Part shown: positions 1 to 64,000 of the stretch, one piece after another | Layout: every line of letters starts with the position of its first letter | Numbering within the stretch: position 1 is the first letter of the stretch | Assembly (NCBI GenBank): GCA_025964575.1 | Contig: JAOPYO010000311.1 | Location: 1 to 64,000 of the forward strand | Reading direction: 5' to 3' | Source: Actinomycetes bacterium | Lineage (GTDB): Bacteria > Actinomycetota > Actinomycetes > Streptosporangiales > Streptosporangiaceae | DNA: 64,000 nt | The notes under the pieces: model-generated | Told to the model about the DNA's origin: nothing | The model's input: only the letters and a program-made list of their open reading frames with translations | Database searches by the model: none | Translations under genes and position numbers: made by a program

Positions 1-1
1 C

Positions 2-1408
2 GTCATAGTCATCCTGGGCGTGCTGTTCCAGCCGTTTCTGCACGCAGAGTTCGGCAGCGTCGACGCCCGTGTCCTGCCCAAGAGCAGCCAAACGCGGCAG
101 GTGGTCGAGGAGGTCAAACGAGACTTCCCGGACGGCAACCTGGAACCGATCGACGTCGTCGTCTGGGGCGACATCATCCCCAAGCACTGGAAGCCGTCGA
201 AGAAGAGCGACAACATTCCGGCCTATCTCCGGGACTTCCGACGGCAGCTGGGTGCGTTGCCGCAGGTCAAGGAGGCCAAGTTCAGCGGCTACTCCGGAGA
301 CTACGGAGCTGTCCGGATCTCGGTCACACACAAGCTGGACCCCATGGGCAAGGACGCGCAGAGCCTGGTCAGGACGATCCGGGGATTGCGCATCCCTCCC
401 CAGCGGGGCATGACCCTGCACACCGACGTCGGCGGCAGCACGGCCGCCCAGCTGGATCTCATGTCCAGCCTGATGCGCACCCTGCCGTGGATGGCGGCCT
501 TCGTCGGGGTGATGACCTTCCTCTTGCTCTTCGCCGCATTCGGCTCGGTCGTGCTGCCGCTCAAGGCCGTCGTCATGAACATGCTCTCCATCGGGGCGTC
601 GTTCGGCGCGATCGTGTGGGGCTTCCAGGACGGCCACCTCGCCGGTCTGCTCGACTTCACCCCGACAGGCTCCGTCGAAGCCACCAGCATGGTCTTCATC
701 CTGGCCATGGTCTTCGGGCTGTCCATGGACTATGAGGTCTTCCTGCTCAGCCGGATCCGTGAGGAGTGGGACCGCACTCACGACAACCGGGTGGCCGTGG
801 CGGTCGGGATGCAGAAGACCGGCGGCATCATCACCAGCGCCGCGGTGCTGTTCCTGGTCGTCATCGCGGCGTTCTCGCTGGCCGGTCTCACCATCATGAA
901 GCTGATCGGCGTCGGTCTGTTCGTCGCCGTGCTGGTGGACGCCTCGCTGGTGCGGTCACTGCTGGTGCCCGCCACCATGCGGTTCCTGGGCGACGCCAAC
1001 TGGTGGCTACCCGGACCGCTGGCCAGGCTGCACAGCCATATGGACCTACGCGAAATCGCCGAAATCCCGGACGAATCTGCTCACAACCCCACGCCGACTC
1101 GGTCCAGGGTGCAAGACTTCGCCCTTAAAGATCCCGACACCAAGAGCCGAGGCGACCGGCTGGTCGTGGTGGCCGCAGGGGTGGGTTCGCCGGACGCCGG
1201 CTATCGCTGGGCTGAGGAACCCCGGGCTTCAGCACCGCTCGCCGCCGGGCCCCCCGCCGCCCGGCACGCATACCCCGCCCCGTCCGCGCCCACAAGGTCC
1301 TCATCCGAAAACGGGTCTAGCGCTCCCGGTCATGTACGCGAGATCATTCCCAACCCGGATGGATTCGGGTGGCACTGGAAAACAGCGGAGGAAGACAATG
1401 CCAAGTAG
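2..1408 (+). CDS. MMPL-family RND lipid exporter, C-terminal part
   Basis: This is the 3' part of an MMPL/RND transporter; the frame is open to the window edge, so the N-terminus is missing. It shows a periplasmic segment, then membrane helices with the family signature FGLSMDYEVFLLSRIREEWD (near residue 240 of the visible part), GGIITSAA and the terminal LGDANWWLP motif. MMPL proteins export lipids, glycolipids and polyketides using proton motive force. A disordered Pro/Ala/Ser-rich tail of about 120 residues follows the last helix. Its stop codon overlaps the start region of the next gene (ATG at 1398, TAG at 1406), which argues for co-transcription with the Ag85-like esterase. Family assignment is certain; the lipid carried is not known. 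Confidence 0.9.
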   Translation, partial: VIVILGVLFQPFLHAEFGSVDARVLPKSSQTRQVVEEVKRDFPDGNLEPIDVVVWGDIIPKHWKPSKKSDNIPAYLRDFRRQLGALPQVKEAKFSGYSGDYGAVRISVTHKLDPMGKDAQSLVRTIRGLRIPPQRGMTLHTDVGGSTAAQLDLMSSLMRTLPWMAAFVGVMTFLLLFAAFGSVVLPLKAVVMNMLSIGASFGAIVWGFQDGHLAGLLDFTPTGSVEATSMVFILAMVFGLSMDYEVFLLSRIREEWDRTHDNRVAVAVGMQKTGGIITSAAVLFLVVIAAFSLAGLTIMKLIGVGLFVAVLVDASLVRSLLVPATMRFLGDANWWLPGPLARLHSHMDLREIAEIPDESAHNPTPTRSRVQDFALKDPDTKSRGDRLVVVAAGVGSPDAGYRWAEEPRASAPLAAGPPAARHAYPAPSAPTRSSSENGSSAPGHVREIIPNPDGFGWHWKTAEEDNAK

Positions 1409-2414
1409 TTCACTGAAGCGGCGCGCCCAGAGGCTGGGGGTGCTCGTTTCCGCGGCGGCCCTCACCGCGGGGCTGGCTCCCTTCGGCATCGCCGAAGCCG
1501 CGGTGACCTTCAAGGCCGCTGATGACGGTGCCAAGATCACCTCGTCCAAGTGGCTGGGCAAGTATGAGTTCGACTTCACCGTCAAGTCACCGGCCCTGGG
1601 TTCGTCGCGGAAGGTGCGCGTGCTGGTGCCGAAATCCTGGGCGTTCACGTCGAAGAAGACCTGGCCGATTCTGTACGCCTTTCATGGTGGCAATGACAGC
1701 TATGTGTCGTGGACCCGTAGCACCGACATCGAGTCCTACGCCATCAAGTACAACGCGATCGTCGTCATGCCCGAGGGTGCCAACGGCTCCTACACCGACT
1801 GGTGGAACGGGGGTAAGCGCGGAACCCCGAAGTGGGAGACGTTCCACACCGTCGAGGTCAAGCAACTCATGGAGCGCAACTACCACTCGAGCACTGTCCG
1901 GGCGGCCATGGGCCTCTCGTCGGGTGGCCAAGGCGCTATGACCTATGCGGGCAGGCATCCCGGCATGTTCAAGTACGCCGCCTCCTTCAGTGGCGTTCTG
2001 TCGATGAACTCGCCTGGCATCCCGGCGTTGCTGATGTACATCAACATGAACAAGGGCTATGACCCCGCCAACATCTGGGGTGTGCCGTATGTGGACTACG
2101 CGAACTGGAACGCACACGACCCGCGGGCTCTGCTGCCTAAGATGCGTGGCACCAAGCTGTACGTCTCGTCCGGCACCACCGGCCAGCAGGGCCCGCTGGA
2201 CAAGGCGGGCCCTGCCGCTTGGTCCATCGCCTACCTGAGCGAGGGGGCGGTCGGCATGACCGACCTGGATTTCCTGGCCCGGGCCAAGGAGCTGAACATC
2301 CCGGTCGCCTCACACCTCTACGGTGACGGCTCGCACAGCTGGCCGTACTGGGCCCGCGAGATGCACAGCCAGTGGGCGACGATCATGAAGACCATCGGCG
2401 CGAAGAAGGTCTGA
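1398..2414 (+). CDS. Secreted antigen-85-like esterase/acyltransferase
   Basis: This is a 338-residue alpha/beta-hydrolase of the esterase D/antigen 85 type. The start at 1398 is chosen for GGAGGA just upstream and because it opens a Sec signal peptide (KRRAQRLG, hydrophobic core, AEAAV). The mature part carries GLSSGGQG with the probable nucleophile S174, a late His in DGSHSW (H313), and the block YTDWWNGG...PKWETF, which resembles the YSDWY...KWETF block of mycobacterial Ag85. Ag85 enzymes transfer mycoloyl groups from trehalose monomycolate at the cell surface; related actinomycete proteins can be plain esterases. It overlaps the MMPL exporter gene upstream. Secretion and fold are clear; the acyl donor and acceptor are inferred only. 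Confidence 0.85.
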   Translation: MPSSSLKRRAQRLGVLVSAAALTAGLAPFGIAEAAVTFKAADDGAKITSSKWLGKYEFDFTVKSPALGSSRKVRVLVPKSWAFTSKKTWPILYAFHGGNDSYVSWTRSTDIESYAIKYNAIVVMPEGANGSYTDWWNGGKRGTPKWETFHTVEVKQLMERNYHSSTVRAAMGLSSGGQGAMTYAGRHPGMFKYAASFSGVLSMNSPGIPALLMYINMNKGYDPANIWGVPYVDYANWNAHDPRALLPKMRGTKLYVSSGTTGQQGPLDKAGPAAWSIAYLSEGAVGMTDLDFLARAKELNIPVASHLYGDGSHSWPYWAREMHSQWATIMKTIGAKKV

Positions 2415-2479
2415 GCAACTCACCTTCCGCTCCGCGATGCCGCCGTGACCCCCGCCCAGGCCACGGCGGCGGATCCATA

Positions 2480-3736
2480 TCACCCCTTAGGGGGGCTGAG
2501 GACGTCGCAGGCGGCCGCCACACCGTCCTCGGCGGAGATGCGCTCACCGACTCGGGCGGCGGCGGACCGTACGCTCTCGGAGTGCACAGCCTGCGTGATC
2601 GCGGCGGCGAGACCACCGACGGTGAGTTCCTTGACGGGCAGGGGCTTCGGCCCGGCGCCCAGTGCGGCCACCCGCTCTCCCCAGTACGGCTGGTCCCCGA
2701 AGAACGGGCAGATGATCGTGGGCACCCCGGCCCGCAGTCCGGCCGCGGTGGTGCCCGCTCCGCCGTGGTGGACCACGGCGGCCATCCGCGGGAACAGCCA
2801 GGCGTGGGGCACGTCGCTGACGACGAGGACGTCCTCGTCCCTTGGGGCGGTCTCCGGGGCGCCGGCCAGGATGCCGCGCACACCCGCCTGCCGCAGCGCC
2901 GCCCGTACGATCGCGTCGGTCTCGGCGGGGTTCTTGGGCACCATGCTGCCGAAGCCGACATAGGCCGGTGGCGGGCCGGCGGCCAGGAAGTCCGCCAGCT
3001 CCTGCGGCGGCGCCCAGTCCGAAGCCGCGTCGACGAACCAGTAGCCGGTCGTATGGACGTACGGTGGCCAGTCCGCGGGGCGGGGAACCACGGCCTCGCT
3101 GAAGCAGCACAGCACCGGCCGCTCATCGCGGCGGACCCTGCGCATCGGGCCAAGCAGCGGCAGCTTCGCCAGGCCGAGCGAGCGCTGGCGCCACGGGTTG
3201 ATGAAGGGGCGCAGCAGCTGCCAGGCCACCTGGTCGACCAAAGAGAAGCTCAACCGGTTTCCGGTCCGTCCGAGCAGCCGACCCTGCGGCAGCAACGGAT
3301 GGGGGAACTCGCCGGTCGGCTGGCTCGGCTGGAAGTGGATCAAGACGCGGGGGATGTCCAGGTGTTCACCGACGTGTTCGCCGAAGAATCCGATCGTCGG
3401 GGTGAGCAGCAGGTCGGCACCCTGGCAGGCCGCCAGGGCCTCGGTCAGCAGTCGCTCGGCCATGGGCCCGATGATCCGCTTGAAGTTGCGGATGAACTTG
3501 ACCGGGTTGCGTCCGCCCGCCAGCCACTCCTGACCCTCGTCGGAGGTGAGGATCTCGGTGGGGTCGGCGGTCAGTGCCGTGAACTCGAGCCTCGCACCCG
3601 TCACCATGGGCTCGTAGCGGCCGCTGGCGACCAGGCGCACCTTGTCGCCCCGGGCGGCCAGTCCCTGGCCCAGCGCCACGCACGGCTGGATGTCGCCGCG
3701 TGAACCGGCCGCGATGATCACGATCAGTCGGCTCAT
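2480..3736 (-). CDS. GT1-family (UGT80-like) glycosyltransferase
   Basis: This is a 418-residue GT-B glycosyltransferase of the family 1/28 type (sterol glucosyltransferase, macrolide and lipid glycosyltransferases). The N-terminus has the acceptor-domain start IIAAGSRGDIQP. The C-terminal nucleotide-sugar site is intact: HHGGAGTTAAGLRAGVP, followed by PFFGDQPYWGERV. No signal peptide or membrane helix is present, so it acts in the cytosol on an activated sugar and a lipid or polyketide acceptor. The start ATG overlaps the stop of the MFS exporter gene by 4 bp, so the two are translationally coupled. Beside the PKS it is the best candidate to glycosylate the PKS product, which remains an inference from position. 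Confidence 0.9.
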   Translation of the reverse strand: MSRLIVIIAAGSRGDIQPCVALGQGLAARGDKVRLVASGRYEPMVTGARLEFTALTADPTEILTSDEGQEWLAGGRNPVKFIRNFKRIIGPMAERLLTEALAACQGADLLLTPTIGFFGEHVGEHLDIPRVLIHFQPSQPTGEFPHPLLPQGRLLGRTGNRLSFSLVDQVAWQLLRPFINPWRQRSLGLAKLPLLGPMRRVRRDERPVLCCFSEAVVPRPADWPPYVHTTGYWFVDAASDWAPPQELADFLAAGPPPAYVGFGSMVPKNPAETDAIVRAALRQAGVRGILAGAPETAPRDEDVLVVSDVPHAWLFPRMAAVVHHGGAGTTAAGLRAGVPTIICPFFGDQPYWGERVAALGAGPKPLPVKELTVGGLAAAITQAVHSESVRSAAARVGERISAEDGVAAACDVLSPPKG

Positions 3737-5328
3737 CGCCTGGTTCCCGAGGGGTCAGCCGGGTCGTAGGCGGGCAGGGGAGGTCGTCGCGGCGGCCAGG
3801 GCGGAGGCTGAGATCGACCGGACCTATGACCTGCTCCGACCGGTTCCTGCCAGTATGTCTCCGAGGCGATGGCGGCCGTGGCAGGAGCCGGAACGGCGAC
3901 AGGCCTCGGCCGTGTGCTCTGCTTCCGGTGCCGTGCACCCTTCTCATGGCGGGGCAGGGTCATGGCGGCGATCAGCCCGCCGATCAGCATGATCGCCGAG
4001 CCGATGGGCAGACCCACGGCGCTTCCCCGGCGGAAGGCCTCCGCGCTTGGGATGCCTGCCTTCTCCTGAGCGTGCTGGACGGAGAGGATGAAGGCGCCGA
4101 GCACCGCGATGCCGAGAGCACCGGACATCTCCCGGCCCACATTGAGGATCCCGCCGGCCACGCCGGATCGCTCGTCCGGCACCGCCTTGAGAACGTACAT
4201 CGAGAGCGGCGTGCCCATCGCCATACCGGCGGCAAGGGTCAGAATCCCGGGCATGAGGTCCACGACCTGATCGCCCTGGCGGAGGGTGCCGAACAGGAAC
4301 ATACCGACGGCCATCAGTACCATCCCGCTGCCGACCGTGACCCGCGGCCCGAATCGATTGGCCAGCCAGAACGAGACCGGGGTCAGCGCGCCGATGACGA
4401 GGGCAGGGGGCAGGAAGACCACGGCTTTCTGGGCATCGGTGAAGCCGAGAACCCTGTCCATGAACGTCACACCGAAGTAGTTCACCCCCATGAAGCCGAG
4501 CCCCATGAGCACCTGGGTCACGACGGCGCCGACGAAGACCTTGTTCTGAAAGAACGAGATGTCAAAGATCGGGTCTGGTGCCCATCGCTCGACGGTGGCC
4601 AGCGAGAGCAGCGCGACGGCGGAGAGTGCGAACACACTGATCACGGATGGGTCGCTCCAGCCGAGCCGGGGCCCTTCGGTCAGTGCGTAGGTGAGAGTGA
4701 AGAGCGTGGTGGCCGAGGTGAGCACGCCGGGCAGGTCGACACGTGGAGCGGCGTCGTCGTGGGCGCCGTTGAGCACCACCAAGGCCAATGCGATCACGAT
4801 GATCCCGGGCGCCACGTTGACGAAGAAGATGCCCTGCCAGCCCCAGATGCTTTTGATGATCGCGCCTACGGTCGGGCCGAGTGCGGTGGCGGCGGCGGAC
4901 GTGGCCACCCAGACGATCATGCCCACCGACTTCTGCTTGTCGGTGCGGCCCACGTTGATCATGACCAGCGTGGCAGGCAGGGCGATGGCCGCGCCGACGC
5001 CCTGCAACAGTCGGGCGGCGATGAGCACTCCGATGTCGCCCGCGAACCCAGCGAACAGCGAAGCGCCGGTGAAGATCGCCATACCCGCGCTGAAAACGAC
5101 GCGCTGGCCGTAGATGTCGACGAGCCGGCCGCCGGGGATCATCAGGCAGGAGAAGATCAGGATGTATCCGGTGACCACCCACTCGAGTGTCGACTCGTTG
5201 GTGTGGAGGTCGCGCTGGATCTGTTCCTTCACGATGTTGACCACCGTGTTGTCCAAGGTGATCATGAAGGCGGCGATGGCCACGATGACCAGCATGAGAC
5301 CGAATCCGTCGCGTTTCTGCCCTGTCAT
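3733..5328 (-). CDS. DHA2-family (14-TM) MFS drug/lipid exporter
   Basis: This 531-residue MFS protein belongs to the EmrB/QacA (DHA2) group. It starts with a hydrophobic helix carrying the family motif LDNTVVNI (motif D1), followed by GRLVDIYGQR (motif A) and the motif-C-like region around LGPTVG. The length fits 14 helices plus a charged cytosolic tail (HEKGARHRKQS...). Such proteins export hydrophobic compounds with proton antiport. It is the first gene of a two-gene unit with the glycosyltransferase and is divergent from the PKS. Its start codon lies inside a 14-bp tandem repeat (see the separate entry) and has no clear Shine-Dalgarno sequence. Confidence 0.93.
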   Translation of the reverse strand: MTGQKRDGFGLMLVIVAIAAFMITLDNTVVNIVKEQIQRDLHTNESTLEWVVTGYILIFSCLMIPGGRLVDIYGQRVVFSAGMAIFTGASLFAGFAGDIGVLIAARLLQGVGAAIALPATLVMINVGRTDKQKSVGMIVWVATSAAATALGPTVGAIIKSIWGWQGIFFVNVAPGIIVIALALVVLNGAHDDAAPRVDLPGVLTSATTLFTLTYALTEGPRLGWSDPSVISVFALSAVALLSLATVERWAPDPIFDISFFQNKVFVGAVVTQVLMGLGFMGVNYFGVTFMDRVLGFTDAQKAVVFLPPALVIGALTPVSFWLANRFGPRVTVGSGMVLMAVGMFLFGTLRQGDQVVDLMPGILTLAAGMAMGTPLSMYVLKAVPDERSGVAGGILNVGREMSGALGIAVLGAFILSVQHAQEKAGIPSAEAFRRGSAVGLPIGSAIMLIGGLIAAMTLPRHEKGARHRKQSTRPRPVAVPAPATAAIASETYWQEPVGAGHRSGRSQPPPWPPRRPPLPAYDPADPSGTRR

Positions 5329-5357
5329 GTCTGCTCTGTCATGGCTGCTCTGTCATG
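5316..5357 (-). repeat. Three 14-bp tandem repeats carrying mini-uORFs
   Basis: Three copies of TCTGC(C/T)CTGTCATG lie end to end (5316-5329, 5330-5343, 5344-5357; the third begins with G). On the minus strand each contains ATGACAG. Because the unit is 14 bp, each ATG is in a different frame. The two upstream ATGs open five-codon frames (MTEQP and MTEQT), and each ends in a TGA that overlaps the next ATG as ATGA. The last ATG is the exporter start. The layout is seen directly; a role in translational coupling or slippage-based variation is inferred. Confidence 0.8.
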
Positions 5358-5664
5358 GGCGTACCGGCCCCGGTGCTGCCGGGTAGCGAGAAGTTCACCG
5401 CCAACTTCACGAGAGCTTTCCTCCTTCACCCGGAGGCACAGACTAACCGGTAGCATCCAACGCAAAACCCGGCCTTCCGTGCAGCAGCGTGCCAACCAAC
5501 CCATCAGGCCACATCCGGACGTACAGCGTCTTGTCATTGCCGTGACAAGGAACTCCTGAGAAACGTGGTTCAGGTGCGCATCATGATGTGGTCAAAATAG
5601 GACAAGGTGAGTCCTCCGCTTCGAACGATCCGATCCGGGGTTCATCGTTGGGGGAACCACACTC
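5329..5664. promoter_or_regulatory. Divergent promoter region, MFS exporter / PKS
   Basis: About 330 bp separate the divergent exporter and PKS starts. Besides the tandem repeats at the exporter end, the stretch is noticeably less GC-rich than the genes around it, for example near 5580-5615. The PKS start is preceded by GGGGGAAC about ten bases before its ATG. I see no convincing promoter hexamers or strong palindromic operator. No regulator gene lies next to it, so control of this locus is unknown from this window. Confidence 0.5.
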
Positions 5665-8600
5665 ATGCAGTTGAATGATCGTTCCCGAGTTGCGCAGGAC
5701 GAGTCGCCGGCGGTGACCGGAGATTCGGTCCGGCACTACCTGATCGACCAGGTGGCGCGCCGCTCACGGATTGCCATCGACGAGGTCGATCCCGACCGCC
5801 CGCTGGAAGAGTTCGGACTGGCCTCTCGCGATGCCGTGGCGATCGCCGGCGAGCTGGAGCAGATGCTCGGGCGCTCGCTACCGGCCACCCTGGTCTGGGA
5901 GTACCCCACCATCAACCGGCTCTCGGCGGCGCTGGCGAGCGGCGAGGACGCCGCCCCGGCCGCCCCGGCAGAGGCCGCAGTCCAAGCCGCCGCCGTCAAG
6001 TCCGTGGCCGATGAGCCGATCGCCGTGGTCGGCATCGGCTGCCGATTTCCCGGGGGCGTCACCGGACCGGAGTCGTACTGGAATCTCCTCACCGCCGGCG
6101 GCGATGCCATTCGCGAGGTTCCCGAGGGCCGCTGGGACGCCTTCCACGACGGTTCGCCCGAGGTCGCGGACCTGCTTGCCAAGACCACGAAGCTCGGCGG
6201 CTTCATCGAGGACATCGCCGGGTTCGATGCCCAGTTCTTCGGCATCACCCCGCGTGAGGCGTCCGTCATGGACCCGCAGCAGCGCTTCGTACTCGAGGTG
6301 GCCTGGGAGGCCCTCGAGAACGCCGGCATCGCGCCCGCCACGCTGCGCGGCAGTCGTACGGGTGTGTTCGTCGGCGTCTCCGCCCCGGAATACGCCGCGT
6401 TCACCGCCTCCGACTTCGCCCGGCTGGAGGCCTTCACCGCAACCGGTGCGGCGCTGAGCATCATCGCCAACCGGCTGTCCTACCTGCTGGATCTGCGCGG
6501 TCCGAGCATGATCGTGGACACCGCCTGCTCGTCCTCGCTGGTCTCCACCCACCTCGCCGTGCAGGCCCTGCATAGCGGCGAGGCTGATGTGGCGCTGGCG
6601 GGCGGTGTCAACCTGCTGCTCTCCCCGACGATCACGATGACCTTCGACCAGGCCGGTGGCACCGCCTCCGACGGCCGGTGCAAGGCCTTCGACGCCTCCG
6701 CCGACGGGATGGTCCGAGCCGAGGGCTGTGGCGTCGTCGTGCTCAAACGGCTGTCGGACGCCCGCCGCGATGGCGACCGGGTGCTCGCGCTGGTCAAGGG
6801 GTCCGGAGTCAACTCGGACGGCCGCTCCAACGGCCTGGTCGCGCCCAACTCGGAGGCGCAGAAGGCGTTGCTCCGGGACGTCTACGCCAATGCGGGGATC
6901 GACACCCGCGAGGTGGACTATGTCGAGGCGCACGGCACCGGCACCTTTCTCGGCGACCCCATCGAGGCCAAGGCCATGGGCGAGGTGCTCGGCGCCGGCC
7001 GTGCCGAGGACCAGCCGCTGCTGATCGGCTCGGTCAAGTCCAACCTGGGGCACATGGAGTCCGCCGCCGGCATGGCCGGTCTGATCAAGACCGTGCTGGC
7101 CCTGTCCCACCAGACGCTCCCGGCGAGCATCCACTACCGGGAGCCCAACCCGCACATCCCCTTCGACGATCTGCGGCTCGAGGTCGTGGCGGCCGAGATG
7201 CCGTGGCCGCGCCGCGCTCATCCGGCCCGCGCAGGGGTATCCGGCTTCGGCTTCGGCGGCACCAACGCTCACGTCATCCTGGAGGGGGCCGGCCCGCAGA
7301 TGGTGGCGCCCAAACCCGTCTCGGTCCGTTCGTACCACCTCTCCGACACCACCGCCGACCGGATCGGTGATCATGCAGCCGAGCTGGTGGAGTGGCTGGA
7401 GAACAACGAGAAGGTCCCGCTGGGCGATGTCGCCCACACCCTGAACCGGCGCAACGGCCGCGGCCGGGCCCGCACGACCGTCGTCGCGCGCGACCGCGCC
7501 GGACTGCTCGACGGACTGCGCGCGCTCGCCACCGGACAGCCCCCTCCCGCGACCGTTTCGGGCAAGGCGCTGAGCGCCGCCCCGGCCCGCCCCGTCTGGG
7601 TGTTCTCCGGGTATGGCGCGCAACGCCCCGGCATGGCCCAGAAGCTGCTGGCCGAGGAGGCCGCGTTCGCCGAGGCGATCGACGACCTGGACCCGCTGTT
7701 CGTCGAGGAGGCCGGCTTCTCCCTGTGGGAGCTGCTGGAAGGCGGAGAAGCGGCGGCAGGAAACAACGGGGCGGGCGGTCCGGCTCAGACCATGCCGATG
7801 CTGTTCGGCATCCAGATCGGGCTGGCCAGGATGTGGGCGTCGTACGGCGTCACTCCCTCCGCGGTCATCGGTCACTCCATGGGGGAGGTCGCCGCCGCGG
7901 TGATCGCGGGGGCGTTGACGATCGAGGACGCAGTCAAGGTCATCACCCGCCGGTCCCGGCTGCTGACCCGGCTCGTGGGCGGTGGCGCGATGGCGGTGCT
8001 GGGCACCTCCGCCGGTGAGGTCGCCGAGCTGGCCGCCGACCTCCCCGAGGTCTATGCCGCCGTGCATTCGTCGCCCCGGCAGACCGTGATCACCGGCGAT
8101 GCCGATCAGGTCGCCGTCGTCGTGGCCCGGGCCGAGGAGCAGGGTCTGCTGGCGCGGATGGTCCAGGCGGAGGGCGCCGGGCACTCCCCGCAGGTCGACC
8201 CGCTGTTGCCGTTGCTCCGCGAGGAGCTGGCCGAGCTCCATGGATCACCGGGGACCCCGCTGGCGGAGGGCATCAAGCTCTACACCACGGCCCTGGAGGA
8301 CCCGCGCGCCCTCTTTGAGGGTGCGACGCTGGATGCCGACTACTGGGCGGCCAACCTGCGTAACCCGGTCCGTCTCACCGGCACGGTCTCCGCCGCGGCG
8401 GAGGACGGCCACCGTACGTTCGTCGAGATCAACGCCCATCCGATCCTGTCCCACGCGGTCGGTGAGACCCTCGAAGACGTCCCGGGCACCCTGGTCACCC
8501 ACACGCTCAAGCGGGGGACCAAGGGGCAGGAGACCGACGACACCCTGACCTTCCACACTCGGCTCGCCACCCTTGCCGTCCACGGCCACCTGGTGAACCC

Positions 8601-11600
8601 CCCCGCCGCAGGCAAGATCATCGATCTGCCGTCCGCGCCCTGGCGGCACGAGCGGCACTGGGTGGCCCCGCGCCCGGCCCCGCGAGCGGACGAGCACCCG
8701 CTGCTCGGGGCGCACGTGGAACTGCCGGGCGAGGACCGGCACGCCTGGCGCGCCGACGTCGGCACCGCCGCGCAGCCCTGGCTTACCGAGCGGCACGTGC
8801 ATGGCACCACCCTGCTGCCCGCCGCGGCGCTGGCCGAGATGGCACTGGCGGCCGGGGCCGAAGCCCTCGGCGACGATGCCGTCAGCGTCAATGGCCTCAG
8901 GATAGAGCGCCTGCTCCCGCTGGAGGAGCACACCACCGTCACCACCACGTTCACCGTGGCCGATCAGCGCGTGGAGATCCACGCGCTGACCCCGGCCGGC
9001 ACCTGGGAGCGGCTGGCGTCCGCCGACGTCGGTCCGGACTCCGGGCCCAAGCCGAGGGCCGAGGCCGGGCCGGCGGTTCCTGTCGAACCCGCGGTGCGGG
9101 GCAGCCGGCACTATCGGCTGCACCCCGAGGTGTTCGACCACTGCCTGACCGTGCTCTGCACGGCGGCCGCGGCCCAGCTCGGTCCCGAGGCGAGGGGTGG
9201 TGAGAACACCGTCCTGCCCGATTCGATCGGGATGCTGCGGCTGTTCGGGCCGACGCACCGTGGAGGCCAGGCCCAGGCGGAGATCGTGGAGACCGAGCAC
9301 GGCCCGGTCGGCGCGGTACGCCTGCTCGGTGCCGATGGCGAGGTCCTCGTCGAGGCCACCGGTGTGGTGCTGCGCAGAGTCGCATCCGTGGAGGTGCCCG
9401 TTCCCCTGGGGGGCAAGCTCGTCGAGGTGGCCTGGCAGCAGTCCGAGACGCCCGAAGGCGGCGAGCCGGGCGGCTGGATCGTCCTCGGCGACGGCGTACT
9501 GACGTGCCCTGACCAGGTCGCGGCCGCCGTGGACTGGGACGACACCGAGACGTCCGTGCGAGCGGTGCTCACAGGGTCCCCCCGGCATATCGTGCTCGCC
9601 CCGCCTGCCGATCTGGTGGACGAGCGACTGGTCCTCGCGGTCACCGGCGCGGCCCGCGCGTTGGCCTCGGTGCAGGCTGGGGTGTCGCCCGGCGGGAAGA
9701 TCCCGCCGAGGCTGTGGATCGCCACCCGTGGCGCGCTGGCCGTGGGTACAGGGGAGACCGGCAATCCCCGGCAGGCGTTCGTCCGGGCGCTGGTCAGGGT
9801 CCTCGGCTTCGAGCACCCGTCACTGCGCACCACCCTGATCGACCTTCCGTTGAGTGGCGGGGAGTCCCGCACGGACGACGCCGCGAAAGCGGGACTGCTC
9901 ACGGAACTGGCCGCCGACGCGGCCGACACCGAGGTCGCCTATCGCGACGGCGTGCGGTACGTCGCTCGAATCCAGGCCGCCGCACTCGGCCAGAGCAAGC
10001 CGAAGAAGATCGTGCGGCGCGGCGGGTCGTACATCATCACCGGCGGTTATGGCGGGATCGGCCTGGTCACCGCGCGGCTGCTGGCCGAGCGCGGCGCCGG
10101 GCGAATCGTGCTGTCCGGCCGGTCCGGGCCCAAGCCCGACGCCGAGAAGATCCTCGCCAAGCTGCGGGAGAGCGGCGTCGACGTCGGGGTGATCCTCGGC
10201 GACATCGCCGAGCCCGGGGTCGCCGAGCGCCTGGTCGCGGTCGCCCAGGAGGACGGCATCCGGCTGTGCGGCGTGGTGCACGGTGCGGCCGGGATGGATG
10301 ACAGGCTGATCGCCGACCTGGGCGCCGAGGATCTCCACAGGGTGTGGACGCCGAAGGTCGGTGGCGCCTGGCGTCTCCATGAGGCGACCGAAGATCTCGA
10401 GCTCGACTGGTGGCTGGTCCACTCCAGCGCCGCGGCGCTGCTCGGCTCACCCGGGCAGGGTTCGTACGCTGCGGCCAACGCGGCGCTCGACGCGCTGGTC
10501 GAATGGCGCCGGGCTCTGGGACTGCCCGCGACGACGATCAACTGGGGCACCTGGTCGCAGGTCGGCGGAGCCGCCGACCTCAGCATTGTCACCGGGGGTT
10601 CGCCCACCACAGGGGTGATCGAGCCGATCAGCCCGGCCGAAGGCCGGGAGGCACTGGAGGCGCTGCTCGCCCACGACCGGGCCGCGACCGGTGTGGTCCG
10701 CTTCGACGCGCTGACGGCACTCAGCCTGTTCCCCGAGATCACCGGCATGCCGTACTTCGCCGCGCTGGTCAGCGAGGCCGAGCTGCGGCAGGCCGCCTAC
10801 TCGAACGGCGAGGACGGTGACTGGCCGGGCCCCGAGGTGTTCAAGGAGCTGGAGCCGGCCCTGGCCCGACGCATGATCTCCGACCGGGTGCGCTGGCGGA
10901 TCGCCACCGTGCTGGGCTACGGCCCCGAGCAGTTGGACCCGGCAGTGCCGCTCACCGACCTGGGGCTCGACTCCCTGGTGGCGGTTCGGATCAAGAGCGG
11001 CGTGGAGCATGACCTGGGGCTGACCGTGCCCCCGGCGATCCTGCTGCAGGGTGCCAGCGTCGGTTCCTTCGAGGCCTGGGCGGCCGGCGAGCTCGGGCTC
11101 GGCGACGCACCGGTGCCCGGGCCCGTCGTGCCGGTCGACGACTCGTCCTACGTCATGCCCCGGGACGCCGCCGAGCGACTGGCCGTACGGATCTTCGAGG
11201 AGGTCCTCGGGCTCACCCGGATCAGCGTCGCCGCCGACTTCTTCGTCGAGCTGGGCGGCCAGGACCATCAGGCCGACGAGGTCGTCCGGCATCTCACCGC
11301 CGAGCTGGGATGTGAGCTCAACCGGTCCGAACTGTTCGTCACCCCGACCGCCGAGCACGTCGCGGAGATCATCCGTGGCGCCGAGGAGGAGGCGGCGCGC
11401 CAGACCGTACGCCCTCTGCAACAGCACGGGACGCGGCTGCCGTTCTTCTCGGCGCATCCGGCGGGCGGCACCACCGGCGTCTACCAGCAGTTGGCCTCGC
11501 TGCTCGGGACCGACCAGCCCTTCTACGGGCTGGAGCGGTTCGAGGACGCGCCCAGTGTCGAGGAGCGGTGCGCGCGGTACGTGGAGCATCTGCGGCAGGC

Positions 11601-12246
11601 GCAGCCCGAGGGCCCGTTCCGGCTCGGTGGCTGGTCCTTCGGCGGAGTGCTCGCCTACGAGACCGCCCGCCAGCTGGTGGCGGCCGGTCGCGAGGTCGAG
11701 ATGGTCGTGCTGTTCGACGCCGGGGTGCCTCGGCCGGTGGAGGACGAGGCCGACGCGCTGGCCAAGCGGTTCTCCGCCTTCGTCGGATACCTCAACACGA
11801 CCTACAACCTGGACCTTGTCCTGACCTACGACGAGCTGGCAGGCCTGTCCGAGGAGGCCCAGTTCGCGATGGTCATGGAGCGGGCGGCTCCGTTGATGGA
11901 GATCCTGCCCCCGGCGGTCCTGCACCACCAGCTCACCTCGCATCAGGACACCCGGTCCCTGGAGGCCTACCAGCCGCAGCCGTACGACGGCAGGGTGGTG
12001 CTCTACCGCGCTCCTGACCCGACTCCCTGGGGACTGGACGTCGGTGAACGCTACGCGCTCGACGAGACCAACGGTTTCGGTGAGCTCTGCTCCAATCTGG
12101 AGATCGTCTGGATCCCCCAGACGCATCACCTGAATCTGCTCGACCCGCCCGGTGTGGAGGCCATCGCCGCGCACCTGGGTGAACAGCTTGCTGGAGGCGC
12201 GCCAGTAAACGACCCATCCCGCACCCCGGAGGTTATTGATGTCTGA
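5665..12246 (+). CDS. Single-module type I PKS with Pks13-like ends (ACP-KS-AT-DH-KR-ACP-ACP*-TE)
   Basis: This is a 2193-residue polyketide synthase. Domains in order: N-terminal ACP (~20-95, FGLASRDAV as in Pks13-type loading carriers); KS (~115-545, C288, H423, H463); AT (~645-930, GHSMG with S738, substrate motif GAGH 837-840); DH fold (~1008-1250); KR (nucleotide site TGGYGGIG, S1588, Y1601, MDD so probably B-type); ACP with GLDSL (S1770); a second carrier whose Ser position is Asp (D1867 in GGQDH); and thioesterase (GGWSFGG S1991, D2018, H2155). There is no ER. In the DH the usual HxxxG His is Arg (R1043). One condensation followed by ketoreduction and TE release would give an alpha-alkyl-beta-hydroxy acyl product. 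Loading presumably needs a fatty acyl-AMP ligase, which is not in the window. It overlaps the Ccr gene. Confidence 0.95.
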
Positions 12247-13555
12247 CCTGCTCGACGCCGTACGCGCGGGCGCTGAGACCGCCGAATTGCTCGACTGCGA
12301 GCTGCCGACCCGGTTCAGGGCCGCCTTCACGCTGAAGGACGAGGTCGGCATCTTCGAAGGCGAGACCGACAAGGACGTGCGTAGGTCACTGCACGTCGGC
12401 GAGGTCGAGATGCCGGAGTTGGCTCCTGACGAGTGCGTTGTCGCGGTCATGTCGGCTGCCATCAACTTCAACACCGTCTGGTCGGCGATCTTCGAGCCGA
12501 TCCCGACCTTCGCCTTTCTGGAGAAGTTCGGGCGCCAGGGCTGGAACGGTGCGCGGCACGACCTGCCCTACCACATCCTCGGCTCCGACGGCTCGGGCGT
12601 CGTCGTGCGTACCGGCATCGGCGTGAAGCACTGGAAGGTCGGGGACAAGGTCGTCATCTCCCCGTCCTATGTCGACGAGGAGGACCACGCCTCCTACGAC
12701 GACGGCATGATGACCGAGACCCAGCTGGCCTGGGGTTTCGAGACGAACTTCGGCTCACTCGGCGAGTACTGCATCGTCAAGGCCAACCAGCTGATCAAGA
12801 AGCCGCGTCACCTGAGCTGGGAGGAGTCGGCCTCCAACACGCTGTGCGCCTCGACGGCCTACCGCATGCTGGTCGGCAGGCACGGCGCGCGGATGAAGCA
12901 GGGCGACGTCGTCCTGGTCTGGGGCGGCACCGGCGGTCTGGGCGGCTATGCCACCCAGCTGGTCAAGAACGGCGGCGGCATCCCGGTCGCGGTGGTCGGC
13001 TCCGATGAGAAGGCCGACCTCGTCCGTGCACAGGGCTGCGAGCACGTCATCAACCGCAACGACCTGGAACTGGGCGAGCAGGGATTCCGGCATCCCAAGG
13101 CGGGCCGGATCCTCGGCGAGGCCGTGCGCCGGCTGGTCGGCGAGGACCCGCAGATCGTGTTCGAGTACCTCGGCCGCGAGACCTTCGGCGCCTCGGTCTA
13201 CGTCGCCAAGCGCGGCGGCAAGATCGTGACCTGTGGTTCCAGCACCGGCTACCGGCATGAGTACGACAACCGGTTCCTGTGGATGCGGCTCAAGAGCATC
13301 ATCGGCTCGCATGGCTTCAACTACAACGAGGCCGTGGAGACCAACCGGCTGATCAGCCTGGGCATGATCCACCCGACGCTCTCGCAGGTCTTTCCGCTGG
13401 AGGGTGCCGCGGAGGCCACCCGTGTGGTGCAGACCAACCAGCACATAGGCAAGGTCGCGGTCCTGTGCGCCGCCCAGGAGGAGAACCTCGGCATCGACGA
13501 CCACGCCTTGCGCGAGCGCATCGGCGAGGACAAGATCAACCTTTACCGCCGGTAA
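12239..13555 (+). CDS. ccr: Crotonyl-CoA carboxylase/reductase
   Basis: This 438-residue medium-chain dehydrogenase/reductase makes (2S)-alkylmalonyl-CoA extender units by NADPH-dependent reductive carboxylation of enoyl-CoA. The start ATG at 12239 follows GGAGG by six bases and overlaps the PKS stop by 8 bp, so the two proteins are co-translated. Family residues for CO2 binding are present: Asn in INFNTVW, Phe-Glu in WGFETNFG, and His in IIGSHG. The nucleotide site is VWGGTGGLGGYATQ. The residue after that His is Gly, where primary-metabolism Ccr has Phe (GSHF, from memory), and the region before STAYR is also different (LCASTAYR). This suggests a dedicated secondary-metabolism paralogue, possibly with a wider acyl pocket. 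It fits the atypical AT motif of the PKS. Confidence 0.93.
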   Translation: MSDLLDAVRAGAETAELLDCELPTRFRAAFTLKDEVGIFEGETDKDVRRSLHVGEVEMPELAPDECVVAVMSAAINFNTVWSAIFEPIPTFAFLEKFGRQGWNGARHDLPYHILGSDGSGVVVRTGIGVKHWKVGDKVVISPSYVDEEDHASYDDGMMTETQLAWGFETNFGSLGEYCIVKANQLIKKPRHLSWEESASNTLCASTAYRMLVGRHGARMKQGDVVLVWGGTGGLGGYATQLVKNGGGIPVAVVGSDEKADLVRAQGCEHVINRNDLELGEQGFRHPKAGRILGEAVRRLVGEDPQIVFEYLGRETFGASVYVAKRGGKIVTCGSSTGYRHEYDNRFLWMRLKSIIGSHGFNYNEAVETNRLISLGMIHPTLSQVFPLEGAAEATRVVQTNQHIGKVAVLCAAQEENLGIDDHALRERIGEDKINLYRR

Positions 13556-15149
13556 TCGCCTCGCGTTCCTCGGCGGGCTCCTCCGGGGGCCTGCCGAGGT
13601 CGGTCACGAATCTCTGGTTGAGGGCGATCCTCAGGCGGCGGATGGGGCCGCGGGTTTCCGGGGCCTGGATGCCGTCGATCTCCGGGCGTCCCAGCGGGAT
13701 GGCAGGGGGCGGCCTCTCGTCGAGGATCGGCGCCAGCTCTTCCGGGGTGGGTGGCCGCTCGACCTCGATGTACTCCCCGTGCGGCAGCTGCTTGATGACC
13801 CCGGTCTCCACTCCGTGCTTGACCATGTGCCGTTCCCGGAGCTGCAGACCCAGGCACATCCGGTACGCCACGACGTAGGCGATCACCGGCCCCAGGAACA
13901 CGGCGAACCGGAAGAACCAGGTCGTCCAGAACAGGGGGATGTCGAAGCGGTCGGCGATCACGTCGTTGCCGCCCGCAGCCCACAGCACGCCGTAGAAGGT
14001 GACGCCCGCGGCTCCGATGGCGGTGCGCACCGGCACGTCCCTCGGCCGGTCCAGCAGATGGTGGATCTCGTGATCACCGGTGACCCAGCGTTCGAGGAAG
14101 GGATAGGCCGCCAGCCCGGTGAACAGGACCCCGGGCACCACCACGGCGGGGACGAGCACGCTCATCGGCAGTGTGTAACCCCAGAAGTTGATCTCCCAGG
14201 CGGGCATGATCCGCAGCGCGCCCTCCAGGAAGCCCATGTACCAGTCGGGCTGCGAGCCCGAACTGATCGCGGCCGGGTCGTACGGACCGAACAGCCAGAT
14301 GGGGTTGATCTGGAAGAAGGTGGCCAGCAAGGCGGTGACCCCGATGACCCAGAGGAAGAATGCGGTGGTCTTGCCGATGAAGGTCGGGAAGAACGGATAA
14401 CCCCGTACGGTCCGGTTGCTGCTGCCCTTTCCGGGGAACTGCGTGTGGGTCTGCCGCCAGGTGAGCACTACGGCGTGCAGCGGGATCAGGGCCAGCAGGA
14501 TGCCCGGGATGAGCAGGATATGGATGGTGAACAGCCGGGGGATCAGGTCCTGTCCTGGAAAGCCGCCCGAACCGAACAGGAAGAACATGAGGTAGCTGCC
14601 GACGACCGGGAGCGACAGGATCACCCCGTAGAGGATCCGCAGCCCGGTCCCGGACAGCAGGTCGTCCGGGAGTGAGTAGCCGAACAGGCCGTTGACCAGC
14701 ACCAGCATGAACAGGACGACGCCGATCAGCCAGTTGAGCTCGCGTGGCTTGCGAAAGGCCCCGGTGAAGAAGTTGCGCAGCATGTGGATGACGATCGCCG
14801 CCAGGAACAAGATGGTCGCCCAGTGATGGATCTGCCGCATCAGCAGCCCGCCCCGGACGTCCAGGCTGATGTTCAGCGTCGAGGCGTACGCCTCGCTCAT
14901 CCGCATTCCGCGCAGCGGGACGTACGACCCGTTGTAGACGACCTCGGTCATGCTCGGCCGGAAGAACAGGGTCAGGAAGACCCCGGTCAACAGGATGATG
15001 AAGAACGAGTACATGGCGATCTCGCCGAGCAGGAAGCTCCAGTGGTCAGGAAAGGCCTTCTTCATGGCCTTGCTGAGGAACTTCGCAGGACCGAATCGGT
15101 CGTCGACCGCCTTGGCCGTAGCGGTCAGTGCCTTCGAGGGATCGGCCAT
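13536..15149 (-). CDS. qcrB: Cytochrome bc1 complex cytochrome b subunit, stand-alone paralogue
   Basis: This 537-residue protein matches actinobacterial QcrB closely. It has THWSFLLGEIA-like opening residues (DHWSFLLGEIA), the haem-ligating pairs in RQIHHWATILFLAAIVIHMLRN and FTIHILLIPGILLALIPLH, the Qo-site motif PDWY, and the tail HGVETGVIKQLPHGEYIE. The start ATG at 15149 is chosen because GGAGG sits five bases upstream. QcrB carries electrons from menaquinol in the bc1-aa3 supercomplex. Normally it lies in a ctaE-qcrCAB operon, but no qcrC or qcrA is nearby, so this is probably a second copy. Its 3' end overlaps the convergent ccr gene by 20 bp. Confidence 0.93.
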   Translation of the reverse strand: MADPSKALTATAKAVDDRFGPAKFLSKAMKKAFPDHWSFLLGEIAMYSFFIILLTGVFLTLFFRPSMTEVVYNGSYVPLRGMRMSEAYASTLNISLDVRGGLLMRQIHHWATILFLAAIVIHMLRNFFTGAFRKPRELNWLIGVVLFMLVLVNGLFGYSLPDDLLSGTGLRILYGVILSLPVVGSYLMFFLFGSGGFPGQDLIPRLFTIHILLIPGILLALIPLHAVVLTWRQTHTQFPGKGSSNRTVRGYPFFPTFIGKTTAFFLWVIGVTALLATFFQINPIWLFGPYDPAAISSGSQPDWYMGFLEGALRIMPAWEINFWGYTLPMSVLVPAVVVPGVLFTGLAAYPFLERWVTGDHEIHHLLDRPRDVPVRTAIGAAGVTFYGVLWAAGGNDVIADRFDIPLFWTTWFFRFAVFLGPVIAYVVAYRMCLGLQLRERHMVKHGVETGVIKQLPHGEYIEVERPPTPEELAPILDERPPPAIPLGRPEIDGIQAPETRGPIRRLRIALNQRFVTDLGRPPEEPAEEREAITGGKG

Positions 15150-15375
15150 GCGGACCTCCAGGTCACCCATACCACTGTCGGCCCTACCCAGGAAGACGGG
15201 CTGGATATCCCAATCTGTACATTTTCTACGGCCGAACCTGGCCTTAGGTCGATCTACACTGGCGCGCGGCCCATGGACCAAGTCATGATTTCCCCCACAG
15301 TTGTTGCGCAAGTAACCACACATCGCCTCCGCACTGTGCGTTACTGGAGAGTAATGATCGGCTGGAGGTATGTGT

Positions 15376-16656
15376 GTGACAGACGACTCGAATGCATCCG
15401 CTCTGTCTCGCCCACCCTGGGCCGACATCCCCCAGGAACTGGCCGAGATGATCAGGCCCCACCTCGACGAGGTGGCGGACGACATGATCCAGGAGATCCA
15501 GGCGCGGGTCCGGGAGTACTCCCGGCCTGGTGACGGACCGTATTCGGCCACTCTGCGGCTGGCCGTCGAGCGCGTCCTGCAGTACTTCGTGGACCGAATC
15601 GGCTCGCCCGACACACCGGCCGAGGCCGTCACCGACTTCTTCCGCGCGATCGGCCGTGGTGAGGCGGGGGAGGGGCGCGGCCTCGACGCGATGCAGGCCG
15701 CCACTCGGGTCGGTGGTCTGATCGCCTGGCGGTGGATCTCCGAAGGGGCCGTCAAGCTGGACATCGTCTCCAGCGTCGTGGCGACCCTCGGCGAGGCCAT
15801 GCTCATGTTCCAGGACGAACTGGCTGCGGCGGCCGCGGAGGGCTACGCCCAGGCCAGGTCCGCCGCCGTCGGTGAAATGCAGCGTCGTCGTCGGCGCCTG
15901 CTCGACCTGCTGCTCAGCACCCCGCCCTCCAGTATGGACGCGATCGCCGACCTGGCCGCCGCCGCGCACTGGCCGCTGCCCCGTACGGTGGCAGCCGTCG
16001 CGCTGGGCGGTAACCACCAGGACGCTCGGCTGCCCGCGCTGCCCCCCGACATCCTCGCCGATCTCACCCGGCGCCAGCCGTCACTGATCATTCCGGACCC
16101 GGACGGGCCCGGCCGGGCCAAGCTGATCGATCGGGCGCTGGGCGACTGTGTCGCCGCTGTCGGGCCGACGATGCCCCTCAACGAGGCGGGCCGCTCGATG
16201 CAGTGGGCCCGCCAGACGCTCGCCCTCAGCCAGCGGGGGATCATCAAAGACACCGGCGTGGTGCGTTGTGTCGAGCACATCTCGACATTGATCGTCTTTC
16301 AGGACGAGGATCTGCTGGAGTCCCTTGCCGGGCTGCGGTTGGCGCCGCTGGCCCATCTGCGTCCCAGCCAGCAGGACCGGCTGGCCGAGACGTTGCTGGC
16401 CTGGCTGCAGTCCGGGCGCAACGCCAACGAGGTGGCCATGCGACTGCACGTCCACCCGCAGACCGTGCGCTACCGGTTGCGCCAGCTCGAGGACCTGTTC
16501 GGGGACCAACTGCTGGATCCCGACCTGCGGTTCGATCTGGAGATCGTGCTGCGCGCCCGGCGTCTGCTCATGGTTCAGGGCGAGAGCCTCGCCGTGGAGG
16601 TCACCGGCCCCAACAAGGCGGTGGCCGCCGGCGAGGTCATCGCCCTCCGCCCCTAA
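15376..16656 (+). CDS. PucR/CdaR-type transcriptional regulator
   Basis: This is a cytosolic regulator of about 426 residues. The N-terminal ~170 residues are helical without a recognised ligand motif. The C-terminus carries the PucR-type helix-turn-helix NANEVAMRLHVHPQTVRYRLRQLEDLFG. GTG at 15376 is preferred because GGAGG ends seven bases before it; the ATG two codons earlier is only one base from that site. PucR-type proteins in actinomycetes regulate fatty-acid, purine or secondary metabolism. It is divergent from the qcrB paralogue, and control of that gene is a reasonable guess without direct support. Confidence 0.85.
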   Translation: MTDDSNASALSRPPWADIPQELAEMIRPHLDEVADDMIQEIQARVREYSRPGDGPYSATLRLAVERVLQYFVDRIGSPDTPAEAVTDFFRAIGRGEAGEGRGLDAMQAATRVGGLIAWRWISEGAVKLDIVSSVVATLGEAMLMFQDELAAAAAEGYAQARSAAVGEMQRRRRRLLDLLLSTPPSSMDAIADLAAAAHWPLPRTVAAVALGGNHQDARLPALPPDILADLTRRQPSLIIPDPDGPGRAKLIDRALGDCVAAVGPTMPLNEAGRSMQWARQTLALSQRGIIKDTGVVRCVEHISTLIVFQDEDLLESLAGLRLAPLAHLRPSQQDRLAETLLAWLQSGRNANEVAMRLHVHPQTVRYRLRQLEDLFGDQLLDPDLRFDLEIVLRARRLLMVQGESLAVEVTGPNKAVAAGEVIALRP

Positions 16657-16666
16657 GGGGCCCTCG

Positions 16667-18142
16667 CTAGGGGCCGATGTCCCAGGTATGGACGGGCTTG
16701 TTGGTGTGCATGCGCTCGATGTACGCATTGGTCATCAGGCGCAGACTGGCGTGCCGGTCCAGTCCGGAGGACTCCTCGATCGCGTGCAGGGTCGCCGTCT
16801 GCCAGGCGGCACCGGTCTGGCCGGTGCGGCAGCGCTGCTCGATGACGCCGAGCAGCTGCTCGCGGCGCGACTGACTCACGCCCCAGCGTTCGAGGCCCTC
16901 ATGGGCCATCGGCAGCAGTCGCCGCAGGACCAGCTCGGACGCGGGCAGTTCACCGAGCCCCGGCCAGTACAGCGGCGCCTCGATCCCGTACCGGGCCGCG
17001 CTGTGCAGGTTGTCCTCCGCTGCCTTGAACGGGAGCTGCGACCACACCGGCCGGTCCTCTTCCGCGAGATAGCGGACCAGCCCGTAGTAGAAGGCGCCAT
17101 TGGCGATCACGTCCGCGACGGTCGGCCCGGCCGGCAGCACCCGGTTCTCCACCCGCAGATGCGGCTTGCCCTTGACCACCGCGTACACCGGCCGGTTCCA
17201 CCGGTAAACCGTGCCGTTGTGCAGGGTGAGTTCGCCCAGCTCGGGGATGTCCCCGCGGGTCAGGGTGGCTTCCGGATCCTCGTCCTCGCAGATGGGCAGC
17301 AGAGCCGGGAAGAACCGGGTGTTCTCCTCGAACAGATCGAAGACCGAGGTGATCCAGCGTTCGCCGAACCACACCCGCGGCCGTACGCCCTGGCTCTTCA
17401 GCTCCTGCGGCCTGGTGTCGGTGGCCTGCTCGAACAGGGTGATGCGGGTCTCGTGCCAGAGCTCCTGGCCGAACAGGAACGGTGAGTTGGCGGCGATCGC
17501 CACCTGGGGGCCGGCGATGGCCTGCGCCGCATTCCAGTACGGCCCGAAGCTGTCCGGGCTCACCTGCAGATGGAACTGGACGCTCGTGCAGGCGGCCTCG
17601 GGGGTGATGCAGTCGGCGTAAACATCCAGCCGCTCGACTCCGTCGACCACGATGTGCATGTCCTCGCCCCGGGCCGCGAAGATCTGCTCGTTGAGAAGTT
17701 TGTAGCGCTGGTTGTGGGAAAGGGTGCCCAGATGGATGTCGGACTCCCGCAACGTCGGCAGGATGCCGATCATCACCAGCCGGCCGCCGACGCTCCGGGC
17801 GCCCTTCTCGGCCAGGTTCAGGTTGTCGCGGACCTCCTTCTCGAGTTCACCGGCGCTGCCCAGCTCCCGCGGCGGCACGTTGATCTCGAGGTTGAACTGG
17901 CCCAGCTCTGTCTCCCAGGCCGGATCGGCGATCGCGTCCAGGACTTCGTTGTTGCGCATCAGCGGGTCGCCTGTCCCGTCGACCAGGTTGAGCTCGATCT
18001 CCAGCCCGATGTGCGGTTGATTGAACTCGAACTGCGACTCCTGGAGCATGCGAGCGAGCACGTCGAGGCAGCGGTGCACCTTCTCCCGGTACCGCCGCCG
18101 GTCGTCCCGACTGACCGAGATCCGGGTGACATCCTTCCCCAT
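16667..18142 (-). CDS. Glutamate-cysteine ligase family protein (GCS2)
   Basis: This 491-residue ATP-grasp-like ligase belongs to the GCS2 family (gamma-glutamyl ligases such as EgtA, YbdK and GshA-type enzymes). Features are HIGLEIELNLVD near the N-terminus, the block TELGQFNLEINVPP that binds the amino-acid substrate, MHIVVDGVERLDVYAD, and VENRVLPAGPT. The start ATG at 18142 has only a weak CCAGGT upstream, so a few residues could be added or lost. Members join glutamate to cysteine or to other amines. Without neighbouring ergothioneine or mycothiol genes the product cannot be fixed. Confidence 0.85.
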   Translation of the reverse strand: MGKDVTRISVSRDDRRRYREKVHRCLDVLARMLQESQFEFNQPHIGLEIELNLVDGTGDPLMRNNEVLDAIADPAWETELGQFNLEINVPPRELGSAGELEKEVRDNLNLAEKGARSVGGRLVMIGILPTLRESDIHLGTLSHNQRYKLLNEQIFAARGEDMHIVVDGVERLDVYADCITPEAACTSVQFHLQVSPDSFGPYWNAAQAIAGPQVAIAANSPFLFGQELWHETRITLFEQATDTRPQELKSQGVRPRVWFGERWITSVFDLFEENTRFFPALLPICEDEDPEATLTRGDIPELGELTLHNGTVYRWNRPVYAVVKGKPHLRVENRVLPAGPTVADVIANGAFYYGLVRYLAEEDRPVWSQLPFKAAEDNLHSAARYGIEAPLYWPGLGELPASELVLRRLLPMAHEGLERWGVSQSRREQLLGVIEQRCRTGQTGAAWQTATLHAIEESSGLDRHASLRLMTNAYIERMHTNKPVHTWDIGP

Positions 18143-18200
18143 ACCTGGACATCTGCCCCCATACGGTCGACGAAACACCCCGGGGTCGCGGATCGTTCCC

Positions 18201-18542
18201 CTAGTGGCGGGCGATGAGGGAGATAGTCAGGACGAGGCCTGCCGTCATGACGAGTGCGGTCAGGCCGATGGCGAAGCGAGGAGGGGGCAGCGGTTCCCCG
18301 CTGCGCAGGGCCCGCTGGCAGCGTCGCCAGTGCAGGAAGGCGAGCAGGCTCAGCCCAGTGCCGGCCACCACGGGGGCGACCGATAGGAGCAGTTGGATCG
18401 GCGACGGCCCGACGCGCTTGCCGAGTTCGGCAAGCGCGACCCCACCCGCGATCAGTGCCAGGGATGTGCGGATCCAGGCGAGAAAGGTCCGTTCGTTGGC
18501 AAGGGTGAAACGCGGATCGGGCTCGCGTGGCTGCTCCTCCAT
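18201..18542 (-). CDS. DUF202 (YidH-like) small membrane protein
   Basis: This is a 113-residue protein with the DUF202 signature near its start, RFTLANERTFLAWIRTSLALIAGGVAL, followed by two more hydrophobic helices (about residues 50-70 and 92-112). The family is widespread in bacteria and has no settled function. The ATG is chosen because it directly precedes the conserved RFTLANERTFLAW block. It is divergent from the histidine kinase gene with about 75 bp between them, so the two may share a promoter region. Confidence 0.88.
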   Translation of the reverse strand: MEEQPREPDPRFTLANERTFLAWIRTSLALIAGGVALAELGKRVGPSPIQLLLSVAPVVAGTGLSLLAFLHWRRCQRALRSGEPLPPPRFAIGLTALVMTAGLVLTISLIARH

Positions 18543-18618
18543 GATCCCATCGTCCCGTACGTTGTGAGTCGCTGGGGATCGGGCCCTACCTGGCCAGACA
18601 TGATTCGGGGGGATCATC

Positions 18619-19956
18619 ATGCGGCTGTGGCCCCGAACGATCCGTGCCCGGGACACACTGATAGCCACCGTCGTCGCCGCCTGTGTGCTGATCCCGGTGG
18701 CGGCCGGGATGCATGTGGCGATACGGGAGGCGATACGCCAGGAGATTTGGGAAGACTCTCTGCAGGCCGCGGCCCGGGTCGCTTACGCGGTCCGGGACAA
18801 GACCCTTACTGATCCCATCCCGACGATCAGGGGGACCACGCTGGTCCAGGTGGTCGACGCCCGGGGGCGGATCGTCCATGCCACGAGACTCGGGTGGCGG
18901 GAGCGGCCGCTCAGCACGGACCGGCCTTCTGCCGACGAACTCGTCAGGCACGTCCATTCGTGTGACAGCCGGCACTGCCACATCCTGGTGGCGATGCGAG
19001 TGTCGACCGACGCCGACTCCATGGTGGTCTACGCGGGGAGGGAGCAGCCTTGGCTGTTGTGGGCACACCGCCTCGAGCTCCTGCTCGGATCGGGGGTTCT
19101 GCTCCTGGTGGCGCTCACTGGGCTGTCCACCTGGCACATGGTGGGCCGTACACTCAGCCCGATCGGCAAGATCCGGACTCAGCTGGCCGAGATCACTGCT
19201 GTGGATCTGAGCCGCAGAGTGCCCGAGCCCTGTGGGAAGGGCGAGATCGCAGAACTCGCCCATACCGCCAACGAGACCATTGAACGACTGGAACGTTCCG
19301 TGGAACAGCAGCGCCGGTTCTCCTCGGACGCCTCCCATGAACTGCGGACCCCGATCGCGGCATTGCGGGCCGAGCTCGAATCGGCCCTGATGTATCCAGA
19401 GGACACCGACTTGGTCGCCACGCTCTCGGCCGCGTTGCGCAACACCGATCGGCTGGAGGCGGTCATCAGCGATCTGCTGCTTCTGGCCAGGCTGGGCACT
19501 GGCGGAGTGGTCGCGGCCGAGCGGATCGACCTCGCCGAGATGGTGGCCGCCGAGCTGGAGGTGCGGCCGCCCTCGGTGCTGGTCAGCACCGACCTCTCCA
19601 CCGGGGCGGTGGTGAAGGGCGTGCGCATACAGCTTCTACGGGTGCTGGACAACCTGCTGGACAACGCCGAACGCCATGGAGAAGGAGCGATCGACGTCGT
19701 GGTCGGCAGGCAGGAAGGTTACGCGATGCTGATGGTCACCGATCATGGGAAGGGCATTCCGGAGTCGGATCGGGAGCGCGCGTTCGAGCGGTTCACCCGG
19801 CTGGACAGCGGTCGCAGTCGTGAGACGGGTGGTACCGGGCTGGGGCTGGCCATCGCCAGGGACGTCGCGATCGCGCATGGCGGCACGCTGCGGATCGAGG
19901 ACAGTCCTCACGGTGCCCGCTTCGTGTTGCGGCTTCCCCTCGCGGAGGAGGAATGA
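18619..19956 (+). CDS. Orphan membrane sensor histidine kinase
   Basis: This is a 445-residue sensor kinase. It has an N-terminal helix (~12-30), an extracytoplasmic region of about 120 residues with the Cys/His-containing stretch HSCDSRHCHI, and a second helix (~150-170). A HAMP-like linker follows, then the phospho-acceptor box FSSDASHELRTP and a HATPase domain (NLLDNAERHG, DHGKGIP, GGTGLGLAIA). It is a typical OmpR-type partner kinase, but no response regulator is adjacent. The HSCDSRHCH segment could bind metal or sense redox; that is conjecture. A perfect 16-bp terminator hairpin follows. Confidence 0.93.
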   Translation: MRLWPRTIRARDTLIATVVAACVLIPVAAGMHVAIREAIRQEIWEDSLQAAARVAYAVRDKTLTDPIPTIRGTTLVQVVDARGRIVHATRLGWRERPLSTDRPSADELVRHVHSCDSRHCHILVAMRVSTDADSMVVYAGREQPWLLWAHRLELLLGSGVLLLVALTGLSTWHMVGRTLSPIGKIRTQLAEITAVDLSRRVPEPCGKGEIAELAHTANETIERLERSVEQQRRFSSDASHELRTPIAALRAELESALMYPEDTDLVATLSAALRNTDRLEAVISDLLLLARLGTGGVVAAERIDLAEMVAAELEVRPPSVLVSTDLSTGAVVKGVRIQLLRVLDNLLDNAERHGEGAIDVVVGRQEGYAMLMVTDHGKGIPESDRERAFERFTRLDSGRSRETGGTGLGLAIARDVAIAHGGTLRIEDSPHGARFVLRLPLAEEE

Positions 19957-19995
19957 CGAGCGGGGAAAGGGCCGGCTAGGGGTTGGTGCGACAGA

Positions 19996-20030
19996 AAGGC
20001 GGTTGTCCACACCCTGTGGACAACCGCCTT
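19996..20030. terminator. Bidirectional terminator hairpin
   Basis: A perfect 16-bp inverted repeat (AAGGCGGTTGTCCACA, 3-nt loop CCC, and its complement) lies between the convergent histidine kinase and yceI genes. There is no long U tract, which is usual in high-GC actinomycetes. Confidence 0.85.
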
Positions 20031-20046
20031 CTGGTGATCGTTGAGC

Positions 20047-20595
20047 TCAGGCCTTGACGGCCTGGACCTCGAGCTGGATCTCGATCTTGTCGCCGAGCAG
20101 GACCTTGTCGCCCTGCAGCGGAACGTTGAACTCGACGCCGTACTCCTTACGGCTGATCGAGGTGGTGGCGGTGAAACCGGCCCGGGTGCCGCCCCAGGGG
20201 TCCACGCCCACGCCGTTGAACTCGACCTCAAGGGTCACCGGGAGGGTGACGTCCTTGACGGTCAGGGTGCCGTCGACCAGGTAGTCGCTGCCGTCGACCC
20301 GTACGCCCGTCGTGTTGAAGGTCAGCGCCGGGAACTTCTCGACGTCCAGGATCTCGGCCGACTTGATGTGCGCGTCGCGGTCGGGGGTGCGGGCGTCGAC
20401 CGAGGCGGTCTTGATCTCGGCGGTGGCGGTCGAGGAGGCGATGTCCTCTGCGACGACGACGCTGCCCGAGAACTCGGTGAAGGTGCCGCGGACCTTGCTC
20501 ATCAGGTGTCGGACCTTGAAGGTGACCTCTGAGTGCGCGGGGTCGATGTTCCAGGTGCCTGCGGTGATGCCCAGGTCGGAAGCAATGGCGGTCAT
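20047..20595 (-). CDS. YceI family lipid-binding protein
   Basis: This is a 182-residue YceI-like lipocalin-fold protein. Landmarks are TWNIDPAHSEVTFKVRHLMSKVRGTF at the N-terminus, AHIKSAEILDVEKFPALTFNTT in the middle and the C-terminal ISRKEYGVEFN block. YceI proteins bind polyisoprenoid or amide lipids in a beta-barrel. This one lacks a signal peptide, as is common for actinobacterial members. GGAGA precedes the ATG. Two TTGAAnnTTCAA palindromes sit upstream and suggest MarR-type control. Confidence 0.93.
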   Translation of the reverse strand: MTAIASDLGITAGTWNIDPAHSEVTFKVRHLMSKVRGTFTEFSGSVVVAEDIASSTATAEIKTASVDARTPDRDAHIKSAEILDVEKFPALTFNTTGVRVDGSDYLVDGTLTVKDVTLPVTLEVEFNGVGVDPWGGTRAGFTATTSISRKEYGVEFNVPLQGDKVLLGDKIEIQLEVQAVKA

Positions 20596-20640
20596 GTCGT
20601 GTTCTCCTCAGGTGGCGGGTTCCGCGGGCGCCGCCCACGG

Positions 20641-20683
20641 TTGAATCTTCAACTAATAAACCACACTCTAGTTGAAACTTCAA
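20641..20683. promoter_or_regulatory. Twin TTGAAnnTTCAA operator upstream of yceI
   Basis: Two 12-bp palindromes, TTGAATCTTCAA (20641-20652) and TTGAAACTTCAA (20672-20683), lie 31 bp apart centre to centre, about three helical turns. Extended arms (ACTA and TAGT) make the pair a larger inverted repeat. This form is typical of MarR-family operators. The best-known local MarR gene is about 7 kb away, so the regulator is not identified. Confidence 0.7.
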
Positions 20684-20776
20684 GTTAGTCCAGTGGGTGA
20701 ACCGTGGGGGACTGTTCGTAAGGAATGCGAACATTTCTCGTGATATCGCTTGCGGATCATGCCGGAGATCGATTGC

Positions 20777-21982
20777 ATGACCGGCATGCGCCGAGCCCCC
20801 CTTTCGCTTCTGCTTGCCACCTGCCTCATCCCCGGCCTGGTCGCTGGATGCGCCTCGGCCGGCGCGAAGGCGACCGTGCCCGTTGCTCAGCAGGCCAAGG
20901 CGGTCGCCGCCTTCAAGCACCCGGGGGTGCTGCTGGGCACATCCCAGCTCAACCTGGTGCGGAAGAAGGTCCTGGCGGGGGCGCAGCCGTGGAAGTCGGC
21001 GTACGACGCGATGCGCAAGAGCTCGTACGCCTCGCTGACCTGGACGGCGAAGGCCCGCGCCAACGTGGAGTGCGGATCCAAGTCCAACCCCAACAACGGT
21101 TGCTCGGACGAGCGGAACGACGCGCTCGCCGCGTACACCGACTCGCTGATCTGGTCCATCAGCGGCGACTCCAGGTATGCCAAGAAGGCGATCCAGATCA
21201 TGGACGCCTGGTCGGGCACGATCAAGCAGCACACCAACAGCAATGCCCCGCTGCAGACCGGTTGGGCGGGAGCGTCGTTCGCTCGGGCCGGTGAGATCAT
21301 CCGCTACTCGAAGGCGGGCTGGTCCACGGCCAGGGTGAACCGATTCGCCACGATGCTCCGCACGGTCTACCTGCCCACGGTCATCAAGGGCGCGGCGACC
21401 AAGAACGGAAACTGGGAGCTGATCATGACGGATGCCGCGATCGGGATCTCGGTGTTCCTCAATGACCACGCCTCGTTCAACACCGCGGTGGCGACCTGGC
21501 GCAAGCGGCTGCCCGAGTATTTCTACCTGAAGTCCGACGGCGCGCTCCCCAAGGTTCCCGCAGGCATCGTCGGCAAGGCCGCGACCATCAACTACTGGCA
21601 GGGCCAGTCGACGTTCGTCGACGGGCTCGGTCAGGAGACCTGCCGCGACTTCGGGCACACCGGCTGGGGGCTGGATGCCGCGATCCACACCGCCGAGACC
21701 GCCCGGATCCAGGGCGTGGACCTTTACGCCGAGGGCAAGGTCCGGTTGGCCAAGGCCCTGGAGTTCCACTCGTCCTACCAACTGGGCGCCCCGGTGCCCT
21801 CGTCGCTGTGCGGCGGCACGCTCAACAAGGGCCTGGGCCCCGTGCTCGAGGTCGGCTACAACGCCCTCCACAACCGGCTCGGCGTTTCGCTGCCGCAGAC
21901 CGCCAAGCTGATCGCCAAGAGCCGGCCGGCGGGGGCGAGCTACTTCCTCGCTTGGGAGACCCTCACCCACGCCGCCGGCTGA
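20777..21982 (+). CDS. Alginate-lyase-family lipoprotein
   Basis: This is a 401-residue exported protein with a lipoprotein signal (LLLATCLIPGLVAGC, Cys about residue 25) and an alpha/alpha-toroid domain of the alginate lyase family (PF05426 type). It shows HPGVLLG, TWTAKARANVECG, the conserved NGNWELIMTDA, and QETCRDFGHTGWGLDA, where Asn, His and Tyr side chains of PL5-like enzymes would lie. ATG at 20777 is chosen over upstream TTG/ATG options because GGAG lies about ten bases before it. It probably acts on an acidic polysaccharide outside the cell; the substrate is unknown. It is divergent from yceI. Confidence 0.85.
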   Translation: MTGMRRAPLSLLLATCLIPGLVAGCASAGAKATVPVAQQAKAVAAFKHPGVLLGTSQLNLVRKKVLAGAQPWKSAYDAMRKSSYASLTWTAKARANVECGSKSNPNNGCSDERNDALAAYTDSLIWSISGDSRYAKKAIQIMDAWSGTIKQHTNSNAPLQTGWAGASFARAGEIIRYSKAGWSTARVNRFATMLRTVYLPTVIKGAATKNGNWELIMTDAAIGISVFLNDHASFNTAVATWRKRLPEYFYLKSDGALPKVPAGIVGKAATINYWQGQSTFVDGLGQETCRDFGHTGWGLDAAIHTAETARIQGVDLYAEGKVRLAKALEFHSSYQLGAPVPSSLCGGTLNKGLGPVLEVGYNALHNRLGVSLPQTAKLIAKSRPAGASYFLAWETLTHAAG

Positions 21983-22080
21983 GCTCACGCTGCACGCCGA
22001 GCCGGCGCTGCCGACCCCGAGCTGCCCCGGATGAGGATCTGGGCGATCAGCTCGGGGTCGTCTCTCATGGGGATGAGGTG

Positions 22081-22626
22081 TCAGACGCTCGGCACCATGG
22101 CCGGGCGACGGTGCTCCAGCGTGGCGCGGAGCTGGCCGCGGCCACGGTGGATTCGGCTGCGCACGGTGCCGAGCTTGACCCCCAGGGTGGCCGCGATCTC
22201 CTCGTAAGTGAGTCCCTCGATGTCGCAGAGCACGACGGCCGCGCGGTATTCCGGGGCCAGCTGGTCCAGCGCCGCCTGGATATCGGCGTCCAGTAGACGT
22301 TCGTCGTAGGCCAGCGCCGGGCTGGGCTCACGCCCGGGGAGGCGTTCGGCGGCGTCGTCGGCGAGTCCTTCGAAGCGGATGCGCTGCTTGCGCCGGGCCC
22401 GGTCGAGGAACAGGTTCGTGGTGATGCGGTGCAGCCACCCCTCGAACGTGCCCGGGGTGTACGACGAGAGGGAGCGGAACACCCGGACGAACACGTCCTG
22501 GGTCAGATCCTCGGCATCGTGCTTGTTGCCGGTCAGGCGGTAGGCCAGCCGGAACACCCGGCTGGAATGCTCGCGAACGATCTCCTCCCAGCTCGGCGGC
22601 GTCCACGCCACAATGCCTGTGGTCAC
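22081..22626 (-). CDS. ECF sigma factor, SigE-like
   Basis: This is a sigma-70 family ECF factor of about 181 residues. Region 2 is [56 protein letters not shown] and region 4 is [34 protein letters not shown]. The wording matches the mycobacterial SigE group, which governs envelope stress. The start is uncertain: GTG codons at 22629 and 22626 follow a GGGGGG stretch. No anti-sigma gene (rseA) or htrA follows, unlike the mycobacterial locus; the convergent neighbour is the alginate-lyase gene. Confidence 0.9.
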
Positions 22627-22717
22627 CACTACCCCCCTGGTACCTGATGCGAAATCGTTACCGCTCACTATGGCGTGGTAGGGATAAGAACCGCGTAAGA
22701 ACGCGCGCACTCTACTG

Positions 22718-23743
22718 TTACCTGGATAACACCGGTCCCAATCTGGGTGGGCGGCGGGTGAACGCCCAGATGCCGGCCGCCAGCCCGCCGAGCGGGATCT
22801 CCAGCGTGTGGACGAAGACCATGTAGAGCAGCACGGCCGCGGCCGCCGAGGCGGACGGGGCGCCGAAGTGGACCAGCAGGGCCGCGGTACCGGTCTCGCT
22901 GATCCCGGTCCCGCTCGGGGTGATGACGGCGATGGTGAGCAGCCGGTTCAGTGCGAACACCGCGATGGTCTCGGCCACGCCGATGTGGGCGCCCGTGGCC
23001 GCGAGACAGGCCGCCAGCAGCATGCCCTGCAGGAGAAGATAGGCGCCCGTCCCCAGGGTGAGCCCGAGCCATCCGGTGCGCAGCACGTCGACGGTCTGGT
23101 GCCGTACCCGGAGTATCGACTCGGCGATTCTCCGTGCGGGCTTGCGGAGCCGTACCGGCAACCGCTCGGCCAGTCGCACCAGCAGGTTCTGCAGCCGGGT
23201 CGCCGCTGTCTCCGAGCGCAGGGCCAGCGCGCACGCGACCACGATCGCCACGAGAAGGGCACCTCCGAAACCGGCGGCACTGCCCAGCCGACGATCCGGG
23301 ATCTGCCCTGCGACCAGTAGTGCGGCGATGCCCACGGCCGGCAGCAGCAGCTTGGCCAGCATGTTCCACACCCCGGTGATCAGGGTGGACACCGTGACGG
23401 TCGCGTTGCCATGTCCCCAGCTGCGGCACATGGCGAAGGTGATGGCGACCCCCAGCGCGCCGCCGAACGGCAGCACATTGCTGACCAGACTGCCCGCCGC
23501 GTTCACCGCGAACGCCCGGACATGAGTGAGCCCGGGTAGCGAGGCGGTCAGCACCCAGGTGTAGGACCACAGCCCGGCCAGCCAGAGCGTGACCAGCCAC
23601 AGTGCCTCGGCGGGGTTCAGCTGGCCCAACACCCCGCCGATCTCGCTCCAGTGCACACCGACGACATACGGCAGCGCCACCAGGAGTGCCCCCGCGGCCA
23701 GTAGCGAGGCCGCGGACATGGCGATCCTGCCAGGTCGCTTCAT
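22718..23743 (-). CDS. Flippase-like (UPF0104/LPG synthase TM) membrane protein
   Basis: This is a 341-residue integral membrane protein with about eight helices and the family landmarks [30 protein letters not shown] and [16 protein letters not shown]. The family includes the flippase half of MprF and the AglD/dolichol-like proteins, which move or modify membrane lipids. Its ATG overlaps the stop of the PIG-L gene by 4 bp, so it is translated with that deacetylase. Together with the divergent GT4 gene this suggests assembly and flipping of a glycolipid. Confidence 0.87.
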
Positions 23744-24672
23744 GTGCCGGGTACGTCCGATTCCGGGATGGGCGGCCTGACGTCTTCCGGGTCGGGGGGC
23801 CGGGCGTCTTCCTGGATAGGGGGGCGCGCGTCTTCCGCGAGGGGCGGCCAGGCGTCCAGAGGATGGCGGAGCCGGAGGCCCGGCGGGAGATCGCGCCGCA
23901 CGTACCACTCGGTGCCGAGCGCCAGCCGGAACACCGCCTGGGGCAGCCGCAGCAGTGCCGCCAGGGTGCGGACGCTGTCGCCGCCGGTGGTCTGGGTGAC
24001 GTGTGCCGCCATGCCGGCCCGTTTCGCGGCCGCGTAGCGCCCGACGCGCACCCGGTGCGTGATCTCCTCGCTCGGGGTGTACGCGGTGTCGAATCGCCGC
24101 ACGTCGAACTCCGCCGGGAACCGGTGAACCAGTGACACCAGTCGCAGCGCTCGTCTGAGCAGGCCCCGGTCGACGGTCGCCTCCAGCACGACCGGGGTTC
24201 CGGCCAGCGACGCGGCTCGCCGCCCGACCCGATGCACCTGGACATGATCGGGATGCCCATAGCCACCTGCCGGGTCATAGCTGGTCAGCAGATCCGCGCT
24301 CTCCTGCCGTAGCACCGAAGCCAGTTGCTCGGCCGCCTCCTCCACCGGAACCCGGGCGAAGCCCCGGTCTCCCGACAGCCCGGAGTCCTCATGGCCGAGC
24401 AGGACCACCCGGGCACAGCCGAGTGCCTGCGCCGAGGCGTGCAACTCCTCCATCCGGACCTCGCCGAGTGGCCGGTCGGCGGGGCCGCGGGTGGCGAGCC
24501 CGAGCTCACCGGCCGTCGCCACCACGAGCACCACCCGGTGTCCCTCCGCGGCCAGCCGCGCCATCGTGCCCGCAGTCAGCAGCGCCTCGTCATCGGGATG
24601 GGCATGGAAGAAGACGCAGGTCCGCTGCGGATAGGTCCGTAGCGCCGGGAGATAGCCATGAGGCCGAGACAC
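23740..24672 (-). CDS. PIG-L family LmbE-like deacetylase
   Basis: This is a 310-residue zinc-dependent de-N-acetylase. It has the metal motif HPDDE (H25-E29), RMEEL, and GYGHPDH near residue 140, as in MshB and PIG-L. It likely removes an N-acetyl group from an N-acetylhexosamine-containing substrate, perhaps a lipid-linked one. The start is GTG at 24672, without a clear Shine-Dalgarno. The last ~40 residues form a proline-rich repeat (AEDARPP, QEDARPP, PEDVRPP) not expected in the enzyme fold. It overlaps the flippase-like gene and is divergent from the GT4 gene. Confidence 0.9.
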   Translation of the reverse strand: MSRPHGYLPALRTYPQRTCVFFHAHPDDEALLTAGTMARLAAEGHRVVLVVATAGELGLATRGPADRPLGEVRMEELHASAQALGCARVVLLGHEDSGLSGDRGFARVPVEEAAEQLASVLRQESADLLTSYDPAGGYGHPDHVQVHRVGRRAASLAGTPVVLEATVDRGLLRRALRLVSLVHRFPAEFDVRRFDTAYTPSEEITHRVRVGRYAAAKRAGMAAHVTQTTGGDSVRTLAALLRLPQAVFRLALGTEWYVRRDLPPGLRLRHPLDAWPPLAEDARPPIQEDARPPDPEDVRPPIPESDVPGT

Positions 24673-25863
24673 ATGATCTTGATGCCCATTGTGGGGTGAA
24701 GATCAGATCTGTGTTTGGTCAAACCTGTGCCAGTGGCATCGGTGCGGGCCGAGCGGGGAACGCCGGATGTCGAGACTTCGGAAGCGTGAGGATTCTCCAT
24801 GTCAGCGACTGCTTCCTGCCCCGGCTCGGTGGTATCGAGGTTCAGGTCGACGAGCTGGCCCGGGCTCAGCACACCGCCGGTCATGACGTCGCCATCGCCA
24901 CCGCCACACCGTCCGGACATCCGGATCCGGTCGATCCGGTTGATCCAATCGTCCATCGGATCGTCGTGCCTCTGCCCTGGGAGCTGCCGATCGGCGGTTC
25001 GCTGCGTGGGCTCCTCGAGCGGGTCGGACCCGATGTGGTGCACATCCATGCGGGGGCGGTCTCTCCGTTCGCCTGGCGGGCCGTGCGACAGGCGCTGCGG
25101 GGGAGGGTGCCGACGGTCATGACCGTCCACAGCCTGTGGGGGCCGGTCAGCGAGGTCACCTACCGGGCGCTGTTCGCCGGATGGTGCCGGAGCCGCGGCT
25201 TCGTCGTCACCACGGTGAGCGAGGCCGCGGCGGCGCCGATCCGGGGGGTCGTCGCGCGCCGGATCCCGGTGGAGGTGGTGTCCAACGGCATCGACACGGT
25301 CACTTGGCGGGAGACGCCGCCATGGCTGCCGACGGGCCAGGTGCACGTGGTGGCGGTAGGCCGGCTGGCACCCCGTAAGGAGCCGATCCTGCTGCTGCGG
25401 CTGCTCAATTCGGTCCGGGATCAGACCCCCATCCGCGCCACCGTGGTCGGTGACGGGCCGGCTCGGGCGGCGATGGAACGGTACGCGCGGCGGCATGACA
25501 TGGGCGGCTGGCTGCGGCTCACCGGCCGGTTGGACCGCACAGAGGTACGGGAGGTACTGGCGGCCGCGGATGTCTTCCTGGCGCCCGCGGCCCGGGAGTC
25601 CTTCGGGCTGGCGGCGCTCGAGGCGCGCTTGGCGGGGGTCCCGGTCGTCGCGCAGACGGGCAGCGGGGTGGCCGACTTCGTTACCTCCGGCCGTGAAGGC
25701 CTGCTCGGCCACGGCTTCCGCGGGCTGTCCGGTGCGCTGCTGAGGCTGGCGACCGACCACGATCTGCGGGACGGGATCACGGCGCACAACCGGGCGACGG
25801 AACCCATGCGCTGCACCTGGCCCGCGGTGCTGGCTGCCTTCGACCGCTGCTACGGGATGGCGA

Positions 25864-27036
<1,173 letters not shown>

Positions 27037-27302
27037 GGGGGGTCCTTTCGCGGGTGTCCGCGGTGCGGAACTATCCCGGAGAACGCTCGCGTACAGCTCG
27101 GTGCGATACGCGGTGGGGCGAAAAATTGGTGAAAAGATAAATCAGTGAAGACTGAGTCGGACAGCCACGGCACTCAGATCGGCCGGGCGAGGCCCTCATT
27201 CCTGCGCGAGGAGCGGTAGGCCACCGAGGAGCACTGCCACCGCAGAGCGAGAGATTCAGTGCTGGTAGCACCGTACATCATGGTGCCCGCATTCGGGCCG
27301 AC

Positions 27303-27752
27303 CTATGCGCGCTCGCCCTTGGCCAGCGTTTCCAGGGCGTCGAGAGCACCGACGAGTGCCACGCGCTGAGGGCCGGTGAGCGTGGTCAGGCGTTCGACGA
27401 GGAAGGCCGATCGCTCGGTGCGGAGCTGTTCGAGCCGCTCGCGGCCTTCGGCGGTGATGTGCAGCTGGGCGGCCCGTCCGTCATCGGGATCCGGTTTGCG
27501 GACGAGCAGCCGGTGGGTCTCCAGTGCGGCGACCACCCGGCTCTGGGTGGGAAGGCTGACACCCTCGACGGCGGCGAGGTCGCTCAGCCGTACCGGCTCG
27601 AGCTCCTCGACGCTGGCCAGCGTCGACACCTGACTCGAACTGAGGCTCTGCGGGGTGTGCTGCCGCAACCGCCGGGTGAGCCTGGCCAACGCCAACCGGA
27701 GCCGGGCGGCGAGTTCGGCATCGGTCAGGTCCTCGGTCACCATGCTGTTCAT
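27303..27752 (-). CDS. MarR-family regulator
   Basis: This is a 149-residue winged-helix repressor: LSSSQVSTLASVEELEPVRLSDLAAVEGVSLPTQSRVVAALETHRLLVRKPDPDDGRAAQLHITAEG. The DPDDGR wing is typical of MarR proteins that sense phenolic or hydrophobic ligands. Its ATG overlaps the stop of the MFS gene by 4 bp, so it is co-translated with the efflux pump it likely regulates. Confidence 0.93.
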   Translation of the reverse strand: MNSMVTEDLTDAELAARLRLALARLTRRLRQHTPQSLSSSQVSTLASVEELEPVRLSDLAAVEGVSLPTQSRVVAALETHRLLVRKPDPDDGRAAQLHITAEGRERLEQLRTERSAFLVERLTTLTGPQRVALVGALDALETLAKGERA

Positions 27753-29482
27753 CCCATCGTGCGCCCGGCGTCGCTGAGAGGTGCGGTGAACACCTCAGGT
27801 TCATCCTCGTTGGGCTCATCTTGGTGGATGAACCGCCGTCCGCGCAGCAACGAGGCGAGCGCGGCGCCCAGCGACATGACGATCGCCAGACCGAACACGA
27901 TGACCAGTCCCTGATGGAACGGGCCGGAGATCAGCTGGGGGAAGTAGCTGTGCCCGGTCAGCACGTGGGCGTCGGCGGCCGGAAGCCGGTCGAGCGTCCC
28001 GGAGGGCTGGAGCAGGTTCTGGATCGGGTTGTAGCCGAGGAAGGCCGCGAACAGGGTGCCGACCGGAGGAAGGCCGCCGACCTGCTGCGCCACGTTCGGC
28101 GGGACGCCGTGGGAGGTGAGGCCGGAGGTCAGAGTCTGCGGGAGGCTGTTCGACAGCCCCGCGACCATCAATGAGAAGAACACTCCGATCGACAGAACCA
28201 TTCCCGCGTTCATGAACGTGGCCGCCATCCCGCTGGCCGCACCACGCTGACCGGCGGGGACGCTGTTCATGATGGCGGTGGAGTTGGGCGCCTGGAAGAG
28301 CCCGAAGCCGACGCCGTTGAGGAAGATCAGGAGGGCGAACCATCCGTACCCGAAGTTGGTCGGGATCAGCAGCATCCCGAGGAAGGAGAGCGCGGCCAGT
28401 ATCGCGCCGCCGGAGGCGAACGCCCGGGCGCCGTGCCGGTCCGACAGCCAGCCCGACACCGGTCCGGCCACCAGGAAGCCCAGGGTCATCGGCAGCAGAT
28501 AGATGCCCGCCCAGAGCGGGGTGGCTTCGAAGTCGTAGCCGTGCAGCGGCAGCCAGATGCCCTGCAGCCAGATGATCAACATGAACTGCATCCCGCCACG
28601 GGCGATCGCGGTGAGCAGCCCGGCGGCGTTCCCGGTGGCGAAGGCCCGGATGCGGAAGAGCCCCAGATGGAACATGGGCTCGGCAACCCGGCTCTCGATC
28701 ACGCAGAAGGCGATGAGGGTCGCCACCCCACCGATGAGGCCGGTCAGCACCCACGGGTTGGTCCAGCCCTGGGTGTGCCCACCGTACGGCTGGATTCCGT
28801 ACGTGATGCCGGCGAGCAGAGCGGTCAGGCCGACGGCGAACGAGATGTTGCCCAGCCAGTCCAGCCGGACGGTGGAGCGGACGGAGGTCTCGCGCAGGCT
28901 GCGGTAGGACCAGATCGTGCCGAGAACGCCGATGGGCGCGGACACGAAGAACGTGAGCCGCCAGTTGACCTCGCTGAGCAGGCCGCCCGCGATGAGCCCC
29001 AGGAAGGAGCCGGCGATGGCCGCGACCTGGTTCGTGCCCATCGCCATTCCGCGCTGGCTCGAGGGGAACGCGTCGGTGAGGATGGCCGCCGAGTTGGCCA
29101 TGAGCATCGCTCCGCCGATGCCCTGGACCACCCGCCACACGATCAGCCAGAGAGCCCCGCCGCCGCCGCTGAACGGGTCGAAAGCGAGCAGGATGGTGCC
29201 GGCGGTGAAGACCGCGAAGCCCGCGTTATAGATCTTGACTCGGCCGAGCATGTCGCCCAGCCGGCCGAGTGTGACGACGAGCACGGCCACGACCAGCATG
29301 TAGCCCATCAGGATCCAGAGCAGATAGCTCACGTTGCCTGGTTCCAGCGGATTCAGCCGGATTCCCCGGAAGATCGCGGGCAGTGAAATGATCACGATCG
29401 ACGAGTTGATCGTCGCGAGCAGCATGCCGAGCGTCGTGTTGCTCAGCGCCACCCACTTGTAGCGGTCGGCGTGATCGGGCAT
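27749..29482 (-). CDS. DHA2-family MFS multidrug efflux pump
   Basis: This is a 577-residue, 14-helix MFS transporter (KWVALSNTTLGMLLATINSSIVIISLPAIFRGI, GRLGDMLGRVKIY, MGTNQVAAIAGSFLG, VSGWLSDRHGAR). ATG at 29482 is favoured over an in-frame TTG six codons earlier because GGGGG stands about nine bases upstream. There is an extracytoplasmic loop of about 80 residues before the last helix and an acidic tail (DEPNEDEPEVF). It forms an operon with the MarR gene. An imperfect palindrome immediately upstream is a likely MarR operator. Confidence 0.92.
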   Translation of the reverse strand: MPDHADRYKWVALSNTTLGMLLATINSSIVIISLPAIFRGIRLNPLEPGNVSYLLWILMGYMLVVAVLVVTLGRLGDMLGRVKIYNAGFAVFTAGTILLAFDPFSGGGGALWLIVWRVVQGIGGAMLMANSAAILTDAFPSSQRGMAMGTNQVAAIAGSFLGLIAGGLLSEVNWRLTFFVSAPIGVLGTIWSYRSLRETSVRSTVRLDWLGNISFAVGLTALLAGITYGIQPYGGHTQGWTNPWVLTGLIGGVATLIAFCVIESRVAEPMFHLGLFRIRAFATGNAAGLLTAIARGGMQFMLIIWLQGIWLPLHGYDFEATPLWAGIYLLPMTLGFLVAGPVSGWLSDRHGARAFASGGAILAALSFLGMLLIPTNFGYGWFALLIFLNGVGFGLFQAPNSTAIMNSVPAGQRGAASGMAATFMNAGMVLSIGVFFSLMVAGLSNSLPQTLTSGLTSHGVPPNVAQQVGGLPPVGTLFAAFLGYNPIQNLLQPSGTLDRLPAADAHVLTGHSYFPQLISGPFHQGLVIVFGLAIVMSLGAALASLLRGRRFIHQDEPNEDEPEVFTAPLSDAGRTMG

Positions 29483-29499
29483 GGTCGCGGCCCCCGTCA

Positions 29500-29525
29500 A
29501 TAGTTGCTTGTGGCTAACTAACTAT
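29500..29525. promoter_or_regulatory. Candidate MarR operator of the MFS-marR operon
   Basis: Inverted arms ATAGTT (29500-29505) and AACTAT (29520-29525), with a nested TAGTT/AACTA pair, lie 18 bp upstream of the pump start in a short AT-rich stretch. Position and symmetry suit autoregulation by the MarR protein; the arms are short. Confidence 0.45.
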
Positions 29526-29606
29526 ATACCCGAAATATGGGGCGGTAATGAATGATCTCCGAATCGCCGGGCATGCCATGGGCACCATCCGTCACATATA
29601 GACCAC

Positions 29607-30491
29607 ATGGGGGGCGTGCTGGAGATTCTGCTCCAAGAGCGATACCGCCTACTCACCGTGGTCGGCAAGGGCGGAATGGGAACCGTGTGGCGAGCCCATG
29701 ACGAGGTGCTCAACCGGGACGTCGCGATCAAGGAGGTGGCCCTGCCCGGACGGTCGAGCGTCAGCGAGCGTGTCCTGCTGCGCCACCGCGTGCTCAGCGA
29801 GGCCCGTGCCACCGCCATGCTCGATCACCCAGGAGTGGTCACCATCCACGACATCGTCGAGCAGGACGGCCGCCCCTGGATCGTGATGGAGTTGGTCCAG
29901 GGCTCGTCCCTGCAGGGGCTCCTCGATCGAGGCGGGCGGCTGTCGCCGTGCCGGGCGGCAGCGGTCGGCAGCCAGGTCCTGTCCGTGCTGGTCGCCGCGC
30001 ATACGGTGGGGATGCTGCACCGGGACGTCAAGCCGAGCAACGTGCTGCTCGCCCTGGACGGCCGGGTCGTGCTCACCGACTTCGGGCTGGCGATCAACCG
30101 GAACGAGGCCGGCTTTCGCATCCCGCTGGAGGGCTCGCCCGCGTACGTCTCGCCCGAGCAGGCGAGCAGTGAGCCGATCACCGAGGCGTCCGATCTGTGG
30201 TCGCTGGGCGCGATGCTCTACGCGGCCGTCGAGGGCCGTCCGCCGTACGCCCGGGGTGGGGCCCTGGCCTCGCTGATGGCCGTGCTGCTCGATCCGTACG
30301 AGCCGCCGGTGCACGCGGGTGGGCTGCGCACTGTGATCGACGGGCTGCTGCGGAAGAACCCGGCCGAACGACTCACCGCCGAACAGGCGGCCAGGCTCTT
30401 CGACCGGCTGGAGGCCCGGGACCGGAGGATCAACCTCCGCTGGCGGTTTCCACGGATCGGCGCGCTGGCCCGACCGCGGGCGATCCGCTGA
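29607..30491 (+). CDS. Soluble Ser/Thr protein kinase
   Basis: This is a 294-residue Hanks-type kinase without membrane helix or sensor domain. It shows the glycine loop GKGGMGTV, VAIKEV (catalytic Lys), HRDVKPSN (catalytic loop), DFGLA (metal), EGSPAYVSPEQ (activation/P+1) and DLWSLG. It resembles the kinase domains of Pkn/AfsK-like proteins. The ATG at 29607 has no Shine-Dalgarno. A TATAGA box ends about seven bases before it, so the mRNA may be leaderless. The short basic C-terminus (RWRFPRIGALARPRAIR) could touch the membrane. It is divergent from the MFS pump. Confidence 0.92.
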   Translation: MGGVLEILLQERYRLLTVVGKGGMGTVWRAHDEVLNRDVAIKEVALPGRSSVSERVLLRHRVLSEARATAMLDHPGVVTIHDIVEQDGRPWIVMELVQGSSLQGLLDRGGRLSPCRAAAVGSQVLSVLVAAHTVGMLHRDVKPSNVLLALDGRVVLTDFGLAINRNEAGFRIPLEGSPAYVSPEQASSEPITEASDLWSLGAMLYAAVEGRPPYARGGALASLMAVLLDPYEPPVHAGGLRTVIDGLLRKNPAERLTAEQAARLFDRLEARDRRINLRWRFPRIGALARPRAIR

Positions 30492-30529
30492 CTATGACTT
30501 TCCGGGGCTGACCTGCGGCTGCCGGTCGG

Positions 30530-31162
30530 TCACCTGTCGACCACGGAGTGGATCAGCGCGAGGATGGGTTCGCGGAGGGCGGGCAGCGAGGCGTGATCGT
30601 CGATGGCCACACGCGCCGTCACCATGGCACCCACTCCGCCGACCACGAGACTGCAGGCGAAGTGCGGGTCCGGCAGGGTACGCCAGCGTTCATCGGCGGT
30701 GAGGATCTCGGTGAACAGGTTCACCCATCGCCGCTGGACGTCGACCCGGCGGTCCGCCGCGGCCCGGCCCGCGGCATAGATCTCGGTGAGGAACATCTTG
30801 GCCAGCGCCGGTTCACTCACCATGAGGTCAAGATAAGCGGTCAGTGCGCGGTCGAAGCGCTCCATCGGAGGCAGTTCAGGTGGCCCGGCGGCCTCGCGGA
30901 CGCCGGCCTCCAGCAGTTCGCCGGCCTTGTCGAAGGCGGCAAGGAAACAGGCCTCCTTGTCGGCGAAATGCTCATAGAACGTCTCGCGCGACACGTGGAC
31001 GCGTTTGAGCACTTCGGCCACTGAGGTCCGGGTGTAACCCTTCTCCGCGACCGCTTCGGCCATGCCCAGCAGCAGCCGACCGCGCTGCGAGGCCACGACC
31101 TCTTCTCGGGTCAGGCGATGTCGTCCGCGTGGCAGTGCGCCGAGGAAGGCCGATGAATCCAC
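30530..31162 (-). CDS. TetR-family regulator
   Basis: This is a 210-residue regulator. The N-terminal HTH reads GRLLLGMAEAVAEKGYTRTSVAEVLKRVHVSRETFYEHFADKEACFLAAFDKA, followed by an all-helical ligand domain. The GTG start at 31162 lacks a clear Shine-Dalgarno. There is no obvious partner: the flanking genes are a kinase and an ArsR regulator. The target is unknown. Confidence 0.9.
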   Translation of the reverse strand: MDSSAFLGALPRGRHRLTREEVVASQRGRLLLGMAEAVAEKGYTRTSVAEVLKRVHVSRETFYEHFADKEACFLAAFDKAGELLEAGVREAAGPPELPPMERFDRALTAYLDLMVSEPALAKMFLTEIYAAGRAAADRRVDVQRRWVNLFTEILTADERWRTLPDPHFACSLVVGGVGAMVTARVAIDDHASLPALREPILALIHSVVDR

Positions 31163-31209
31163 AAGCGAACGTTAGCAAGCACTTTGTCGGAGGCGCCTCG
31201 GACATGTCC

Positions 31210-31584
31210 TTAGTGAGCCGGATCGGCGGTCGTGGCCGGCCGCACCAGATGCAGCAGGTCATGAACGGTGGCGTCGGCGAGTTCGTACCGGATCACCCGC
31301 CCGTCGCGATGCGCGGTGACGATGCCTTGTGAACGGAGCAGCCGCAGGGACTGCGAGACGGCGGTGTCGTTCATGTCGGCGGCGACCGCGAGATCGGAGA
31401 CGCAGATCGGCCCGGCGGCGTGGATGCACAGCAGCAGGGTGAGCCGCCCGGGGTCCGACAGCATGGCGAACCTGACGGCCCAGGCGCGTACGTCCCGGCC
31501 GTCGCCGGCCCCCGCGATGGCTTCGCAGACGCGATGGTCGTCGATCACCCGGCGGTGGGCACGCTCTGGAGGTACGAGATGCAT
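31210..31584 (-). CDS. ArsR/SmtB-family regulator
   Basis: This is a 124-residue winged helix: FAMLSDPGRLTLLLCIHAAGPICVSDLAVAADMNDTAVSQSLRLLRSQGIVTAHRDGRVIRYELADATVHDLLHL. Potential metal ligands are His residues near the N-terminus (MHLVPPERAHRR, DDHRVCEA) and Asp/His in the last helix (DATVHDLLH), a layout like the Ni/Co sensors NmtR and KmtR. It is divergent from the B12-controlled NiCoT transporter, so cobalt or nickel sensing is likely. An AT-rich palindrome upstream could be its operator. Confidence 0.88.
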   Translation of the reverse strand: MHLVPPERAHRRVIDDHRVCEAIAGAGDGRDVRAWAVRFAMLSDPGRLTLLLCIHAAGPICVSDLAVAADMNDTAVSQSLRLLRSQGIVTAHRDGRVIRYELADATVHDLLHLVRPATTADPAH

Positions 31585-31619
31585 GGGTCCATCCTGTCAA
31601 GCAGGTGACGAAAGACTGT

Positions 31620-31661
31620 CATATCTGCATACCTGATGAGATTTGAAGATATGAGTTATCT
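31620..31661. promoter_or_regulatory. AT-rich palindromes, candidate ArsR operator
   Basis: In the arsR-NiCoT gap, CATATCT (31620-31626) is repeated inverted as AGATATG (31647-31653). The second arm also starts the palindrome AGATA-tgagt-TATCT (31647-31661). ArsR/SmtB operators are commonly short AT-rich inverted repeats of this sort. It lies between the arsR start and the riboswitch, so it could control both genes. Confidence 0.5.
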
Positions 31662-31677
31662 ACCCGTACGGTAAGCG

Positions 31678-31905
31678 GGCCGTGGTGTTCGGGAAGCCGG
31701 TGTAGCGCTGCGTGCTTGGCTCACAAGCTCGCAAGCTCACGACTGTGCTTGCTTGTTCGCTCGCAAGCTCACGAATCCGGCGCGGCCCTCGCCACTGTGA
31801 TCGGGAAGCTCTGCCCCACCCCTTGACCGGGGAGCCACTGGACTCTTGAGTCCGGGAAGGCGGGACGGAGCGTCAACCCGTCAGCCAGGAGACCGGCCAC
31901 GGCAC
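31678..31905 (+). ncRNA. Cobalamin (B12) riboswitch
   Basis: All hallmark segments of a cobalamin riboswitch appear in order. The 5' arm GCCGTGG (31679-31685) pairs with CCACGGC (31897-31903). Then come GGGAAGCCGGTG (31691-31702), AATCCGGCGCGGCCCTCGCC followed by ACTGTGA (31774-31800), GGGAAGC, CCACTGG, GGGAAGGCG, and a perfect B12 box GCCAGGAGACCGGCC (31884-31898). Two 16-bp direct copies of GCTCGCAAGCTCACGA (31727 and 31759) sit in the variable peripheral stem. It precedes the NiCoT gene by about 45 nt, predicting that B12 shuts off cobalt uptake. Confidence 0.95.
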
Positions 31906-31950
31906 CGAAAGGAACCATTCCACGAGGTGCTGGAAGGCGGTCTTACGAAC

Positions 31951-33015
31951 GTGCGTACACATGCGCGACAAGCCCTGACGCGGGCGGACTGGATACGCGT
32001 CGCCATCCTCTTCGGTGCGATCACTCTGCTGCACGTCGTCGCCTGGGGTGTGCTCATTCTGTTGGTGGTGCCCGAGCACTACACGATCGGGACGAAGGTC
32101 TTCGGCCTCGGTCTCGGCGTCACGGCCTACACCCTGGGCATGCGCCACGCCTTCGACGCCGATCACATCGCGGCCATCGACAACACCACCCGAAAGTTCA
32201 TGGCCGACGGCAAACGCCCTGTGTCGACCGGATTCTGGTTCGCCCTCGGCCACTCCGGCATGGTGGTCCTGATGGCCGCGCTGGTGGCCATGGGCGCCCA
32301 CCTGGCCACCGTGCTGTCGGACCAGAGCTCCAAGACGCACCAGACCATGGGACTGATCGGGACCGGGGTGTCCGGCGGCTTCCTCTATCTCATCGCCTTC
32401 GTCAACCTCGTCGCGATGGTCGGCATCGCCAAGGTTTGGCGGGCGATGCGGCACGGAGAGTTCGACGAGGCGGTTCTCGAGGCCAAGCTCGATCAGCGTG
32501 GCTTGATCAACAGGATCCTCGGCGGGTTGCTGCGCTCCATCTCCCACCCCTGGCAGATGTTCCCGATCGGCATGCTGTTCGGGCTGGGCTTCGACACCGC
32601 CACCGAGGTGACCGTGCTGGCGCTGGCCGGGTCCGGAGCGGCCGGCGGCCTGCCCTGGTACGCGATCCTCGTTCTGCCACTGCTGTTCGCCGCCGGGATG
32701 AGCCTGTTCGACACCCTCGACGGCACATTCATGAACTTCGCCTACCACTGGGCGTTCGCCAACCCGGTGCGGAAGGTCTACTACAACCTCACCATCACGG
32801 GGCTCTCGGTGGCGGTCGCCTTCGTCATCGGCACCATCGAGATCGTCGCCCTGCTACACGACGACGCAGGCATCGAGAACCCGGTCACCAACTGGATCGC
32901 CGATCTGGATCTCAACAATGTCGGCTTCATCGTCGTGGGGCTGTTCGTCGCCGTCTGGGCGGTGGCCATCGCCTACTGGCGGCTCGCCCGCGTAGAGCAC
33001 CGCTGGACTCCCTGA
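31951..33015 (+). CDS. Nickel/cobalt transporter (NiCoT/HoxN family)
   Basis: This is a 354-residue membrane protein with about eight helices and the NiCoT signatures RHAFDADHIAAIDNTTR in helix II, GFWFALGHSGMVV, and LGFDTATEV. GTG at 31951 is chosen because it lies downstream of the riboswitch with AAGGCGG about ten bases before it; earlier in-frame starts fall within the B12 box region. Control by a cobalamin riboswitch indicates cobalt as the main substrate. A large inverted repeat follows the stop codon. Confidence 0.93.
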   Translation: MRTHARQALTRADWIRVAILFGAITLLHVVAWGVLILLVVPEHYTIGTKVFGLGLGVTAYTLGMRHAFDADHIAAIDNTTRKFMADGKRPVSTGFWFALGHSGMVVLMAALVAMGAHLATVLSDQSSKTHQTMGLIGTGVSGGFLYLIAFVNLVAMVGIAKVWRAMRHGEFDEAVLEAKLDQRGLINRILGGLLRSISHPWQMFPIGMLFGLGFDTATEVTVLALAGSGAAGGLPWYAILVLPLLFAAGMSLFDTLDGTFMNFAYHWAFANPVRKVYYNLTITGLSVAVAFVIGTIEIVALLHDDAGIENPVTNWIADLDLNNVGFIVVGLFVAVWAVAIAYWRLARVEHRWTP

Positions 33016-33021
33016 CCCGAC

Positions 33022-33097
33022 CCCCCGTGATCTTGCATTCGTGTCGACACGCAGGGCTTTCCGGCGTGCCTCCGGTACGACGCAAAGATCACGGGGG
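33022..33097. terminator. Large inverted repeat / bidirectional terminator
   Basis: CCCCCGTGATCTTGC (33022-33036) and its near-perfect complement GCAAAGATCACGGGGG (33082-33097, one-base bulge) bracket a 45-nt spacer that itself holds the perfect palindrome GTGTCGACAC (33041-33050). It lies between the convergent NiCoT and CopC genes, so termination in both directions is likely. Its size is more like a repeated extragenic palindrome than a simple terminator. Confidence 0.65.
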
Positions 33098-33104
33098 CAG
33101 GGCG

Positions 33105-33662
33105 TCAGGGGCTGAGGATCTTGCGGACGACGGTGATCCCGGCGATCAGGCCCACGCCGAGCAGGGCGGCGAGGCCGATCCACCACCAGCCGGTGCTGGA
33201 TGATCCCGCGGCCGTATGGGGCGCGGCGTTCGGGGCCTGGCCTGCCACCGTGCCGGACCCCCGTGAGCCTGAGCTGCCGGACACCGCGGCGGGTGCCCCG
33301 CCCTTGACGGTGAATCTGTACTCACCGTTGACCGGATGCCCGTCCACGGCGACGACCCGCCACCCGACCGTGTAGACGCCCGAAGCGAGCGTCCCGGCCA
33401 CCTGCTCGGTCACCTTGTTGTCCACAGCCTGTGCCTTACCGGACTCGTGCCGCCCGCCGGCCGAGTCGATAAGGACGACCTGGGGAAAGGTGACCGGATC
33501 GGCGAAGGTCAGCAGGATCTGGCTCGGCGGTGACACCGTCGAGCCGATCGCTGGTGAGGCCTCCTTCAGCGAGGTGTGCGCGGACGCCGGCCCAGTGGTC
33601 ATGGCGAGGGCCAACAGGGCCCCCGCCGTGACCGTCCCGATCCGTACAGCCCGGAATCTCAT
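33105..33662 (-). CDS. CopC-domain copper-binding protein
   Basis: This is a 185-residue exported protein with a signal peptide ending TGPASA, so the mature N-terminus is HTSLKEASPA, placing the Cu(II)-ligand His first as in CopC. A second His lies in VAVDGHPVNGEYRF. After the beta-sandwich come a Gly/Ser/Ala linker and one C-terminal helix (WWWIGLAALLGVGLIAGITVV) that anchors it with the domain outside. Its start overlaps the ycnI-like stop by 4 bp. Confidence 0.92.
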   Translation of the reverse strand: MRFRAVRIGTVTAGALLALAMTTGPASAHTSLKEASPAIGSTVSPPSQILLTFADPVTFPQVVLIDSAGGRHESGKAQAVDNKVTEQVAGTLASGVYTVGWRVVAVDGHPVNGEYRFTVKGGAPAAVSGSSGSRGSGTVAGQAPNAAPHTAAGSSSTGWWWIGLAALLGVGLIAGITVVRKILSP

Positions 33663-34396
33663 GGCCGGTTCCGCGCCCGGACCAGGCCGAACCCACCCAC
33701 GGCGATGCCGATCACGCCCACGGCGAGACCGAGCCCGCCCAGCATCCGGGCTGTGCCGTCATCGGCCTTGGTGACATTGGCGACCTTGGCCATGGGCACC
33801 TGTGCACCCGTCGCAGGCGCGTTGCCGCTCCCCTTGGGGGTCAGCTGGAGCACGGGAGAGGGGTGCGCAGGCTCCTGGCCGCCGGTGCCCGGATCCTGGT
33901 CCCAGTGCACGACCTTGCCGCCCGAGTAGGTCTGCGCGGCCTTGAACACGAGCCGGTTGGTGTCGGTGGGCAGCGGTCCCATCGACACGTCGAACTCCTG
34001 GAACTGTCCGGGCGCGATCGATCCCCCGCTCCAGGTGATCCGGGAGACCGCCTGGGTGATCTCGCCGTCGTCGGACTTGAGCGGGGTGGTCAGCTTGGTC
34101 TTGTCGATCTTGATCGTCCAGCCGGGCACCGGGCGGACGGACACGGATGCGATCGGGTGGTCCAGCGGCAGGTCGACCTCGACGCCCGTGTTCTGTGCGG
34201 AGGCCTCCTCGTTGGGGACTCGGAACGAGACCTTGCTGTAGGAGCCCTGCTCCGCCGTGTTCGGGTTGGCGGTGACATGGGCGGCGGCCGGCCCGGCGAC
34301 GACCAGCAGCGCCAGCGTGGCGGTCCCGCCGACCGCGGCGAGCTGCGAGATCCGGCGGTTACGGCGTGACGAGTACTGCGATGAGTACATGGACAT
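33659..34396 (-). CDS. YcnI-like (DUF1775) copper-binding membrane protein
   Basis: This is a 245-residue exported protein. The signal peptide is cleaved at PAAA, leaving HVTANPNTAEQGSYSKVSFRVPNEE. The first His and the Trp in VVHWDQDP correspond to the single-His/Trp Cu(II) site described for YcnI. A C-terminal helix (MLGGLGLAVGVIGIAVGGFGLV) anchors it. GGAGAG precedes the start. It is translationally coupled to copC and probably co-transcribed with the upstream membrane protein. Confidence 0.92.
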   Translation of the reverse strand: MSMYSSQYSSRRNRRISQLAAVGGTATLALLVVAGPAAAHVTANPNTAEQGSYSKVSFRVPNEEASAQNTGVEVDLPLDHPIASVSVRPVPGWTIKIDKTKLTTPLKSDDGEITQAVSRITWSGGSIAPGQFQEFDVSMGPLPTDTNRLVFKAAQTYSGGKVVHWDQDPGTGGQEPAHPSPVLQLTPKGSGNAPATGAQVPMAKVANVTKADDGTARMLGGLGLAVGVIGIAVGGFGLVRARNRP

Positions 34397-34472
34397 GGGT
34401 TCTCTCCGTGTGAAAACGTTCTCTCCGAGAACGTGCTATGGCCTCCGAGGCATGGGCGCTCGGCGCTCGGCG

Positions 34473-35063
34473 TCAGCCGAGCGCGAGTGCCGTCGAACGG
34501 AACGGAGGGCCTCGCCGGACCACGGAGTGCCGCAGGGTGGCGGAGCGTGGCCGGGCCAGCGGAGAGGTACGGGAGAGAGCACGCGCCTGCGGGATGACCG
34601 GAGCCGAGTCCAGCGCCAGCAGAGCCCACAGCGGCCGGCCTGCCAGGGCAGCCACCCGCCGGGCCAGCCTCCACACCGCGCGCTCGCCCCGCCGGAGCCA
34701 CCATGCCGACACCACCGCTGCCGCCACATGCGCCAGCGTCATGGTCGTGCTGCTGTGCCCGCTGGTCATGACGACGGGAGCCCCGGAGTGGTCCATGACC
34801 GAGGGGCCGGACTGGGCCGCGGTGAACAGGGCGTGGAATGCGAACTGTCCGGCGAGCAGACCACCGAGGATGGTGGCCAGGGATCGCTCTGTCCCGGTCA
34901 GCACCCATGCCACCGAGAGGACGGCGGTGAAGCCCACGCCGATCGCCCACGGGGCGACCGCGGCCTGCGAGACGGCGGCATGACCCGCGGTGGCCAGCGT
35001 CATGCAGACGGCTGCGAACACCGAGGCGCGGGTCAGTCGGAGAGCGGGCTGAGGAGGGGACAT
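34473..35063 (-). CDS. Hypothetical membrane protein of the copper operon
   Basis: This is a 196-residue protein with about four hydrophobic helices. I do not recognise the family. Between helices there is a Met/His-containing loop, SVMDHSGAPVVMTSGHSSTTMTLAH, and a helix with HVAAAVVSAWWLRRGERAVWRL. The C-terminal ~60 residues are basic and probably cytosolic. The start is chosen after GGAGG on the minus strand just upstream of ATG 35063. It leads ycnI and copC in the same direction with an 76-bp gap, so membrane copper handling is a reasonable inference. Confidence 0.75.
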   Translation of the reverse strand: MSPPQPALRLTRASVFAAVCMTLATAGHAAVSQAAVAPWAIGVGFTAVLSVAWVLTGTERSLATILGGLLAGQFAFHALFTAAQSGPSVMDHSGAPVVMTSGHSSTTMTLAHVAAAVVSAWWLRRGERAVWRLARRVAALAGRPLWALLALDSAPVIPQARALSRTSPLARPRSATLRHSVVRRGPPFRSTALALG

Positions 35064-35210
35064 GACTGACTCATCTTTCCACCCGAGCCCTGCCGCTGTC
35101 CGGCTGGGCGCACAAAGCTCAAAAGGGAGAGCACTGCTCTTGACTCGGTCTTTCTTGAGAGAGACGTGGCCCGCCGGGATCACACCGCCGGGACTACATA
35201 ATGTGAGGCG

Positions 35211-36041
35211 ATGATCTGGAGTCTGCTGGGCGCGCTGGCCGCGAGTGTCTGCTTCGGGGTGGCAACGGTGCTGCAGGCGATCGCGGCACGGAACACCCAC
35301 GCGGGGCAGGGCGTTGATCCTCGGCTGCTGATCAGGCTGGCCGGGCAGCTCCCGTACGTCATCGGCGTGCTGCTGGACCTGGTGGGTTTCGTGGCGGAGC
35401 TGGCCGCGTTGCGCTCGCTTCCGCTGTTCGTGGTGCAGGCAGTCATCGCGGCGAACCTGGCGGTGACGGCGGTGGTGGCCAGTCAGGTGATGAAGCTTCG
35501 GCTCACCGGTCGTGAGTGGACCGCCGTGGTCGTGGTCTGTGTCGGACTCGCCCTGCTCGGATTGTCCGCCGGTCACGAGCGGGCCGCCCATGTGAGCACA
35601 GGTCTCCGGTGGGCGCTGCTGGGCGGAGTCATCGTTCTGTTCGCGGTGGGCATGGCGGCCGGAAGGCTCGAGGGGAAGGCTCGGTCGGCGGTGCTGGGCC
35701 TGGTCGCCGGCCTTGGCTTCGGGGCGGTGGCGGTCAGTGCTCGGGCGCTGACCAGCCTGTCGCCGCTGGACCTGCTGCGCGACCCGACGACGTACGCAAT
35801 GGGTCTGGGCGGCGTCACCGCGATGCTGTTCTATGCCACCGCGCTGCAACGCGGGTCGGTGACCACGACGACCGCGGCCGTGGTGGTAGCCGAGACCCTC
35901 GTCCCCGCCGCTATCGGCATCTGGCTCCTGGGAGACCAGACCCGCCATGGGTACGTCCCCGTGGCGCTGGCCGGATTCGTGCTGGCCGTGGTCGGCACTC
36001 TCGCCCTTGCCCGATTCGGTGAGCCCGTGCCCACGGGATAA
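35211..36041 (+). CDS. DMT-superfamily (EamA-like) membrane protein
   Basis: This is a 276-residue membrane protein with nine to ten helices and an internal two-half EamA-like organisation: LLGALAASVCFGVATVLQAIAAR at the start and AMLFYATALQRGSVTTTTAAVVVAETLVPAAIGIWLLGD in the second half. GAGG precedes the ATG closely and TACATAAT just upstream could be a -10 box. The substrate is unknown. It is followed seven bases later by the spermidine-synthase-like gene, so they are likely one operon. Confidence 0.85.
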   Translation: MIWSLLGALAASVCFGVATVLQAIAARNTHAGQGVDPRLLIRLAGQLPYVIGVLLDLVGFVAELAALRSLPLFVVQAVIAANLAVTAVVASQVMKLRLTGREWTAVVVVCVGLALLGLSAGHERAAHVSTGLRWALLGGVIVLFAVGMAAGRLEGKARSAVLGLVAGLGFGAVAVSARALTSLSPLDLLRDPTTYAMGLGGVTAMLFYATALQRGSVTTTTAAVVVAETLVPAAIGIWLLGDQTRHGYVPVALAGFVLAVVGTLALARFGEPVPTG

Positions 36042-36048
36042 TCGAGTC

Positions 36049-36903
36049 ATGGCACACCGGCAGCGCACCCGCCGCAGCGACGTGGAGCGCGAGGAGGTCG
36101 ACTCGGGCACCGTGGAGCTCATGGCCGATCCCGACCGTTCGCGGGCCTGGACACTGCTGCTCGACGGCACCCCCCAGTCGCACGTCGATCTCGATGACCC
36201 GGGCTATCTCGACTTCGAGTACGTACGCCGGCTCGGCCATGTCGTGGACCTCGCCGCCGCCCCCGGCAAGCCGCTGCAGGCCCTGCATCTCGGTGGCGGT
36301 GGCCTGACCCTGCCCCGCTACATCGCGAGCACCCGGCCGCGCTCCACCCAGCAGGTGGTCGAGGTGGACGCCGCGCTGGTGGACCTGGTCCGCCGAAAGC
36401 TTCCGCTGGAACGCACCTGGCGGGTACGGATCCGGACCGGCGATGCCCGCGAGGTCCTGTCCCGCGCACCGGAGGACGCCTTCGACCTGGTGATCTCCGA
36501 TGTCTACGCGGGCGGCAGGACCCCCGCACATCTCACCTCGGTGGAGTTCCTCGAGCTGGCCACCAGGGTTCTGCGGCCAGGCGGTTTCTTCGCCGCCAAT
36601 GTGGCCGACGGCGCTGCGCTCGCCTTCGCACGGGCCCAGGCGGCGACGCTGCGAGCCGTACTCCCGGAGATCTGCCTGATCGCCGACCCGGCCGTGCTGC
36701 GCGGCCGCCGCTTCGGCAATCTGATCCTGGTCGGCGGGCGGGTGGAACCGCCGGTCGCCGCGCTGACGCGGAAGGCCGCCGGTGACCCTTTCCCCGGCCG
36801 GGTGGTGTACGGCTCGGACCTGACGAAGTTCATCGCCGGGGCGGCACCGGTCACCGACGCCACCGCCCAGCCCTCGCCGAACCCGCCGCAGGGCCTGTTT
36901 TGA
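36049..36903 (+). CDS. Spermidine-synthase-like methyltransferase-fold protein
   Basis: This is a 284-residue Rossmann-fold protein. ATG at 36049 lies 7 bp after the DMT gene. The nucleotide site is LHLGGGGLTLPRYIA, followed by VVEVDAALVDLVRRKLPL, RIRTGDAREVL and DLVISDVYAGGRTPAHLTSVEFL. This is the actinobacterial 'fused MFS/spermidine synthase-like' group without the membrane half. It may bind decarboxylated SAM or SAM; true polyamine synthesis is not shown, as no speD or speB is nearby. Confidence 0.85.
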   Translation: MAHRQRTRRSDVEREEVDSGTVELMADPDRSRAWTLLLDGTPQSHVDLDDPGYLDFEYVRRLGHVVDLAAAPGKPLQALHLGGGGLTLPRYIASTRPRSTQQVVEVDAALVDLVRRKLPLERTWRVRIRTGDAREVLSRAPEDAFDLVISDVYAGGRTPAHLTSVEFLELATRVLRPGGFFAANVADGAALAFARAQAATLRAVLPEICLIADPAVLRGRRFGNLILVGGRVEPPVAALTRKAAGDPFPGRVVYGSDLTKFIAGAAPVTDATAQPSPNPPQGLF

Positions 36904-36964
36904 TTCGTCCCGCACACGTTTTAAATCGGTCCCACCCACGGTGAGAGCCGGGCAGTATGAAGCC

Positions 36965-37900
36965 ATGTCCACGCGTGATCTTGTCGTCTTCGGCTCAGCG
37001 GCCGCGGTCCCCACGAAGAACCGCAACCACAACGGCTATCTGTTGCGGTGGGACGGTCACGGGATCATGTTCGATCCCGGTGAGGGCACTCAGCGGCAGA
37101 TGATCCATGCCGGGGTCGGCGCGCACGACCTCAACTGGATCTGCATCACCCACTTCCACGGCGACCACTGCCTCGGAGTGTCCGGCATCATCCAGCGGAT
37201 CTCGCGTGACGGTGTGCCGCACCCGGTGGACGCCGCGTTCCCGGCGAGCGGCGCCGCCTACTGGGAGCGATTGCGGCACTCGACGGTCTTCCACGACACC
37301 GCGGTGATCCGGGAGCGGCCACTGGCCGGCGAGGAGGTGCGGCTCGACACCCGTGACGCGCCCTTCTCCCTGACCGCCCGGCGGCTCTCCCACACCATCG
37401 AGACCTATGGCTACCGCCTCGAAGAGCCTGATGGTGTCACCATGCTGCCGGACCGGCTGGCCGCGCTCGGTGTCCAGGGTCCGCTGATCGGCGCGCTCCA
37501 GCGGGACGGCGTCGTGACCACCTCCCGAGTGGTCACTCTCGAGGAGTGCAGCGTGCCGCGACCCGGGCAGAAGGCAGCGTTCGTCATGGACACCAGGTTG
37601 TGCGACTCGGCCTTCGCACTGGCCGAGGGCGTGGACCTCCTCGTCATCGAGGCGACCTTCCTGGAGGTCGACGCACACCACGCCGAGGAGCGCGGTCATC
37701 TCACCGCTGCCCAGGCCGGCCGGGTCGCGGCGGAGGCCGGAGTGCGGCGCCTGGTGCTGACGCACTTCTCCGAGCGCTATCGCACCGAGGACGAGCCTCG
37801 GTTCATGGCCGAGGCCGCGTCCGTCTTCGATGGCGACATCGTGCTGGTCCACGATCTCGACCGTGTCCCGGTGCCGCCCCGCGGGGCCGGCCGGCCATAA
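36965..37900 (+). CDS. rnz: Ribonuclease Z
   Basis: This is a 311-residue metallo-beta-lactamase-fold endonuclease that trims tRNA 3' ends. It has FGSAAAVPTKNRNHNGYLLRW, the metal motif THFHGDHCLG, RLSHTIETYGYRLEE, AFVMDTR and LVLTHFSERY in the expected order. The length is that of the short bacterial form. ATG 36965 is chosen because it precedes the conserved beta-strand; the in-frame start eight codons earlier is less likely. Confidence 0.92.
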   Translation: MSTRDLVVFGSAAAVPTKNRNHNGYLLRWDGHGIMFDPGEGTQRQMIHAGVGAHDLNWICITHFHGDHCLGVSGIIQRISRDGVPHPVDAAFPASGAAYWERLRHSTVFHDTAVIRERPLAGEEVRLDTRDAPFSLTARRLSHTIETYGYRLEEPDGVTMLPDRLAALGVQGPLIGALQRDGVVTTSRVVTLEECSVPRPGQKAAFVMDTRLCDSAFALAEGVDLLVIEATFLEVDAHHAEERGHLTAAQAGRVAAEAGVRRLVLTHFSERYRTEDEPRFMAEAASVFDGDIVLVHDLDRVPVPPRGAGRP

Positions 37901-37952
37901 GGACGACCCCGCCCCTGACTTGTCCGGCCGGATCCCCGCGGTGTTCCGGGCC

Positions 37953-40154
37953 TCAGCTCACCCTGAGGTCGTCGAGGAGGCGTTCGTTCTCCTCACCGGC
38001 CATGGCCCGAGGACCGGTGGGCATGCGGGCCGGCCACCAGTTGGCCCGGCCCAGCAGGGTCATCAGCGACGGCAGGATCACGATGCGGACGACCACCGCG
38101 TCGATCAGCACGGCCGCGGCCAGGCCGAAGCCCATCTGCTTCATGTCCATCATGGGGAGTGAGGCGAACACCGCGAACACCGAGACCATCACGATGGCCG
38201 CACTGGTGACGACACCCGCCGATCGGGTGATGCCGTACTCCACCGCGTTCCGGGTCGGCAGGCCGCGCCGTGCCGCCTCCTGAATCCGGCTGACCACGAA
38301 GACGTGGTAGTCCATCGACAGCCCGAACAGTACGACGAACAGGAACAGCGGCAGCCAGGCGATGACGGTTCCAGTCGAGGTGAAGCCCAGTGCTCGCTCC
38401 GCCCAGGTGTGTTGAAAGACCAGGACGAGCAGGCCGAACGAGGCCATTGCGGACAGCAGGTTGACGGTGATCGCGGTGAGCGCCACAACGATCGAGCGGA
38501 ACGTGACGGTCATCATGACGAAGGTCAGCAGGAGCACGAAGCCGATCACCAGCGGCAGTTTCTCCTCGACATGCGTCCCGAAGTCGAGGTTGCTCGCCGT
38601 GTCCCCACCGACCGCGTACTCCGCGTGGGCGATCGTGCCGACCGTGGCGGGGACGAGCTCCCGGCGCAGCTCCCGCAGTCCCTGCTTCGCCTGCCTGGAG
38701 TTGCCGTCGTACGGGGAGACCACGCTGACGATGTGCACACGGCCGTCCGCCGAAGCGCGAATCTCCGGCCCCTGACCCCGCACCGTCTGGTCGTGCGCGA
38801 ACAGTGGGTCACGCTGCGTGCGCTCGACCAGCTTGCGCAGTGCCCCCCGTACCTCGGCCGCCCGCTCGGCGGGGGCCCGCACGGCCACCTGATGCGGGGC
38901 GTGCTCGTCGGGGTACGCCGCGATCATCCGGTCGTAGCTCCGCATCACCGGGATCGTCCTCGGCAGCTCGTCGGTCCCGGTGTTCTTGAGCTGCATACCC
39001 AGCGCCGGCAGCGCCAGGGCCAGCAGGGCCACGACCGAGACCAGCAAGGTGGCCAGCGGATGCCGCAGCGCCGGCCGCAGCAGGGCCGGCCATACGCGGG
39101 GGGCGCCCGTGCGGCTGGTGAGCCGCCACAGCAGCGGCACCCGCGGGCGGTCGACCGCGCGGCCGAGCTTGGCCAGCAGAGCCGGCAGGATCGTCAGCGA
39201 ACCGAGCATCGCCACCGCGACCACGATGATCGTTCCTGTCGCCAGGCCGGAGAAGATCACATCGTCGGCCAGATACAGCCCTGCCATCGACACGATCACC
39301 GCGATGGCGGAGACCACCACCGAGTGACCCGAGGTGGCCGCCGCGATCTCGATGGCGTCGATGCGGTCCCGCCCGCGCTCCCGCTCCTCACGCTCGCGCT
39401 TGAGGTAGAACAGCGAGTAGTCGACACCAACCGCCATGCCCATCATCATGATCATGCTCGAGACCGTGCCGCTGTCGGGAAAGATGTGCGACGCCAGTCC
39501 GTACAGGCCCGTGGAGGCGGCCACGGCGGAGATCGCGAGCAGTACCGGCACGCCGGCGGCCACGATCGCCCCGAACGCCACCATCATGATCAGCAGCGTC
39601 ACCGGAAGGCTGAGCCCCTCGGTCTTCCCGAGGTCCTTCCCGATCTGCTCGTCCAGGCCGTTGGCCACCGATGCCGGGCCGACCTGCTCGATCCGTACGT
39701 CGGAATGGGCACGCTGAATGGCGGCGGTCTCCTTCAGCAGCGGCGCCACCCGGCTCTTGGCCGAGTCGGGGTCTCCGCGCATGGTGACCGGGACCAGGAT
39801 CGCCGTTCCCTTCGGCGCCAGGCTCGGCTCGCCGACACCGGCCACCTGGGGAAGTGCTCGCATCCGCTGGACCACCTCGGCCGCGATCCGCTGGGCCGCC
39901 TGCCGGTCCAGGCTCCCGGACCGGGCCGTGATCAGTACGTTCTCCACCTTGGGCTCGTCGAGGCCGCCCCCATGCATGATCTGAGTGGCGCGGCCGGACT
40001 CACCCACGGCCAGGTCCCGATCGGTGGCCTTCTTCGCTCCAGCGCCTCCGCCCACCACCACGCACACCGCGACGAAGACGACCCACAGAAGGATCGCCCG
40101 CCATGGGTGGGTCGCGCTCCATCTCGCCACCCGCACCGCCGGCTGTCGTGCCAT
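37953..40154 (-). CDS. MMPL-family RND transporter
   Basis: This is a 733-residue transporter with two repeats of one helix, a large extracytoplasmic domain and five helices. It has MGMAVGVDYSLFYLKREREERERG in the first half and LFGLSMDYHVFVVSRIQEAARRG plus LLGRANWWPARMP in the second. ATG at 40154 is chosen for the strong GGAGGAAGGA upstream; the frame extends further but without a ribosome site. It is divergent from a two-component system that could control it. The lipid or metabolite exported is unknown. Confidence 0.93.
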   Translation of the reverse strand: MARQPAVRVARWSATHPWRAILLWVVFVAVCVVVGGGAGAKKATDRDLAVGESGRATQIMHGGGLDEPKVENVLITARSGSLDRQAAQRIAAEVVQRMRALPQVAGVGEPSLAPKGTAILVPVTMRGDPDSAKSRVAPLLKETAAIQRAHSDVRIEQVGPASVANGLDEQIGKDLGKTEGLSLPVTLLIMMVAFGAIVAAGVPVLLAISAVAASTGLYGLASHIFPDSGTVSSMIMMMGMAVGVDYSLFYLKREREERERGRDRIDAIEIAAATSGHSVVVSAIAVIVSMAGLYLADDVIFSGLATGTIIVVAVAMLGSLTILPALLAKLGRAVDRPRVPLLWRLTSRTGAPRVWPALLRPALRHPLATLLVSVVALLALALPALGMQLKNTGTDELPRTIPVMRSYDRMIAAYPDEHAPHQVAVRAPAERAAEVRGALRKLVERTQRDPLFAHDQTVRGQGPEIRASADGRVHIVSVVSPYDGNSRQAKQGLRELRRELVPATVGTIAHAEYAVGGDTASNLDFGTHVEEKLPLVIGFVLLLTFVMMTVTFRSIVVALTAITVNLLSAMASFGLLVLVFQHTWAERALGFTSTGTVIAWLPLFLFVVLFGLSMDYHVFVVSRIQEAARRGLPTRNAVEYGITRSAGVVTSAAIVMVSVFAVFASLPMMDMKQMGFGLAAAVLIDAVVVRIVILPSLMTLLGRANWWPARMPTGPRAMAGEENERLLDDLRVS

Positions 40155-40372
40155 CGTCGTGTCCTTCCTCCGAGCTTCTGTGCTGACAAGCTCGAGCCTG
40201 ATGCGCGGCGGCCTCCTGAACACGGGTCCCAGAACCCTCACGGAGGTAGGGATAACTCCCCCCAGAAGGGACCTGGCACCACTGAGGTCGGGCGATGGAG
40301 CCGACCACAATGGGCACGGAGGGCGTACTCCCTCGTCCGTGGTAAGTCGTGTAGGTGATGAGGAGAACCGCA

Positions 40373-41689
40373 ATGGGGGACGAGTTCGGTGACGACCTGG
40401 GCGGGAGAATCAAGCGCGGGCTCTTCGCCTGCCCGCGGGGTCTGATTCAGGCCGTACTGTCGCAGGCCGCCTGCATCCCGCTGTTCATCGTGTCGGTCCT
40501 GTCCATCGCCTTCGTGGCACTCGGGGTGGGGACGTTCCTCGCCCCGGTCGCGCTGCTGACGGTCCGCAGACTGGCCGACCAGCAACGCACCTGGGCGCAG
40601 GAGTGGTCAGGGGTGAAGATCCCCGTCCCGTACCGTCCCCGGCCAGAGTTCGACGGTGCCGGTGTGATCGCGACTTTGCAGCGCTGCAAGTGGGTGCTCA
40701 CCGATCCGGCGAGCTGGCGGGATCTGTTGTGGACACTGCTCAATGTGCCGGTCGGGCTGCTGCTGGGACTGCTGCCCGCCTGTCTGGTCGTGTACGGGTT
40801 GGAGGGCATCTTCGTCGCACCCTGGCTCGGGAACATCACCGACGGGTACGGTTACGGCCCGCTCTGGCCGCTTTCGGACTATCCCACGCTGGCCTGGCTC
40901 TGCGTGCCGCTGGGCGCGCTGATCACGTTGTTCGGCCTGGTGGCGGGACCGCAGATCATGCGGGGCCATGCCCTGTTCACGCAGCGGCTGCTGGCCCCTA
41001 CCCGGGAGGCCGAGTTGGCGTCGCGGGTGCACCATCTGACCGAGTCCCGCTCCGACACGGTGGACGCCTCGGCCGCCGAATTGCGCCGGATCGAGCGTGA
41101 CCTGCACGACGGCGCCCAGGCCCGGTTGGCGGCGCTGGGCATGAGCATCGGGCTGGCCGAAGACCTCATGGCCAAGGACCCCGAGACCGCGCGGCGGTTG
41201 CTGGCCGAGGCTCGGGAGGCCAGCGGTGTGGCCCTGTCCGAGCTGCGTGACCTGGTCCGCGGCATCCATCCGCCGGTGCTGGCCGAGCGAGGCCTGGACG
41301 GCGCGGTACGGGCACTCGCCCTGGCCCTTCCGCTGCCGGTGGACGTGGACATCGAACTCCCGGGCAGGCCACAGGCGCCGGTCGAGTCGGCCGCCTACTT
41401 CGCCATCGCCGAGGCGTTCTCCAATGTGGTCAAGCACAGCGCCGCCGGAACCGCGTGGGTTCACCTGCGCCATGCCGGCGGCGCGCTCTCCATGATGGTC
41501 GGCGACGATGGCATCGGCGGAGCGGACCCGGCTCGCGGGACCGGGTTGCGGGGAATCGAACGGCGGCTGGCAGCATTCGATGGAACGCTTGCCGTGACCA
41601 GTCCGCTCGGCGGACCCACAGTCGTGACCATGGAGTTGCCGTGCGCGTTGTCATCGCCGAAGACCTTGCCCTCCTCAGGGACGGACTGA
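40373..41689 (+). CDS. NarL-type sensor histidine kinase
   Basis: This is a 438-residue kinase with an N-terminal membrane sensor region of four helices (putative sensor-domain type, from about residue 20 to 205). The HisKA_3 box follows, ERDLHDGAQARLAALGMSIG, and a HATPase domain with VGDDGIGGADPARGTGLRGIERRLAAFDG. GAGGAG lies seven bases before ATG 40373. It overlaps the response regulator gene by 49 bp and is divergent from the MMPL gene. Confidence 0.93.
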   Translation: MGDEFGDDLGGRIKRGLFACPRGLIQAVLSQAACIPLFIVSVLSIAFVALGVGTFLAPVALLTVRRLADQQRTWAQEWSGVKIPVPYRPRPEFDGAGVIATLQRCKWVLTDPASWRDLLWTLLNVPVGLLLGLLPACLVVYGLEGIFVAPWLGNITDGYGYGPLWPLSDYPTLAWLCVPLGALITLFGLVAGPQIMRGHALFTQRLLAPTREAELASRVHHLTESRSDTVDASAAELRRIERDLHDGAQARLAALGMSIGLAEDLMAKDPETARRLLAEAREASGVALSELRDLVRGIHPPVLAERGLDGAVRALALALPLPVDVDIELPGRPQAPVESAAYFAIAEAFSNVVKHSAAGTAWVHLRHAGGALSMMVGDDGIGGADPARGTGLRGIERRLAAFDGTLAVTSPLGGPTVVTMELPCALSSPKTLPSSGTD

Positions 41690-42285
41690 TCCGGCTCCTC
41701 ACCGCGTACGATTTCGAGGTCGTCGAGGCGGTCGACAACGGGCCGTCGCTGCTACGGGCGCTGACCACGCACCGCCCGGATGTGGCGGTCGTGGACGTAC
41801 GGCTGCCGCCGACCTTCACCGATGAGGGCCTGCAGGCCGCACTGACCGCGCGCCGCGAAGTGCCCGGACTGCCGGTGCTGATCCTCTCCCAGCATGTCGA
41901 GCAGCTCTACGCCCGCGAGTTGCTGTCCGACAGCACCGGCGGAGTCGGGTACCTGCTCAAGGACCGGGTCTCCAACGTGGGGCAGTTCGTCGAGTCGGTA
42001 CGCAGGGTGGCCGCCGGTGGCACCGCCATGGATCCCGAAGTCGTCTCCCAGCTCCTGGCCAGGCACGCCAGGGAGGAGCCGCTCCTCCAGCTCACACCAC
42101 GAGAGAGCGAAGTCCTCGGCCTGATGGCCGAAGGACGCTCGAACGCCGCGATCGCCGGCAAGTTGTTCATCACCGAGAAGGCGATCAGCAAGCACACCAA
42201 CAACATCTTCAGCAAACTCCGCCTGCCGCCCTCCGAAGACGACAACCGGCGCGTACTGGCCGTCCTCGCCTACCTCAACGCCTGA
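41641..42285 (+). CDS. NarL/LuxR-type response regulator
   Basis: This is a 214-residue regulator. The receiver domain has acidic ED near the start (VVIAEDLALLRDGL), phospho-acceptor Asp in VAVVDVRLPP, and Lys in GYLLKDR. The LuxR HTH is LTPRESEVLGLMAEGRSNAAIAGKLFITEKAISKHTNNIFSKL. GTG 41641 follows GGAG by about seven bases and lies inside the kinase gene, so the pair is translationally coupled. The divergent MMPL exporter is the obvious candidate target. Confidence 0.95.
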   Translation: MRVVIAEDLALLRDGLIRLLTAYDFEVVEAVDNGPSLLRALTTHRPDVAVVDVRLPPTFTDEGLQAALTARREVPGLPVLILSQHVEQLYARELLSDSTGGVGYLLKDRVSNVGQFVESVRRVAAGGTAMDPEVVSQLLARHAREEPLLQLTPRESEVLGLMAEGRSNAAIAGKLFITEKAISKHTNNIFSKLRLPPSEDDNRRVLAVLAYLNA

Positions 42286-42671
42286 GGTTCCGGTTTCGCG
42301 GGGGCGGTGGCCAGCCATCGCCACCTCGGTAGTTCCGTGACGACCGTCGCGGCCGCAAGCACCGAGACCATGATGGCGATCGCCGGAAGCCATGCCACCC
42401 AGGCCGAGACCACGGCGGCCACCAGCTGCATGATGACCAGGGCGATGGTGACGTAGCCGGGCACCGGCACCAGCACGCTGTTCTTGTCACCGGGCGTCGA
42501 GAAGAGGGTCGGCAGACCGATCAGGACCGCCACCGAGGCCACGGCCAGCCACGGCGAGTGGCTCGCGAGCGCCCATGGCGTGGCCACCCAGGCAATCAAC
42601 TCCGTGGTGAACCTCAGGAAGGACGCGATGCCGGGAAGAGCCGGGGCCTCGGTGTTCGAGCGCTCATTCAC
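42270..42671 (-). CDS. Small multi-helix membrane protein (YrdB/DUF2568-like)
   Basis: This protein of about 133 residues has four hydrophobic helices and opens with FLRFTTELIAWVATPWAL, similar to the YrdB/DUF2568 group. The start is uncertain: GTG 42671 has AAAGG too close, and an in-frame ATG at 42713 lacks a ribosome site. Its 3' end overlaps the convergent response regulator by 16 bp. Function unknown. Confidence 0.65.
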   Translation of the reverse strand: MNERSNTEAPALPGIASFLRFTTELIAWVATPWALASHSPWLAVASVAVLIGLPTLFSTPGDKNSVLVPVPGYVTIALVIMQLVAAVVSAWVAWLPAIAIMVSVLAAATVVTELPRWRWLATAPAKPEPQALR

Positions 42672-43037
42672 CTTTGAATACTTCCGTGTCCGTGACGTCC
42701 AGCGCAAGATCATCACTGTTCGGCCAGGGCTGGTCCGAGCGGTGGCCGCTAGACCCAGCCGGTGCGGGTCCGCAGCCACGTAAGGGCGGCACGGCCTTGG
42801 GCGTCCTGGAAGGCGCGCAGTGTGGGCAGGCCCTCCCAGGGCCAGTCGACCACCACTACGCGGTCGCTGGTCAGCCTGCTCGCCGCGATGCTCACCGACA
42901 CAGCCTGACACCTCAACCCTCGCCGGGAAGTTCCCCGGAGAGCAAAAACGCCTCGTGGAGACCACGTCAGTCCACACCTCCGGGTGCGGCAGCGGTCGAT
43001 GAAGCAGGAAGAAGACCAGCGAGACAACCGCTGAGAC
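42672..43037. other. 366-bp gap with a possible gene remnant
   Basis: No convincing gene is present. On the minus strand a frame ending at 42749 encodes VSIAASRLTSDRVVVVDWPWEGLPTLRAFQDAQGRAALTWLRTRTGWV, which has protein-like composition but no ribosome site or family match that I recognise. It could be the tail of a decayed gene. Nothing else stands out. Confidence 0.4.
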
Positions 43038-43514
43038 TCACGGAACGGCGACGCCCCAGCCCCAGTGTGGGACGGGCGCCTGCATCGGGGGCTGCGCGCC
43101 GGGCTGGGAGTTGGCGATGGCCAGCCGGGTGCCCCACTCGATGTAGCTCACGAACGCCGCCCGGAACTCGGGGTCGGCGGGCAGCCCGACCTCGTCGGCG
43201 GCGTCCAGCAGCAGGTTGACCCAGCGGCGGCGCTGCGGCTCAGTGATGGCCTTGCCGAGATGCTGGGTGACCATGTGGTGGTATCCGCCGCGCTCCTCGG
43301 TATAGCGGGCCGGTCCGCCGAAGACCTCGGCCAGCCACATCGCGACGAACTTCGGATGGCCCTCGTCCATGTGCTCGAAGAGAGGGAATAGCAGGTCGTC
43401 CTTGAGCACCTGGATATAGAAGGCCTCGGTGAGGCGCTCGAACGCTTCCGCGCCCCCGGCCCACTCGTACAGACTAGGCACCGACTCGTCGTTGTCCATG
43501 CGATCACCGTCCAT
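43038..43514 (-). CDS. glbO: Truncated haemoglobin (group II-like)
   Basis: This is a 158-residue globin of the trHbO type: SLYEWAGGAEAFERLTEAFYIQVLKDDLLFPLFEHM, FGGPARYTEERGGYHHMVTQHLG (proximal His in QHLGKAI) and EPQRRRWVNLL. Such proteins bind O2 or handle peroxide and NO. GGAGGG is seven bases before ATG 43514. The 15-bp unit GGTGATCGCATGGAC is repeated directly at the start, giving a second in-frame ATG five codons later without its own ribosome site. The C-terminus has an extra Pro/Gln-rich tail. Confidence 0.92.
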   Translation of the reverse strand: MDGDRMDNDESVPSLYEWAGGAEAFERLTEAFYIQVLKDDLLFPLFEHMDEGHPKFVAMWLAEVFGGPARYTEERGGYHHMVTQHLGKAITEPQRRRWVNLLLDAADEVGLPADPEFRAAFVSYIEWGTRLAIANSQPGAQPPMQAPVPHWGWGVAVP

Positions 43515-43576
43515 GCGATCACCCTCCGGGGGTCGTTGATTGTAACTCCGTAAGAGTGTAATCAGATTTTCTGAGT

Positions 43577-44797
43577 TCAGCCGGTGCTGGCGGGACGATC
43601 GAGGGCGCTGCCCTTCACCCACTTCTTCCATGGCATTTGGTAGAAGCCCCAGCCGTTGCTCCAGTCCAACCGGCGGGCGGTGCCGGTGATGGTGACGATG
43701 TCGCCTCGGTAAGACCACCCGTAGAACCACTTGGCGGCGTCGGCCGGTGAACGCACGCAGCCGTGGCTGCAGTTGCTGTGGCCAAGGCAGTACTCCTGAC
43801 CCCCGGTCTGGTGGATGTACTCACCGCTGTTGGAGATCCGCCGGGCCCAGCGGACATCCTCCGAGTACCAGCCGTGGTCGGTGGGCTTCAGCCCGGGCGG
43901 GGTCATGCGCACCGGGTTTCCCTCCTCCATGGTCAGGTGAATACCGCTAGTAGTCAGCAGGTGGTCCACACCGTCGGACCGCACGTCGCCGCCGGTGCCG
44001 AGGCTGACGCCCCAGGTCCTGACCGTCTTGCCGTTGTTCTTGGCGACCAGGCGGTGGGTCTTGGCGTTCACCGTGACGGTGTGCGCGTCGCCGATCGTGA
44101 ACCGATGGGTCACGTCGGCGGCCCCGTACGTTCCCGCGCCCGTCTTCACCCCGGCCAGGTGCGCGGTCACGGTGACCTTCTCGTGCGCCCGCCAGTAGCC
44201 GTTCAGCCGGAAGATCGCCTGCTGGACCCCGTACGCCGTGGTCCAGTACCAGGAACCGTCGTGCCGGTGGGTGGAGCGGACCTCGAGTGAGCGCTCGACC
44301 GCGGCCCTGTCGGTGACCGTCCGGTCGAACGTGATGATGATCGGCATGCCGATGCCGACGGTCTCCGCCCGGTCCGGGGCGATCGAGGTGATCGCCAAGC
44401 CGCTGCGCGTCTTGGCCGCCTGGAATCTGCCGGCCACGGTGGTGGTCTTACCGCCGGACGCGGCCGCAGTCGCCGACACGGTGTAGGCCGCGCCCGGGGT
44501 CAGCGTCCACTTGCCCCGCCAGGTCGTGCGGTCCGCGCTCAGCTCACCGTCCACCGTGCTGTCTTTGGACCGTACGGTGACCTTGGTCAGCGTTCCGTGG
44601 TCGGAGGTCACCACGATGTGCTGGTCGGGACGTACGGAGGCGGCGCCGTCGCCGGGGGTGATGATGATCCGCGGAGTCGCGGAACTGCCGGTCCCCGGCG
44701 TCGCCGCGGTCGAGTGGGCGGGGGTGCCGGAGCAGGCGGTGGACAGAGCGAGCAGGGCAGCGAGCAGGGCAACGCCCGGGACCGGCTTGAGTTTCAC
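43577..44797 (-). CDS. Lipoprotein L,D-transpeptidase (Ig-like + YkuD)
   Basis: This is a 406-residue lipoprotein (signal LLALSTAC, lipidated Cys 22). Two Ig-like domains precede the YkuD domain with HQTGGQEYCLGHSNCSHGCVRSP, which holds the catalytic HGC motif. It matches mycobacterial LdtMt2-type enzymes that make 3-3 crosslinks in peptidoglycan. Its ATG overlaps the sigma-factor stop by 4 bp. This places a cell-wall crosslinking enzyme under direct translational coupling with a regulator. Confidence 0.94.
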   Translation of the reverse strand: MKLKPVPGVALLAALLALSTACSGTPAHSTAATPGTGSSATPRIIITPGDGAASVRPDQHIVVTSDHGTLTKVTVRSKDSTVDGELSADRTTWRGKWTLTPGAAYTVSATAAASGGKTTTVAGRFQAAKTRSGLAITSIAPDRAETVGIGMPIIITFDRTVTDRAAVERSLEVRSTHRHDGSWYWTTAYGVQQAIFRLNGYWRAHEKVTVTAHLAGVKTGAGTYGAADVTHRFTIGDAHTVTVNAKTHRLVAKNNGKTVRTWGVSLGTGGDVRSDGVDHLLTTSGIHLTMEEGNPVRMTPPGLKPTDHGWYSEDVRWARRISNSGEYIHQTGGQEYCLGHSNCSHGCVRSPADAAKWFYGWSYRGDIVTITGTARRLDWSNGWGFYQMPWKKWVKGSALDRPASTG

Positions 44798-45312
44798 AGG
44801 GCCTCCGCGTGGGTGGTGTGGGTCTGGGCCTCCAGGACGCGGCGCAACCGGGTCCGGGCCCGGGCGAGCCGGGTTCGTACGGTGGTGGATTCGAGGTCGA
44901 GCAGAGTGGCGATCTCGGCGGGGGTGAGCTGTTCCCAGACGGTGAGGGTGAGCAGCTCCCGATCGCTGTCGGAGAGTTGGGCGAGCGCGGCCCGGACCCC
45001 TTCGGCGGCGGCTACAGGCTCGGCGTCGGGGTGCGAGGACAGGTGCTCGCGGAGCCGGTCCGCCAGCCTGTTCCTCCGGAGCGAACCGCGCCGGTGATTG
45101 GCCAGCACGTTACGGGCGATCCCGTACAGCCAGAGCTTGGCCTCCTCGCCGTCCGGGACGGAACCGATCCGCCGCCAGGCGGTCGCGAAGACCTCCGACA
45201 TCAGGTCGGCCGCGTCCTCCGGCGCCTCGGTCCGCCGCAGCAGATAGCCGAGGATGTTGGCGCTGTACCGGGAGAAGATCACTTCGAATCGGATCGTCTG
45301 GGCGGAGCTCAC
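44794..45312 (-). CDS. ECF sigma factor
   Basis: This is a 172-residue RNA polymerase sigma factor. Region 2 is FEVIFSRYSANILGYLLRRTEAPEDAADLMSEVFATAWRRI; region 4 is LAQLSDSDRELLTLTVWEQLTPAEIATLLDLESTTVRTRLARARTRLRRVL. The GTG start overlaps the stop of the upstream gene (GTGA) with GGGAG nearby. It is the middle gene of a tight three-gene operon (unknown membrane protein, sigma factor, L,D-transpeptidase). No classical zinc anti-sigma gene is present. Confidence 0.93.
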   Translation of the reverse strand: MSSAQTIRFEVIFSRYSANILGYLLRRTEAPEDAADLMSEVFATAWRRIGSVPDGEEAKLWLYGIARNVLANHRRGSLRRNRLADRLREHLSSHPDAEPVAAAEGVRAALAQLSDSDRELLTLTVWEQLTPAEIATLLDLESTTVRTRLARARTRLRRVLEAQTHTTHAEAL

Positions 45313-46085
45313 CGCTTCGCTCCCGGTGACCACATCTCCGGTGTGCAGTGGTCCAGCAGGTCTTTCCGGACCAGCGTGGGATCGGGCCGGTACGCGCCGT
45401 ACAGGACCGTTCGGGTAGTGACCGCCCCCGACTCGTCGGGGGAGACGAACGCCCACGGGGTGACCTGCCCGAGACCCTTCCACGCCTTGCTGAGGCCCTG
45501 CTGATCCCGATGGTCATAGCGGTCGAGCCAGTAGTACTGCCACTGGCAGACCGACTGCCGGACCATCGTCTCCCCGAGTTGGTCGGTCTTGGCCCAGCCC
45601 TGGCCGGGCGGGTGGCGCTCGACATAGGTCCAGCTCCCGCCGGGCGGCAGCGGCATGGCCTGGCCCAGGCCATCGACGATGGCCGGTAGTTGCGGGCTGC
45701 CTAGATTGATCCAACTGACGCCGTTGCGCAGCTCCCAGACACCGGGCCGGTCGCCCTCACCCGGCGAGAGCACCGTGCCGCCGCCGGGCGTGATCCATGA
45801 GCCGCCGGTGCCCGCGGTGGGAGTGGCGGCGGGTGTTCCATGGTGGATGCGGCTCGGCACAGTGCTGCCGCAGAGCACCAGTGCGGTCGCGAACGCCGCC
45901 GCGAGCATCATCCGGTTCCGGCCGAACCGTGGCCTACTGAGGCGCGGTCGTCCCTTCACCATCACCTCGGCGCAGAGCGCCTCCAGCACCGGCTGCAGCT
46001 CCGGATCGGCCGCAAGATCGCGGTCGTCATACGAAGCGGCCCCCGCGATCAGCAGATCGAGAGGATCGCGCTCTGCTGGACTCAC
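45309..46085 (-). CDS. Single-helix membrane protein of unknown function
   Basis: This is a 258-residue protein that I do not recognise. An N-terminal cytosolic segment of about 55 residues (LDLLIAGAASYDDRDLAADPELQPVLEALCAEVM) precedes one helix (RMMLAAAFATALVLCGS), then an extracytoplasmic domain rich in Trp, Gly and Pro (GGSWITPGGGTVLSPGEG, WELRNGVSWINLG, CQWQYYWLDRYDHRDQQGLSKAWKGL). The topology is that of an anti-sigma factor or sensor, yet it precedes rather than follows the sigma gene. GTG 46085 follows GGGGGAAC. The stop overlaps the sigma start by 4 bp, so coupling is direct. Confidence 0.8.
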   Translation of the reverse strand: MSPAERDPLDLLIAGAASYDDRDLAADPELQPVLEALCAEVMVKGRPRLSRPRFGRNRMMLAAAFATALVLCGSTVPSRIHHGTPAATPTAGTGGSWITPGGGTVLSPGEGDRPGVWELRNGVSWINLGSPQLPAIVDGLGQAMPLPPGGSWTYVERHPPGQGWAKTDQLGETMVRQSVCQWQYYWLDRYDHRDQQGLSKAWKGLGQVTPWAFVSPDESGAVTTRTVLYGAYRPDPTLVRKDLLDHCTPEMWSPGAKR

Positions 46086-46395
46086 CCGTTCCCCCTGGAT
46101 CACTTCCGAGCCTGTGATCACCACATGTCCGGCAAGAGGGGAATCGTGACGCGCATTGATAACGATCAGGTCACGGCACACGTGCGGCGGTTCCGGGCTG
46201 GTTGATGTTCGACGCCATCAGAGTGGTCCTTGCGAACCGAATGGTCCGTGTGAACGCAGCGATGGCAGACATCGGCCACGGCCACATGAGGTCGGTTGCT
46301 GAGCAGGCGGCTCTATTGACGCTCTTGTAGAACGAGCGGACATTTAGGGCGTTTTGCGTTTGCTCAACCACGCTCAACCAACAGGAGGGCCCTCC
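46086..46395. promoter_or_regulatory. Divergent promoter region, sigma operon / BNR protein
   Basis: This 310-bp gap holds no gene. Toward the BNR gene, TTGACG (46316) and the weak box ACATTT about 18 bases later could form a promoter. TCAACCA is repeated twice just before the AGGAGGG ribosome site (46383-46389). I see nothing certain at the sigma-operon end. Confidence 0.4.
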
Positions 46396-47847
46396 GTGTC
46401 AATGCCTCCGCGCCCCCGACGTCTCGTCCTGCTCAGCATCCCGGCCGCTCTCATGGCCTTGTTCTTCGGCACTGGCCAGGCGCTGGCCAATGTCGCGCTC
46501 ACCAAGGTGAGCAGCGATCCGTTCACCAACTCCACCAGTCAGCATCAGACCCAGGTGGAGCCCGACACGTTCTCCTTCGGGAACACGATCGTGTCGGCCA
46601 TCCAGACCGGCCGGTTCTTCGACGGCGGCTCCTCGGACATCTGCTTCGCCACCTCGACCAACGGTGGAAGCAGCTGGACCCAGGGTTGCCTGCCTGGCAT
46701 CACGACGTTCCAAGGAGGTGGTGCGTTCAACCGGGTCAGTGATCCGGCGGTGGCTTACGACGCCAGCCACAACGTGTGGATGATCTCTTCTCTGGCGATC
46801 ACTGACACCAGCGGCGTTCTGGGCAAGGCCGTGCTCACCAGCCGGTCCACCGACGGTGGTCTGACCTGGGCCAACCCGGTGACCACGGCGAGCGCTACCG
46901 GAAGCGCCAACCTGGACAAGAACTGGATCGGCTGCGACAACACGGCGTCGAGCCCGTTCTACGGACGCTGTTACACCGAATTCGACGACAACGGTGCCGG
47001 CAACCGGATCCACATGGCCACCTCCACCAATGGCGGGACCTCGTGGAGCAACGTGACCACGAGCTCCACCGGGCTCGGCGGCCAACCGGTCATCCGGCCC
47101 AACGGCACCGTGCTCGTGCCGTACGAGTCCAACAACGGCCAGATCCGCTCCTTCCGCTCGACCACCGGTGGCAGCACCTGGAACTCGTCCGTTCTGGTGG
47201 CGACCGTCCAGAGCCACACCGTGGCGGGGAGCCTGCGCACCTCGCCGCTGCCGTCCGCTGAGATCGACTCGGCCGGCACCGCGTACGTCGTCTGGCAGGA
47301 CTGCCGCTTCCAGTCGGGCTGCCCCGCCAACGACGTCGTGATGAGCAAATCGACCAGTGAGACGACCTGGGGATCGGTCACCCGGGTCACCAGCGACGGC
47401 GGCGACCACTTCATCCCGGGCATCGGGGTTGATCGCGCGACCTCCGGGTCGACGGCCAAGCTCGCCGTCACCTACTACCGATACCCGACCGCGAACTGCA
47501 CTGCGGCGACCTGCCAGCTCACCGTCGGATACACCTCATCGACCAACGGCGGGTCGAGCTGGAGCGCGCCCACCCAGCTCGCCGGACCGATGACCCTCTC
47601 CTGGCTGGCCGACACCAGTCAGGGGCGCATGGTCGGCGACTACATCTCCACGTCGATCAGCGGCGGCCGAGCGTGGCCGGCGTTCGTGGTCGCCAACGCT
47701 CCGACCGGCAGCACCTTCGATGAGGCGATGTACGTGCCCACCGGAGGACTGGCGATCACCGGCGGCGCGCTCAGCGCCACCAACGCCACGGTCGCGGTGA
47801 CCTCCGGCCACCAGCCCAGTCATGTCCGTCCACCGAGAATCCGCTGA
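46396..47847 (+). CDS. Secreted BNR/Asp-box (sialidase-fold) protein
   Basis: This is a 483-residue exported protein. GTG 46396 follows AGGAGGG by six bases and opens a signal peptide ending GQALA. The body has repeated Asp-box-like motifs (STNGGSSW, STDGGLTW, STNGGTSW, SSTNGGSSW), marking a six-bladed beta-propeller of the sialidase type. The canonical Arg triad and Tyr/Glu pair cannot be assigned, so enzymatic sialidase activity is uncertain. The many Cys residues suggest disulfides outside the cell. Confidence 0.87.
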   Translation: MSMPPRPRRLVLLSIPAALMALFFGTGQALANVALTKVSSDPFTNSTSQHQTQVEPDTFSFGNTIVSAIQTGRFFDGGSSDICFATSTNGGSSWTQGCLPGITTFQGGGAFNRVSDPAVAYDASHNVWMISSLAITDTSGVLGKAVLTSRSTDGGLTWANPVTTASATGSANLDKNWIGCDNTASSPFYGRCYTEFDDNGAGNRIHMATSTNGGTSWSNVTTSSTGLGGQPVIRPNGTVLVPYESNNGQIRSFRSTTGGSTWNSSVLVATVQSHTVAGSLRTSPLPSAEIDSAGTAYVVWQDCRFQSGCPANDVVMSKSTSETTWGSVTRVTSDGGDHFIPGIGVDRATSGSTAKLAVTYYRYPTANCTAATCQLTVGYTSSTNGGSSWSAPTQLAGPMTLSWLADTSQGRMVGDYISTSISGGRAWPAFVVANAPTGSTFDEAMYVPTGGLAITGGALSATNATVAVTSGHQPSHVRPPRIR

Positions 47848-47899
47848 CGACTCCAGCCACGTCATGCCGTGCCGTCCTCTCCGAGGGCGGCACGGCCGG

Positions 47900-49393
47900 C
47901 TAATCGCCCTTCTCGAGACCTGAGCAGATGTTGCTGGAAGCGGAGCGGGCGTTGGTGATCGTGGCCGGCGCCTTGGCGGGTTTGCCGGCCGGGGCCGTGT
48001 AGTCCGCGCCGACGGTCAGCTTGATCAGGGTCTCGTGGGTGGGCTTGAGCTTGGCGCCGGGGAACAACTTGGCCAAGGTCTGGGCCATGGAGCGCTGGCC
48101 GATGCCGTACTGGATCAAGGTGGTGGTGTGGTCCAGGGTCTTGGCCGAGGCCGGCGTCCCCACGATCGTGAAACCGCTGCCGCGCAGCGAGTCCGCCACC
48201 TTGGCGGCCAGCTTCGGCCGGGTGGTGCCGTTGAAGACGGCGACCTTGACGCCCGCCCCTGAGACGGCAGCGGTGGTGGCTCCGGTGACGGGCTTGGTGG
48301 CCGCGGCGCCGACGGCGGTGTCTTTGGCGAGGGCGGCGAACTCCTGGGTGGCGCCGGGCGCCAGCGCCAGCTGCTGCTTCCAGGTGTTGTAGTTGGGCAT
48401 GGTCGGCGGATAGTTCTGCGTCTTCACGGTGAAGAACTTGATGTTCGCCGGCTTGATGCCCTTGATCGACTCGGCGAAGCTCAGCAGCTTGGTCACCGAG
48501 CCCAGCCCCTGGTCCACGGTGATGGCCTGGGTCGCGTTGTTGATGAGGCCGTAGAGCGAGGTCGGGTTGAGGAGCACCCCGTTGCTCTGCATTTTGTTGA
48601 TCATCGAGGAGATGAAGGCATGCTGTCGGGTGATCCGGGAACGGTCGCCGCCGTCCCCCAGTCCCTGCCGTTCCCGCACGTAATCGAGTGCCGCGCTGCC
48701 CTTCACCGTGTAGGTGCCGGCCTTCAGATGGATGTTGCCGTGCGTGTCGTTGACGGTCTGTGGCACGCACACCGAGACGCCACCGATGGAGTTGATCATC
48801 TTCACGAAGCCGCTGAAGTCCAGCACGATGAAGTGATCGATGTGGATGCCGGTGAGCTGCTCGACCGTCTTCCTCGAGCACAGCGGGCCGCCATTGGCGT
48901 ACGCCCAGTTGATCTGGCCCGTGGTGCCGCCGACCGTGCGGCCGCTCTGGTTTCTGCACTGCGGTAGCTGAATGACCAGGTCGCGAGGGAGGCTCATCAC
49001 CGTCGCGTGCTGGTGGTCGGCCGCGACGTGCAGGACCATCGCGGTGTCGGCGCTGCCGAATCCCTCGACCTTCCCGCCGACGACCTTGCCGTTCTTCCCC
49101 GAGCGGGTGTCAGAGCCCATCAGCAGCACATTCATCGGCTGGTTCGACCCCCCAGCCGACTTGGAATGGTGGTCATTGGGATCCTCGGGAATGCTGGTGA
49201 TGTTCCCATTGAGCTTGAAGTACAGGAAGGTACCCGTGCTGCTCAGGAGCAGCACGATCACGCCCCCTATGATGGCGGTGATCAGGAGCGGTCTACGCCG
49301 CTTGGGCGGCCGCCTGCGTCGGTTTCCGCGAGGGCTCTCGGCTTCGCCCTCGAAGGCGTCTCGCTGTGATGGCGTGTCCACCCAGCCGCTCAT
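47900..49393 (-). CDS. LCP-family cell-wall ligase (LytR-CpsA-Psr + LytR_C)
   Basis: This is a 497-residue protein with a cytosolic basic N-terminus (RRRRPPKRRRP), one helix (~36-60), an LCP domain with VLLMGSDTR, ADTAMVLHVAADHQHATVMSLPRDLVIQLP, DYVRERQGLGDGGDRSRITRQHAFI, and a C-terminal LytR_C domain (VKVAVFNGTTRPKLAAKVADSLRGSGF). LCP enzymes attach teichoic acids, arabinogalactan or other glycopolymers to peptidoglycan. The conserved Arg and Asp residues are present. It stands alone and is convergent with the BNR gene. Confidence 0.95.
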   Translation of the reverse strand: MSGWVDTPSQRDAFEGEAESPRGNRRRRPPKRRRPLLITAIIGGVIVLLLSSTGTFLYFKLNGNITSIPEDPNDHHSKSAGGSNQPMNVLLMGSDTRSGKNGKVVGGKVEGFGSADTAMVLHVAADHQHATVMSLPRDLVIQLPQCRNQSGRTVGGTTGQINWAYANGGPLCSRKTVEQLTGIHIDHFIVLDFSGFVKMINSIGGVSVCVPQTVNDTHGNIHLKAGTYTVKGSAALDYVRERQGLGDGGDRSRITRQHAFISSMINKMQSNGVLLNPTSLYGLINNATQAITVDQGLGSVTKLLSFAESIKGIKPANIKFFTVKTQNYPPTMPNYNTWKQQLALAPGATQEFAALAKDTAVGAAATKPVTGATTAAVSGAGVKVAVFNGTTRPKLAAKVADSLRGSGFTIVGTPASAKTLDHTTTLIQYGIGQRSMAQTLAKLFPGAKLKPTHETLIKLTVGADYTAPAGKPAKAPATITNARSASSNICSGLEKGD

Positions 49394-49651
49394 GCACTGT
49401 GCCCAGGAGAGTCCGACGGTCCGCGCTCATCAGTGGGGGTGGGCATAGTGTCATCACTCCGTTACCGCAGGGCTGTTTCATCTGTGACTTTACTGCGGTT
49501 GGGACGCATGGGGTGAAGGAACGGTTGTCTGCTCAATCCGGAAAAAGATCTCACAAACCTCGGGTTGCTCGCTCGGGGTCAGCCGATATGCGGGCTGTCG
49601 GTCGGAGATCTCGCTGATGGCGGTACGTGTCTCGTCAAGAGAGAGGGTTGA

Positions 49652-50137
49652 TCAAGCCGTGCTCTGGGCGGGGATCTGGCTGGAGATCGTCGCGGCATCG
49701 GGGTAGGTCAGGCCGATGAGGGCCACGTGCTTCCAGCGGAGGACCCCGTCGGCGTCGATGACGAACACCGAACGGCGGAGCCCCAGGCCGGGGAGCCCGA
49801 TGCCGTACTGGTGCACGACTGTGCGGTCGGTGTCGGCGAGCAGCGGGAAGCCCAGCCGGTGCTTGCGGGCGAAGCTCTCGTGGCTGTCCAGATTCTGCGG
49901 GCTGATCGCCCAGACGGTGGCGCCGAGGTCGGTGAAGCGCTCGAGCTCGGAGGTGTAGGAGCAGAGCTGCTTGGTGCAGACGCTGGTGTCATCGCCGGGA
50001 TAGAAGACCAGGACCAGAGGGTTGCCGCGCTGCGCTGAGAGGGTCAGATCCGCGCGCTGTGCGATGCCGTCCACCACGGTGACGGATGCAAGAGTGAAGT
50101 CGGGCGCGGTCGCGCCGAGTTCCGGGGACTTCGCCAT
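49652..50137 (-). CDS. Peroxiredoxin (Bcp/AhpC-TSA type)
   Basis: This is a 161-residue thioredoxin-fold peroxidase: APDFTL, FYPGDDTSVCTKQLCSY, and a conserved Arg near LGLRRSVFVIDADG. The peroxidatic Cys in TSVC and a second Cys five residues on give the atypical 2-Cys Bcp pattern. ATG 50137 follows TTGGAG at about eight bases; an in-frame TTG start seven codons earlier is weaker. Confidence 0.92.
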   Translation of the reverse strand: MAKSPELGATAPDFTLASVTVVDGIAQRADLTLSAQRGNPLVLVFYPGDDTSVCTKQLCSYTSELERFTDLGATVWAISPQNLDSHESFARKHRLGFPLLADTDRTVVHQYGIGLPGLGLRRSVFVIDADGVLRWKHVALIGLTYPDAATISSQIPAQSTA

Positions 50138-50216
50138 GAGATGCTCCAAATGATCCAAGACAGACCTTTCTGTCCGGTATGGATCGTACGGAGTTGGGGG
50201 CCCAGGGTCAATGGCA

Positions 50217-50250
50217 ACGGGTGCCCCAGGCTCTGGCCTGGGGCACCCGT
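50217..50250. terminator. Strong GC-rich terminator hairpin
   Basis: A perfect 15-bp stem (ACGGGTGCCCCAGGC, TCTG loop, and its complement) lies between the GAF gene's stop and the start of the peroxiredoxin gene. Both genes are on the minus strand, so it probably ends the GAF transcript. Confidence 0.85.
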
Positions 50251-50274
50251 CGACGATCGTGCGAAGTGCGGTGC

Positions 50275-50889
50275 TCAGCCGAGGTGATTGCCGCGCCGCT
50301 CCTCGGCTATCTCGATCATGGAGGCCGAAGTGCTGGCGAAGATCCGTAGTTGCCGCTTGACGGAGGCGGTGAACGACACGTTCCCGGACTGGCCGGCCAG
50401 TGCCAGGACCCCGCAGGTCCGCTCCCCGGTGTCCAGGGGGAGCAGCAGGATCGGCCCGGCAGGCAACGGCAGTCCCTTCAGCGGCGCGTCGGTGGCCACC
50501 TGCAGGGCCAGCGGTCGTCCGGTCATGAAGACCTTTCCGAGCACCGAGGTGCCCACCCGCACGCTCTCGCCACGGATGCGATCGGCGTTCGCTCCCGCGG
50601 CGACCTCGATGCTCAAGGTGTTCGGGCCCGGACCGGGCAGGGCCATGAAGGCGAGATCCGCTCTCGCCATGAGCCCCGCTCGCCGTACGACCAAGGCGAG
50701 CACCTCCGGGAGCTCGACCTCCGCAAGCAGAGCCGCCATCAATTCGAACGACGCTGCGACGCGGTCCTGGCAGCCGTCATCGAGCCTTCGGGTCGAGGCC
50801 GGCTTCCCATTGACCACGCCGCCAGGCGCAAGCGCCGCCTGGGTCATCGAGGGTCGTTGCCAGGTGATGGGGGTGCTGAAACTGGTCAT
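50275..50889 (-). CDS. Stand-alone GAF-domain protein
   Basis: This is a 204-residue cytosolic protein with one GAF domain (about 55-190: LALVVRRAGLMARADLAFMALPGP, VGTSVLGKVFMTGRPLAL, GPILLLPLDTGERTCGVLALA). It resembles a GAF of the DevS/DosT kinases, but no kinase domain follows. Two Cys are present (one in ERTCGVLAL), with no clear haem His. It may be a free sensory module or the stub of a lost kinase. Confidence 0.8.
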   Translation of the reverse strand: MTSFSTPITWQRPSMTQAALAPGGVVNGKPASTRRLDDGCQDRVAASFELMAALLAEVELPEVLALVVRRAGLMARADLAFMALPGPGPNTLSIEVAAGANADRIRGESVRVGTSVLGKVFMTGRPLALQVATDAPLKGLPLPAGPILLLPLDTGERTCGVLALAGQSGNVSFTASVKRQLRIFASTSASMIEIAEERRGNHLG

Positions 50890-51068
50890 ATCGCCACCCG
50901 GCGTTACTGGCCGCCGAATCTGGAGCAGCTCAAGACTTCCGGTCCCGGTGGCCGGGACGACCACGGCCGGAAGAGGCCCCTTATAGGGCGCCTGACATCA
51001 ACACTAACCACCCCATCCCCGGCATGACCAGGATTCGGGCGATCGGCTCAGGACGTGCCCCGGGAACC

Positions 51069-51470
51069 CTAGATGCCGCGGACGGTGAGGGTGCCGCGCA
51101 TCTTCGGGTGGAAGCGGCAGGTCAGCGGATAGTCGCCGGGCGTGGTCGGAGCCGTGAAGGACGCCGTGCCGCCTGCCTTGACCTCGACGTTGAATGCGGA
51201 GCCCGACGTCACAGTGTGCGGCACCGAGTCCTTGTTGACCACCTTGATGGGTTCGCCCGGGTTCGCCATGGTCGGCGCACCGAAGCCTGAGCCCGAAATG
51301 GTGAGCGTCGCGACACCCGAGTCGGGCGGGCTCACCTCGGCGGACGCCGTCTGACCCGCGGGGGCAGGGGTCGTGGTGCCGGACGCATTGGACTTACCCG
51401 AACTGCCGCATCCAGCGACCAGGGTGACCAGTGTGAGACCGGCGACGGTCATCGTCAGAGTGGCTTTCAT
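51069..51470 (-). CDS. Cupredoxin lipoprotein (plastocyanin-like)
   Basis: This is a 133-residue lipoprotein (signal TLVTLVAGC) with a type-1 copper fold. The ligands are His in DSVPHTVT and the Cys-His-Met set in LTCRFHPKM. It is probably an electron carrier or copper store on the outer face of the membrane. The ribosome site is weak (CCTGGAT). The CopC/YcnI group lies about 17 kb away. Confidence 0.9.
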   Translation of the reverse strand: MKATLTMTVAGLTLVTLVAGCGSSGKSNASGTTTPAPAGQTASAEVSPPDSGVATLTISGSGFGAPTMANPGEPIKVVNKDSVPHTVTSGSAFNVEVKAGGTASFTAPTTPGDYPLTCRFHPKMRGTLTVRGI

Positions 51471-51537
51471 ATCCAGGCAAGGTACTCGGCCGAGTCCGGG
51501 TTCACCAACGAACGCCGCGCCCATCCCGTCATGCCCG

Positions 51538-51714
51538 AGGGCATGTCCCGTGGATCTATGTCCTGCTGCGCGGCGCCCAGGCGGCGCCTCGCTGCGTTGT
51601 CGTCGGTCGACGGACAACACCGGTCCGCCTCCCTCCTCCGCCTCCCTCCTCCGCCTTGCGACGCATCCACCTGGATCACCGCTCGCGACGAACGAGACCC
51701 ACGGGACACGCCCT
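51538..51714. mobile_element. 177-bp MITE-like element with 16-bp inverted termini
   Basis: AGGGCATGTCCCGTGG (51538-51553) is repeated inverted at 51699-51714 with one mismatch, and similarity continues weakly inward. There is no coding capacity. The interior has two copies of TCCGCCTCCCTCC in tandem. The right end touches the prfC stop codon. The same terminus (AGGGCATGTCCC) recurs alone at 58924-58935. The layout fits a miniature inverted-repeat element; no target duplication is certain. Confidence 0.55.
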
Positions 51715-53317
51715 AGTCGGAGATTCCGGCGGCCAGCAGCGGGGTGAGGGTGAGCTCAGGGTGCTCTCGCTCGATGGCGCGCAGCCGCCACTTGTCGGTG
51801 ATCAGTGCGATGAGATCTCCATTGAGGCTGCGGGTGAAGACCTCGACTCCGCGGATGGCGGCGAGGGCCGGGGCGGAGGCGGCGTCGGTGATGCGGGTGG
51901 TGCTGTATTCCAGGCCGTTGAGGATGACCGGGGCGTTGAACTCGTGCTCCATGCGGTGGGCGACGACCTCGAACTGGAGTGGGCCGACGGCGGCGAGCAC
52001 GGGGGCCTGCTCGCCACGGGCGTCGCTGCGCAGCACCTGGACGGCCCCTTCACCGTCGAGCTGGTCGATGCCCCGCCGGAACTGCTTGTACTTGCTGGAG
52101 TCCTTGGCCCGGCAGACCATGAAGTGCTCAGGCGCGAAGGCGGGGATCGCCGGATAGACGATCGGGGTCCTGGCGTAGAGGGTGTCGCCGACGATCAGGC
52201 CGTTGGTGTTGGGCAGGCCGATGACATCGCCCGGATAGGCGACGTCCACGGTGGAGCGGTCACGGCCGAACACCGTCTGGGCGTGCTTGGTCACCAGCGG
52301 TCGACCGCTCGAGGCATGGGTGAGGGTCATGCCGCGTTCGAACTTGCCCGAGCTGACCCGGATGAAGGCCAGCGAGTCCCGGTGGGCGCGGTCCAATCCC
52401 GCCTGGATCTTGAACACCTGACCGGCGAACGGAGCTTGTACGGGGCGTAGCAGGCCGTCGTCGCCCGGACGGGCCTCCGGAGCGGGGGCGAACCTGCACA
52501 GGGCGTCGAGCAGGTTCGCGACGCCGAAGTTGGGCAGTGCCGCCCCGAACAGCACCGGCGTGGAGATCCCGGCGCGGTAGGCCTCGAGGTCCAGTTCGGC
52601 ACCGATCTCGGTGAGCAGACCCAGTTCCTCGTGCGCGGTCTCCCAGGCGGAGCCCTCCAGGGAAGCAGCCTCTTTCGCTGTCATGGTCGTCCCCGCCGCG
52701 CGGGTGGCACCACCGGAAGAGGGGTCGAAACGGGTGAAGGTCCCGTTGGCCCGGCTGATCAGTCCCCGGAAGTCGCCGGCGATGCCCACCGGCCAGTTCA
52801 GCGGAGCCGGATGCAGCCCGATGCGCTGCTCCACCTCGTCCAGCAGCTCCAGCGGTTCACGGCCGGGCCGGTCCCACTTGTTGACGAAGGTGATCACGGG
52901 AATGCCCCGGTGCCGGCAGACGTCGAACAACTTCAGCGTCTGGGCCTCCAGGCCCTTCGCCGAGTCCAGCAGCATGATGGCGCTGTCGACCGCGGCCAGC
53001 ACCCGGTAGGTGTCCTCGGAGAAGTCCGAGTGGCCAGGGGTGTCGAGCAGGTTCAGCAGGGTGTCGCCATAGTCGAAGCGCAGCACCGACGAGGTGATGG
53101 AGATGCCACGGCTGCGCTCCATCTCCAGCCAGTCCGAGGTCACTCCCTGCCGCCCGGCCTTGCCGTGCACGGCCCCGGCCTGGGTGATCGCCGCGGCGTG
53201 CAGTGCCAGCGCCTCGGTCAGGGTGGACTTGCCGGCGTCGGGGTGGCTGATGACCGCGAACGTACGGCGCCGTGCGGCCTGCGCCTCGATCTCGTCGACC
53301 TGTACTGCGGCGGTCAC
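51713..53317 (-). CDS. prfC: Peptide chain release factor 3
   Basis: This is a 534-residue translational GTPase that recycles RF1/RF2. The G domain has AVISHPDAGKST (P loop), RGISITSSV, DTPGHSDFSEDTYR and NKWDRPGREPLELLDEVE. The RF3-specific C-terminal parts include HFMVCRAKDSSKYKQFRRGIDQLDGEGAVQVL and VVAHRMEHEFNAPV. GTG 53317 follows GGAGGAGA at about seven bases. A small hairpin (GGCGGT...ACCGCC, 53426-53445) lies in the leader. Confidence 0.97.
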   Translation of the reverse strand: MTAAVQVDEIEAQAARRRTFAVISHPDAGKSTLTEALALHAAAITQAGAVHGKAGRQGVTSDWLEMERSRGISITSSVLRFDYGDTLLNLLDTPGHSDFSEDTYRVLAAVDSAIMLLDSAKGLEAQTLKLFDVCRHRGIPVITFVNKWDRPGREPLELLDEVEQRIGLHPAPLNWPVGIAGDFRGLISRANGTFTRFDPSSGGATRAAGTTMTAKEAASLEGSAWETAHEELGLLTEIGAELDLEAYRAGISTPVLFGAALPNFGVANLLDALCRFAPAPEARPGDDGLLRPVQAPFAGQVFKIQAGLDRAHRDSLAFIRVSSGKFERGMTLTHASSGRPLVTKHAQTVFGRDRSTVDVAYPGDVIGLPNTNGLIVGDTLYARTPIVYPAIPAFAPEHFMVCRAKDSSKYKQFRRGIDQLDGEGAVQVLRSDARGEQAPVLAAVGPLQFEVVAHRMEHEFNAPVILNGLEYSTTRITDAASAPALAAIRGVEVFTRSLNGDLIALITDKWRLRAIEREHPELTLTPLLAAGISD

Positions 53318-53533
53318 GTTGCTGTCTCCTCCAATAACATGCTCACGCGGCGGTACCCAACAGGCACTCGAGGGGCGCCGCCGCGCGGGAAAACCTGGCC
53401 GGATCAGGGTTCGGCCGGGGTCTAAGGCGGTGTAAAGAAACCGCCTCTCAACGTTACCCGACGCGACCGGCGTAGCGGGGGGTCGGCCCATGCGGCCATC
53501 GGGTAGCGATCCGGGCCATCAGCTTGCCGGAAC

Positions 53534-54631
53534 TCAAAGCCGCGCGAGGGTGGCCCGGACCTCGGCGGCGATCTGCGGCACCTCTCCGGTCGGCACGACC
53601 AGAACGGGCACGTCGGCGTCCGGACCGCTCACGATGGCCGGGCCGCTCGGGTTACCGGGAATCAGCCCGGCCGAGAGACCGAGAACACCCAGGCCGGCGC
53701 AGATCTCCTCCCGCACTTCGGGCTGGTCCTCCCCGATCTCGCCGGTGAACACCAGGGCGTCGAGGCGGTCCAGGGACGCGGCCATGGCGGCGATGCCGCG
53801 GCGAGCGTAGTGAGTGAAGACGTCCAGTGCGAGTGCGGCGGCAGCGTCGCCGGAGACGCGGGCACGCACCAGATCGCGGGTGTCATCGGAAATATCGGAC
53901 AACCCGGCCAGACCTGAGCGCCGGTTCAGCGTCTGGGTGATCTCGTCGGCGTCCAGCCCGTGCTCGGTCTGGAGCCACAGCAGGAGCCCCGGATCGACGC
54001 TGCCGCTGCGGCGGCACATCACCAGTCCCTCCAGCGGGGTGAAGCCCATGGTGGTGTCGACGCTGCGGCCCTCCCGTACGGCGCAGGCGGAGCAACCGCC
54101 GCCAAGGTGGGTCAGTACGACCTGGATCTCGTCGACGGGTCGGCCGATCAGTTCGGCGGCGTGGCCCAGGGCCCAGGCGTACGACAGACCGTGGAAGCCG
54201 TACCGGCGCAGCCCATAGCGTTCTCGCCACTCGGCCGGGAGAGCGTACATGCGGGCGGCCTCGGGCAGGTCGGCATGGAAAGCGGTGTCGAAGCAGGCCA
54301 CGTGCGGCACATCAGGCAGCGCGGTGCGCGCCTCGTCGAGAGCTGCCAGCGCCTGCGGCACGTGCAATGGGGCTAGCTTGGCGACGCCTTCCAGCTCGGC
54401 GCGGACCTTGTCGTCGATCACCGTGGGTTGTGACAGCCGTGGCCCACCATGCACCAACCGGTGCCCGACCGCGGAGATGGGAAGGTCACCGGCCGCGAGA
54501 TCCCGCCAGGCTCGGTCGGTCTGCGGCCCGTCGGCGCCGCCGACGTCGGCCTGCGCAAGGACCTCGTCGTCAGGTCCCAGCACCCGCAGGTGCAGGCTGG
54601 CAGAGCCGGTATCGACGACCAGCACGTTCAT
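53534..54631 (-). CDS. ackA: Acetate kinase (divergent actinobacterial form)
   Basis: This is a 365-residue ASKHA kinase: HRLVHGG, CFDTAFHADLP, YGFHGLSY, HLGGGCSACA, TPLEGLVMCRRSGSVDPG, VFTGEIGED. It is shorter than the usual ~400. Position 7 is Asp where classical AckA has Asn (VVDTGSASL versus VLNxGSSSL), and the C-terminal TNEE becomes TGEV. No pta gene is adjacent. The partner could be elsewhere, or the enzyme could use another acyl phosphate. Confidence 0.9.
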   Translation of the reverse strand: MNVLVVDTGSASLHLRVLGPDDEVLAQADVGGADGPQTDRAWRDLAAGDLPISAVGHRLVHGGPRLSQPTVIDDKVRAELEGVAKLAPLHVPQALAALDEARTALPDVPHVACFDTAFHADLPEAARMYALPAEWRERYGLRRYGFHGLSYAWALGHAAELIGRPVDEIQVVLTHLGGGCSACAVREGRSVDTTMGFTPLEGLVMCRRSGSVDPGLLLWLQTEHGLDADEITQTLNRRSGLAGLSDISDDTRDLVRARVSGDAAAALALDVFTHYARRGIAAMAASLDRLDALVFTGEIGEDQPEVREEICAGLGVLGLSAGLIPGNPSGPAIVSGPDADVPVLVVPTGEVPQIAAEVRATLARL

Positions 54632-54678
54632 CAGGGCCCTCCCAGAGGTCTCTCACGACGGCGGCGGTTCTCCGGCGA

Positions 54679-54906
54679 CTACTCCACGATGAGGTCGTCC
54701 AGGAGCGCGAGCGCGGCCTGCCGTACGTCGTCAGGGGTCACGCCGTCGAGGACACTGCGGGCCTGGTCGACGGTGCGGGTGGTGGCGCACGTGACCGCCA
54801 CGCTCCCAGCTGCCGCGCGCCGTAGTGATCCAGCTGGTGCGCTGTCGGCGACCTCACGGGCACGCGAGGCAAGGTCGAGGTTGTCTGTCGTGCTTGAGGC
54901 GGCCAA
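54679..54906 (-). CDS. Small hypothetical protein
   Basis: This is a 75-residue soluble, mostly helical protein. It starts at TTG with GGAGT about five bases upstream and ends QAALALLDDLIVE. The composition is normal for the genome and there is no signal peptide. I do not recognise a family. It is 47 bp upstream of ackA in the same direction and may be co-transcribed with it. Confidence 0.6.
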   Translation of the reverse strand: MAASSTTDNLDLASRAREVADSAPAGSLRRAAAGSVAVTCATTRTVDQARSVLDGVTPDDVRQAALALLDDLIVE

Positions 54907-55165
54907 CGGTACTCCTTGGGTCGGTGGGGCGATCTTATTCAGAGAAGGAATCTCTTACCATTGTCGGCCTCCATCGAGCGGCGCCACGCACCGTAGTCGA
55001 GAGCGGGTCTTGTCTCTTGACTCAGGGGTTTCCAGATGCGGCAGATGCCTGTGAGGCAGGTCTGGGTATCGGTGCGGAGTGGGCGGGTGCGGACCCGGGT
55101 AAGGGGCCAGAGCCTGGCGGTTTCCCTGGTCATCTTGTCGGCGTGGGCATCACAATTCGCTGGCA

Positions 55166-56992
55166 GTGAGCGAATGGGGTTCTTCGGTGGTTTCAAGCAA
55201 GTTGGCGCCGAAGGTACCGCTGCGCCACGGTGAGGGCGACAAAGAGCATTTGGGCAGTATCGGCGGACTGGCCGCGTTGTCGCTGGACGCGCTGAGCTCG
55301 GTGGCCTACGGTCCTGAGGCCATTGTTCTGGTGCTGGCGGCCGCTGGTGCGTCGGCGCTGCGCTTGACGCTGCCGATCACCGTGGCCATCGTCGCGCTGT
55401 TGGCTGTGCTGGTCGTGTCCTACAGCCAGGTCATCGCCGTGCACCCGGATGGTGGTGGTGCCTATGCCGTGGCCAAGAAGGATCTCGGAGCGGTGGTCAG
55501 CCTGCTCGCGGCCGCGAGCCTGGTCGTGGACTATGTGCTGACCGTCGCGGTCAGTCTCGCGGCCGGGGCGGCGAGCCTGGCGTCGGCGTTCCCGCTGCTG
55601 GCACACCATCAATTGGCGATCTCCCTGATCGGGCTGTTCGCGCTCACCGCGGTCAACCTGTGGGGCATCGCGGAGAGTGCTCGGGTGCTCATGGTGCCGA
55701 TGGTGGTGTTCCTCGCTGCGATGTTCGGCATCATCGGGATAGGTCTGGCACGGTCGCATCCGGCTGCGGTGGTCGGCAGTTCGATACCGATAGGCGCCGG
55801 TGAAGCCCTCGGGCTCGTGCTGATCCTCAAGGCCTTCTCTGCCGGCTGCTCGGCCCTGACCGGGATCGAGGCGATCGCCAATGGGGTCCCCGCCTTCCGG
55901 GAGCCACGTGCCCAGCGCGCTCAGCGCACCGAGTTGATGCTCGGCGTTCTGCTGGGAGTGATGCTGATCGGGATGTCGGTGCTCATCCACCGTGACCATG
56001 TGGCGCCGCGGGGTGGAGTCACCGTCCTGGCCCAACTCGCCGCCGGCTCGTACGGCACCGGATGGGCCTACTACGCGACGAACATCGTGGTCGCGCTGGT
56101 GCTCGGGCTGGCTGCGAACACCAGCTTCGGTGGTTTGCCGGTACTGATGAGCCTGCTGGCGAAGGACCACCGGCTGCCGCACCTGTTCGGCCTCCGCGCC
56201 GAGCGGCCGGTGTACCGCTACGGGGTGATCTGCCTGGGTGTGCTCTCAGGGGCACTGCTGATCTCCGTCCACGCCGCCACCGCCCGGCTCATCCCGCTGT
56301 ACGCGATCGGAGTGTTCATCGGATTCACCATCAGCCAGACCGGGCTGGTCCAGCACTGGCGCTCCGAGCGCCCCCCAGGGTGGGTGCCCCGGGCGGTTCT
56401 GAACGGCACCGGTGCGCTGATGACGGCGACGGCCACCGTGGTGTTCCTTATGAGCAAGTTCACCGAGGGGGCCTGGCTGGTGGTGGTCGCCATACCCGCG
56501 ATGATGCTGCTGTTCTCCCGGATCGAGAACTACTACCAGGCGGTGGGACGTGAACTCGGAGTCGGAGAGATCCCGGGCCTGCCACAGGCCACCACCAGCC
56601 TGGTGATCGTGCCTGTCGGGGAGGTCAACCGGTTGACCCAGCGGGCCTTGTCCGCGGCGCTGGCCCTCGGCACTGAGGTCGTCGCGGTCAACGTCCACCC
56701 CGACGCCGAGCAAGGCGCGGCATTCCGCGCCCGGTGGGAGCAATGGAATCCAGGCGTGCGGCTGGACACTGTCGTCGACCCCCATCGGTCCCTGGTCCAA
56801 CCCATCGTCGCCTACGTGCAGCAGGCCCAGGCCGTGGACAGGGAGATCGCCGTCCTCATTCCCGAGGTCGAACCCCGCCGGTGGCGCTACCGGATCCTGC
56901 AGAACCAGCGGGGACTACTCCTGGCCACTGTGCTGCGCGCCCGCACCGATGTCGTCGTGTGCATGTTGCCCTACCGGCTCACCAGCCGGTAG
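55166..56992 (+). CDS. KimA-like potassium importer (APC superfamily)
   Basis: This is a 608-residue APC-type transporter with about twelve helices and a C-terminal cytosolic USP-like domain (IVPVGEVNRLTQRALSAALALGTEVVAVNVHPD). The opening LAALSLDALSSVAYGPEAIVLVL and HPDGGGAYAVAKKDLG closely follow B. subtilis KimA (YdaO), a K+/H+ symporter controlled by c-di-AMP. GTG 55166 has a weak ribosome site, and TTG in KLAPK is an alternative. The 259-bp upstream region shows no c-di-AMP riboswitch that I can recognise. Confidence 0.88.
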   Translation: MSEWGSSVVSSKLAPKVPLRHGEGDKEHLGSIGGLAALSLDALSSVAYGPEAIVLVLAAAGASALRLTLPITVAIVALLAVLVVSYSQVIAVHPDGGGAYAVAKKDLGAVVSLLAAASLVVDYVLTVAVSLAAGAASLASAFPLLAHHQLAISLIGLFALTAVNLWGIAESARVLMVPMVVFLAAMFGIIGIGLARSHPAAVVGSSIPIGAGEALGLVLILKAFSAGCSALTGIEAIANGVPAFREPRAQRAQRTELMLGVLLGVMLIGMSVLIHRDHVAPRGGVTVLAQLAAGSYGTGWAYYATNIVVALVLGLAANTSFGGLPVLMSLLAKDHRLPHLFGLRAERPVYRYGVICLGVLSGALLISVHAATARLIPLYAIGVFIGFTISQTGLVQHWRSERPPGWVPRAVLNGTGALMTATATVVFLMSKFTEGAWLVVVAIPAMMLLFSRIENYYQAVGRELGVGEIPGLPQATTSLVIVPVGEVNRLTQRALSAALALGTEVVAVNVHPDAEQGAAFRARWEQWNPGVRLDTVVDPHRSLVQPIVAYVQQAQAVDREIAVLIPEVEPRRWRYRILQNQRGLLLATVLRARTDVVVCMLPYRLTSR

Positions 56993-57043
56993 CCGTGGGG
57001 ATGCCCGGGTGTCCACGGCCCTTCCCTGTTAACGCTAAGCCGC

Positions 57044-57059
57044 AGACGCCCGGGCGTCT
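57044..57059. repeat. 16-bp perfect palindrome
   Basis: AGACGCCCGGGCGTCT lies between the KimA-like gene and the convergent small gene at 57127. It may help terminate both, though it has no loop. Confidence 0.4.
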
Positions 57060-57126
57060 CACCCCTCCAACGCGCGCGCCGCGTGGCGGGTCTGGTCAGC
57101 AGTACGCGAACGGGTCGGTCCGCGGT

Positions 57127-57372
57127 TCAACATGCCGGTGCCCGAAATCGATCCCGCAGCACCTGCCGTGGCACCGTCTTGTAGTTCTGTCCTTCGATCG
57201 GCGTCAGGTCATCGGCCATGACCGTCGCCTGCTGGGAGTGCCATCCGTGCATGTCCCGTTGCACCCAGGCGATCTCGGCGCACCACACCCGTGGCTCAAG
57301 CTCATGCCAGCGGAGCAGATAGACGCTGCCGTCCGCGCGGGCGGAGTGGATGATCGGAGGGATGTGAGACAC
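57127..57372 (-). CDS. Small actinobacterial hypothetical protein
   Basis: This is an 81-residue protein: SHIPPIIHSARADGSVYLLRWHELEPRVWCAEIAWVQRDMHGWHSQQATVMADDLTPIEGQNYKTVPR. It has the beta-rich, Trp-rich look of short conserved proteins common in streptosporangial genomes. The GTG start at 57372 is inferred from where the conserved-looking part begins; the ribosome site is weak. Function unknown. Confidence 0.6.
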   Translation of the reverse strand: MSHIPPIIHSARADGSVYLLRWHELEPRVWCAEIAWVQRDMHGWHSQQATVMADDLTPIEGQNYKTVPRQVLRDRFRAPAC

Positions 57373-57719
57373 GTGACCGTTGCCTTGGGGGTGGACGGTT
57401 GCAGAGATCTCGAAGGCTGAACCGACAGACCGGGCGCCTGTGTGGGCTTCGGGAGCGGGGACTCCAAGAGGCCGTCTCCAGCAGGCGCCCGGTCCGTTCC
57501 GGGTGGGGCGCTCAGTAGTACGCGCCATGGATGCCCTGGGGTTCAAACAGGGTTCAGGCACACGGAGAAATCTTCCCCGGGTTGCGGTTCCGTCGTGGGG
57601 CGCACTCTCATCTGCAGAACCCTGCAAACTCGCATAAGGTTCGCCGCAGGCCGTTGCCCGACCGAATGGTCTCGTGACCGGCGACGACCAGATGGACGGA
57701 ACCATAGGGAGGCGGCCGG
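57373..57719. other. 347-bp gap with a 13-bp inverted repeat
   Basis: No gene is supported. GACCGGGCGCCTG (57428-57440) pairs perfectly with CAGGCGCCCGGTC (57482-57494) across a 41-nt loop that could fold further (GGAG/CTCC, GAGCGGGGACTC). The right end has the ribosome site GGGAGG for the GH3 gene. The hairpin may be a terminator or a structured leader. Confidence 0.45.
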
Positions 57720-58925
57720 ATGCGTCGTGGCCAGGTACAGATCAACATCGTCTGCGTGATCGCCGCCGCAGCGACCACTCTGTCCTGCGCCTCAGGGGCA
57801 GCCGATCCGAAGGCCCCGACCTCGAACAACGCCAGGACCTATACGGCCACCAGAGCGGCGTCCAGTAGCACTGACCGGCTGCCTAAACCCTCGTCCAAAC
57901 CGTCGCCGAAACTGTCGACTCTGCAGCTCGCGGGCCAGCGGGTCATCTACAGCTATCGGGGGCGGACACCGCCGGCCAGCCTGCTTCAGCGGATCCGCCG
58001 TGGCGAGGCCGCAGGCGTCATGTTCTTCAAAGGCAACATTTCAAGCCGGACCCAGATCCGCAAGGTCATCGCCGAACTGCAGAAGGCCAATAAGCAGAGC
58101 CCTGTCCGAGCGCCACTGCTCATGATGACCGACCAGGAGGGCGGCCTCGTCCGCCGACTGTCAGGCGCCCCGTTCCTCTCGCAGAAACAGATCGGCGGGG
58201 CGAGCCACCCCGTGACCGCGGCAAGCCAGGCCGGCACAGGCGCAGGCCAGAACCTGCGGGGCGTGGGGATGAACGTCAACCTGGCGCCCGTGCTGGATGT
58301 CTACCGCAAACACGGCGACTTCGACGACCAGTTCCAGCGCTCCTACAGCACGAACCCGAAGACGGTGGCCGACCTGGGCGCTGCCTTCATCACAGCTCAG
58401 CAGCACACCGGTGTGGCCGCCACCGGCAAACACTTCCCAGGACTGGGCGCCGCCGCCGCGAAGCAGAACACCGACATGGTTCCTGTCACCCTGCACCTGT
58501 CGGCGAATACGCTCCGTACAGTTGATGAGCCCCCCTACCAGGCGGCGATCGGGGCCGGCATCCAGTTGATCATGGTGTCGTGGGCCACCTATCCGTCACT
58601 CGATCCGCACCGGCCGGCCGGACTCTCACCGACCATCGTCCAGAACGAACTGCGGAAGCGGTTCGGCTTCAAGGGCGTCACCATCACCGATGCCCTTGAA
58701 GCCGGTGGACTCAAGGCCTTCGGTTCCACCTCTCGGCGCGGCGTGCTGGCGGCCGGGGCCGGAATGGATCTCCTGCTCTACTCTGCCCAGAACGTCAACG
58801 AGGGGATCGGCGGGCTGAACGCACTTGTGAGTGCGCTTCGCTCGGGCCGGCTGAACTCCGCCGCATTCTCGGCCTCCGCTCAGCGCGTCATGGCCCTCCG
58901 CTCCAGCGTCGCCTCGACCTACTAG
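57720..58925 (+). CDS. GH3-family lipoprotein (NagZ-like)
   Basis: This is a 401-residue lipoprotein (signal ending TTLSC) with a Ser/Pro/Lys-rich linker and a GH3 TIM barrel: GVMFFKGNI, LLMMTDQEGGLVRRL, VNLAPVLDV, ATGKHFPGLGAA, GVTITDALEAGG. The nucleophile Asp is probably in ITDAL. The Asp-His acid/base dyad of true NagZ (after KHFPGHG) is absent; the loop reads AAAKQNTDMVPV. It probably acts on cell-wall sugar outside the membrane. GGGAGG precedes the ATG by seven bases. Confidence 0.9.
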   Translation: MRRGQVQINIVCVIAAAATTLSCASGAADPKAPTSNNARTYTATRAASSSTDRLPKPSSKPSPKLSTLQLAGQRVIYSYRGRTPPASLLQRIRRGEAAGVMFFKGNISSRTQIRKVIAELQKANKQSPVRAPLLMMTDQEGGLVRRLSGAPFLSQKQIGGASHPVTAASQAGTGAGQNLRGVGMNVNLAPVLDVYRKHGDFDDQFQRSYSTNPKTVADLGAAFITAQQHTGVAATGKHFPGLGAAAAKQNTDMVPVTLHLSANTLRTVDEPPYQAAIGAGIQLIMVSWATYPSLDPHRPAGLSPTIVQNELRKRFGFKGVTITDALEAGGLKAFGSTSRRGVLAAGAGMDLLLYSAQNVNEGIGGLNALVSALRSGRLNSAAFSASAQRVMALRSSVASTY

Positions 58926-59312
58926 GGCATGTCCCTAATTCGCTGAACCGCACGAGTGCCGCCCCCGACAGCGGGAGCGGCACCTGCCGGGATCGGCTTG
59001 TCAGCTGGTCACGAACAGCGTCTGGCCGAAGGTACCGGGGGTGGTCTCACCGACCAGCTGGAAGCTCGCGGTGACGGTCGCGGTGTCCGGGCAGTACGTG
59101 CTGCTGCCGCTGCTGATCTTGGGCAGCGCGGCCCCGTCGATCAAGGGCATCGCGAAGATAACTAGCGGCAACCGCCTAAACAATGCTGTGTAAAGAGGTC
59201 AATCTGGTCGAAAAGCCAATCGGGCCATCTAGTGCTACGCCAACAGCAGTGGTACATGCAGGGCTGGCCAACGCAGCGAGGTGCTCACACAGGGGCGTCG
59301 GTGAAATCGACC
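58926..59312. other. 387-bp gap with a possible CBM20-like gene scrap
   Basis: On the minus strand (stop about 59001) a short frame reads TYCPDTATVTASFQLVGETTPGTFGQTLFVTS, which resembles the first strands of a CBM20 starch-binding domain cut off early. No start or ribosome site is convincing. At the left end AGGGCATGTCCC (58924-58935) copies the terminus of the element at 51538. Otherwise nothing is seen. Confidence 0.35.
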
Positions 59313-62300
59313 TCAGGCTGGGGCTGGGGCTGCCGCGTCGGCTTGGACGGGCAAAAGGCGGGGGAGCAGGATCGAGATTGCCGTGGCGGCGCCGGCCGCG
59401 GCCAAGACCAGGGTCCACGCGGCCGGGCCGAGAGGAGTGCATTCGAAGAACTGGCTGACGCCCGGAGTCTCGATGACCATGGCCAGGACGAAGGCCGAGA
59501 TGGCCGCGGTGGCGAGGACTGTACGGCTGCGCCATCCGGTCTGCAGGGTCTGGGCCAGCTGGGTCATCACCAGGGCCGCAAGGCCCATGGTGTCGGCGCG
59601 GCGGCGCCGGCCGGTGAAGCGCCCGGACTGCCAGGCCATGACGGCACCTAGCGCTGTCACCGCCCCGCGCATCACGATCGCCTGGGTCAGCGCGTCTCCG
59701 AACAGGTTCTGGCGAAGCGGGGTCCGCCTCGGATGGTGGGTAGGTGGCGCGAGCGCGACGGCCAATGCGGGGAGCATGTCGGTGAGGGTGTTGACGAGCA
59801 GGAGTTGACGGGTGGTGAGCGGTGCCCGCCCACCCACCGCCGTGCCGTAGATGGTGAAGGTGACCTCACCCAGGTTTCCGCCGACCAGGATCGAGGCCGC
59901 GTTGCGCACGCTGGCCCACAGGGCCCGGCCCTCGAACATGGCCTGCACGATGGCGGGCAGGTCGGCGCCGGGCAGGATCAGGTCGGCGGCCGATCGGGCG
60001 GCGCGCGAGTCCCCGCCCGCGAGGCCGATACCGACGTCGGCCAACCGGATCGCCGCCGCGTCGTTGCTCCCGTCGCCCGTCATGGCGACGACTTTCCCGG
60101 CTCGCTGCAGCGCCTGCACGATGAGGACCTTGTGCTCGGGACTCACCCGGGCGAACACGGAGGTCTCGGCGATGCGGTCGATGCGTTCCTGTTCGCCGAG
60201 CCGGTCCAGTTCGGCGCCTGTGAGCACCCGGTCGGGCTCGGGGATACTCAGCCCGGCGGCCACTGCGCGGGCGGTGTCCGGATGATCTCCAGTGATCATC
60301 ACGACCCGTATCCCGGCCTTGGTGAGCTGGTCGATCGCCTGGGGAGCCTGCGGGCGGGGAGCATCGGCGATACCGACGAATCCGAGTAGCACCAGCTCGG
60401 CGGCCTCCCCGAGCTTCTCCACCTCGGTGAGGTCCTCCTGGGACACATCCCCCGCAGCGACCGCGAGAACGCGAAGTCCGGCGCCGGCCAGGCGTTCGAC
60501 CGTGGCCCACGCGGCTTGGCGCCGCTCCTCGGTGAATGGTTCGGTTCTGGCGCCGACGGCCACCCGTTCGCAGCGGCGCAGTGTCGCCTCGGGAGATCCC
60601 TTGACCGCGACGTGGGGCACGCCGTCTTCGGTGCCCATCGACCAGGAGTGACCACGGGCGGCCGTGAACTGTGTTTCGTGGAGGAGGATCCACTCCGGGT
60701 CTTCGCCGAGGTGTGCCCGGGCGGCGTCGATGACGGCGCGGTCGGTCGCATGCCGGACCGGGCCCTCCTGCGGGCAGGCCCGCGAGGCCGTGATGAGCAG
60801 GCGGCGGCCCAGCCGCGAGGTGGGTTCGATATCTGCGTCCGGTCCGCTCAGCCGGGTGAGCGTGAGCCGGCCCTCGGTGAGCGTGCCGGTCTTGTCGAAG
60901 CACAGTGTGTCGACCCGGCCCAGGGTACCGAGCGTGCGAGAGCTACGGACGAGCACGTCGCGCCGCGACAACCGGCGTGCGGCCGCCAGCTGCGCGACGG
61001 TTGCGACCAAGGGCAATCCCTCCGGGACCGCGGCGATCGCCACCGCGATCCCCGACGAGACCGCCTGCCGCATGTTGACGCCGCGCACGAAGGAGAGCAC
61101 GGCGACCAGTGCTCCGCTCAGTCCGGTCACGGGCAACGAGATGCGCGTCAGCTCGTTCAGCTGCGCCTGAACACCGACAGACGCCATGACCTGGCCGGCC
61201 ACCGCGGCGGCCCGGCCTGCCTCGGTCGCGTCGCCGGTCGCGACCACCACCGCCGAGGCCCGTCCGGCGAGCACAGTGGTTCCTTCGTGGACCATGCAAG
61301 CCCGCTCCGCCAGGTCGGCCCCCGGGGTCGACTCCGTCGACTTGGCGACCGGCAGGGACTCTCCGGTCAGGCTCGACTCGTCGACCTCGAGGTCGTCGGC
61401 GTCCAGGAGCCGGGCATCGGCCGGGACGACGTCGGAGGGCTCCAGCACGATGACGTCGCCGACCCGCAGTTCTCTTGCTGCCACGAGATCTGATTCCGGC
61501 CGGTCGTACAGCCAGGGCGACTGATTGGAGCGCAGTCGGCGGCCCAGCGCGCGCTGCTCTACGAGCAGATGGCGTAGCGCGTGCTCCGCTCGTGTCCGCT
61601 GCACACCGCTGATCAAGGCGTTGCCGGTCATCACCCCGGCGACCAGAGCCGCATCGATTCCCGAGCCGACGATCGCGGAGGCCACCGCGCCCAGTACCAG
61701 GATCGGCGTCAGCGGATCGCGTAACTCATACTCGACCGCTCGGACGAGATCGGCCAGGGCCCGCACGGGCCGCGGAGGGTGCAGAGCTCGCGTCGGTCGA
61801 CCGTCGTGACCCGAAGTGGAGGAGAGCTCCGCGGCGCGATGGAGTGCGGCCTGGGTGTCCATCGCGTGCCAGGCGAAGCGTGGGATCGGCCTAGGGCAGC
61901 GCCGCGCGGCCACCCGATGGCTGGAGAGCGCCCCGCCGACCAGTGCGAACAGCGCGGAAGAGTGCACCGGGGCGAAGTTCAGCGCAGCCGCTGATCGCCG
62001 TCTGGTGACGGCCAGCAGTGCGCCCAGGGACGAGCCGCCGAGGGCGAGCCTAACGGCACGCCGGCTGGCCTCCCGTGCCGCGCCGACCGCCGTGACCAAT
62101 TGCCAGACCTGCTCGAGGCCGGGCCCGCAGATCAGGTCCGCACCCCACACAGTCGGCCGCCCGTCCTTGATCACCGCAATGGCCACATCCGCCGCCAGCG
62201 CCGCCGCCTCGTCCCCGCCGACGATGAGCACCCCGTGCCCGTCTGCCTGCAGTCTTCGGACGTGCGCGGCGAGCGGGTCTGCGACGTCCAGCGTGGCGTC

Positions 62301-63713
62301 GGCATGCGACACCAGTTCCGCGGCGCTCGCATGCCCGGTCACCAGCACCTTCAAGCCACTGCCGCGAGCCGCGGCCAGGATCGCGTCCGCCAGCGGATGA
62401 ACACCGCACCCGATGTGGACCTCTCCGAGCACTCCCCCGTCCGGGGTGGTGACGTGGGCCCTCAGCCCCCGCTTGTCGGCCGGTGAGGCGTCCGAGAGCC
62501 GCATCAGCCAATGGCCGTCGACACCCGGCCTGCCCCGGATCTGAGGGTCGGTGATGAGCAGCCGGGCCGCCGCCCGCCATACCTCCCGGTCGCTCGTGGA
62601 CCCGTAGCCGGTGGCGCCGAGAATCTGCGAGCCATCGTCGCAGAACATCGGCGCGTCGAAGACGACCGCGGTCAGCCGATCGAACCGCCGGTACGCGGCC
62701 CCGTCCAACGAGAGCACGCCCCGCCGCCCCAGCTCGCGATCCAACATGGAGGCGAAACCCTCACGGCCGTACCGAGCCGCTCTCGGAACCGCCGCGAGCA
62801 GCAGGTCGGCCGCGATACCCGGGTCATGGCTGAGTGCCAGAATTCCGCCGGCTCCGGCCAGCGAGGCAAGCGCGGATCGCTCGCTGTAGGTTTCCACTGG
62901 CCCGGGCGGCAGGGGGCACGGTCGCTCGGAACGCTCGGGTGCCTGTGCGGGGAGACCGCCGGGGACCAGCTCCCGTACCCGGCGTGACCACACCGACCGG
63001 CGCTCGCGCAGCTCCGCCAGCAGCAGCAGCCGATGCAGCCCGTCCACGGCCAGCATCGATGGTTCCTGGGTGAGCCCGTGTGCCACCGCGTTTCCCAACG
63101 CCAGCAGGAAGTCGGAGCCGTGCGGGCCCAGCCGAGACTCCAGCTCGCGGCGCAACCGCGGTTGGCCGTCCACGACCGCGACGATGAGCCTGGTGGCACG
63201 GGGGACCTTCTGGAACCGGAAGAATCGTCCGGCGGTGGCCACCGCGAAGGCCAGGCCGTCGGCCGCGAGGGCGATCGTCTCCGCGGTGAGGGGGGCAGGT
63301 TCCACAGGGTGTCCGTGGCCGGGGAAGGGCTCCTCCTGGACGCCGTGGGCCGCCTCGAGCTCTTCGACCATCTCCACCAGCTGGTCCGGCGTGACGTTTT
63401 CCTCCTCGAACGCGACGAGGACCTCACCGGTCACCGCGTTGATCTCCGCCACGTTCACGCCCTCCAGCGCGTGCAGCGCAGCCGAGAGCGCACGTCGCAG
63501 CCGAGGGCCGCAGGCCGTCGCCAGCCCGCGCACTTCGATGTAGGCCCGTCCGTCCTGCGACCACACGCGGCGCTGCTTGCGCACGCCGATCAGATCCGCC
63601 AGCCCGGCACGGGCGGACAGGGCGCTCACGACCTGGGCGGACCCGATCACGGGGGCCATGAGCACGCGTGGTGCCATGTTCACCGCCGACCGCAGCAGTC
63701 CCATCAACGTCAC
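59313..63713 (-). CDS. Large CtpI-type P-type ATPase with degenerate N-terminal half
   Basis: This is a 1466-residue membrane ATPase in the size class of mycobacterial CtpH/CtpI. The N-terminus has an HMA-like fold with a single Cys (TACGPR) instead of CxxC. A first half then has decayed ATPase motifs (RLTAVVFDAPMF near 352 where DKTGT belongs, VGGDEAAALAADVAIAV near 505 where GDGxND belongs). The second half is intact: TGES near 783, DKTGTLTEG with D940, KGSPE, and TGDGSNDAAAIRLADVGIG. The latter half is P2-like (PEGLP helix). The ion is unknown. It is divergent from the small gene at 63860. Confidence 0.92.
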   Translation of the reverse strand: MTLMGLLRSAVNMAPRVLMAPVIGSAQVVSALSARAGLADLIGVRKQRRVWSQDGRAYIEVRGLATACGPRLRRALSAALHALEGVNVAEINAVTGEVLVAFEEENVTPDQLVEMVEELEAAHGVQEEPFPGHGHPVEPAPLTAETIALAADGLAFAVATAGRFFRFQKVPRATRLIVAVVDGQPRLRRELESRLGPHGSDFLLALGNAVAHGLTQEPSMLAVDGLHRLLLLAELRERRSVWSRRVRELVPGGLPAQAPERSERPCPLPPGPVETYSERSALASLAGAGGILALSHDPGIAADLLLAAVPRAARYGREGFASMLDRELGRRGVLSLDGAAYRRFDRLTAVVFDAPMFCDDGSQILGATGYGSTSDREVWRAAARLLITDPQIRGRPGVDGHWLMRLSDASPADKRGLRAHVTTPDGGVLGEVHIGCGVHPLADAILAAARGSGLKVLVTGHASAAELVSHADATLDVADPLAAHVRRLQADGHGVLIVGGDEAAALAADVAIAVIKDGRPTVWGADLICGPGLEQVWQLVTAVGAAREASRRAVRLALGGSSLGALLAVTRRRSAAALNFAPVHSSALFALVGGALSSHRVAARRCPRPIPRFAWHAMDTQAALHRAAELSSTSGHDGRPTRALHPPRPVRALADLVRAVEYELRDPLTPILVLGAVASAIVGSGIDAALVAGVMTGNALISGVQRTRAEHALRHLLVEQRALGRRLRSNQSPWLYDRPESDLVAARELRVGDVIVLEPSDVVPADARLLDADDLEVDESSLTGESLPVAKSTESTPGADLAERACMVHEGTTVLAGRASAVVVATGDATEAGRAAAVAGQVMASVGVQAQLNELTRISLPVTGLSGALVAVLSFVRGVNMRQAVSSGIAVAIAAVPEGLPLVATVAQLAAARRLSRRDVLVRSSRTLGTLGRVDTLCFDKTGTLTEGRLTLTRLSGPDADIEPTSRLGRRLLITASRACPQEGPVRHATDRAVIDAARAHLGEDPEWILLHETQFTAARGHSWSMGTEDGVPHVAVKGSPEATLRRCERVAVGARTEPFTEERRQAAWATVERLAGAGLRVLAVAAGDVSQEDLTEVEKLGEAAELVLLGFVGIADAPRPQAPQAIDQLTKAGIRVVMITGDHPDTARAVAAGLSIPEPDRVLTGAELDRLGEQERIDRIAETSVFARVSPEHKVLIVQALQRAGKVVAMTGDGSNDAAAIRLADVGIGLAGGDSRAARSAADLILPGADLPAIVQAMFEGRALWASVRNAASILVGGNLGEVTFTIYGTAVGGRAPLTTRQLLLVNTLTDMLPALAVALAPPTHHPRRTPLRQNLFGDALTQAIVMRGAVTALGAVMAWQSGRFTGRRRRADTMGLAALVMTQLAQTLQTGWRSRTVLATAAISAFVLAMVIETPGVSQFFECTPLGPAAWTLVLAAAGAATAISILLPRLLPVQADAAAPAPA

Positions 63714-63859
63714 CTCGCCGAGCCGTTCGCCTTTCCGCGATAGAAGATGAAGGGCTTACCCCGGAGCAGGACCTTGACACCGAAAATAGGAAAACTTTCG
63801 GGTAGTTGCCCCCAAATGCGGGTAGAGACAGGAAATCCTCATCGCTGGAGGCGATAGAG

Positions 63860-64000
63860 ATGGCCAGAACTACGCAGTCATCAACGACGAAATCATCAAC
63901 CACGAAATCATCGCCCCGCCCGACCAGGAGCACCGGAACCCTCGAACGGGCATCGGACACTCGGCCACACGAGGGTGTCACTCTCACGATTCCCCGGCCG
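63860..64000 (+). CDS. Partial protein with Ser/Thr/Lys repeat N-terminus
   Basis: The ATG at 63860 follows GGAGG by eight bases and the frame stays open for 47 codons to the window end. The N-terminus is low-complexity (SSTTKSSTTKSS), then SPRPTRSTGTLERASDTRPHEGVTLTIPRP. The complete product cannot be judged. It shares the promoter gap with the divergent P-type ATPase, where CGGGTAG occurs twice (63799 and 63819). Confidence 0.6.
   Translation, partial: MARTTQSSTTKSSTTKSSPRPTRSTGTLERASDTRPHEGVTLTIPRP

Follow-up and report, generated by a model that had tools for sequence, protein, structure and literature searches.

Gene content of the locus

The window, a stretch of 64,000 nucleotides opening contig JAOPYO010000311.1 of a member of the Streptosporangiaceae, carries six genes within positions 1-13555, and their families and coordinates were borne out by Pfam and NCBIfam profile searches (Table 1). 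These are the C-terminal half of an MMPL gene, a homologue of the Ag85/PS1-type mycolyltransferases, a GT1 glycosyltransferase, a DHA2-family MFS exporter, a polyketide synthase (PKS) and a CinF-type enoyl-CoA carboxylase/reductase (Ccr). A preliminary description had placed all six together here, and each was confirmed. The MMPL gene is cut by the contig start (window base 1 is contig base 1), leaving the C-terminal 468 aa; neither its N-terminal half nor a fatty acyl-AMP ligase (FAAL) was found elsewhere in the assembly. The likely start of the Ag85-like gene, 1398, is accompanied by a GGAGGA ribosome-binding site. A PucR-type gene adjoins most related loci, in many genomes, and we infer that the one in the window is probably the regulator of the locus.

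Table 1. Features of the locus, in window positions
Feature	Position	Strand	Evidence
MMPL (RND) exporter, MmpL3-like, C-terminal half	2..1408	+	Pfam MMPL 4.8e-35
Ag85/PS1-type acyl(mycolyl)transferase homologue, secreted	1398..2414	+	best PDB match PS1 6sx4 1.1e-44
GT1 glycosyltransferase	2480..3736	-	nearest solved relative sterol 3-beta-glucosyltransferase
DHA2-family MFS exporter	3733..5328	-	Pfam MFS_1 1.7e-46; TIGR00711-like 207 bits
Pks13-related PKS, 2193 aa	5665..12246	+	N-ACP-KS-AT-dead DH-KR-ACP-degenerate ACP-TE; KS-AT clade with Pks13
N-terminal ACP (GLAS) of PKS	5722..5946	+	predicted landing site of FAAL-activated acyl chain
Decayed DH domain of PKS	8689..9411	+	motif loss family-wide
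Intact KR domain of PKS	9997..10581	+	S, Y, N present
Pks13-type thioesterase/acyltransferase domain of PKS	11422..12189	+	GGWSFGG, HQxTSxxDxR, His
CinF-type enoyl-CoA carboxylase/reductase (Ccr)	12236/12239..13555	+	TIGR01751 502.7 bits, cut-off 378.6
PucR-type regulator (probable)	15448..16656	+	PF13556 5.5e-20

The PKS and its relationship to Pks13

Pks13 condenses two long acyl chains into a mycolate precursor, which is passed to trehalose. The PKS of the window has a GAGH motif in its AT domain, and its degenerate ACP reads LGGQDH, with no Ser. Across 47-49 PKSs of this kind, the active-site residues of the N-ACP, KS, AT, KR, ACP and TE domains were intact, while those of the DH were decayed. 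The residues kept in Pks13 fashion are the phosphopantetheine Ser of the N-ACP, Cys-His-His of the KS, Ser-His of the AT, the Ser of the C-terminal ACP and the catalytic residues of the TE. Ser, Tyr and Asn of the KR were conserved in 47/47, the His of the DH motif HxxxGxxxxP was unconserved, and in most members the second DH motif was either lost or changed. The KR and DH segment was absent from just two PKSs, those of G057 and Streptomyces NBC_00620. The pairing of a non-functional DH with a working KR, proposed in the preliminary description, thus holds family-wide at the level of catalytic residues. With the KR residues intact and the DH residues decayed, the product is predicted to be an alpha-alkyl-beta-hydroxy acid.

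The TE domain found its best PDB match in the Pks13 TE (3.1e-43), the next match outside Pks13 being 5.2e-20. The whole PKS scored 1307.7 bits against NF040607 (Pks13), short of the cut-off of 2100, and its highest total PDB score was to the MAS-type PKSs (MAS, Pks2). In trees from which MAS was left out, the locus PKSs grouped with Pks13, apart from the nearest other PKSs found, with 100/100 support for KS-AT, and formed a clade with Pks13 with support of 99 for the KS alone. The KS alone hinted that Pks13 nests with the AccD-type loci described below; AU tests on KS-AT (p 0.53 and 0.33) gave no decision on branching order inside the Pks13 clade, and this placement was not adopted.

The FAAL, exporter and transferase

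A FAAL lay directly before the MMPL gene in 14/14 further loci read, as found by locus reading and tblastn. The FAAL looked for upstream is therefore present in relatives, and in the genome of the window its expected place would be beyond the contig end. The relatives' FAALs had FadD32 as best PDB match and clustered with FadD32 in a FAAL tree, apart from other FAALs (100 SH-aLRT), below the FadD32 NCBIfam cut-off. PKS and FAAL distances co-varied across 29 loci (r = 0.82), a value as high being reached in 0/5000 permutations. In G001, the FAAL is preceded by a 413-aa protein with no Pfam match, and Nonomuraea and Planomonospora have a secreted protein of ~430 aa, also with no Pfam match; both were left out of the parts list.

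For the MMPL protein of the window, the best NCBIfam model was MmpL3 (222.6 bits, below the 1400-bit cut-off). Its full-length orthologue in G001 had MmpL3 as best PDB match, at 374 bits versus 102 for MmpL5, and scored 460 bits against NF052608 (MmpL3), where the cut-off is likewise 1400. Assignment as a specific MmpL3 orthologue was dropped: a paralogue in the same genome, not linked to the locus, scored equally.

Ag85 and other mycolyltransferases move mycolate onto trehalose or arabinogalactan. After PS1, the Ag85-like protein matched Ag85B (5.8e-21) and Cmt1. Its Ser of GLSSGG, Glu and His of HSWPYW align with the Ag85 triad, and the Ser motif and a GxHxW motif are conserved in the 53 locus homologues. 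The protein thus has the Ser-Glu-His triad, the HSWxYW motif, nearest relatives in PS1/Ag85 and a secretion signal, the last judged by eye from the N-terminus. Outside the locus, the genome has another Ag85-like gene (57%). An arabinosyltransferase of the EmbABC type (PF04602) was absent from the host's own genome and its family relatives, while a mycobacterial-type genome and C. glutamicum were positive. With arabinogalactan genes absent in the family, the Ag85-like enzyme would have to use another acceptor, and arabinogalactan is an unlikely one.

The extender module

The Ccr scored 553 bits against CinF (4a0s) versus 479 against the crotonyl type, and is the sole member above the TIGR01751 cut-off in this genome. 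Its pocket has Ala and Gly as in CinF, in 37/37 proteins, and Asn/Phe-Glu/His, which we take to be the CO2-binding residues, are kept in nearly all of the 37. The CinF-like pocket suggests a medium-chain branch, more likely in the hexyl range than ethyl; an ethyl branch was set aside, since the enzyme resembles CinF (octenoyl-CoA) and not the crotonyl type. Of the short, Ccr-derived branch expected in the preliminary description, the Ccr remains, but the branch is probably medium-chain. The idea that Ccr replaces an acyl-CoA carboxylase applies to this lineage, AccD being the other extender module in sister loci.

In Pseudonocardiales, Frankiaceae and Streptomyces, the carboxylase AccD is the usual partner of this PKS core, and the genes often run FAAL-PKS-AccD(-Ag85-like). 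Around a single condensing core, the extender module can thus be either Ccr or AccD, the two being interchangeable. GT1 was restricted to Ccr-type loci, and AccD-type loci were without it. The cluster AccD was considered as an AccD4 orthologue and rejected: that of L090 stands nearer to housekeeping AccD5/PccB-type proteins (~60-67%) than to Pks13-adjacent AccD4 (51-54%), so gene order alone is no sign of AccD4 orthology.

Distribution

These genes occur as a group in tens of genomes, and the set is found repeatedly in Streptosporangiales. The MMPL and Ag85-like genes are kept with the PKS in G001, G002, G017, Planomonospora, Nonomuraea, Thermoactinospora and Actinocorallia. In Actinoallomurus and Actinomadura craniellae, the FAAL-MMPL-EST trio persists, unlinked from PKS-Ccr. 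Full co-linear PKS orthologues were present in 6/36 same-family genomes (G001, G002, G007, G016, G017 and G026), and a distribution this patchy makes an essential envelope role unlikely. Given the co-occurrence in tens of genomes and the co-variation of PKS and FAAL distances, the arrangement goes far beyond what chance would give. The literature searched yielded no account of loci of this kind, most subscription journals lying outside its reach.

Proposed pathway

Gene content, conservation, ancestry and active-site state, as observed above, are those of what is probably a pathway of the mycolate-condensation type in a host that does not belong to Corynebacteriales. The mycolate-like reading of the preliminary description is supported by the conserved MMPL and Ag85-like neighbours and by the FAAL in relatives. 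The locus is shared by dozens of species not known to make mycolic acids, and its product is probably a secreted branched glycolipid. Every reaction below, like the chain lengths, the sugar and the release, glucosylation and export-transfer steps, is predicted from sequence.

The FadD32-like FAAL (predicted off the contig end; seen in relatives) would adenylate a fatty acid and load it onto the N-terminal ACP of the PKS. The Ccr would reductively carboxylate a medium-chain 2-enoyl-CoA to an alkylmalonyl-CoA, and the GAGH-bearing AT would place this unit on the C-terminal ACP. One Claisen condensation by the KS would follow. The beta-keto group, reduced in mycobacteria by a separate enzyme, CmrA, would here be reduced by the KR in cis; with the DH dead and no ER, the chain would stop as an alpha-alkyl-beta-hydroxyacyl group. 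The Pks13-type TE would release it, perhaps onto a sugar, and GT1 may glucosylate a lipid hydroxyl, possibly the beta-OH. After export by the MMPL protein, the MFS protein or both, the secreted Ag85/PS1-type enzyme could transesterify the acyl group onto a sugar hydroxyl, a second lipid or a protein.

Alternative readings

A specific form of this pathway, possible but on balance unlikely, would yield a specialised metabolite and not an envelope lipid: a macrodiolide biosurfactant like glucolypsin or cycloviracin, in which a branched beta-hydroxy acid is glucosylated on its beta-OH by GT1 and secreted as a dimer, the TE or the Ag85-like enzyme cross-esterifying the carboxyls to glucose O-6. Glucolypsin has two glucoses and C2-methyl, C3-hydroxy acyl chains joined through esters at glucose C6 (PMC4365757), the structure expected from a stop after KR, GT1 and Ag85-type acyl transfer to O-6. 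The sterol 3-beta-glucosyltransferase affinity of GT1 agrees with this, and patchy distribution and a DHA2 MFS exporter suit a specialised metabolite. However, the known producers belong to other genera, the literature searched gave no gene cluster for these compounds, and with a Ccr of CinF type the branch is predicted to be longer than methyl. AccD-type loci would suit methyl better, yet they are without GT1.

It is improbable that the product is instead an envelope lipid, with the Ag85-like enzyme acylating a cell-surface sugar or protein to build a covalent lipid layer analogous to the mycomembrane. The locus does hold an Ag85/PS1-type enzyme and an MmpL3-like exporter, and among the carriers are many spore- or sporangium-forming actinomycetes. 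Nevertheless, presence is patchy, the EmbABC-type arabinosyltransferase is absent in the family, and we know of no outer layer of this kind reported for the carrier genera. That MMPL/esterase, GT/MFS and PKS/Ccr are unrelated groups which merely adjoin is very unlikely: the trio separates from PKS-Ccr in Actinoallomurus and A. craniellae, and MMPL and EST paralogues occur elsewhere in the genome, but the same groups adjoin in many genera with their internal order rearranged, the unlinked trio still holds the co-evolving FAAL, and independent AccD-type loci also carry the Ag85-like gene. Cyclisation of an alpha-hexyl-beta-hydroxy acid to a beta-lactone esterase inhibitor like lipstatin, which carries an alpha-hexyl group, would match the hexyl-range branch implied by the Ccr, but is hardly credible with a TE of Pks13 type, neither a beta-lactone synthetase nor an NRPS among the genes of the loci read, and GT1, MMPL and the Ag85-like enzyme left unexplained.

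Relation to mycolates and comparison with known systems

The literature assigns mycolic acids to Corynebacteriales alone and Ag85 genes to mycolate-positive species alone, and the origin of the mycomembrane has been called a mystery (PMC6194230). The mycolate-condensation-type locus described here possibly bears on that origin. We suggest tentatively, leaning slightly against it, that the mycolic acid machinery is older than the mycomembrane. Loci of FAAL, PKS (with or without AccD or Ccr), Ag85-like enzyme and exporter, with secreted alpha-branched beta-hydroxy glycolipids as their products, would already have been widespread in actinobacteria, and Corynebacteriales would have recruited one, its PKS becoming Pks13 by loss of DH-KR and its glycolipid transferase becoming the Ag85 complex; the window locus would be a living sister of the ancestral pathway. 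Pks13, FadD32 and Ag85 each hold a central place in drug research against tuberculosis. Loci outside Corynebacteriales with the same core enzymes supply an outgroup for all three and a route to testing the origin of the mycolate machinery. They also make non-pathogenic relatives of drug targets available for enzymology, and they predict that cultivable strains produce a class of branched, secreted glycolipids.

The mycolate locus of Corynebacteriales (accD4-pks13-fadD32-Rv3802c-fbpD-fbpA, with mmpL3 elsewhere) shares with the present one the FAAL, an N-ACP PKS with a Pks13-type TE, and Ag85-family transferases. Corynebacteriales loci read alongside had the order EST-EST-x-cutinase-FAAL-PKS-AccD, in agreement with the published Rv3799c-Rv3804c cluster (PMC2625445), and the FAAL-PKS-AccD order of fadD32-pks13-accD4 is common to many AccD-type sister loci. 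In contrast, this lineage has Ccr instead of AccD4, its PKS has a KR in cis and a decayed DH, MMPL, GT1 and MFS genes are linked, an Rv3802c-like cutinase was unrecognised in the loci read, and the hosts are without arabinogalactan genes. MAS matches the window PKS only from the KS onward; it lacks an N-ACP and a TE, both of which Pks13 matches. Glucolypsin, fattiviracin and cycloviracin resemble the predicted acyl chemotype (glucolypsin is C2-branched, C3-hydroxy and glucosylated; PMC4365757), a likeness of structure alone, and their branch is methyl or absent. CinF, the octenoyl-CoA carboxylase/reductase of the cinnabaramide pathway, is the nearest solved relative of the Ccr and is alike in pocket and CO2-site residues; unlike CinF, the window Ccr is paired with a Pks13-type PKS.

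Gene content and order

The window starts at base 1 of its contig (C141; genome 8.18 Mb, 497 contigs). Open reading frames and profile searches bore out each of the six genes named in the preliminary description: MMPL exporter, Ag85-like esterase (EST), glycosyltransferase GT1, MFS transporter, PKS and the enoyl-CoA carboxylase/reductase Ccr. The MMPL 5′ half and a fatty acyl-AMP ligase (FAAL) were not found in the rest of the genome assembly; the window start therefore adjoins an assembly gap. Ccr is adjoined by a gene for a QcrB-type b-subunit of cytochrome bc1 (716.7 bits with NF050120, above its cut-off), which occurs at the same place in the relative G001 and in Actinomadura craniellae (L062).

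Coordinates of features in the window and in other loci read
Feature	Source	Coordinates	Strand	Remark
MMPL exporter, cut by contig start	window	2-1408	+	ORF, profile searches
Secreted esterase	window	1398-2414	+	ORF, profile searches
GT1	window	2480-3736	-	ORF, profile searches
DHA2 MFS	window	3733-5328	-	ORF, profile searches
PKS, 2193 aa	window	5665-12246	+	ORF, profile searches
Ccr	window	12239-13555	+	ORF, profile searches
QcrB-type gene	window	13536-15806	-	
PucR-type regulator	window	15448-16656	+	recurs next to most related loci
Second MMPL	window	37953-40223	-	
Unlinked MMPL	L053 (G000:C127)	4421-6583		
Second Ag85-like esterase	L052 (G000:C387)	344-1369		
~430-aa apparently secreted protein	L179	12432-13730		
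~430-aa apparently secreted protein	L176	5762-7066		
~430-aa apparently secreted protein	L182	13665-14945		
~500-aa protein	L105	13678-15258		
~500-aa protein	L100	13630 onward		

The predicted upstream FAAL was present in relatives, directly before MMPL, in the same-family genomes G001, G002, G007 and G017 and in 14/14 further Streptosporangiales loci (detected through gene calls in 12 and through tblastn in the other 2). G001 and G017 share the order FAAL-MMPL-Ag85-like-(GT-MFS, opposite strand)-PKS-Ccr. G002 carries FAAL-MMPL-Ag85-like, a ~600-aa methyltransferase-domain protein, GT-MFS and PKS; its 20-kb contig stops just beyond PKS, so Ccr is not visible. G007 has FAAL-MMPL+EST-MFS-PKS-Ccr, without GT, and in three Actinoallomurus species and A. 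craniellae the FAAL-MMPL-EST trio is separate from GT-MFS-PKS-Ccr. A conserved ~430-aa apparently secreted protein without Pfam match, absent from the window, adjoins GT1 in Nonomuraea, Thermoactinospora and Planomonospora loci.

The nearest named relatives were a Streptosporangiaceae MAG, another actinomycete MAG, and Actinomadura, Actinocorallia and Actinoallomurus species; more distant carriers were Planomonospora, Planobispora, Nonomuraea, Actinoplanes, Amycolatopsis, Saccharopolyspora, Actinopolyspora, Actinokineospora, Actinophytocola, Frankiaceae and Streptomyces. Going by a 2018 survey (PMC6194230) and standard chemotaxonomy, carrier genera are not known to contain mycolic acids. In Pseudonocardiales, Frankiaceae and Streptomyces NBC_00620/G057, an AccD carboxylase usually stands where Ccr would (FAAL-PKS-AccD-EST, FAAL-PKS-AccD or AccD-FAAL-PKS-EST); neither was found in the stretches read from a few of these loci (L091 of Pseudofrankia, and L100, L105 and L109). 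The extender module thus appears to be interchangeable. Several Pseudonocardiales loci have a ~500-aa protein after FAAL; the one of these proteins that was compared with Pfam, from L105, belongs by its match to the GT-C mannosyltransferase-like family PMT_2.

Ancestry of PKS and FAAL

Cluster PKSs grouped with Pks13 in a single clade (100/100 for KS-AT, 99 for KS) in trees whose outgroup consisted of the closest other PKSs found. AccD-type loci grouped together (97/98), as did most of the Ccr type (95/97). The AU test did not settle the position of Pks13 inside the clade (p = 0.53 with cluster PKSs alone as a clade, p = 0.33 with Pks13 beside the AccD type). Cluster FAALs grouped with FadD32 at 100, separate from the other FAALs of the same genomes. 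Both proteins therefore share ancestry with their mycolate counterparts. KS and FAAL distances co-varied (r = 0.82, 29 loci, 0/5000 permutations), which with the FAAL tree indicates that the two largely moved as a pair.

PKS domains and extender supply

The sequences show which genes are present, their order, conservation and residue state, and the ancestry of PKS and FAAL, whereas all reactions, chain lengths, sugar, acceptor and biological role are inferred. Most cluster PKSs have the layout N-ACP-KS-AT-DH-KR-ACP-TE. The DH remnant is unrecognisable in several from Nonomuraea, and only those of G057 and Streptomyces have neither DH nor KR, the bare Pks13 layout. These last two loci (L228 and, from NBC_00620, L094) read AccD-FAAL-PKS(no DH-KR)-EST-PucR, with the exact Pks13 domain layout.

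Across 47-49 cluster PKSs, the N-ACP Ser, KS Cys/His/His, AT Ser and KR Ser-Tyr-Asn were essentially invariant, and the TE kept GGWSFGG, His and the Pks13-shared HQxTSxxDxR stretch. In the DH, the His is substituted or out of position and the second motif lost or changed, in keeping with the working KR and non-functional DH originally proposed. The predicted outcome is a single condensation and ketoreduction, with no dehydration. All 33 Ccr-type PKSs bear the AT signature GAGH; the second C-terminal ACP of the window PKS (LGGQDH) has no phosphopantetheine Ser. Closest to the TE among solved structures were Pks13 TEs (3e-43, versus 5e-20 for the next family).

Ccr, over the TIGR01751 cut-off and the sole such protein in its genome, matched the octenoyl-CoA carboxylase/reductase CinF (role: PMC5719088) at 553 bits, versus 479 for crotonyl enzymes. 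At the CinF Ala163/Gly362 positions, alignments gave Ala and Gly in 37/37 cluster Ccrs, and Ile and Phe in crotonyl enzymes. These positions reportedly bear on pocket size (Quade et al., 2012). A medium-chain branch is thus expected, rather than the short one first proposed; so corrected, the mycolate-like reading of 1-13555 is supported. The AccD of one AccD-type locus was nearer AccD5/PccB than AccD4, so these sister loci may use methylmalonyl-CoA.

Head group, export and acyl transfer

GT1 was closest to sterol 3-beta-glucosyltransferases, as would suit an enzyme that glucosylates a hydrophobic acceptor at a hydroxyl group. MMPL was closest to MmpL3 among solved exporters, but gives no reading of substrate, since an unlinked paralogue in the same genome scores equally on the MmpL3 model (457 bits); ~400-aa proteins of no known family follow that paralogue. 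The second MMPL of the window scores lower (215 bits). The esterase, with Ser and His motifs kept across the family, had PS1, a mycolyltransferase of C. glutamicum, as its closest match, followed by Ag85B and Cmt1. A second Ag85-like esterase (57% identity) lies on a 10-kb contig with no PKS. The arabinosyltransferase PF04602 was absent from the genome and its family relatives (a mycobacterial-type genome and the C. glutamicum control were positive), which makes arabinogalactan an unlikely acceptor.

Comparison with known systems

A literature search, with most subscription journals outside its reach, found no description of these loci. According to the 2018 survey, mycolates are confined to Corynebacteriales, and Ag85 genes to mycolate-positive species (PMC6194230). 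Three Corynebacteriales genomes, read likewise, gave EST-EST-x-cutinase-FAAL-PKS-AccD, in agreement with the published Rv3799c-Rv3804c cluster (PMC2625445). Judged by sequence, the present loci are Pks13/FadD32-related acyl-condensation and transfer loci in actinomycetes beyond Corynebacteriales. The known chemistry that best matches the predicted KR-stop, GT1 and a putative O-6 acyltransferase is glucolypsin (PMC4365757), although a similar product structure is, by this analogy, only a lead.
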